From a virus: a stretch of 25,989 nt of DNA. Both the position numbers and the translations under genes were made by a program. Below, in pieces: positions 1 to 25,989 of this stretch. How positions within the stretch are numbered: position 1 is the stretch's first letter; the number at the start of each line of letters is the position of its first letter. The stretch is from the IMG/VR virus record IMGVR_UViG_3300048872_000029, positions 1 to 25,989 of that record. The stretch is one strand, 5' to 3'. The notes beneath the pieces are model-generated. The model was not told the origin of the DNA and made no database searches. It saw only the letters and a program-made list of their open reading frames with translations.

Positions 1-36
1 GAGGCCGACCGCCAAGGCCGTAGGGGGACGCCGTGA
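1..36 (+). CDS. 3' end of an upstream gene (partial)
   Basis: Frame 1 is open from the window edge to a TGA at 34-36, giving the C-terminal tail EADRQGRRGTP. The stop overlaps the GTG start of the next gene in a GTGA arrangement, the same junction type used repeatedly further on, which is the main reason to prefer this frame. A second frame closes with TAG at 21-23 and cannot be excluded. Nothing can be said about function. Confidence 0.4.
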   Translation, partial: EADRQGRRGTP

Positions 37-293
37 CGGCCAGGGAGCTGCTACGGGACGTGGCCGATTCACTGCAATCCCTGGCCGTGTTCACTAGGCA
101 TCGCGCTTCATCCAAGGTGCGCTATAGGCAAGCCGCCGCCCTCCGGACGCTCGCCGATCGAATCGACGCGGAGATTCGTGCAACCGAAGGCGACGAGGCC
201 GAAAGCCGCGCCAATGTGATTCGCGCCATCCTGCTCGCCCGCCTCGACGCTCCTCCCACGGAGCCCGCCCCAGCCATTCCGGAGGAACGATGA
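33..293 (+). CDS. hypothetical protein, 86 aa
   Basis: The GTG start at 33 is preceded by a good ribosome binding site (AGGGGGA, 22-28). The product is mostly helical by composition, rich in Arg and Ala, with a Pro-rich C-terminal tail (PPTEPAPAIPEE) and no Cys or membrane segment. The sequence MTARELLRDVADSLQSLAVF suggests an amphipathic N-terminal helix. It overlaps the next gene by four bases (ATGA), so the two are likely translationally coupled. I recognise no family; the position before the integrase suggests a phage accessory gene. Confidence 0.7.
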   Translation: MTARELLRDVADSLQSLAVFTRHRASSKVRYRQAAALRTLADRIDAEIRATEGDEAESRANVIRAILLARLDAPPTEPAPAIPEER

Positions 294-688
294 GCGACGA
301 CACCGCTAAAGCAGCATCAGCGTGGCCTCAACCGCCTGCACCACGCGGCAGGTGCCACGTCCGCATTCTCGTGCAGGACAGCGTCGGACTAACCTCGGAG
401 GTGGTCATTCCCTGCGCCGATTGGAACGAAGCCTCGAAGCTTCAGGCCGAAATCCGCCAGCGCCTCACCCCCACCCCTACGTCCCCAGCGCCGTGGGGTC
501 GCATCTGGTTGACGGGAGAGCCGTTGCCGCCGCCGACTCCAGACACGCCAGAATTGGCAGAGTACAAGCGGCGCATAATGGCCCCGTGCCCGACGTGCGG
601 ATCACCAGCCGGGTACAGTTGCGACAACGACGACCCGCTGGCCAATCATTGCCCGTTGAGGGCCGCCCCCAAGGAGCCTGGGAAGTGA
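290..688 (+). CDS. putative zinc-binding hypothetical protein, 132 aa
   Basis: The ATG at 290 has a strong GGAGG site seven bases upstream and overlaps the previous stop (ATGA). The N-terminal ~60 residues are predicted beta/alpha (CHVRILVQDSVGLTSEVVIP). A Pro-rich linker follows, then a C-terminal Cys/His cluster: CPTCGSPAGYSC, a short acidic spacer and HCPLR. That pattern resembles a small zinc-binding tail common in hypothetical proteins of phages of high-GC hosts, where it is usually unassigned. Zinc binding is inferred from residue spacing only. It is the last gene before a ~97-bp non-coding gap leading to the integrase. Confidence 0.7.
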   Translation: MSDDTAKAASAWPQPPAPRGRCHVRILVQDSVGLTSEVVIPCADWNEASKLQAEIRQRLTPTPTSPAPWGRIWLTGEPLPPPTPDTPELAEYKRRIMAPCPTCGSPAGYSCDNDDPLANHCPLRAAPKEPGK

Positions 689-733
689 CGGCCTGGGACA
701 CGAAATTTAAATAGCAGTCTGTATTCAGCACGC

Positions 734-774
734 CCTCTCTTGCGCCGATCCGCGTCGGCCATGGGGGAGAGAGG
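734..774 (+). promoter_or_regulatory. stem-loop sequestering the integrase ribosome binding site
   Basis: CCTCTCT (734-740) is perfectly complementary to AGAGAGG (768-774), and a second stem, GCCGA (744-748) with TCGGC (755-759), nests inside the loop. The only purine-rich Shine-Dalgarno candidate for the integrase (GGGGGAGAGAGG, 763-774) lies in the 3' arm, so folding would hide it. Translational control of the integrase is an inference from complementarity; no folding energy was computed. Confidence 0.45.
744..759 (+). repeat. short dyad upstream of integrase (copy 1 of a flanking pair)
   Basis: GCCGATCCGCGTCGGC is a 5-bp stem with a 6-base loop. It closely resembles the dyad at 1957-1973 just after the integrase gene: both share CGATCCG(G)CGTCG, and the second stem pair is swapped from C-G to G-C. 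The role is unknown; a protein-binding site (integrase, directionality factor or repressor) is possible. Confidence 0.4.
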
Positions 775-785
775 TCACTTGATCC

Positions 786-1955
786 GTGAACGAGACTCCG
801 ACAGCCCCGTCGGCAAGGCATCGCCGCGCCCAAGTATTGACACCGCCTGTCAGCGTAGAAGCTGTCAGATTGCGCACGCAACTTGTTGAGGCGTGGGCCG
901 AAATACAGACGCTTCGCCGAACGGTCGCGCACCAGGCGAGGCTGCTGGAACACCTCGCGCCCGAGACGCATCCGGCGGCGCCGTCGGTCAACTGCGTGTA
1001 CTGGCTGTTCTCGGAAGCGCATCGGCACACGCCGTCCTGGCGCACGCACTGGGACCGCCTCATGCCGACCTTGCGCGGGCTGGGGACGTTGCCCGCCCCG
1101 GACCTGACGCCGCTGGCCTGGGTGAGGCACCTGGCGGGACGGCGGCACGAAGAACAACGCGGCGGCGGCACGCCCTGCGAGCACACGCTGAACATCGAGC
1201 TGGGGCGGGCGAAGGGGATGCTGGACTGGGCGGTGGAGCAGCAGATGATCGCCTTCAACCCACTTCGGGCGGCCCGTTACGCGAAGACCACCAGCCGCCG
1301 CGAAACGAACCTGCGCCAGCACGACGTCGACCGGCTGCTCGAAGAGGCGGCGCAGCTCCGCGATCGGCGGAAGCAGGACTGGCAGGACGACGGCACGCGG
1401 TCCGCGATGCTAAGGGTGCTGATCCTCTGCTGGTTCGACTCAATGCTGCGGTTCAACGAGGCCCGGCACCTTCGGCGCGACTTGATCGAGCCGAACGGTG
1501 ACTATCCGGTAGCGCGAGCCGACACGAAGACCGAGGCCGGGTCGCGTACGGTCACGCTGACGCCGCGCACGCTGGACGCGATCCGGGCCGTGCCGATCCA
1601 CCCCGACACGAACTACGTGTTCGTGAACCCGGCGACCGGCGCCATCCTGGGCGAGAACACCGTGCGCGGCTGGTTCCGCTGGGCCTGCGAACACGGGCGG
1701 TTAGACGCGCGGGCGGCGCCGCGGGAAGGCCGGCTGTGTCCCCACATGCTCCGACATGCCGGGGCTACAGCCGCCGACGCCGCGGGAGCGCGGCCCGGGG
1801 CTCTCCAGCAGACCCTGGGCCATGCGAACATGCGGTCGACGGAACGCTACCTGCACCGGGACAGGACCGAATCGGCCAGGCACGTCGCCGAGGTCATGAC
1901 GCTGGCGGCAAGGCGCGGACCGCAAAAATCACCCCTGGGGTCGAAAAAAACTTGA
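786..1955 (+). CDS. int: tyrosine recombinase / phage integrase, 389 aa
   Basis: This is a site-specific recombinase that would integrate and excise the phage genome at att sites. The catalytic set of the lambda-integrase/XerCD family is visible: Arg222 in SMLRFNEARHL, the beta-hairpin Lys248 in ADTKTEAGSRTVTL, His320 and Arg323 in HMLRH, His346 in TLGHA and the nucleophile Tyr355 in STERYLH. Residues 1-65 form a charged N-terminal extension. Residues about 70-170 match a core-binding domain, and the catalytic domain follows. The C-terminal tail is basic (RRGPQKSPLGSKK). The GTG at 786 was chosen because GGGGGAGAGAGG lies upstream, although it is partly hidden in a stem-loop. All active-site residues are intact, so the enzyme should be functional. 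No excisionase or repressor is recognisable in the window. Confidence 0.95.
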   Translation: MNETPTAPSARHRRAQVLTPPVSVEAVRLRTQLVEAWAEIQTLRRTVAHQARLLEHLAPETHPAAPSVNCVYWLFSEAHRHTPSWRTHWDRLMPTLRGLGTLPAPDLTPLAWVRHLAGRRHEEQRGGGTPCEHTLNIELGRAKGMLDWAVEQQMIAFNPLRAARYAKTTSRRETNLRQHDVDRLLEEAAQLRDRRKQDWQDDGTRSAMLRVLILCWFDSMLRFNEARHLRRDLIEPNGDYPVARADTKTEAGSRTVTLTPRTLDAIRAVPIHPDTNYVFVNPATGAILGENTVRGWFRWACEHGRLDARAAPREGRLCPHMLRHAGATAADAAGARPGALQQTLGHANMRSTERYLHRDRTESARHVAEVMTLAARRGPQKSPLGSKKT

Positions 1956-1980
1956 CGGCGATCCGGCGTCGCCCTAAAGA
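1952..1980 (+). promoter_or_regulatory. candidate sigma70-type promoter for the early operon
   Basis: TTGACG (1952-1957, five of six matches to the -35 consensus) is followed by exactly 17 bases and then TAAAGA (1975-1980, a weak -10). The spacer contains the GGCGA/TCGCC dyad, so an operator overlapping the promoter is conceivable. The -35 overlaps the integrase stop codon. It would drive the operon starting at 2107 after a leader of about 120 bases. The -10 is poor, so this is a candidate only. Confidence 0.35.
1957..1973 (+). repeat. short dyad downstream of integrase (copy 2 of a flanking pair)
   Basis: GGCGATCCGGCGTCGCC is a 5-bp stem (GGCGA/TCGCC) with a 7-base loop, related to the dyad at 744-759. 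No T-run follows, so a classical rho-independent terminator is unlikely. It lies in the spacer of the candidate promoter, which fits an operator better. Confidence 0.4.
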
Positions 1981-1987
1981 TTCGTAC

Positions 1988-2047
1988 GCGGGCATCATGG
2001 ATTCGAGCCTCGACATCCCGACCGGACCGAGCACGACTGGTGCCCGC
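1988..2047. other. 7-bp inverted repeat, possible attachment-site region
   Basis: GCGGGCA (1988-1994) and TGCCCGC (2041-2047) are a perfect 7-bp inverted repeat 60 bases end to end, immediately downstream of int. On the minus strand the interior contains GGCTCGAATCC, reminiscent of a tRNA T-arm. However, the segment is too short and the arms do not pair as a cloverleaf, so it is not a tRNA gene. Integrases often use the 3' end of a tRNA gene as the attachment core, and attP usually lies next to int, so an att site here is possible but unproven. Confidence 0.25.
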
Positions 2048-2076
2048 AAGCTTCATTCGGCCGGTGCGGTTGGGAT
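2015..2076. repeat. long imperfect inverted repeat
   Basis: Bases 2015-2029 pair with 2062-2076 in 14 of 15 positions, counting one G-T pair; the single mismatch is 2025/2066. The loop is 32 bases and overlaps the right arm of the 1988-2047 repeat, so the two structures are mutually exclusive alternatives. It lies in the leader of the early operon, just upstream of the Shine-Dalgarno at 2091. It could be an RNA switch or attenuator, or part of an integrase/repressor binding region. Confidence 0.45.
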
Positions 2077-2089
2077 TTCGGGGCCCGAA
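2077..2089. promoter_or_regulatory. 13-bp palindrome, candidate operator
   Basis: TTCGGGGCCCGAA has perfect 6-bp arms around a single central base. It ends one base before the AGGAGG ribosome binding site at 2091-2096. A tight palindrome in this position resembles a binding site for a dimeric regulator. No cognate regulator is identified in the window. Confidence 0.35.
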
Positions 2090-2106
2090 CAGGAGGTTCC
2101 AATGTT

Positions 2107-2280
2107 GTGGCTATCGTGCCGATTCCGACGAGGTCAGCGGTGAGACGCGACACGCGCGACACGTTCACCGCGGCACTGCTGCTCGGCATCCGGGAGAAAT
2201 ACCGGGCGCGCTACGCCATGGGCGGGACAGCCGATCAGAAACGGCGCGCACGCAATAAGCGCCGACAGGAGCGGCGATGA
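2107..2280 (+). CDS. small basic hypothetical protein, 57 aa
   Basis: The GTG at 2107 is in frame and lies ten bases after a consensus AGGAGG (2091-2096). The product starts MAIVPIPTRSAVRRDTRDT and ends in an extremely basic tail (KRRARNKRRQERR), which suggests nucleic-acid binding. A later GTG at 2140 would give 46 residues. The ATG at 2102, also well spaced from the AGGAGG, encodes only 13 codons ending inside this gene and could act as a leader. It is the first gene of the long early operon and overlaps the next by four bases (ATGA). No family is recognised. Confidence 0.6.
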   Translation: MAIVPIPTRSAVRRDTRDTFTAALLLGIREKYRARYAMGGTADQKRRARNKRRQERR

Positions 2281-2666
2281 CCGCCCCGGCATACCCGAAG
2301 CCCACCCGAGCCGAGAAGACGCGCCAGCCGTTGCGGCGTAAGCGCTGGATGCGGCGCCAGTTGCCACGCCGTCTCTCCCGCGCCAGCAGCGACCCGGCCT
2401 ACCTGGCATGGGTGCGGACGTTGCCGTGCCTCGGCGACAAGATCGCGCAGGCGCTGTGCCGCCAACCGATCCACGCCCACCACGCCGGACGGCGTCCTGG
2501 GATTGCGATGAAGGCGGACGACTCGACGGCGATCCCGCTCTGCGAGCTGCACCACGCCGACTGGCACAACGCGGGCGGGATCTTCCGCGGCCTGTCGAAG
2601 TTCGAGCGGTTCGCCTGGGCGATTCAGGCCATCGCCGAAACCCAGCGCGCGTGGGGCAGCCGATGA
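2277..2666 (+). CDS. HNH-family endonuclease-like protein, 129 aa
   Basis: The first ~40 residues are very basic. The rest fits the HNH-like DUF968/Ref group of phage recombination nucleases: PC at 50-51, HAHHAG around 66-71, a Lys-Asp pair (KADD 79-82), IPLCELHHADWH with Cys89, His92, His93 and His97, and a final helix. In that group the histidines and cysteines bind zinc and a catalytic metal. Here the second Cys of the usual PC..C motif is absent, with Cys61 a possible substitute, so metal binding may differ. Start ATG 2277 overlaps the previous stop. A role in recombination or replication fits its place before the DnaA-like gene. Confidence 0.75.
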   Translation: MTAPAYPKPTRAEKTRQPLRRKRWMRRQLPRRLSRASSDPAYLAWVRTLPCLGDKIAQALCRQPIHAHHAGRRPGIAMKADDSTAIPLCELHHADWHNAGGIFRGLSKFERFAWAIQAIAETQRAWGSR

Positions 2667-3091
2667 AGCCCGATCCGATCTCCGACATCGCGCTGGTGCG
2701 CGCGTTCACCGCGGCCAAGAAGACGCTGCCGCTTGCCGACGCCCTGCGCGCTGTCGTCGAGGCTGCCCGTGTTCACCAAGCCGATCAGCTCCCCAGGTCG
2801 ATCGGCGTCGTGGTCGACGAGGTGTCGCGGATCAGCGGCCAGCCTGTCGACGTCCTGCTCGGGACGGTGGGAGCGAAGGAAACCTGGGAGACACGCCGGC
2901 TCTGCTGGTGGGTCCTGCACCGACGGTTCCGTGTGTCGTTCGAGGACATCGGGCGCGCGTTCGGCGGGCGTCACCGCACGACGATCTGCAAGACGCTCGA
3001 CTCCATGCGGGAGCAGATGGTCGACGATTCCGAGCTGCGCGCGGCGGTCGATGCGATCGGGACGCTGGCGGAAAGGCGCGCGGCAGCGTAA
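2663..3091 (+). CDS. DnaA domain IV-like DNA-binding protein, 142 aa
   Basis: The C-terminal half matches the origin-binding domain of the bacterial initiator DnaA: VVVDEVSRISGQPVDVLLG, then TRRLCWWVLHRRFRVSFEDIG and FGGRHRTTICKTLDSM, aligned with the DnaA signature IG..FGGRDHTTV. The AAA+ ATPase domain is missing and the protein is only 142 residues. It probably binds phage origin repeats and recruits or redirects host replication proteins. The Asp-His pair that reads bases in DnaA is replaced by His-Arg, so its site should differ from the host DnaA box. ATG 2663 overlaps the previous stop (ATGA). Confidence 0.8.
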   Translation: MKPDPISDIALVRAFTAAKKTLPLADALRAVVEAARVHQADQLPRSIGVVVDEVSRISGQPVDVLLGTVGAKETWETRRLCWWVLHRRFRVSFEDIGRAFGGRHRTTICKTLDSMREQMVDDSELRAAVDAIGTLAERRAAA

Positions 3092-3306
3092 TGGCCGATT
3101 GGATCGTCATCGACCGCGGGCGTGTTCCCGTCGGTGCCCGCAGGGTTGAATTCACCTGTGTCGACTGCGGACACGAGGCGCTACTGCCGGTCCTCGGTCT
3201 GCCGATCGCCCAGATCGAGAACGGGATCGTGTTCGACCCGGGAGATCACGGCATGCCGGCTGCGATCGAGTGCCCGGCCTGTGGGCGGAAGCTGGAGGCG
3301 GCCTGA
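3091..3306 (+). CDS. small zinc-ribbon-like protein, 71 aa
   Basis: Two CxxC(G) knuckles (CVDCG near residue 23 and CPACGRK near the C-terminus), separated by a beta-rich stretch with an Asp-Gly-rich turn, make a typical small zinc ribbon. The ATG at 3091 shares one base with the preceding TAA, and its stop shares one base with the next ATG. It sits between the DnaA-like and replication-protein genes, so it may assist replication or transcription. The exact role is unknown. Confidence 0.7.
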   Translation: MADWIVIDRGRVPVGARRVEFTCVDCGHEALLPVLGLPIAQIENGIVFDPGDHGMPAAIECPACGRKLEAA

Positions 3307-4202
3307 TGTACGGCAAGATCTTCGCCTCGACATTCACGGGGTCGATGTTCGGCGCCGGGGCGGACGTCTTCGCGGTGTGGGGATACGTGCTTGCCCATAC
3401 CGTCGATTCCACCGTCGAACTGAACCCCACCTTCCTCGGGGCGGTGTTGGGAATGGAGCCTGAGCGAGTCGCCGCCGCCATCGAGAAGCTTAGCGCATCC
3501 GATCCAAGGAGCCGTAACCCGCAGAATGATGGCCGGCGGCTGGTTCACGAACGAGGCTTCCAGTACCACGTAACCTCGCATGAGATTTACCGAAACATCC
3601 GCAACGACGACGAACGCCGCGAGTACAACCGGGAGGCGCAACGCAGGTCCCGTGCCAATGCTGCCGTCGTCAAATCTGTCAATGACGGTCAACGACAGTC
3701 AGCAATGTCAGCCCATACAGAGTCAGAAGCAGAGTCAGAAGCAGAAGCAGAAGCAGATCGGAGCGCGCCCTGGGCGCCGTGGCAGTGGAAGTACAAGTAC
3801 GGCATCCACTGGAGCGCCAAGTACGGCGGCGCCGGTTACGGGATGCCGGGGGATTCAAGGGCGTGCAGCACGCTCGGCGATCTCCTGGACGCCCTACCCG
3901 ACAAGGAGCGGCGGACGGCGCAGGGCAACGCGCCGAAGATGTTCGCGGAGTACCTGAAGCGCTCTGGCAGGGACGCGCAGCGGCGCCATCCATTCGCGTT
4001 CTTCGTGCAGGAGTTTGGCGGGCTGCGCGTACCGCAGCAGGAAGCCGAGCCGGTCGAATCCTTCGCCGTGCGCGCCGACCGCGCGCGCGCCGACCGCGCG
4101 CTGGAAGATCAGGTCGACCGCATCCGAGACGAGCTGACGCCGAAGGCGCCGACGGTGAGCCCGCGCGCCGAATTTCTGGCGCGGAAGGCGGCTGGCAAAT
4201 GA
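3306..4202 (+). CDS. putative phage replication initiation protein, 298 aa
   Basis: The N-terminal ~110 residues (MYGKIFASTFTGSMFGAGAD through ERREYNREAQRRSR) resemble the winged-helix region of a widespread phage replication/primosomal protein family (lambda O/DnaD-like in role). It starts with a short strand, has a helical core with ...VAAAIEKL, a DPRSRNPQNDGRRL segment and a basic helix. A low-complexity ESEA/EAEA linker (encoded near 3721-3756) separates it from an aromatic-rich C-terminal domain (WAPWQWKYKYGIHW) that may contact a partner. The last ~60 residues are charged and helical. TGATG overlap with the previous gene. Replication function is inferred from N-terminal similarity and neighbours. 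Confidence 0.6.
   Translation: MYGKIFASTFTGSMFGAGADVFAVWGYVLAHTVDSTVELNPTFLGAVLGMEPERVAAAIEKLSASDPRSRNPQNDGRRLVHERGFQYHVTSHEIYRNIRNDDERREYNREAQRRSRANAAVVKSVNDGQRQSAMSAHTESEAESEAEAEADRSAPWAPWQWKYKYGIHWSAKYGGAGYGMPGDSRACSTLGDLLDALPDKERRTAQGNAPKMFAEYLKRSGRDAQRRHPFAFFVQEFGGLRVPQQEAEPVESFAVRADRARADRALEDQVDRIRDELTPKAPTVSPRAEFLARKAAGK
3721..3756 (+). repeat. coding microsatellite, 12-nt and 6-nt units
   Basis: Two perfect copies of AGTCAGAAGCAG are followed by two copies of AAGCAG. The tract is purine-rich and unlike the GC-rich surroundings, and it encodes the acidic Ser/Glu/Ala linker of the replication protein. In-frame slippage would change only linker length. Confidence 0.75.
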
Positions 4203-4648
4203 CCGACGGCGAAGTGAATCAGCTCGTGATGCGGTACGGGACGACCTGGTACGTGGACGCCGATCACATTCCTGTCCATCGCGTCAGCGGCGGCGAGAAC
4301 GTGCCGATGTCGACTGGCGCGGCGCTGGTCCGAGTGATGGAGGAGAACATCGAAGAAGCGAGGACCGCCCGGGATGGAATCCGCGAGCGTTACGTACGCG
4401 CGAAACAAGACGGCCTGTTCGATCCGGATGCAATGGAGACCGTCAGAAACAAGAAGCTGCGCAAGCGGTGGATACAGGCGATCTCGACCCAGCAGGCCGA
4501 CAAGGACCGCTGTATCGCCGAATTGAAGCACTGGCGAAGCTATCTGACCTGGGCGCAGCAGGAAGCGGCTCCGATGTTGCCCGCCGTAGCCGATCAGCGG
4601 CTGCCGCCCGAGAAGGACGACGACGGACTGGAGGGGATCCCGTTTTGA
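4199..4648 (+). CDS. coiled-coil protein with SSB-like C-terminal tail, 149 aa
   Basis: A long charged helical middle (residues ~40-125, VRVMEENIEEARTARDGIRE and onward) predicts coiled coil. The final residues, KDDDGLEGIPF, look like the acidic tip of bacterial single-stranded DNA-binding protein (DDDIPF type), which docks SSB partner proteins. No OB-fold is visible, so this is not an ordinary SSB. It may mimic or compete with host SSB, or place itself on the SSB interactome. It follows the replication protein with an ATGA overlap. The SSB-tail reading rests on a short motif and is inference. Confidence 0.6.
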   Translation: MTDGEVNQLVMRYGTTWYVDADHIPVHRVSGGENVPMSTGAALVRVMEENIEEARTARDGIRERYVRAKQDGLFDPDAMETVRNKKLRKRWIQAISTQQADKDRCIAELKHWRSYLTWAQQEAAPMLPAVADQRLPPEKDDDGLEGIPF

Positions 4649-4839
4649 CGAAGGAGCGCCGATATCAACTGCGCCACGTCGCGCGCGGGCTCTGCAGCAT
4701 CTGCCCCCGGCCGCTGCTCACGAGCACGCGATGCGCTGTCCACGCCGCGCGACAGGACGAATACGGACGGAGATACGACCTGACCAAGCGCACACGAACA
4801 AGGGAGACGAACCGATGCCGACCCGCAGCCTACCCGTAG
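4645..4839 (+). CDS. small Cys/His protein, 64 aa
   Basis: A TTG start at 4645 is supported by GGAGGGG (4630-4636) eight bases upstream and by a TTGA overlap with the previous stop. The product contains a CSICPRPL knuckle and a later RCAVH, like small phage and HNH-related zinc-binding proteins (pattern GLC..C .. RC..H), but lacks a complete HNH catalytic motif. The C-terminal part is very basic. It overlaps the next gene by 25 bases. Confidence 0.55.
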   Translation: MTKERRYQLRHVARGLCSICPRPLLTSTRCAVHAARQDEYGRRYDLTKRTRTRETNRCRPAAYP

Positions 4840-5168
4840 CACTGACCGACCCGGATCGCCTGACGATCCAGAAAGAGCTGAGCGAAACGATCACGGCCCT
4901 GAAGGACGCGAAGGAGGACAAGCGCGTCGTCGTCAGCTCCCACAACGCGGTCATCAAGGAGAACGAATCGCGGATGAACGCGCTAAACGAGTCGCTGGTC
5001 AAGGGCACGGTCGATCGCGAAGTCGAGGTCATCGAGAAACCCGACTTCGATCGCGGCGTCGTGCTGATCGTTCGGCAGGACACGGGAGAGACCTGCGCCG
5101 AGCGCGCCCTGGATCCCGACGAGCGTCAGCTCATGCTCGGAAAGAAGGACGACCGGGTGGAGAACTAA
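4815..5168 (+). CDS. hypothetical coiled-coil protein, 117 aa
   Basis: ATG 4815 follows AGGGAGA (4801-4807). The first ~70 residues are a charged helix with heptad-like spacing (IQKELSETITALKDAKEDKR), and the rest is beta-rich (EVEVIEKPDFDRGVVLIVRQDTGETC). The helical hairpin plus beta tail resembles many unassigned phage early proteins. I recognise no specific family. The gene is directly followed, without gap, by the next start codon. Confidence 0.7.
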   Translation: MPTRSLPVALTDPDRLTIQKELSETITALKDAKEDKRVVVSSHNAVIKENESRMNALNESLVKGTVDREVEVIEKPDFDRGVVLIVRQDTGETCAERALDPDERQLMLGKKDDRVEN

Positions 5169-5345
5169 ATGCTCGGCTCAAACGAGGTACGCCTGTGCGC
5201 AGCCGCGATGATCGAGGCGATGCAGGAATGGGCAGACGAACACTTGGTCGACCCGGTAGTGGTCGAAGGCGTTACGCCCGTGACGGAGTACCAGTCGACC
5301 ACGTTCGTGATCAAGCTGAAGCCGCCAGCGGAGCCCGCCGTATGA
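5169..5345 (+). CDS. small hypothetical protein, 58 aa
   Basis: ATG 5169 abuts the preceding TAA, and its own TGA overlaps the next ATG (ATGA). The product starts MLGSNEVRLCAAAMIEAMQE, an amphipathic helix, and ends with a short beta segment (TTFVIKLKPP). The start is preceded by the purine-rich CGGGTGGAGAAC, giving a plausible binding site. No function can be assigned. Confidence 0.6.
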   Translation: MLGSNEVRLCAAAMIEAMQEWADEHLVDPVVVEGVTPVTEYQSTTFVIKLKPPAEPAV

Positions 5346-5476
5346 CGTTCCTCCAGATCATCAGGCACGTTCGCGGCCCCTTCCGCAACGGACCCAACTG
5401 GTTCGAACGCGGGCTGCTGATCCTAGCTGTGCTGACTGGAGTCGGCGCCGTCGTCAGCGTCGTGGTGCAGCGGTGA
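5342..5476 (+). CDS. small single-pass membrane protein, 44 aa
   Basis: After a basic N-terminal segment (IIRHVRGPFRNGPNWFERG) there is one hydrophobic segment (LLILAVLTGVGAVVSVVV, residues ~25-42) ending in QR, so a short C-terminal anchor is expected in the inner membrane. Such proteins can be holin-like, superinfection-exclusion or unassigned, and nothing here decides between them. It overlaps both neighbours by four bases, and no lysis gene is adjacent. Confidence 0.6.
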   Translation: MTFLQIIRHVRGPFRNGPNWFERGLLILAVLTGVGAVVSVVVQR

Positions 5477-5691
5477 TCCCGGTCGTCGAAGTCCTACACG
5501 CGCCAGATCCGACGATCGACATCGCCGTGTGCCAGCCCATCAGCAACGGCGGAACGATCATCGCTGGCAGCGAGATGGAAAACTGCGCCGCATGCACGAA
5601 ACCGATCTGGGTTCACCCAACGACGAGGTTTGCCGCTCCGAACGCGCGCCTGCTGTGCGTGCCCTGCGCCGTGGAGGCCGTGAAGCCGTGA
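5473..5691 (+). CDS. small putative zinc protein, 72 aa
   Basis: Start GTG 5473 overlaps the previous TGA (GTGA). The first ~35 residues are non-polar and beta-rich (IPVVEVLHAPDPTIDIAVCQ). The C-terminal half carries CAACTKPIW and CVPC, a two-knuckle treble-clef or ribbon pattern. Zinc binding is inferred from spacing. Function is unknown. Confidence 0.6.
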   Translation: MIPVVEVLHAPDPTIDIAVCQPISNGGTIIAGSEMENCAACTKPIWVHPTTRFAAPNARLLCVPCAVEAVKP

Positions 5692-5918
5692 GCAGGAAAA
5701 TGTCGATCGCCCAGCTAGAGCACGCACAGGAACAGGGACGGCAACGTCTCGCCGAGGCCGAACGGCAGGCGCTGGCCAGCCAACGCAAGGCGTGGAAGGC
5801 CGCCGCCGGCCCGATACGCGAGTGGTACGAGATCGAACAGGTCAAGGGCCTCATGTCCCTGAACGCGCGGCAGAACGTCGAGAAGCTGATTGGCGACATG
5901 GAGTCGGGCGGACGATGA
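5688..5918 (+). CDS. hypothetical helical protein, 76 aa
   Basis: GTG 5688 overlaps the previous stop (GTGA) and has GGAGG at 5673-5677. An alternative ATG at 5700 with an AGGA site would give 72 residues. The product is a Gln/Glu/Arg-rich helix (LEHAQEQGRQRLAEAERQAL) followed by a shorter helical C-terminus, so a coiled coil is likely. It lies directly before the methyltransferase gene with an ATGA overlap. No family recognised. Confidence 0.65.
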   Translation: MSRKMSIAQLEHAQEQGRQRLAEAERQALASQRKAWKAAAGPIREWYEIEQVKGLMSLNARQNVEKLIGDMESGGR

Positions 5919-6415
5919 GCGTTGCGACGCGCGTGATGCCCCAACAGAAGCCCGGGAAGTCCGTCCAGGACTTCGCGACGCCACGTGAGTTCATCGCGGC
6001 GGTGGAGCGGCGCTTCGGGCCGATCCGCTGGGACCTGGCCGCACACGCCGGGAACTTCGTCGTGCCGAACTACTACGGGCCCGGCAGCCCGCACGGCGAA
6101 GACGCACTGGCACAGGACTGGGCGCGCCACGGTGGCGTTCTGTGGCTGAACCCGCCGTTTGCGCGCATCGATCCGTGGGCCGAGAAGGCAGCGGCAGAAG
6201 GCGCGAAGGGCGCGCGCGTTGTCATGCTGATGCCGGCGGCGGTCGGTTCGAACTGGTTCGCCGATCACATCCACCACAAGGCACTGGTGCTGGCGATCCG
6301 CCCGCGTCTCTCTTTCGACGGACAGAACCCGTATCCGAAGGATCTGATTTGTGCTTGTTATGGTCCCTGGATAGCGCCCGGCTTCGATTGCTGGCGATGG
6401 AATGGGCGGCCGTGA
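5915..6415 (+). CDS. dam: phage DNA N6-adenine methyltransferase, 166 aa
   Basis: It matches the phage Dam family (PF05869 type): DFATPREFIAAVERRFGPIRWDLAA near residues 19-43, a GEDALAQDW segment and the catalytic NPPF motif at residues 79-82, followed by VVMLMPAAVGSNWF. It would methylate adenine in a short target using S-adenosylmethionine, perhaps protecting phage DNA from host restriction or marking replication. The full length is usual for this compact family. The target sequence cannot be read from the gene. ATG 5915 overlaps the previous stop (ATGA). Confidence 0.85.
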   Translation: MSVATRVMPQQKPGKSVQDFATPREFIAAVERRFGPIRWDLAAHAGNFVVPNYYGPGSPHGEDALAQDWARHGGVLWLNPPFARIDPWAEKAAAEGAKGARVVMLMPAAVGSNWFADHIHHKALVLAIRPRLSFDGQNPYPKDLICACYGPWIAPGFDCWRWNGRP

Positions 6416-6465
6416 AGCTGACCGGCAATCGGTACGCGCGAAATAAGGGGAGTACGGCCGCGTGA
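6412..6465 (+). CDS. possible 17-codon microprotein bridging two genes
   Basis: An ORF from GTG 6412 (overlapping the methyltransferase stop, GTGA) to TGA 6463-6465 (overlapping the next GTG, again GTGA) encodes MKLTGNRYARNKGSTAA. An in-frame ATG at 6397 would add five residues. It exactly fills the space between two genes with coupled junctions on both sides, so it could be translated to pass ribosomes along. It may have no function of its own. Confidence 0.35.
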   Translation: MKLTGNRYARNKGSTAA

Positions 6466-6665
6466 CCTTCATCCCCGACAAGAAGCGCCGTCGCACCGGA
6501 GACATTACCGAGCGAACCCCCGAAGACAAGGAGCGCATGTTCGCCCGCGTCGACAAGCTCGTCAGCATCGAGCGCGAGGCGAAGGCCAAACGGATTGCCG
6601 ACGCTGAAGCCTGGATCGCCGAGGTGCGAGCCAGGAAGAACCAACAGAAAAAGGAGACCGCATGA
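6462..6665 (+). CDS. small charged hypothetical protein, 67 aa
   Basis: GTG 6462 has GGGGAG upstream with about 11 bases of spacing. The product is Lys/Arg/Glu-rich and helical (RMFARVDKLVSIEREAKAKR ... ARKNQQKKET), likely coiled coil and possibly nucleic-acid binding. Its stop overlaps the ATG of the von Willebrand A gene (ATGA). No family recognised. Confidence 0.6.
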   Translation: MTFIPDKKRRRTGDITERTPEDKERMFARVDKLVSIEREAKAKRIADAEAWIAEVRARKNQQKKETA

Positions 6666-7291
6666 ATACGACAATTGCCCTAGTCATCGATCGTTCCGGA
6701 TCGATGGACCCGCTACGCAACGACACGATCGGCGGCGTGAACAACTTCATCAAGGACCAGCAGGCGATCCCCGGCGACTGCGACCTGACCATGGTGCAGT
6801 TCTCGACCGGCGCCCCGCTGTTCATCCACCGAGGCACGCCGATCAAGTCAGTGGCGCCTCTCACGAAGGAGACGTATCGGCCCGTAGGCGGCACGGCCCT
6901 GCTCGATGCGATGGGCCAGTGCATCGACGAGACGGGGAAGCGCCTGGCCGAGCTGCCCGACAAGGAGCGCCCCGAGCGTGTGATCTTCTGCGTGGTCACG
7001 GACGGCGAAGAGAACTCGTCGCACGACTTCACCGCCGCCCAGATCGCCGAGAAGGTGAAGCACCAGACCGAGAAGTACGGCTGGCAGTTCGTGTTCCTGG
7101 GCGCGAACATGGATTCCATCGCCGCCGCCGCGACGCTGGGCATTCAGGCCCAGTCCGCCATGAACTACCAGGCGACGCCGGTAGGAACCGCGAAGGCGTA
7201 CGCGGCGTTCAGCCGGAACGTGGCCAGCAGCCGGACCGGCGGCGCCGTGAACATGGACTGGTCCGCCGCCCAGCGGAAGGACAACTCGTAA
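6662..7291 (+). CDS. von Willebrand factor A domain protein, 209 aa
   Basis: A complete metal-ion-dependent adhesion site is visible: Asp10-x-Ser12-x-Ser14 in IDRSGSM, Thr78 in VGGTALLDAM and Asp114 in VVTDGEENS. Alternating strands and helices (LVID, LTMVQFS, VIFCVVTDG, FVFLGANMD) give the Rossmann-like vWA fold. There is no signal peptide, so it acts in the cytoplasm, probably as a Mg-dependent protein-binding module. Strong ribosome binding site AAGGAGACC. Stand-alone vWA proteins occur in some phage accessory regions with no agreed role. The C-terminal ~50 residues are Ala/Ser-rich and lie outside the core fold. Confidence 0.85.
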   Translation: MNTTIALVIDRSGSMDPLRNDTIGGVNNFIKDQQAIPGDCDLTMVQFSTGAPLFIHRGTPIKSVAPLTKETYRPVGGTALLDAMGQCIDETGKRLAELPDKERPERVIFCVVTDGEENSSHDFTAAQIAEKVKHQTEKYGWQFVFLGANMDSIAAAATLGIQAQSAMNYQATPVGTAKAYAAFSRNVASSRTGGAVNMDWSAAQRKDNS

Positions 7292-7293
7292 CC

Positions 7294-7497
7294 GTGCGCG
7301 CAGCCGATCTAATCACCCCTCGAATGAGCGTGAAGGAGCAGCGCACGCTGTACTCCACCGAACGCTCGCTCAAGGCGTGGTATCGACTGCGCGGCACTCC
7401 AGATCTGTCGGTCCCCCGCGACTGCGTTATCGGCGGATGCGACGGCTACACCCGCGGCAGGTACTGCGCCGATCATTTTCCGAAGGGCGTGTCGTGA
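7294..7497 (+). CDS. small Cys/His zinc-binding-like protein, 67 aa
   Basis: GTG 7294 lies two bases after the previous stop with GGAAGGA upstream; ATG 7324 lacks a good site. The C-terminus reads CVIGGCDGYTRGRYCADHFPK, matching the C..GC...RG.C..H motif found in many small phage proteins and at the ends of some HNH/AP2 proteins. Before it is a basic helical segment (SLKAWYRLRG). Zinc binding is likely; the role is unknown. The stop overlaps the next GTG (GTGA). Confidence 0.6.
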   Translation: MRAADLITPRMSVKEQRTLYSTERSLKAWYRLRGTPDLSVPRDCVIGGCDGYTRGRYCADHFPKGVS

Positions 7498-7799
7498 AGC
7501 CGTCGCCGAAGCGGATCCAACTCCGTCGCACCAAGGGCTGGAAAAAGCCGCGCAACACAGTCGTGGTCGCGCGCCCGTCGAAGTGGGGGAATATCTGGAA
7601 GGTCGGCACGCATGGTAACCGGGAGTTCTGTTTCGCGCAGTTCGCGCAGTTCTTTCCCATCGGCTGCTTGAGCATCACGCCCGCGATGGCGAAGGCCGAG
7701 CTGCGCGGAAAGAACCTCGCCTGCTGGTGCAAGCTGCCGAAGCCACGCGAGCCAGACGTGTGTCACGCGGCAGTGTTGCTGGAGGTTAGCAACCGATGA
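7494..7799 (+). CDS. DUF4326 family protein, 101 aa
   Basis: Recognised by RIQLRRTKGWKKPRNTVVVA, then RPSKWGNIWKVG, an ELRGKNLACWCKL segment and the C-terminal CHAAVLLEV. This is the PF14216 pattern, whose Cys residues and conserved Arg/Trp/Gly-Asn motif suggest a small metal- or nucleotide-binding protein. Function of the family is not established, though it is frequent in phages. The middle Cys-rich FCFAQFAQFFPIGC insertion is unusual. Start GTG 7494 (GTGA). Confidence 0.8.
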   Translation: MKPSPKRIQLRRTKGWKKPRNTVVVARPSKWGNIWKVGTHGNREFCFAQFAQFFPIGCLSITPAMAKAELRGKNLACWCKLPKPREPDVCHAAVLLEVSNR

Positions 7800-8257
7800 T
7801 TCGCCTCCCCAATCCCGTCGCACTGATCCTTCTCCAACAGGCATGGCGCCTCCGCCTCCACCTCTCCCGGTTCGACGACATCGAGAACGAGGACGGCACC
7901 CTGAAGCAGGAGCGTCACTGCCAGGACTACCACGGCTATGTCGACAGCGACTTCGCCCCCCATCCCGATCACACCGACAGCCGCGCGGAATACTACCGCC
8001 GCCTGGGCGTCGAGTCCTACCGCCAGCCCCCCCCCCGCACCCGTCACAAGGTCATCGTCTCAGGCTTCGGACGCGTCACCCCGATGTCCCGCAGCAGGGC
8101 CAAGGACCGCAAGATCCTCCGCCTCCTCTCCGACGGCATCCCCATCCGCCGGGTGATGTCCCAGCTTCACGTAGGCCAGGGCCGGGTCTACCGCCTCCTC
8201 GCCAAGATCCACGACCGCATCCGAAGGGAGACCAACTATGGGAAAGCGACAAGTTGA
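7796..8257 (+). CDS. putative helix-turn-helix protein, 153 aa
   Basis: The C-terminal ~45 residues (RSRAKDRKILRLLSDGIPIR, then RVMSQLHVGQGRVYRLLAKI) fit a helix-turn-helix like those of resolvases or sigma region 4, so DNA binding is probable. The N-terminal part is acidic and Tyr/His-rich, without a clear domain. A run of ten C (8027-8036) encodes the Pro stretch between the two parts; slippage there would remove or alter the DNA-binding end. ATG 7796 overlaps the previous stop. It could be a late-gene regulator, but this is unproven. Confidence 0.6.
   Translation: MIRLPNPVALILLQQAWRLRLHLSRFDDIENEDGTLKQERHCQDYHGYVDSDFAPHPDHTDSRAEYYRRLGVESYRQPPPRTRHKVIVSGFGRVTPMSRSRAKDRKILRLLSDGIPIRRVMSQLHVGQGRVYRLLAKIHDRIRRETNYGKATS
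8027..8036 (+). repeat. homopolymer run of ten C inside a coding region
   Basis: Ten consecutive C between CGCCAG and GCACCC, encoding Pro-Pro-Pro between the acidic N-terminal and helix-turn-helix parts of the surrounding gene. The two shifted frames stay open to 8156 and to 8280. Confidence 0.85.
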
Positions 8258-8528
8258 AGAAGACCGGGCCACCGAACTGAGGGACGGACTCGTGGAACCA
8301 ACGGCCCTGGAAAAGGCGAAGGAGCAAGCCTGGGTCCCCGTCGGCCTGAAAGAGGCCCTGGCCAAGCAGACCCCCCTGTCTGCGCCAGCGGTCAAGGATC
8401 CCGTCTCCACCGCCCGCGACTTTGCCCTGGCAGCCGCCGAGCTGATGGGCGCCCCGTCCATGCTGGCCCAGTCCAGGATGCAGGCGATCCGATTTCTGAA
8501 CGCCGCCATCGCCCTGATCGGAACCTGA
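8238..8528 (+). CDS. hypothetical protein, 96 aa
   Basis: ATG 8238 follows GAAGGGAGA and overlaps the previous gene by 20 bases. The N-terminal half is charged and extended (KRQVEEDRATELRDGLVEPT). The C-terminal half is a hydrophobic-amphipathic helical pair (ARDFALAAAELMGAPSMLAQ ... RFLNAAIALIG). No membrane segment is convincing. TGATG junction with the next gene. No family recognised. Confidence 0.65.
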   Translation: MGKRQVEEDRATELRDGLVEPTALEKAKEQAWVPVGLKEALAKQTPLSAPAVKDPVSTARDFALAAAELMGAPSMLAQSRMQAIRFLNAAIALIGT

Positions 8529-8779
8529 TGGACGCCCAGATCACAAAGCTCACCCCAAAGAACCGGGACAAGGCGACCGCCGCCTCCGTCCGGAAGGTGC
8601 GCGGCGGGTTCATCGTCACCTACCAGGTCCCCGCACCGCACCCCTACGCCGCCCAGCAGAACATGGCGTCGCAGATGGGACTCTCGGCGATGACGTACGC
8701 CCAGGAACGGGAGGTGGTTTGCCAGGACCTGGACCACGTCTCGAACTTGCTCGCCGAACTACTGGGGGATGACTCGTAA
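8528..8779 (+). CDS. hypothetical protein, 83 aa
   Basis: ATG 8528 shares a base with the previous TGA. The sequence has a beta-strand core (KVRGGFIVTYQVP) with a conserved-looking YAQEREVVCQDLDHVSNLLAELLG helix, a layout seen in small phage proteins that bind or modulate a partner. No catalytic motif. Unassigned. Confidence 0.65.
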   Translation: MDAQITKLTPKNRDKATAASVRKVRGGFIVTYQVPAPHPYAAQQNMASQMGLSAMTYAQEREVVCQDLDHVSNLLAELLGDDS

Positions 8780-8810
8780 GGAAATCCACGCAACCACTAC
8801 GGAAAACACC

Positions 8811-9242
8811 ATGAGCGACGAGAAACCAGCAGACCCTCCGGCACCTATCCCCGCGAAACCAATGCCGAGGAACCCGGCAGGGCGCCCGCGCAGAGTTAGC
8901 GCCCACGACCTACGCGGCCTTGAAGCAGAAGACGTGATCGACAAGGTGTTCGAGACGCTGGCGTTCGAGGCCGTCCGGATGCGCCGCAACGTGGAGCGCC
9001 GGGGCAGCCTGTCGCCGACCGAGCTGAAGCACTCCGCCTTGCTCGCTCGCGCCCTGGAGGTCTGCGCCCAGGCGAAGCGCCACCTAATCGAAGCGGCGAA
9101 GGCCGAGGACCTGTCCAGCGTGCCTACGGACCAACTGGTGCGCGTCGTGGTGGGCCAGATGCGCAAGCTGCCTGAGCTGCACGCCGCGATCGTGGGCGAG
9201 ATCAACCGGCGCAAGCCAGCGGAAGAGGAGAAGCCGGCATGA
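8811..9242 (+). CDS. hypothetical helical protein with basic N-terminus, 143 aa
   Basis: I prefer ATG 8811 because the frame upstream (ATG 8769) overlaps the previous gene by eleven bases and GGGGG directly abuts that start; using 8769 would add 14 residues. After a Pro-rich stretch comes GRPRRVSAHDL (an AT-hook-like basic patch) and a set of helices ending in EEEKPA. A DNA-binding role, even a small-terminase-like one, would fit the pattern of a basic N-terminus plus helical bundle, but 3.5 kb separates it from the large terminase. I call it hypothetical. Confidence 0.55.
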   Translation: MSDEKPADPPAPIPAKPMPRNPAGRPRRVSAHDLRGLEAEDVIDKVFETLAFEAVRMRRNVERRGSLSPTELKHSALLARALEVCAQAKRHLIEAAKAEDLSSVPTDQLVRVVVGQMRKLPELHAAIVGEINRRKPAEEEKPA

Positions 9243-9517
9243 CCAGCGTCAATGAAACCCGTCTCCAACAGGCGCTACTGGCCCTGACGCTGCTGTATCC
9301 GGATGTCGCGCAGGTGCTCTGGTCGACCAGCACGAACGGATGGACGCTGAAGCCAGAGGGCACGTGCTGGGAGTTCGTTGCGCCCACCATGGACGAGTGC
9401 GTCGAGCAGTTCATCGCCAAGCTGCGGGCGATGACAACCGATGCCGTAGAAGAACGACGGAAGAGGTACGACCAGGCCCTGGACGCCCAGCGTGCGGTGG
9501 AGGCCGCTCTCAGGTGA
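9239..9517 (+). CDS. hypothetical protein, 92 aa
   Basis: ATG 9239 overlaps the previous stop (ATGA) with GAGGAGAAG upstream. An N-terminal helix (LQQALLALTLLYPD) and a short beta segment (TNGWTLKPEGTCWEF) are followed by a long charged C-terminal helix. No known motif. Its stop overlaps the next GTG. Confidence 0.6.
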   Translation: MTSVNETRLQQALLALTLLYPDVAQVLWSTSTNGWTLKPEGTCWEFVAPTMDECVEQFIAKLRAMTTDAVEERRKRYDQALDAQRAVEAALR

Positions 9518-9699
9518 TCTGCATGCGCTGGCCATCGTGCATGGAGCACGAGAACCACCACCACGAACCTGACGGCGGCGTCGTGTTCGACCCGATCGCG
9601 GACCCGCGCGAGAACGGCGCCCACTCCCGCACCTCGCCCGACGGCAGTGTGACGGTCACGGTGCCGTGCGACGAGGTCAGCGGGGAGCTGGAGCCATGA
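9514..9699 (+). CDS. small His/Asp-rich hypothetical protein, 61 aa
   Basis: GTG 9514 overlaps the previous stop (GTGA) with GGAGG about 12 bases upstream; in-frame ATGs at 9523 and 9541 are alternatives. The product has a Met/Cys-rich start (ICMRWPSCMEHENHHHEPDG) and a beta-rich end (SPDGSVTVTVPCDEV). The His cluster could bind metal. The reading frame is supported mainly by its coupled position. Confidence 0.45.
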   Translation: MICMRWPSCMEHENHHHEPDGGVVFDPIADPRENGAHSRTSPDGSVTVTVPCDEVSGELEP

Positions 9700-10133
9700 C
9701 CACCGTCCGTTTCCTCACCCGTCCCGCGCGCGAGAACGACCACGACTTCGTTCACGCCAGCTTCCTGGAGTCCTACCGGGAGAGCGAGGAGACGAACGGC
9801 ATTCCGAACCGCGTCTTCTTCGACGTGTTCAAGCGGGAGTTCGTTACCATCGTCCAGCGCTTCACGGTCCTGGTGGCGCATCCCGAGGATCAGCAGGACG
9901 AGATCGCCGGCTGGATCGCCTTCTCCGGTCGCGTGTTGGGATGGATCTACGTGAAGAAGAATCCGTGGCGGAACTGCGGGGCGGGTCGGCTGCTCTGGAA
10001 CGCTGCCGGCCTGGGGCTGCAGGCCGCCGCGGTCTACAGCCATCACCGAGCGATGAGACTGGCCAGGCTAAAGGGGCTGTCGATAACGCTTCTCCCTCAT
10101 GGGAAGGTTGTTCGCATGCTGGAGGGGGCGTAG
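9696..10133 (+). CDS. GNAT-like N-acetyltransferase, 145 aa
   Basis: Alternating strands and helices fit the Gcn5-related acetyltransferase fold: VRFLTRPARENDHDFVHASF at the N-terminus, FTVLVAHPEDQQDEIAGWIA in the middle and the acetyl-CoA-binding segment near residues 88-105 (WIYVKKNPWRNCGAGRLLW), where R..G.G binds the pyrophosphate. The final part is helical. Substrate unknown. Phage GNAT proteins of this size usually lack an assigned role and may modify host or phage proteins. Start ATG 9696 (ATGA). Confidence 0.7.
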   Translation: MTTVRFLTRPARENDHDFVHASFLESYRESEETNGIPNRVFFDVFKREFVTIVQRFTVLVAHPEDQQDEIAGWIAFSGRVLGWIYVKKNPWRNCGAGRLLWNAAGLGLQAAAVYSHHRAMRLARLKGLSITLLPHGKVVRMLEGA

Positions 10134-10340
10134 ATGCCCACGCGCTGCGTTCACATCTGCCCGCGCTGCGAGACGCGCAACGAGTCGCCCGACATGCCGT
10201 CGGACGACTGGGGAATCGGGCTGGTGCTGCCCGGCCTGGTCCAGGCGCTGAAGCACGACCCGCCCTGTGCCGCGTGCCAGGGGCAAGACGCCCAGGTAAT
10301 GGCGGCGATCAAGGCGAGCCACGCGGGGAAGCCATCGTGA
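10134..10340 (+). CDS. small zinc-knuckle protein, 68 aa
   Basis: ATG 10134 directly follows the previous TAG, with GGAGGGGG upstream. Two knuckles are visible: CVHICPRC near the start and CAAC near residue 45. A hydrophobic connector with Trp (DDWGIGLVLPGLVQAL) lies between. Zinc binding inferred; function unknown. Stop overlaps the next GTG. Confidence 0.6.
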   Translation: MPTRCVHICPRCETRNESPDMPSDDWGIGLVLPGLVQALKHDPPCAACQGQDAQVMAAIKASHAGKPS

Positions 10341-10759
10341 ACGCCCTCCTCGTCGACCAGTACGGTGCGGCGCTGCCCGCCAGCGATGCCCCCGCCGTGA
10401 TCCATCCAGCCTGGGAGAAGGGCTACGCCTCCGGAGCTGCCTGCGCCCCGAACGACGACCTGCTGACGAACATGGTGGGCGTGTCGCTGGACTGCATGCT
10501 CGACGAAACCCAACCCGACCACGACCGCGAGCGGTCCTACGAGAACATGACGGGCTTCGTCGCCGGCTACCACGACATGATGGCCGTGAAGCCCCTGCTG
10601 TTCCTCACGCGCCAGCAGACGGCGCACGTCAACCGACTGCCGAGACGGATCCGCCGGGCGTGGCTTAGCGAGTACGAGCGCGGCTGCCGGCAGTGGCAAC
10701 GGCGCGGCGGGGCGATGATCGGCGGGAACCGCCCGGTGCTCCCGGAGATCCCGGGATGA
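10337..10759 (+). CDS. hypothetical protein, 140 aa
   Basis: GTG 10337 overlaps the previous stop. The product is mixed alpha/beta with several His and Trp; ERSYENMTGFVAGYHDMMAV and AWLSEYERGCRQWQRRG are the most distinctive stretches. No catalytic motif or domain is recognised. It overlaps the next gene by four bases. Confidence 0.6.
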   Translation: MNALLVDQYGAALPASDAPAVIHPAWEKGYASGAACAPNDDLLTNMVGVSLDCMLDETQPDHDRERSYENMTGFVAGYHDMMAVKPLLFLTRQQTAHVNRLPRRIRRAWLSEYERGCRQWQRRGGAMIGGNRPVLPEIPG

Positions 10760-12081
10760 TCGTCGCTCGCATCGAACACGCCTGGCAGTTGTACGCGATC
10801 GGAGTGCTGACCTACGAGGACGCGATGAAGTACGCTAATGCAAAGGAGACGACGATGGGAGACGAAGCAGAGAAGGAACTGGCGCGGGTGGAAGTGGGGC
10901 AGCGGTGGCGGCTGAACGACGCCTGCGGCTGCGAGGGCGTTGCGGGCGAAGGGCCATGGGGATCCGATCCACGCATGACCCTGCTGCTGCGACCGGTGAA
11001 ATGCAGGCTGGGCAACTCGACGCACGAGGCGATTAGCCGCGAGGCCACGTTCCTCGGCTGGGTCCCCGGCTACGGACCGCAGCCGCCGACGTGCGGCGCG
11101 ACCTCGGAGACCTATCCGACGCATCCGTGTGTGCTCACCGATCGTCACTCCACGCATCAGACCTCGGGCGGCTACCGCTGGCACATCGACGCCCGTAAGG
11201 CGAACCCGTTCGAGAAGGCGGTCATAAAGACCGACGCCAGCGCGGTCGAGAAGTACATGGCCGAGGTCGCTAAGGCGATCGTCGCCAAGAAGGAAGCCAT
11301 GACGCTGTCGCCGCCGTCGTTCGACCCGAACAAGGTCTGCGGGGCGCACGGACAGCCGCAGTTCCTACTGGGCCAGGTGCTGCCCTGCCCGAACCCCGGC
11401 TGTGGCAACGGTGCGCGGGGAGAGTGCCACGACATGCCGATCGCTGGGCGCGACGGCTACGCGCGCGTTCTATTCCAGCGGGACTACCTGCACCTCACCG
11501 AGGACACCGGCCTCTGGCGCTGGAAGGCGATGCCGTCCGTCACGGCGGACGACAGCGCGATGGCGGCCAAGCTGCGAACCGACGGCTGGGGATCGGCGAT
11601 CATCGACGCCCCCCCGAAGGTGGTCACGAAGCCGGTCAAGCCCGGGACGATGGCGATCCCGGCCAGTCTGTCGAAGGTGCCGCCCGAGTACCGCAACAGC
11701 GGCATCAAGGCTTGGCTTCCGATTGACAGCTTCTACGGCGGCGTCGACCGCGATGTCGCAATGCAGAAGCTGGCGTCCGAGTACGCCAAGCCCACCAAGC
11801 CCCAGCGCCGCGAGGTCAGCGTGGACGGGCGCAACTGGCTGGACTACGAACGCCTGCACGATCCCGATGCGTTCGAGGTCTACCCGTGGCGGAAGGTGGA
11901 CGGGCAGATCGACCCGCTGTGTCTGATGGTGAAGAAGCACACGGCGGTCGGGTTCTACGGCCTGGCGTCCGGTGGAGAGATCGCCTGCGCCGCCCCGCGG
12001 TCGGAGTACGTCCGCGCGAAGCGGAAGCCGTGGCAGCCCGCGGTCGACGATGTCGACCTGCTGCCGGATGTGACGCCATGA
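10756..12081 (+). CDS. large unassigned accessory protein, 441 aa
   Basis: This is the biggest gene of the accessory region. ATG 10756 (ATGA overlap) has CGGAGA upstream, but an in-frame ATG at 10855 has an even better site (AAAGGAGAC, spacing about five), so a product lacking the first 33 residues is likely too. The chain looks multi-domain: an N-terminal helix, a Cys-rich segment (GCEG, CGATSETYPTHPC), a possible zinc knuckle (CPNPGCGNGARGEC near residues 211-224), a beta-rich aromatic domain (RVLFQRDYLHLTEDTGLWRW), a basic Pro/Lys linker and a C-terminal alpha/beta domain. I recognise no family. It lies upstream of terminase, so a packaging-related or host-takeover role is possible. Confidence 0.75.
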   Translation: MIVARIEHAWQLYAIGVLTYEDAMKYANAKETTMGDEAEKELARVEVGQRWRLNDACGCEGVAGEGPWGSDPRMTLLLRPVKCRLGNSTHEAISREATFLGWVPGYGPQPPTCGATSETYPTHPCVLTDRHSTHQTSGGYRWHIDARKANPFEKAVIKTDASAVEKYMAEVAKAIVAKKEAMTLSPPSFDPNKVCGAHGQPQFLLGQVLPCPNPGCGNGARGECHDMPIAGRDGYARVLFQRDYLHLTEDTGLWRWKAMPSVTADDSAMAAKLRTDGWGSAIIDAPPKVVTKPVKPGTMAIPASLSKVPPEYRNSGIKAWLPIDSFYGGVDRDVAMQKLASEYAKPTKPQRREVSVDGRNWLDYERLHDPDAFEVYPWRKVDGQIDPLCLMVKKHTAVGFYGLASGGEIACAAPRSEYVRAKRKPWQPAVDDVDLLPDVTP

Positions 12082-12299
12082 AGCGCCGCCGAGACGTCGG
12101 CAAGGTGCCGATGCCAGAGATGGCGGTAGCCCAGTGCGCGCCTTCGCCGCCGGTCGACCACAACGAGATCGTGCGCCGAATCGCCAAGCTCGAAGGCATG
12201 CTCGCGCTGCTCTACGACACCTGGTTCGAGGGCTGCGATGTGGTCCGCACGACGATCGGCGCCGAGATATCGAAGCTCCGCCTCGGGGTACGATGGTGA
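12078..12299 (+). CDS. hypothetical protein, 73 aa
   Basis: ATG 12078 overlaps the previous stop (ATGA). A basic N-terminal patch (KRRRDVGK) is followed by a helix with leucine spacing (NEIVRRIAKLEGMLALLYDT), possibly a dimerising helix, and a shorter C-terminal helix. Two in-frame Cys. No family recognised. Confidence 0.55.
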   Translation: MKRRRDVGKVPMPEMAVAQCAPSPPVDHNEIVRRIAKLEGMLALLYDTWFEGCDVVRTTIGAEISKLRLGVRW

Positions 12300-12541
12300 A
12301 TGCTGCGCCCAGCCCCGCCGACTTCTGGCGCAGCCTACCGCCCGAGGACGCGATCGAGTGCCAGCGCGACCTGCTGGCATGGGGATCGGCCTGGGCGCGC
12401 ATCGGGTCGGACGGTGTCAAGCACCGCATCCCGCCGTCGGACTGGGAAGACAAGCTGGGGGTGACGCCGCCGGATGGAACGGAACGAGTGAGCCACGCGG
12501 ATTCGTTCTGGTGGCGAACGCCAGAGGAATGGATCCGATGA
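12293..12541 (+). CDS. hypothetical protein, 82 aa
   Basis: ATG 12293 overlaps the previous gene by seven bases; GTG 12296 is an alternative that would give a GTGA overlap. The product is Trp-rich (FWRSLP, AWGSAWARIG, FWWRTPEEWIR). A mixture of polar helix and aromatic loops suggests a protein-protein interaction module. Stop overlaps the next ATG. Unassigned. Confidence 0.6.
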   Translation: MVNAAPSPADFWRSLPPEDAIECQRDLLAWGSAWARIGSDGVKHRIPPSDWEDKLGVTPPDGTERVSHADSFWWRTPEEWIR

Positions 12542-12630
12542 TCGTCTTCCGGCCGTTCCCTCCGACGTGCCCGACGTGCGGGTCGGCCGTGATCCCTCTC
12601 CACGGCTGCGTGAATGGATGCAAGCGGTGA
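12538..12630 (+). CDS. 30-aa zinc-ribbon microprotein
   Basis: ATG 12538 to TGA 12628-12630 encodes 30 residues with CPTCG and C..GC near the end, a miniature two-knuckle zinc site. ATGA and GTGA overlaps on both sides argue that it is translated. It joins the set of very small Cys-rich proteins in this region. Confidence 0.5.
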   Translation: MIVFRPFPPTCPTCGSAVIPLHGCVNGCKR

Positions 12631-12758
12631 AGAGCCGCTACGACCGATATATCGCGCTCCGATGCGCTCTCGAACGTTGCGACTGGTACAGCGACCGTTA
12701 CCAATGGTTGTTCGAAGCGTGGAATCGCGTCGGCGGCTTGATCTATCCGGATGCGTGA
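12627..12758 (+). CDS. small hypothetical protein, 43 aa
   Basis: GTG 12627 overlaps the previous stop (GTGA). The product, MKSRYDRYIALRCALERCDW and onward, is rich in Tyr, Trp and Arg and forms one or two amphipathic helices. The same frame could start at ATG 12618. It is the last gene before the terminase and is separated from it by 21 bases. Confidence 0.5.
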   Translation: MKSRYDRYIALRCALERCDWYSDRYQWLFEAWNRVGGLIYPDA

Positions 12759-12779
12759 GCGGTGAGAGACGAGCCGTGA

Positions 12780-14414
12780 ATGTCGTTCATCCTAAAGCAC
12801 TACTCGCACGAGCTGCTGAAGCGGGAGGCTGATCCAGAGCGCGAGATCAGGAAGGTCTTCAAGGCCGAGGAGTTCGCCGCCGGCCACGTCGAACAGCTCG
12901 CGTTCCTGAACGACCGAGCGCCATGGCAGCACGTCATGTGCGCCAGGCAGAGCGGCAAGAGCTGGGGCTGCGACGGGAAACTGTTCGAGAACGCGCAGAA
13001 CTACTCACGCTCGACGAACCTCCTACTGGGCATCAAGGGGACGGGCGTCCGGGTCAACAACTGGATCCCGATCTGGCAGCAGGGCGTGTGCGAGCGCTAC
13101 TCACTCTCGCCCGACTGCCACAACGAGAGCCAGATGCTGACGGTGCTGCCCAACGAGGCGCGCGTCATGTTCGCCGGCACGGACGACCTGACGAACGTCA
13201 AGAAGTACCTCGGAAACCGGCTGCACAACTGCGTCGTCATCATCGACGAGTGCCAAGATCAGCCCGAGCACGTCCTGAAGTACATCCTGACGGTGCTGCT
13301 GCCGCCCATGTGTACGCCGACCACCCAGATCATCATCGCGGGCGTGATCCCCGAGATGCCGGTCGGCTACTTCCTCGACCTGGCCGAGTACGACGCCGAA
13401 TCGAAGACGGGCGGCAAGGGCCCGGGCTACTCGCACCACGCCTGGGCGCGCGCGGCCAACGTCCACACGCCCGAGGCGATGGATCAGCTCCGGGACTACT
13501 GCAAGCGGCACAACATCTCGATGGACGACCTGACGATCCAGCGCGACTGGTTCAAGCGGCGCGTCTGGAGCCGCACCGCGGGCGCCTACAAGTACCGCCC
13601 AGAGTTGAACGGCTACCCGCCGTCGCTGCCCGAGTGGCTGGCCGAGGCGTACGCCAGGTTCGAGACCGAAGGCACCGGGAAGCACGAGCTGATGTTCGCG
13701 CACCCGATGCTGGAAGCCGACGACGGCGCGCTCTACGGGCTGATGGCCGCCGAGCCCGACCCGGGGATGACGCTGTTCGCCTTCGCGCTCGACCCGGGGG
13801 CGACAACCGACCGCGCATCGGTGCAGGGCTGGGCCTGGGGCGACAAGTCGCGGGACGTAAAGCACATCCTTGACTGGACTACGCCGCGGGGCGTGGGGCT
13901 GAGCACCAGCCAGATGTTCGCGGTGATGGGCTGGGCGCAGAAGGTGTTCAGCGGCTACGCCGGCCCGCGCGGCGGGATCATCGACTGGCGGTACGACGCA
14001 GGCAGCTCGCAGAACACGATCGACAACCTGATGAACGACTACGGGATCCCGGTCGTGCTGGCGGCGAAGAAGGCCGACCTGAAGGGGCAGGTCGACCGGA
14101 ACAACGACCTGCTCGAACAGGGGCGCGCGAAGGTCATGCTCGGCTCGGCACTGGAACAGGACTACCAGCGGGCCCGCTGGGATCCCGAGGCGCGCGCGCG
14201 GAAGCAGTTCAGATGGGCGACCTCCTGGCACCCGGATCCGGCCGACGCGGCCCGCTACGCCCTGCAGCGCTACTTCGACGCCTACGTGGCGCCGCCGGCA
14301 CCGCCCAAGGACGACCTGGAGCGGCACCGGGCCGAGGTGCGGGCCACGCTGGAGGAGCGCCGCAAGGCCGAAGAGGGCGACGACGACGGTATGACCGGCA
14401 CGGATTGGGGCTGA
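12780..14414 (+). CDS. terL: terminase large subunit, 544 aa
   Basis: The motor-nuclease that drives DNA into the prohead and cuts the concatemer. The ATPase domain shows Walker A in CARQSGKS (residues 54-61) and Walker B in VVIIDE (152-157). The RNase H-like nuclease domain has Asp338 in ALDPGA, Asp402 and Asp406 in IIDWRYDAGS, and Asp489 in DPADAARY. A Cys/His-rich intermediate region and an acidic C-terminal tail (EEGDDDGMTGTDWG) follow the usual plan. Length is normal. The ATG at 12780 has a weak ribosome binding site. No small terminase subunit was recognised with confidence. Confidence 0.93.
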   Translation: MSFILKHYSHELLKREADPEREIRKVFKAEEFAAGHVEQLAFLNDRAPWQHVMCARQSGKSWGCDGKLFENAQNYSRSTNLLLGIKGTGVRVNNWIPIWQQGVCERYSLSPDCHNESQMLTVLPNEARVMFAGTDDLTNVKKYLGNRLHNCVVIIDECQDQPEHVLKYILTVLLPPMCTPTTQIIIAGVIPEMPVGYFLDLAEYDAESKTGGKGPGYSHHAWARAANVHTPEAMDQLRDYCKRHNISMDDLTIQRDWFKRRVWSRTAGAYKYRPELNGYPPSLPEWLAEAYARFETEGTGKHELMFAHPMLEADDGALYGLMAAEPDPGMTLFAFALDPGATTDRASVQGWAWGDKSRDVKHILDWTTPRGVGLSTSQMFAVMGWAQKVFSGYAGPRGGIIDWRYDAGSSQNTIDNLMNDYGIPVVLAAKKADLKGQVDRNNDLLEQGRAKVMLGSALEQDYQRARWDPEARARKQFRWATSWHPDPADAARYALQRYFDAYVAPPAPPKDDLERHRAEVRATLEERRKAEEGDDDGMTGTDWG

Positions 14415-14416
14415 TC

Positions 14417-14446
14417 GTGCAGGGTAGCCCGGCCACCCTGGCGTGG
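14417..14446 (+). repeat. conserved start-codon hairpin element, copy 1
   Basis: GTGCAGGGTAGCCCGGCC continues with ACCCTGGCGTGG. CAGGGT (14420-14425) pairs with ACCCTG (14435-14440) around a nine-base loop, and the element ends with the GTG start (14443) of the next gene, two bases after the stem. An in-frame TAG at 14425-14427 rules out an earlier start. No Shine-Dalgarno is present. The same element recurs at 18253 and 25600 in the same orientation. Confidence 0.8.
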
Positions 14447-14742
14447 ATCTACCGAGCGTCGATGACCTGCGGGCGATCTTCGTAGCGGCGAGGGAGAACG
14501 GGATCACGCGCCTCCGGCTCGGCGAGCTGGAGTTCGACCGCCAGGCGGCCCCCGCGCCCGATCTGCTCGACGCGATCAATAAGGCCGCGCCGCTGCCGGC
14601 CGACGAGGACCCCATCGCGATCATCCGCGGGACCGTGCGCCCGAAGGCCCACGCCGAGCCCCAGGACATCCTGGAGGCGATGGCCGCGGGCCAGCCGATC
14701 GTCGGGCCGATCTCCCAACCAGACCCAACGGTTCCGCAGTGA
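14443..14742 (+). CDS. hypothetical protein between terminase and head genes, 99 aa
   Basis: GTG 14443 is the only start available after the in-frame stop at 14425, and it lies at the end of the conserved hairpin element. The N-terminal half (LPSVDDLRAIFVAARENGIT then RLRLGELEF) looks like a small alpha-beta unit of the kind found in phage connector or packaging genes. The C-terminal half is Pro/Ala-rich and probably flexible. I recognise no family. Its place after terL and before a structural gene suggests a minor head or packaging component. Confidence 0.7.
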   Translation: MDLPSVDDLRAIFVAARENGITRLRLGELEFDRQAAPAPDLLDAINKAAPLPADEDPIAIIRGTVRPKAHAEPQDILEAMAAGQPIVGPISQPDPTVPQ

Positions 14743-14757
14743 CCGACAGGAGCGCAG

Positions 14758-15384
14758 ATGCAGGCAATTGACGGAGTGCTTGGCAACCGCTGGCCCCGCG
14801 GGTTCTATCGCGCCTACGCCGAGACGGCGGCCATTGCGCCGGCAGCGAACGCGATCATGGCGGCCTTCCGGTTCGCGGACATCAAGAACTTCGCCACGAT
14901 CCTGCGTGTGTGGCTGACGGTGAACGTCGCCACCGCCGTCACGGCACAGCGCACCGATCCGATGCGCCTCTTCTTCGCCCGCGCCTACACGGTGCGCGAT
15001 TCGACGAACGCCACCGCAGTGGCGATCAGCGCAGCGATGCAGAAGATGCGCACGGGTGAGCTGGACTCGTTGCTGGCCACCGCCGCAGGGGGCAACTTCG
15101 ACGTCGCGAACGCAGCCGCCGGTCTGACCGGTGGAACCAAGACGGTCGACACGAATCCGATGGGGGCAAAGGGATTCAGCCAGCAAGCGCTGGCGGCCCT
15201 GGGCACCGGCATGGAGGGGGATATCTACGTGGGCGCTCCGCAAGGATCTCATCCGTTCGTACTGCTGCCGCCGGTACCGGGGAGCGGCGAGGGTCTGCTG
15301 GTGCAGTGGGGCGCGACCGCGCTCGCGACCGGCACGGTGACTGTCGGCGTCGGCGTCGAGTGGGCGGAATCGACGATCGCCTGA
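14758..15384 (+). CDS. putative virion structural protein, 208 aa
   Basis: ATG 14758 follows ACAGGAGCG. The N-terminal ~60 residues are helical (GFYRAYAETAAIAPAANAIM). The long middle is Ala/Gly/Thr-rich, and the C-terminus is beta-rich with ATALATGTVTVGVGVEWAES. A head-decoration or adhesion role would fit this fold-like pattern. No family is recognised with certainty. It precedes the portal gene by seven bases. Confidence 0.55.
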   Translation: MQAIDGVLGNRWPRGFYRAYAETAAIAPAANAIMAAFRFADIKNFATILRVWLTVNVATAVTAQRTDPMRLFFARAYTVRDSTNATAVAISAAMQKMRTGELDSLLATAAGGNFDVANAAAGLTGGTKTVDTNPMGAKGFSQQALAALGTGMEGDIYVGAPQGSHPFVLLPPVPGSGEGLLVQWGATALATGTVTVGVGVEWAESTIA

Positions 15385-15391
15385 GGAAAGA

Positions 15392-17329
15392 GTGCCCTTC
15401 GAGCTGCAAACAGGGCGCTGGTGGGACGCCGATGAAGCTTCCCTACCGAATACGCTGTCGGGCTGGGCGTCGCACCTGGAGTCTTTCGACTTCGAACGCC
15501 GATCGAAGAACCTGATCTTCGCCCGCCTGGCGACGAACCGAGACCTGCCGAACATCTACGGGCTGTCGCTGACGCGGACGAACATGCGCGCGCTCGACTT
15601 CCGCGACTGGAAGGCGCCCGTGTTCAACGTGACGGGCTCGTCAATCGAGACGCTCGTCAACAAGGTCGGGAGGAACAAGCCCTGGGTCCTGTTCCTCACC
15701 GACGGCGGCGACTTCTCGGCGCGCATGGCCGGCAAGCGCCGGTCGCGTTTCGTGGACGGCGTCTTCCACGAGACGGGGACCTACAAGCTCACGCGGCAGA
15801 TGTTCCAGGACGGCCTGACGTACGGAGACGGGTTCATCAAGGCGACCAAGTCGCTCGACGGCAAGAGCATCGTTCACGACGTTGTCCTGGCCGACGAGCT
15901 GCTGATCGATCCGTGGGATTCGCTCTACTTCGGCAAGTGGCCGCGGTCGCTGATCCATCGGACGTTCGTCAACCGTTCTGACCTGCTGGCCATCTTCGGC
16001 GATGACGAGCAGGCGCGCTTCGCGATCGAGACGGCGCCCGGTTCGTTCCAGGGCCCCATGTGGGGCGGCATGTCGTCGAACGCGCAGTCGGCGATGGTGG
16101 CCCTCCTGGAGGCATGGAAGCTTCCCGACGCGGACGGCACGCCAGGGCGGCATGTCATGTGCGTCAGCGACCGGCTGGCGCTGGTCGACGAGCCGTACAA
16201 GCGGAAGAAGTACCCGTTCGTGAAGTTCTCCTGCGTCAGCGCGGGCCGCGGGTTCTGGAACATCGGCATCCCGGAGATCCTTGGGCCGTTCCAGGCGAAC
16301 ATCAATCGCACGCAGCAGGTCATCGACGACTGCCAGCGGCGCATGTCCACGGGGCGCTGGCTGGTGCCGACCGGCAGCGGCGTGACGGACGACGCGCTGG
16401 CGTCGAAGGCCGCCGGCATCATCCGCCACAACCCGAACCTGCCGCCGCAGTTTGTGGTTCCCCAGGCGGTCCCGGGAGATCTGTATGCGCACCTCGACAA
16501 GACGATCGAGCGCGCCTACAAGCGCGTCGGGATCTCCGAGCTGGCCGCACAGGCCATGAAGCCCGCCGGCCTCAACAGCGGCGAAGCGCTGCGGGCGTTC
16601 GAGAGCGCCGAGAGCGAGCGTTACGTCACGCTGGGGATGCAGCTTGAGGAAGCGGTGGTCGACCTGGCCGAGTTGGACCTGGAGCTGGCCGAGGAGATCA
16701 GGCCAACGGTGCGCGCGCCGCGGTCCGGCGGGATCGACGTCATCGACTGGTCGGAGCTGGAGAAGATCAAGGAGACGAGGGCCGTCATGAAAGCCTTCCC
16801 GATCTCCAGCCTGCCGACGTCGCCCGCGGGGCGTCTCCAGCGTGCCGCCGAGATGTTCCAGATCGGGCAGATCACGAAAGAAGACTACCTGCGAATCATC
16901 GACTACCCCGACACCCAGGCGGTCATCGATCTGCAGACTGCGGCGCGTGATTCGATCGACTGGATGCTTGACAGGATCGTCGAGGAGGGCATCCCCGAGA
17001 TGCCCGAGCCGTACCAGCCGCTCGACGTGGCGATCCAGGTCTGCCAGAACCGCTACCTGCGTGAGCGCACGCTCGGCTGCCCCGAGGAACGGCTGGAGCT
17101 GCTGCGCCGGTTCATGGATGCCGCAAAGACGCTCCAGCAGAAGATCGCCAGCGGCGGCACCATGGGCGCGCCGAATCTGACTAACGCCCAGCAGACGGGC
17201 GCCGCGCTGCCGCAGCCGCCGGGCGGACTGCCCCCGCCCGTGGCACCGGTCATCGGCCAGGGCGCCGCGGGTGGCGACGTGAACCTCGGCCCCGTATCTT
17301 CATCGCAACCGCTGCCGCAAGCAGCCTGA
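15392..17329 (+). CDS. portal protein, 645 aa
   Basis: The portal dodecamer forms the channel for DNA at the head vertex. The length, the gene order (terL-portal-scaffold-capsid) and stretches such as RSKNLIFARLATNRDLPNIY, DELLIDPWDSLYFGKWP, GFWNIGIPEILGPFQANINR and AGLNSGEALRAFESAESERY fit podovirus-type portals. The C-terminal ~60 residues are Gln/Pro/Gly-rich and may form the barrel or a flexible tail. The GTG at 15392 was chosen for GAGGAAAG just upstream. No close paralogue is seen in the window. Confidence 0.85.
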   Translation: MPFELQTGRWWDADEASLPNTLSGWASHLESFDFERRSKNLIFARLATNRDLPNIYGLSLTRTNMRALDFRDWKAPVFNVTGSSIETLVNKVGRNKPWVLFLTDGGDFSARMAGKRRSRFVDGVFHETGTYKLTRQMFQDGLTYGDGFIKATKSLDGKSIVHDVVLADELLIDPWDSLYFGKWPRSLIHRTFVNRSDLLAIFGDDEQARFAIETAPGSFQGPMWGGMSSNAQSAMVALLEAWKLPDADGTPGRHVMCVSDRLALVDEPYKRKKYPFVKFSCVSAGRGFWNIGIPEILGPFQANINRTQQVIDDCQRRMSTGRWLVPTGSGVTDDALASKAAGIIRHNPNLPPQFVVPQAVPGDLYAHLDKTIERAYKRVGISELAAQAMKPAGLNSGEALRAFESAESERYVTLGMQLEEAVVDLAELDLELAEEIRPTVRAPRSGGIDVIDWSELEKIKETRAVMKAFPISSLPTSPAGRLQRAAEMFQIGQITKEDYLRIIDYPDTQAVIDLQTAARDSIDWMLDRIVEEGIPEMPEPYQPLDVAIQVCQNRYLRERTLGCPEERLELLRRFMDAAKTLQQKIASGGTMGAPNLTNAQQTGAALPQPPGGLPPPVAPVIGQGAAGGDVNLGPVSSSQPLPQAA

Positions 17330-17347
17330 ACAAAAAGGAGAACCACC

Positions 17348-17506
17348 ATGAGCGATCAGAACGGACAAGACGCAGGAGAGGCGCTGAAGGCCAGCGTCAT
17401 CAAGGGCTACGAGGACGCGGCAAAGCGCGCCTACGAGCGGGCGAAGGCCGACACCGACACCACGAAGGCGCCCCCGGACGCAGCCCCGAAGGCGACGGGG
17501 ACCTGA
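17348..17506 (+). CDS. small charged virion-region protein, 52 aa
   Basis: ATG 17348 has an excellent site (AAAAAGGAGAACC). The product is an Ala/Lys-rich helix (SVIKGYEDAAKRAYERAKAD) with a Thr/Pro-rich tail. A Tyr-x-Arg-Ala heptad-like motif recurs in the next gene, so the two look like diverged duplicates. It is not a recognised family; a scaffold-associated or DNA-binding minor protein is possible. Confidence 0.65.
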   Translation: MSDQNGQDAGEALKASVIKGYEDAAKRAYERAKADTDTTKAPPDAAPKATGT

Positions 17507-17508
17507 AC

Positions 17509-17742
17509 GTGGAGAAGGACCCGAAGGGCGAGACCGAACCGGACAACGACAAGGTCGACCCCGGCCCGAAGACGGGCGTGAAGGAGGCGGCGAAAACCGC
17601 CTACAAGCGCGCCGACATCGCCGACCCGTTCGCCCTGCAGACTTCCGTCCAGGCCGAGTACGACGCCGCGATGAAGCGGTCGTATCGTCGCGCCAGCACG
17701 GGAAAGGACGACGAGAAAGGAAAGGTGGGAAGTGGAACCTGA
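17509..17742 (+). CDS. small charged virion-region protein, 77 aa
   Basis: GTG 17509 starts two bases after the preceding TGA. Two copies of a related motif are visible, VKEAAKTAYKRA and YDAAMKRSYRRA, similar to DAAKRAYERA of the preceding gene. The rest is highly charged (EKDPKGETEPDNDKVDPGPK). It overlaps the next gene by eleven bases. Role unknown. Confidence 0.6.
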   Translation: MEKDPKGETEPDNDKVDPGPKTGVKEAAKTAYKRADIADPFALQTSVQAEYDAAMKRSYRRASTGKDDEKGKVGSGT

Positions 17743-17923
17743 TCTGAGCGAACGAGTCCTCAAGGCACTGCGCCAGGCCGCGCGCGATGCGCGGTCAGCG
17801 GACGCCCAACAGGAGGCACACGAGCTGGTCGCCATCCTGAGCCCGCCCACGGCGCCTCCAGAAGCAGCGCCCGAACAACCCGCTCAGGAGCCGGAACGTG
17901 AAGGCAAAGCTCGGAAGCGGTAA
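17732..17923 (+). CDS. small helical protein, 63 aa
   Basis: GTG 17732 follows AGGAAAGGTGGGA. The first half is a helix (LSERVLKALRQAARDARSAD) with an Ala-rich continuation, and the end is Pro/Glu-rich and basic (EREGKARKR). It may be a disordered assembly helper. No family recognised. Confidence 0.55.
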   Translation: MEPDLSERVLKALRQAARDARSADAQQEAHELVAILSPPTAPPEAAPEQPAQEPEREGKARKR

Positions 17924-18077
17924 GCGCTTCGCCGCGCTCGAAAGCAGCATCGCCGCCCGCGGCGACGTCCGGAACCCGGGCGCCGTCGCGGCGGCGGTTG
18001 GGCGCAAGAAGTACGGCGCGAAGAAGTTCAACTCGCTGTCGCACAAGCGCCCACGTCTCAAGGATTACGTGGGCTGA
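17898..18077 (+). CDS. small basic phage protein, 59 aa
   Basis: GTG 17898 follows CAGGAGCCGGA and overlaps the preceding gene by 26 bases. The product (GSGKRFAALESSIAARGDVR, GAVAAAVGRKKYGAKKF) resembles a short conserved protein often found in phage head regions, with the signature GRKKYG..KF. The C-terminus RPRLKDYVG resembles the end of the next gene (RPRLAEYVK). Basic and likely DNA- or head-associated; exact role unknown. Confidence 0.65.
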   Translation: MKAKLGSGKRFAALESSIAARGDVRNPGAVAAAVGRKKYGAKKFNSLSHKRPRLKDYVG

Positions 18078-18247
18078 TGCCCTACGCCAGCATGGCTCAG
18101 GACCGGTTCTTCCACGCCGCCGAGAAGCGGGGGGAGATCAAGGCAAGCACGGTCAAGGAGTACGACAAGGCGACGAACTTCAAGAACCTGCCGGCCCGCG
18201 TCGGCAAGAAACGCCGCCGGCCCCGTCTGGCCGAATACGTGAAATAG
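18077..18247 (+). CDS. small basic phage protein, 56 aa
   Basis: ATG 18077 shares a base with the previous stop (TGATG). It begins MPYASMAQDRFFHAAEKRGE, a pattern (S.AQ.RFFHA) recurring in small phage head-region proteins, followed by TVKEYDKATNFKNLPARV and a basic end. With the preceding gene it forms a pair sharing the C-terminal RPRL..YV motif. Function unknown. Confidence 0.65.
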   Translation: MPYASMAQDRFFHAAEKRGEIKASTVKEYDKATNFKNLPARVGKKRRRPRLAEYVK

Positions 18248-18252
18248 GTCCC

Positions 18253-18282
18253 GTGCAGGGTACGCGCGCCACCCTGGCGTGG
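18253..18282 (+). repeat. conserved start-codon hairpin element, copy 2
   Basis: GTGCAGGGTACGCGCGCC continues with ACCCTGGCGTGG. The stem CAGGGT (18256-18261) / ACCCTG (18271-18276) and the two-base gap to the GTG (18279) are as in copy 1. Loop bases differ between copies while the stem is preserved. The scaffold-like gene begins at its GTG. It follows the TAG of the preceding gene by five bases. Confidence 0.8.
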
Positions 18283-19403
18283 GAGACACCCCAGGAGACG
18301 CGACCGCCGGCAGCGGCGGCGAAGGGAGCCCGGATCCGGGCGCGGCAGCCGCCGACCCAGTGACGCAGGGAGGCTCGGAGCCGAGCGGCGCTCATACCGC
18401 CGACCCAGCGGGTTCGACCCCCGCCCCTGCAACCGAAGGCGGCGAGACACCGCCCGCAGCCAGCGCCAAAGGCAAGAACGGCAAGGCGAAGGAGAAGCCG
18501 CCCGCCGAGCCGGCCGCGAAGTCAGGCCCCGATCTGACGGCCCGCCTCGCCAGCATGTCGAAGGACAACCGCGAGGCGCGGAAGGCCCTCCAGCAGACGA
18601 ACAGAGCGCTGGAACAGGCCAGCCAGCGGCTGACCGACTTCGAGAGCCTGATCCAGCGCGCCCAGTCCGGGGACGACACGGCGATCGACGACGTGTACAA
18701 CCGCTTCGGGCTCAGCTTCGAGCGGATCGTCAACTACCACGCCGGCAAGCCCGACCCGACGCCCGAGCAGGCGCGCGACGCCGAGATCGCAGCGCTGCGG
18801 AAGCGGCTCGACGATGAAGCCGGGGCACGCCAGAGGGAGCGCGACGAGGCGAAGGTTGCGTCTGATGCGGCCCGCGAGCAGGCCGCCCGCGGCGAGTACG
18901 TCGGCCTCTGTGCCCAGCACATCAAGACAGCGGCCGAGAAGGCCGAAATTTGCGGACGCCTCGGCGACGAGGCCGCGCAAGCGGTCTTCGCGCGAGTCGT
19001 GAGTGCCTGGGCCGAGGCGGGGCAGCCCGAGCTGATGCCGGGCGAGCTGGAAGAGGCCATCGACAAAGCAGTCGAGGTGCAAGAGCTGGAGTACGAGAAG
19101 CGCGGACAGCTTCTCGTCAAGAAGCTCTCCAACGGTCACGCCAACGGCACGAACGGTGCCGGCAAGAATTCTGATCTGCCTGCCGGTCTCACCGGCAGCA
19201 AGTTGAGCGACACGGACGAAACCATTGTGAACGGGCTCATCGACAAGTCGGCCCCCGGAGCGAATTCGCAACGCGCGAAGCCCCGGTCAATCAGCAGCCA
19301 AATGGGGGGCTCGGCGCCGCCGAAGACCGCCCCACGCGGCGGCATGGACGCGCGCGACGCACTACGGGACACCCTCGCGCAGTTCAATCTGCTGCCGCGC
19401 TGA
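18279..19403 (+). CDS. putative scaffolding protein, 374 aa
   Basis: Located between portal and major capsid, where the scaffold gene normally lies. The first ~80 residues are Pro/Ala/Gly-rich and disordered. They are followed by long charged helices with heptad spacing (KDNREARKALQQTNRALEQA and AALRKRLDDEAGARQRERDE), then a helical tail ending DALRDTLAQFNLLPR that could contact the capsid. No protease motif (Ser/His triad) was found, so it should assemble the prohead and leave it rather than be cleaved by a linked protease. Start GTG 18279 at the hairpin element; no Shine-Dalgarno. Confidence 0.75.
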   Translation: MGDTPGDATAGSGGEGSPDPGAAAADPVTQGGSEPSGAHTADPAGSTPAPATEGGETPPAASAKGKNGKAKEKPPAEPAAKSGPDLTARLASMSKDNREARKALQQTNRALEQASQRLTDFESLIQRAQSGDDTAIDDVYNRFGLSFERIVNYHAGKPDPTPEQARDAEIAALRKRLDDEAGARQRERDEAKVASDAAREQAARGEYVGLCAQHIKTAAEKAEICGRLGDEAAQAVFARVVSAWAEAGQPELMPGELEEAIDKAVEVQELEYEKRGQLLVKKLSNGHANGTNGAGKNSDLPAGLTGSKLSDTDETIVNGLIDKSAPGANSQRAKPRSISSQMGGSAPPKTAPRGGMDARDALRDTLAQFNLLPR

Positions 19404-19441
19404 CGCCGACTTCCAAGCCCGTCCCGTAGGAGCCAACCGCA

Positions 19442-20677
19442 ATGATTGCGGACATCGTCGCAGCCGTCGAACCGATCTACAAGCAGTGGTACTCGTCCAG
19501 TTACGAGAACATGTTCTATCGCGACCGCCCCGCGATGGGCATGATCGCCAAGGAACGGGCAGGGGGCGAGCAGGTCAAGCAGCCCATCAAGATCGCGCAG
19601 GGACCTGGCCAGTCGGCCACGTTCGCGAACGCGCAGACCAACACCGGTCTGTCGACGCGGCGTCCGTTCCTGGGCGACTGGGGCCTGGACTACTCGCTGG
19701 CTCGCGTCTCCAACACGCTCATCGAGCTGTCGGAGAACAGCAAAGGAGCGATCGTCAAGGCGCTGGCGGACGAGACCGAATCGGCCGTCGATGCCCTGGC
19801 GCAGCGCTTCGAGCACGACATGTTCAGGTCGGGCTACGGCGACGTCGGCGTGGTCTCGTCCGGGCAGGGAACCCCGACGATCACACTGACGCTGCGGTCG
19901 GACACGCAGAACTTCTTCCCCGGGCAGGTTCTGGTCGCCGGACCAGCGGTCAACTCGGGCGTGCTGCTGAACGCTGGCGCGACGGCGCTGGTGTCGGCCG
20001 TCGACCGCGACGCCGGGACGGTGTCGAGCGCGGCCAACTGGACGGCGCAGATCGCGGGTCTCATCGCGACCAGCGTCCTGTTCCAGCAGGGCGACCGGAC
20101 CTCCGCAGCGACGCCCACGCCGCTGAAGGTGGTTGGATTCGCAGGCTGGCTGCCGCTCGTGGCGCCGACCGGCGGCGACAACTTCTTCGGTGTCGACCGC
20201 TCGCTCGATCCGGTCTCGCTGGCCGGTGTTCGTGTGACCGGCATCGGGAAGCCGGTCAGCCAGGCCATCTACGACCTGGCTGTGCGCATCGGCGAGAACG
20301 GCGGGGCGCCTGACGTCGCGTTCGTGGCGTTCGACTCCTTCGGCAAGCTGGCGGAGGAGCTGGACAACCGGGCGAACTACGAGAACATCCAGGGCGCCGG
20401 GATCACCATCCTGTACGAGGCCATCACGGTCTCGGGGCCGAAGGGCCGCATCAAGGTGTTCCCGTCGACCTACTGCCCCATGGACCGCCTGTTCGTGCTG
20501 ACGAAGCGCGACTGGACGATCTACTGCGGCGGCGGCTCGAACCCGATGTTCCCGTCCCTGAAGGGCGTGTCGCTGCTCGACGTGTCCAACGCGGACCAGG
20601 TCGAGGTGCGCCACAAGACGCTGGCGCAGCTCATGTGCGCTGCCCCGGGCCACTCGGGAGTCTCGCAGCTCCAGTAG
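19442..20677 (+). CDS. major capsid protein, 411 aa
   Basis: The expected HK97-fold shell protein. It follows the scaffold, has normal length and starts with a helix (MIADIVAAVEPIYKQWYSSS), then E-loop-like and beta segments (EQVKQPIKIAQGPG, FLGDWGLDYSLARVSNTLIE), a long helix (GAIVKALADETESAVDALAQ) and a C-terminal domain (FVAFDSFGKLAEEL, RIKVFPSTYCP, RLFVLTKRDWTIYC). The ATG at 19442 has TAGGAG 11 bases upstream. HK97 fold is inferred from gene order and layout. Confidence 0.85.
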   Translation: MIADIVAAVEPIYKQWYSSSYENMFYRDRPAMGMIAKERAGGEQVKQPIKIAQGPGQSATFANAQTNTGLSTRRPFLGDWGLDYSLARVSNTLIELSENSKGAIVKALADETESAVDALAQRFEHDMFRSGYGDVGVVSSGQGTPTITLTLRSDTQNFFPGQVLVAGPAVNSGVLLNAGATALVSAVDRDAGTVSSAANWTAQIAGLIATSVLFQQGDRTSAATPTPLKVVGFAGWLPLVAPTGGDNFFGVDRSLDPVSLAGVRVTGIGKPVSQAIYDLAVRIGENGGAPDVAFVAFDSFGKLAEELDNRANYENIQGAGITILYEAITVSGPKGRIKVFPSTYCPMDRLFVLTKRDWTIYCGGGSNPMFPSLKGVSLLDVSNADQVEVRHKTLAQLMCAAPGHSGVSQLQ

Positions 20678-20695
20678 TCGGTGACGTGACGCTCG

Positions 20696-20714
20696 GCGCG
20701 TAGCAGTAACGCGC
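20696..20714 (+). terminator. hairpin after the major capsid gene
   Basis: GCGCGT (20696-20701) pairs with ACGCGC (20709-20714) around AGCAGTA in the gap after the capsid stop. No T-run follows, so it is more likely an RNA-stabilising or processing structure or a weak attenuator than a full terminator. Confidence 0.35.
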
Positions 20715-20751
20715 GCCGGGCGCCGCGACCGGCCCTGAAAGGAACAGGACC

Positions 20752-21144
20752 ATGGCAAATCCCAAGGCAATCACGAAGGGCGTCCAGCAGGTGGAGGGGG
20801 GCCTTTACGACCTCTACTTCGAGTTCCCGGTCGGCGCGACGGGCGCCGTCGGCACCCTGGTGCGCAACCGAGAGATCTCGGCAATCACGCGGCTGGGCGC
20901 AGGCAACTACCGCGTCTCTCTCCGAGAGGCGTGGAACGCCATCATGGATTGGGGCATCAACGTCCTGGACGCGACTCCCGCCGGCACCGACGGACAGAAC
21001 GTCGTGGCCAGCGTGAGGACGCCTGGCGGCGCGACGCCGGTCTTTGAGTTCTTCACCCGGCAGGTCAGCGGTGCCGCCGCCGATCCGCGCAACGGTGCGG
21101 TGATCGTCGGTCGTATCCGTCTCCAGAACGGGCAGAGGGTGTAG
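20752..21144 (+). CDS. putative head decoration or minor structural protein, 130 aa
   Basis: ATG 20752 follows AAAGGAACAGGACC. Beta-rich with few charges (YDLYFEFPVGATGAVGTLVR, GAGNYRVSLREAWNAIMDW) and a long C-terminal strand pair (VFEFFTRQVSGAAADPRNGA). The layout resembles small beta-sandwich proteins encoded after the capsid gene in many phages, often decoration or adaptor proteins. No exact family name is given. Confidence 0.65.
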   Translation: MANPKAITKGVQQVEGGLYDLYFEFPVGATGAVGTLVRNREISAITRLGAGNYRVSLREAWNAIMDWGINVLDATPAGTDGQNVVASVRTPGGATPVFEFFTRQVSGAAADPRNGAVIVGRIRLQNGQRV

Positions 21145-21147
21145 CCC

Positions 21148-21408
21148 ATGGCCTTCCCGGGGAGAAAGCCGCTGTCCGTGATGGTCGCGTCCATGGCCCC
21201 CAAGGGGGGCAAGGCCGACAACGAACCGGGCAGCGACGACGAAGCCGACGAGGCGACGCCGGACCACGAGCCCGACGAGGCCGAGCTGGCCGCCTGCCAG
21301 GACGTCATCGACGCCATGGCGAAGCGCAGCCCCGAGGCGCTGTCCGAGGCCCTTCATCACTGGATGGAGCTGGCCGGCTACGGGCAGCACGAAGGCGGCG
21401 AGGAGTAG
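21148..21408 (+). CDS. small acidic protein, 86 aa
   Basis: ATG 21148, three bases after the previous stop, with GAGGGTG upstream. A basic N-terminus (GRKPLSVMVASMAPKGGK) is followed by an acidic middle (SDDEADEATPDHEPDEAE) and a helical end (LSEALHHWMELAGYG). Probably a minor head or assembly protein; no family recognised. Confidence 0.6.
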   Translation: MAFPGRKPLSVMVASMAPKGGKADNEPGSDDEADEATPDHEPDEAELAACQDVIDAMAKRSPEALSEALHHWMELAGYGQHEGGEE

Positions 21409-21420
21409 GCGTCAAGGTTC

Positions 21421-21475
21421 CCGGGCGGTGCGTTCTCCCGATGGCGTCTCCCGTCGGCTAGGGCGCACCGCCCGG
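21421..21475 (+). terminator. 12-bp perfect inverted repeat between head and tail genes
   Basis: CCGGGCGGTGCG (21421-21432) and CGCACCGCCCGG (21464-21475) form a perfect GC-rich stem around a 31-base loop that itself contains a CCGA/TCGG stem. It fills most of the 89-base gap before the adaptor gene. There is no T-run, so termination would need a factor; an RNA processing or stability element is equally possible. Confidence 0.5.
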
Positions 21476-21497
21476 TAGTTATCGAGGAGACGATCCG

Positions 21498-22166
21498 ATG
21501 GCCCAGACCCTCGCGCAGCTCAGAGCCGAAGCGCAGCAGCGCGCGAACCAGGAGAGCAAGACGCTCATCCTGACGCCGGAATGGAATAGGTACATCAATG
21601 AGGCAGTCGGCGAGCTGTACGACCGGATCCTGTCGTCCTATCCGCACTACTATCTGTCCAGCCTGGCGTTCACGCTTGCCGGCTCGAACCAGCAGAGCAT
21701 CGCGGCTCTGACGCCGCTGTTCTACAAGCTGGCCGGGCTCGACTTCATGTTCAGCGGCACCCAGCGCCCCCAGACGGTCCACCCGATCAGCTTCCTGGAG
21801 CGGAACAGGTTCGGTAACCTGAACTTCGCCGGCAATTACACGCTCTGGTACAGGCCGCCCCCGCCCGTGCTGGTCGCAGACGGTGACACGCTCGACTTCA
21901 TCCTCGACAACTGGTCGAAGTACATCTCGGTCACGGCGGCGATCCAGGGCGCGACCAAAGAGGAGTCGTCGACCGACGCCCTGGAGCGCGAGCAGACAAA
22001 GGTGATCGCGCAGATCGACGCCGCCGCGCCGAACCGAGACGCCGAGCCGAGCCAGGCCGCTGACCTTTCCACCTCTCCGTATGGCCTCGGGGAATGCGGG
22101 CGACGGTACATGCTGGAGGGCAGCAACCTGATCGTCCTGGGCTCGGATGCCTGGGACTGGGCCTGA
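21498..22166 (+). CDS. head-to-tail adaptor protein, 222 aa
   Basis: ATG 21498 follows CGAGGAGACG. The start MAQTLAQLRAEAQQRANQES and WNRYINEAVGELYDRILSSY are helical, like adaptors that bind below the portal in short-tailed phages. A central beta part (PQTVHPISFLERNRFGNL, YTLWYRPPPPVLVADGD) precedes a C-terminal helix. The place between capsid genes and the giant tail gene supports an adaptor role. Confidence 0.7.
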   Translation: MAQTLAQLRAEAQQRANQESKTLILTPEWNRYINEAVGELYDRILSSYPHYYLSSLAFTLAGSNQQSIAALTPLFYKLAGLDFMFSGTQRPQTVHPISFLERNRFGNLNFAGNYTLWYRPPPPVLVADGDTLDFILDNWSKYISVTAAIQGATKEESSTDALEREQTKVIAQIDAAAPNRDAEPSQAADLSTSPYGLGECGRRYMLEGSNLIVLGSDAWDWA

Positions 22167-22168
22167 CG

Positions 22169-25144
22169 GTGGCGCCAGGGCTGGATAAGCGGGTCGTCCC
22201 GATCCTGCTGCGAGGGCTCGACGAGGGGCAGCCGCGACAGATCGGGATCGCCGGATCGCTCGACGTGTTGCAAAACATGATCGTCCAGAAGGCGATCGAC
22301 GGCGGCTACGAGTTCGCCCCTCGCCCCGGCACGACGAACGTGTCAAAGACTGCTGACGTGGGATCCATCACCACAGGGTTGCGGCTCGGAACGCTCGGGC
22401 CGGCTCTGATCCTATTGACGGGGACCTCCTGCTATCGGAAGGCCGTGGACCAGTGGCACCAGGTCGACGCGACGGCTCCGACGATCGGCGTCGACACCAG
22501 GATGATCAGCAGCGGCGCGATCGTGGCCGAGTCGTCCGACTACGCGTACGTCAACGGCTACACGCTGGGCGTCGTCTCCTATTACGACGGCAAGCTCTGG
22601 AGCGTTCGCGTCGAGGCGGCAGATTCGACCGGTGCCACCGTGTTCAGCACCGTCCTGGCGACGTCGGCCACCAGCGTGATCGGGTCGGTCAAGATCGCAG
22701 TGTCCAGCACCTTCGCGGTCGTGTTCTGGGCGCCGACCGACTCCAACTCAATCGTGGCGTCGAAGTTCGACAGTGCTGCGCCGAGCGCGATGGGCAGCCC
22801 GGTTGTCGTCACGACCGCGGACGCCGGCCTGCTCTACGACGTGCAGACAGTGGGCGCGACCGGGCGAATCGTCGTCACCTATTCCAGCGGCGGCGCTATC
22901 ACCCAGCGCTTGCTGACGGTGTCATCGATGGCGGTCAGCGGCGCGACGACGTACGCCGGCCTGAACACGCTAGTCACATTCGGCCTGCTCACGAACGACT
23001 ACTCCTCGAACACGATCTACCTTGGGACGATCGCCGCCGCGGGGCTCCAGGTCTCGACGTTCGACGGGACGACGCTGGCGCTCGGCGCGACGACGACCTA
23101 CGACGCCACCCAGACGGTGGGGTTCAACCTGTCCGGCTACCGCACGGGCGCCAGCGTGACCGTGTTTTTCACGTCAGCGCCAACCCCGCCGCCCGGGATC
23201 TCCGTCTGCGACTACCTGATCAAGACGTCGACCGGTGGCGCGGCCAGCACCATCCAGCGGTCGATGTCGCTCGCCTCGCGCGTGGCCCTCGTCGGCAGCA
23301 GCCTCTACGCACTCGTCCAGTATCGCGCTGGGACAGGTGCGTCGGTCGCGCAGAGCAGCACCTATTTTCTGATGAATCTGTCGAATGTGCGCTCCGTCGG
23401 GATGGCACTGAAAAACCTTGGCTCCATCCGTTTCTACGCGAGCGGTGGTAACCATCTCCAGAACCTGCGCGCGGGTGCGTCGGCGTCCACGCTGCTGACG
23501 GCTGGCTTCAAGGTCATCGCGGTAGCGACCGACACCGCCTCGTTCGCGCCGTATGTGGCAGGAGCGGCGATCACGTTCACGCTCCAGGACACGAACATCG
23601 GGCGGCCTGTCGAGTTGAACAGCGTGCTGCACATCCCTGGCGCCCAGCCGTACCTGTACGACGGCCTCACGCTGACGGAGCACGGGTTCCCGATCGATCC
23701 CGACCCGGGCGGACTGAGCCCGGCGGCAGGCGGTGGGATGACATCGTCCGTGGTGTACACGTACCTCTACGTCGATGAATGGACTGACGCCGCCGGCAAC
23801 CTGTGGCGCTCGAACAGAAGCCTGCCGCAGTCGGTGACGATGGGAGCAGCCGACACGAAGGTCACACACTCGATCCCGACGCTGCGCCTGACCAGGAAGA
23901 CGAACGTTTCTAAGGGCATTTACCGCACGCTCGCGAACGGAGACGGGTCGGTCTACTACAAGGTCAGCTCAACGACTGCGCCGCTGTTCAACGATCCGAC
24001 GGTCGACCGAATCTCGTTCGTCGACACCGTGTCAGACGCCACCGCCGTGACGGGAGAACCCATCTACTCGCCCAACGACAACGCCGGCAGCGTCCTGCCG
24101 AACATTGCCCTGCCGGGGTGCCGAGTGATGGCCGTCCATCGCGGGCGTCTCCTCGCCGCCGGCATCGAAGGCGACACCAGCGCGATCTGGTTCTCGAAGG
24201 ATGTTGTCCCTGGCTTCGGCGTCGAGTTCTCCGACTTCCTCGTGTCGCGCATCACTGGCGTCGAGCCGATCACCGCCGTGGGCTCGATGGACTCCTACGC
24301 GGTCGCCTGCACGAAGACGCAGAGCTGGGGCAGCATCAACGAGTACCCGGACGACACGGGCGCGGGCGGCGTGCTGGTGTTCCAGCAGCAGAGCGACAGC
24401 ACGGGCTGCGCGATCGTCGGCCTGCTCGGACGCAACGACCTAGGCATGATGACGTATGGTGGCTTCGACAAGGGTATCTGGCGGGCATCTCGCGGCCTGT
24501 CCTGGGACTACATCGGTAACCCGGTCGAAGACACCATGAAGACCGTTACGCCAGTGGCGTTCCTGTCCGTGCCCGGCCAAAACCAGATGCGCGTCGTCGG
24601 CGGGGTGACCGCCTTCGTGTTCGAGGCGATCTACGGGCAGTGGGCGATCTGGAGCTATCCGACAGCCCCAGCCGCCTTCGTCGATGCGGTGCTGTGGAAT
24701 GGCTCGCCGGCTTACCTCTGCTCGGAAGGCACCGTGATCGTGGAGTCGACCATCGCGAGCGGCGTTATATCCGACGCCGGCACGATGCCCCAGCACACGC
24801 TCAAGCTCTCCGGTCTCAGCCTGTTCGGTGTGGCCGGTTTCGGGCGGCTGTACATCACTCAGATCACCGGCAGGCCGAGCGGGTCACTCGGATTCACTCT
24901 GAACCTGGCTCAGGAGTTCGATGGGGTCGCAATCCCGACGAAGACGGAGGTCTACACCGGCAGCGAGACGGAGCTGTTCGTGGAAGTCGACCCCGGGACG
25001 ATGGGCAAATCGTCGCGCTACGACCTGACGATCTCGGACACTGCGAACGGAGCCAACTCCGCGTTCACGGTGGCGGCGATTACCGCCCTGGTCGGGACCA
25101 AGGCGGGGCTCTCGAAGCTCCCCACGGCCCGCCGCGCCACCTGA
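22169..25144 (+). CDS. large tail nozzle / tail stabilisation-like protein, 991 aa
   Basis: GTG 22169, two bases after the adaptor stop, has only a weak binding site; translation may be coupled. The start (LLRGLDEGQPRQIG, DGGYEFAPRPGT) follows the pattern of podovirus nozzle proteins (T7 gp12 and P22 gp10 type), which begin with a conserved G..N...+G.+ RPG segment. A long beta-rich, Thr/Ser/Val-rich middle follows. The C-terminal ~330 residues hold the propeller-like signature MAVHRGRLLAAGIEGDTSAI with repeated small beta blades (YGGFDKGIW, GQWAIWSYP). At 991 residues it is longer than the usual 470-800, so extra domains are inserted. It probably closes the tail and retains packaged DNA. Confidence 0.7.
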   Translation: MAPGLDKRVVPILLRGLDEGQPRQIGIAGSLDVLQNMIVQKAIDGGYEFAPRPGTTNVSKTADVGSITTGLRLGTLGPALILLTGTSCYRKAVDQWHQVDATAPTIGVDTRMISSGAIVAESSDYAYVNGYTLGVVSYYDGKLWSVRVEAADSTGATVFSTVLATSATSVIGSVKIAVSSTFAVVFWAPTDSNSIVASKFDSAAPSAMGSPVVVTTADAGLLYDVQTVGATGRIVVTYSSGGAITQRLLTVSSMAVSGATTYAGLNTLVTFGLLTNDYSSNTIYLGTIAAAGLQVSTFDGTTLALGATTTYDATQTVGFNLSGYRTGASVTVFFTSAPTPPPGISVCDYLIKTSTGGAASTIQRSMSLASRVALVGSSLYALVQYRAGTGASVAQSSTYFLMNLSNVRSVGMALKNLGSIRFYASGGNHLQNLRAGASASTLLTAGFKVIAVATDTASFAPYVAGAAITFTLQDTNIGRPVELNSVLHIPGAQPYLYDGLTLTEHGFPIDPDPGGLSPAAGGGMTSSVVYTYLYVDEWTDAAGNLWRSNRSLPQSVTMGAADTKVTHSIPTLRLTRKTNVSKGIYRTLANGDGSVYYKVSSTTAPLFNDPTVDRISFVDTVSDATAVTGEPIYSPNDNAGSVLPNIALPGCRVMAVHRGRLLAAGIEGDTSAIWFSKDVVPGFGVEFSDFLVSRITGVEPITAVGSMDSYAVACTKTQSWGSINEYPDDTGAGGVLVFQQQSDSTGCAIVGLLGRNDLGMMTYGGFDKGIWRASRGLSWDYIGNPVEDTMKTVTPVAFLSVPGQNQMRVVGGVTAFVFEAIYGQWAIWSYPTAPAAFVDAVLWNGSPAYLCSEGTVIVESTIASGVISDAGTMPQHTLKLSGLSLFGVAGFGRLYITQITGRPSGSLGFTLNLAQEFDGVAIPTKTEVYTGSETELFVEVDPGTMGKSSRYDLTISDTANGANSAFTVAAITALVGTKAGLSKLPTARRAT

Positions 25145-25149
25145 ACAGA

Positions 25150-25176
25150 TTTTCAGCCGTTGCGCGTCATTATATA
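25150..25176 (+). promoter_or_regulatory. weak promoter candidate in an AT-rich gap
   Basis: TTTTCA (25150-25155) and TATATA (25171-25176) are spaced by 15 bases in the only clearly AT-rich gap of the late region, 19 bases before the lipoprotein start. Both boxes match only four of six consensus bases and the spacing is short. A small CTGAA/TTCAG stem overlaps the upstream stop codon. Confidence 0.2.
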
Positions 25177-25194
25177 GGGCGGCACGCTTGGGGC

Positions 25195-25596
25195 ATGCGG
25201 AACGCCATCCTGGTCCTTCTCCTGGCCGCCGGCTGCGCTCACGAGGCGCCGCCGTACACGGGCGTCACCTATGCCCAGGCACGCTGGGGCGCGCACATCA
25301 CGTTCTGCCGTGACTACGTCGCGCGCCCTGGCGCGAAGGACCCGGCGATCGTCGAGCAGTGCCGCGCAAGCGAGATCCAGGCCGCCGCGGAGGACGCAGC
25401 CGAGCGGGATCAGCTCCAGTCCGCGCGCCAGGAACGGGAAGACGCCGCTGCGGCCGACCGGCAGCAAGCCGCCATCAATACCATGTCGGCGGGCCTCCAT
25501 CAGTACGCGACCACCCCGCTGCCCCCGCCGATGTCGCCGACCGTGAATTGCACCAGTACGACCAGCGGCGACACCGTCTGGACGAACTGCCGCTGA
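25195..25596 (+). CDS. small lipoprotein, 133 aa
   Basis: A signal peptide with lipobox is seen at the start: MRNAILVLLLAAGC, Cys14 being the lipidation site. A mostly helical middle (EIQAAAEDAAERDQLQSARQ) and a Pro-rich segment follow. The end, TVNCTSTTSGDTVWTNCR, is a Cys-paired motif common at the C-terminus of small lipoproteins of Gram-negative bacteria and their phages. It would be anchored in the membrane of an infected host, perhaps for lysis or superinfection exclusion. A spanin role is not supported by a partner gene here. ATG 25195 has only a weak site (GGGGC). Confidence 0.65.
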   Translation: MRNAILVLLLAAGCAHEAPPYTGVTYAQARWGAHITFCRDYVARPGAKDPAIVEQCRASEIQAAAEDAAERDQLQSARQEREDAAAADRQQAAINTMSAGLHQYATTPLPPPMSPTVNCTSTTSGDTVWTNCR

Positions 25597-25599
25597 TCT

Positions 25600-25629
25600 G
25601 TGCAGGGTAACGGCGCCACCTTGGCGTGC
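25600..25629 (+). repeat. conserved start-codon hairpin element, copy 3
   Basis: GTGCAGGGTAACGGCGCC continues with ACCTTGGCGTGC. CAGGGT (25603-25608) pairs with ACCTTG (25618-25623); the single stem change relative to the other copies turns a G-C pair into G-U, so the RNA hairpin is kept. An in-frame TAA at 25608-25610 excludes an earlier start, and the GTG at 25626 begins the next gene. Confidence 0.8.
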
Positions 25630-25989
25630 CGTATGGACTGCCAGATCTCGGCGACGTCCCCGTAATCGGAGACATCTGGAAGGGGATCAAGCCGGCCAGC
25701 ACCGCGGGCCTCGATCAGGCAGCGGCCGATGCCAGGGCCCTGCAGCAGCAGTTCATCCAGCAGATGGGCCAGCAGCAGGGGACGCCGGGGCTCTCCTACG
25801 CCGGCTCCGCTCCGGTGCAGATGGCCACGTCGTCAGCCCCCGGGGCGCCGCCCCCGCCCGCCGCCGTGCTGCCGCCGACTGGCGCGCCCGGATCGCCCGG
25901 GAGCGGCACTGCATACCAGCAGCCCGGAACGTCCCTGCCGACAGCACAGCCTCTTCCTGGCACCGGGGGAACGCCCAGGACGCCAGGCG
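25626..25989 (+). CDS. Pro/Gln-rich virion protein (5' part, runs off window)
   Basis: GTG 25626 is the only start after an in-frame TAA inside the hairpin element. The frame is open to the window edge. The N-terminus, MPYGLPDLGDVPVIGDIWKG, is followed by a helix rich in Ala/Gln (ARALQQQFIQQMGQQQ) and then a long Pro/Gly/Ser low-complexity region (APGAPPPPAAVLPP, GAPGSPGSGTAYQQ). Such N-terminal low-complexity regions occur in internal virion or ejection proteins and fibres of short-tailed phages. Function cannot be fixed from this fragment. Confidence 0.7.
   Translation, partial: MPYGLPDLGDVPVIGDIWKGIKPASTAGLDQAAADARALQQQFIQQMGQQQGTPGLSYAGSAPVQMATSSAPGAPPPPAAVLPPTGAPGSPGSGTAYQQPGTSLPTAQPLPGTGGTPRTPG

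Follow-up and report, generated by a model that had tools for sequence, protein, structure and literature searches.

The 25,989-nucleotide stretch of phage DNA analysed here (the window; positions 1 to 25,989 of IMG/VR record IMGVR_UViG_3300048872_000029) raises the question of why three genes of its virion cluster begin directly after the same short sequence. The element has the form GTGCAGGGTA-N6-CCACC(C/T)TGGCGTG, and its copies occupy positions 14417-14445, 18253-18281 and 25600-25628, all on the plus strand. The initial annotation had found these three copies, at 14417, 18253 and 25600, each adjoining a GTG start, and all of the positions proved exact. On sequence evidence, the elements are probably phage-specific late promoters that give leaderless or near-leaderless mRNAs through a putative factor, and this reading appears to fit the data better than that of an RNA hairpin or substitute for the Shine-Dalgarno (SD) sequence.

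The element and the genes that follow it

The first copy (26 bp without the start codon; 14417..14442, plus strand) lies downstream of the terminase large subunit gene, which served as the anchor gene (terL; 12780..14414, plus strand; phrog_2, E 2.7e-16), and abuts the GTG at 14443 of a 99-aa gene (14443..14742, plus strand). This small gene has no assigned function and no Pfam match, and is found at the same place in all relatives. The second copy (26 bp; 18253..18278, plus strand) abuts the GTG at 18279 of a 374-aa gene (18279..19403, plus strand) that directly precedes the capsid-position gene; it has no PHROG match, and its label as a putative scaffold was assigned by position. The third copy (26 bp; 25600..25625, plus strand) abuts the GTG at 25626 of a Pro/Gln-rich virion-region gene, of which only the 5' part is present (25626..25989, plus strand) before the record end cuts it; the ortholog in the relative G1 has 565 aa. 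Orthologous copies of the first two elements occur in five relatives, and of the third in relatives as well. The start codons as originally called are upheld, since similar N-termini are kept in relatives both for the gene after terL (xLPxAEDL) and for the scaffold gene (MGDxxGD).

When the 26 bases upstream of predicted starts were compared in register, the three element pairs were the top three among the 1176 start pairs of the window. They share 22, 22 and 21 of 26 bases, the next best pair shares 17, and the background over all 1176 pairs has a mean of 7.56 (sd 2.5). No further copy was found in the window, even with six mismatches allowed. The pairwise repeat E-values of the copies are modest when taken alone (about 0.002 to 0.02), as would be expected of a coincidental repeat or a mobile sequence without regulatory function. 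The probability of such an origin is very slight, and it is already refuted by the comparative data: the best in-register repeats fall at the same orthologous starts in the window, in G1 and in G4, although the G4 sequence is different. Start-register repeats of this kind are absent from 51 control loci, chiefly phages whose capsid protein is related, where the best pairs reach 12-19 of 26. Nothing outside the element is common to the copies, and conservation is at background level upstream of -27 and after +4. That the element is a real start-associated signal, as originally proposed, is thus borne out, and it looks functional.

Lineage-specific versions in related phages

Six phage lineages of an uncultivated clade carry such elements, which are found at the gene after terL, the scaffold gene, the virion gene and a fourth site. 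The check proposed in the initial annotation, a search for further copies at start codons in related phages, therefore gave a positive answer. Every record that covers all sites has four or more copies, and the 4-6 sites per genome are all at late units. For the phage of the window, the fourth copy is expected about 6-7 kb beyond position 25989, in the part of the genome that the record lacks. In a search of 2.9 million viral contigs, matches to the element patterns were confined to the clade, apart from one (L113) that lies within a coding region of an unrelated phage and was set aside. No cultured relative or prophage that would name the host was found among 50,697 phage records or in the genome contigs searched. 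As the clade has no match in these annotated phage records or prokaryote contigs, the element would, if the promoter reading is true, offer a way into the late regulation of phages that have not been studied.

Each of the six lineages has its own version of the element at the corresponding places. Copies of the same genome have a mean similarity of 0.77-0.84 (G5: 0.55), while between genomes it is 0.35-0.46 for most, against a chance level of 0.36-0.39; two pairs of genomes are exceptions. The capsid-position proteins of close relatives remain about 85% identical while their elements differ. If the promoter reading is true, these phages rewire all of their late start sites jointly, with very little change in the capsid and portal proteins, and the clade would offer a clean natural series for the co-evolution of a regulator with its sites.

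Two blocks are conserved, one between about -24 and -17 and the other between about -12 and -1, counted from the start. The observation that the element ends exactly at the start codon holds for all three copies in the window and does not extend to some copies in relatives. In most copies the gap between element and start is 0 or 1; elsewhere it measures about 3-8 nt, and in two cases about 50 nt. The copies with a later gene start are those at 20353 in G1 (+8), 14941 in G7 (+7), and 52349 in G4 and 20861 in G7 (both about +50). The genes behind the last two are each preceded by the SD sequence AAAGGGG (-7.2 kcal/mol).

Transcription or translation

A gene of about 280 aa is informative in this respect. 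In G1 and G7 it is co-oriented and has no element copy of its own. In G4, G5 and G6 it lies in the reverse orientation inside the late region, and a minus-strand copy of its own stands back-to-back with a plus-strand copy. From start codon to start codon, the interval between the divergent genes is 44 bp in G5 and 47 bp in G6, which is essentially two elements, and in G4 a few bases separate the divergent copies. The presence of a separate copy on the opposite strand for an inverted gene points to transcription.

The element might instead act in translation: a hairpin or other RNA motif at the start codon could take the place of the SD, or could be the site where a phage protein controls translation of a set of virion genes. 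Most copies do abut the start codon, and the pairing with the anti-SD is only -2.8 kcal/mol at all three window starts, weaker than at 86% of 291 other genes of the clade (median -6.1). The claim that the element genes lack an SD is accordingly sound for the window, where the SD is weak, as it also is in G5 and most of G1. It fails for the G-rich G4 elements and for the majority of those in G6, which have moderate pairing (-5 to -7.6), and for one copy in G1 (-6.0). The window copies allow short stems to be drawn, and the third copy folds unusually well (z -4.1), but the folding z-scores are mostly not out of the ordinary, and the G4 elements show no advantage over shuffled sequences. The candidate hairpins CAGGGT/ACCCTG and CGCCA/TGGCG were rejected, since across seven copies no pair had changed on both sides in either stem; one candidate stem has a pair that is broken in four out of four sister-phage copies. 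Furthermore, a translational element is difficult to reconcile with copies about 50 nt upstream of starts led by an SD. The inverted gene would still require a promoter, yet the interval in front of it is nearly filled by two elements. A role in translation is thus rather unlikely. Between the two options originally offered, the hairpin in place of the SD has lost its support and a protein-binding site remains likely.

In the promoter reading, the element would be a bipartite, promoter-like DNA site that marks the start of late (virion-gene) transcription units, with the 5' end of the mRNA at, or a few bases from, its 3' end. A start codon directly at the end of the element would give a leaderless mRNA with no need of an SD, and a gene behind a longer leader would have an SD in front of it. 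The element would be read with the help of a co-evolving phage-encoded specificity factor, for example a DNA-binding activator acting on the host RNA polymerase. Such a factor is probable given that the sequence is unlike a host sigma-70 promoter and that, from phage to phage, the copies of one genome change in concert. A scan of window positions 12000 to 25989 revealed no sigma-70-like promoter.

Two features count against promoter activity: the blocks do not resemble the -35/-10 hexamers of sigma factors known to us, and the upstream block is too close for a -35. Treating the element itself as a -35/-10 pair would put the transcription start inside the open reading frame, which conflicts with the conserved N-termini. 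A site for a regulatory protein, overlapping a promoter that escaped recognition, would give a very similar picture. A more specific proposal, which is conceivable but less likely than not, is that these are phage late promoters without sigma-like hexamers. A co-evolving phage factor other than a sigma factor or polymerase would set the 5' end at the start codon, the virion mRNAs would be leaderless, and specificity would be rewritten in concert at all sites.

Candidate factors and known systems

A clade-wide phage sigma factor was rejected, as no sigma region 2 was found and region 4 occurs only in G4 and, weakly, in G5. The phages gave no match to the single-subunit RNA polymerase family PF00940, but neither did the control; outside the virion region, no predicted protein of G1 exceeds 386 aa, which is too small for such an enzyme. 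A sigma-54 promoter was also discarded, because GG-N10-GC (-24/-12) counted from the conserved GGG is absent, by inspection, from the window copies. The sigma-54 activator domain PF00158 was not found in the phages, while controls matched; a host-encoded activator may serve. A speculative candidate for the trans-acting factor is a 153-aa protein with a C-terminal helix-turn-helix (7796..8257, plus strand; HTH_23, weak, E 0.0056). Its orthologs in relatives place it among the few non-virion genes present in all five lineages with the region covered, and its predicted model has three C-terminal helices at low confidence (mean pLDDT 60.7). Across five lineages, the correlation of element similarity with this protein is suggestive, but other genes of the same region correlate as well or better, so the protein is not singled out.

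A text search of the literature for phage systems already described with this form returned nothing useful. The statement that no such family is known overlooks the start-associated sequences (SAS) of cluster K mycobacteriophages (PMC3203893), which, with their extended form (ESAS) and the stoperators of cluster A, are the closest known systems. Cluster K SAS/ESAS are short asymmetric repeats directly upstream of starts, mostly in one orientation and at corresponding genes across relatives, and the elements likewise lie a few bases upstream of start codons in one orientation. Unlike them, SAS have a single 13-bp consensus, GGGATAGGAGCCC, that includes an SD-like core; most SAS are found away from the structural genes, and a genome has 13-19 of them in most subclusters. 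The elements number four to six per genome, are located at virion units and have a wholly different sequence in most lineages. By inspection, the SAS consensus with up to two deviations is in no listed copy of any lineage. The ESAS consensus varies by subcluster and is now read as including a putative promoter (PMC11373665). ESAS also have SigA-like -35/-10 hexamers and a 15-17-bp inverted repeat; in the elements there are two asymmetric blocks in place of 17-bp imperfect inverted repeats around such hexamers.

The comparison with stoperators introduces a further explanation, namely that the elements are repressor-type operators, asymmetric immunity-repressor sites by which late units would be kept silent in a lysogen. 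A temperate life style is plausible in view of an integrase-family protein. The stoperators of cluster A occur at several places in a genome, are asymmetric and for the most part point the same way, with a phage-specific consensus (PMC6550527, PMC9283540), and their motif distances track repressor distances (PMC6550527); the elements too are asymmetric and oriented, with a phage-specific consensus common within each genome. In contrast, stoperators are 13-bp repressor sites that stop elongation and are spread genome-wide (PMC9283540). No more than 4-6 elements occur in a genome, always at late units and in a nearly constant register to the start codon, the divergent intervals of 44-47 bp leave no space for a separate promoter, and no repressor was identified. 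An operator function is consequently unlikely. Start-codon register is, to our knowledge, not a feature of cluster A stoperators.

T7-type late promoters are about 23 bp long and are repeated before late gene groups; their sequence differs from phage to phage and suits the polymerase that the phage itself encodes. The elements resemble them in being repeated ahead of late gene groups and phage-specific in sequence; they differ in that no single-subunit RNA polymerase was found here, and T7-type transcripts have leaders with an SD. As far as is known, leaderless bacterial genes use ordinary host promoters, whereas no host-like -10 is visible at the elements. A start codon at the 5' end of the mRNA, as in leaderless bacterial genes (PMC4633059, PMC3160421), would explain the missing SD at the elements. 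If the promoter reading is true, the clade would add a case of a phage virion programme on leaderless messages.

Start-associated elements in the window and its relatives

The three copies of the element reported in the initial annotation (plus strand, 14417-14442, 18253-18278 and 25600-25625) lie exactly at those positions, before the GTG starts of the gene after terL (14443), the putative scaffold gene (18279) and a Pro/Gln-rich virion gene (25626). In an in-register comparison of the 26 bases upstream of all predicted starts in the window (placed by a simple gene-start predictor and inspection), the three best of 1176 pairs were the pairs of these copies, with 22, 22 and 21 matches against a background mean of 7.56 (sd 2.5); the next-best pair had 17.

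The window spans a full IMG/VR record (25,989 bases; 66.5% G+C), and nearly all of its genes lie on the plus strand. They include those for a terminase large subunit (phrog_2, E 2.7e-16), a portal protein (phrog_156, E 1.6e-6), a Dam-type methyltransferase and an integrase-family protein (PF00589, E 9.7e-14). Its terminase, portal and capsid-position protein had no match in annotated phage records, and no prophage was found in genome contigs. Searches with terminase, capsid and portal proteins recovered same-clade records, giving the window and five further lineages of uncultivated phages: G1 (53,030 bases, with G2 as a shorter record of this type), G4 (53,681 bases; its elements also occur in G3), G5 (51,830 bases), G6 (52,064 bases) and G7 (23,502 bases; loci L109 and L110 are >99% identical to it along most of the length). 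The capsid-position protein of the window is 84-88% identical to that of all five other lineages. Small virion-region proteins encoded nearby, at 20752-21144 and 25195-25596, have diverged much faster (~30-47% identity).

Further copies at the starts of related phages had been named as the support to look for, and they are present at corresponding starts in all five other lineages, each relative having a sequence of its own. G1 carries GTGCAGGGTA-N7-CGCATTGGC in four copies, G4 GGTTCTGAGGGAT-NN-CGGGGCG-N-GGTT in four plus-strand copies and one minus-strand copy, G5 variants of CGGGTACG...CGCC (four plus, one minus), G6 TGGGTAC...GCGCTTT... (five plus, one of them weak, and one minus), and G7 ACCGGGCACAAATCCCGG with a short tail (four copies). 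Since position helped to recognise most G5 copies and the weak G4 and G6 copies, these numbers are less certain than those for the window, G1 and G7. The top three in-register pairs in G1 and G4 involve the same three orthologous starts as in the window. Elements within one genome have a mean similarity of 0.77-0.84 (0.55 in G5). For most pairs of different genomes it is 0.35-0.46, against a null of 0.36-0.39, but window-G1 (0.74) and G5-G6 (0.53) stand higher. No in-register pair of this kind was encountered in 51 other loci, mostly phages with a related capsid protein (best in-register values 12-19, the sole 19 being a shared Shine-Dalgarno (SD) sequence), and scans of the collection with three element patterns gave no hits outside the clade apart from one in an unrelated coding region.

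The conservation profile, taken as the mean over copies within genomes, climbs near -24, is sustained to -17 in a block centred on GGG (about -21), and dips from -16 to -13. A second stretch is strongly conserved at -12 to -6 and moderately so up to +4, with background levels beyond both sides of the element. No other sequence is common to the copies from -60 to +30.

Translation or transcription

It was originally proposed that the element replaces the SD, as an RNA hairpin for translation or a protein-binding site. The SD is indeed weak at the three window starts: anti-SD pairing is -2.8 kcal/mol, and 86% of 291 other genes pair more strongly. However, the G4 elements and the majority in G6 are G-rich, with moderate anti-SD pairing; the lack of an SD is thus true of the window but not uniformly of the clade. 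In the seven copies of the window and G1, neither of two candidate stems has two-sided changes, and the CAGGGT/ACCCTG stem has one position unpaired in all four G1 copies. Of twelve regions folded, window copy 3 has the lowest z-score (-4.1) and the highest is +1.0; most values lie between -2 and +1. Taken together, this indicates that the conserved property is not structure.

That the element ends exactly at the start holds for the window copies but not for the relatives, where the distance to the true start varies. At G1 20353, the frame from the element's GTG stops after 11 codons, which places the gene start 8 nt further on. Three G7 genes begin about 4, 3 and 7 nt past the register point. 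After the weak G6 copy (2517), the start follows 10 nt further downstream and has AAAGG in front of it, with weak pairing (-3.5). The orthologous genes behind the copies at G4 52349 and G7 20861 begin about 50 nt further on and have the SD AAAGGGG (-7.2 kcal/mol); in G7, a 12-codon GTG frame also opens at the element. Judged from sequence, this unfixed distance favours a role in transcription rather than translation.

A ~280-aa virion-region gene found in five lineages (G1 19502-20344, locus L090; 43-58% identity to the others) bears on the same question. In G1 and G7 it runs in the direction of its neighbours and has no element to itself, but in G4, G5 and G6 it is inverted, with its own minus-strand element in all three. 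The divergent copies are back-to-back: the two start codons are 44 bp apart in G5, the 47 bp between two ATGs in G6 are essentially filled by the two elements, and only a few bases lie between the copies in G4. Both the inverted gene's possession of an element and this back-to-back layout favour transcription over translation, because an isolated minus-strand gene needs its own promoter and no other room is left for one outside the neighbouring coding region.

A proposed late promoter and a candidate factor

The element is probably a late promoter, or forms the core of such a promoter, and transcription would start at or just past its 3' end. A start codon at that end would give a leaderless or near-leaderless mRNA, and a leader after the element an SD-led one. 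No sigma-70-like promoter was found in window positions 12000-25989, and by inspection positions -12 to -7 bear no likeness to a host -10 box.

All sites of a genome change in concert, implying a trans-acting factor that differs between phages. In these phages, no single-subunit polymerase was seen (the control was uninformative), and neither sigma region 2 nor a sigma-54 activator was found; one G4 protein has a sigma region 4 domain, which is matched weakly in G5. Only a few non-virion genes are present in all five covered lineages, and of their products a helix-turn-helix (HTH) protein (7796-8257) is the plausible candidate DNA-binder. The window and G1 versions of this protein agree fully in the presumed recognition helix, VGQGRVYRLLAKI, and the upstream element block is common to these two phages. 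The window goes with G1, and G5 with G6, both in element similarity and in genes of the HTH region, whereas terL groups G4 with G6. With only five lineages, the factor gene cannot be singled out.

The nearest described objects are the SAS/ESAS of cluster K phages (PMC3203893). The ESAS consensus varies by subcluster, and ESAS are now thought to hold SigA-like promoters (PMC11373665); the clade elements lack the defining sequence features of SAS/ESAS. Stoperators have an asymmetric, oriented, phage-specific consensus (PMC6550527). These three properties are common to stoperators and the clade elements. Stoperators are not known to keep a register with gene starts. The elements are filed here as start-associated, phage-specific regulatory repeats.

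Other putative DNA-binding proteins and tRNA-like structures

A 215-aa G4 protein (26678-27325, locus L103) has an apparent XRE-type N-terminus and a sigma-70 region 4 (E 3.7e-13), without region 2. A small window protein (2651-3091), with a related protein in G1, has a DnaA C-terminal HTH domain (E 4.7e-8).

Within the 5' part of the scaffold ORF, window positions 18364-18434 form a tRNA-Met-like structure with a CAT anticodon and a short D-arm, which is below the cut-off of every Rfam tRNA model. It recurs at L013 6451-6521, L014 8955-9026 and L016 4905-4978, and has the same frame offset in the scaffold ORF in three lineages; in G7 it lies outside this ORF, between terL and the next gene. 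Its anticodon stem has paired changes between copies. In G6 (locus L015, ~9550-9680 in the orientation used here), inspection by eye showed a tRNA-like sequence on the minus strand, with an apparent insert; a small cluster of minus-strand genes in the virion region lies downstream of it.
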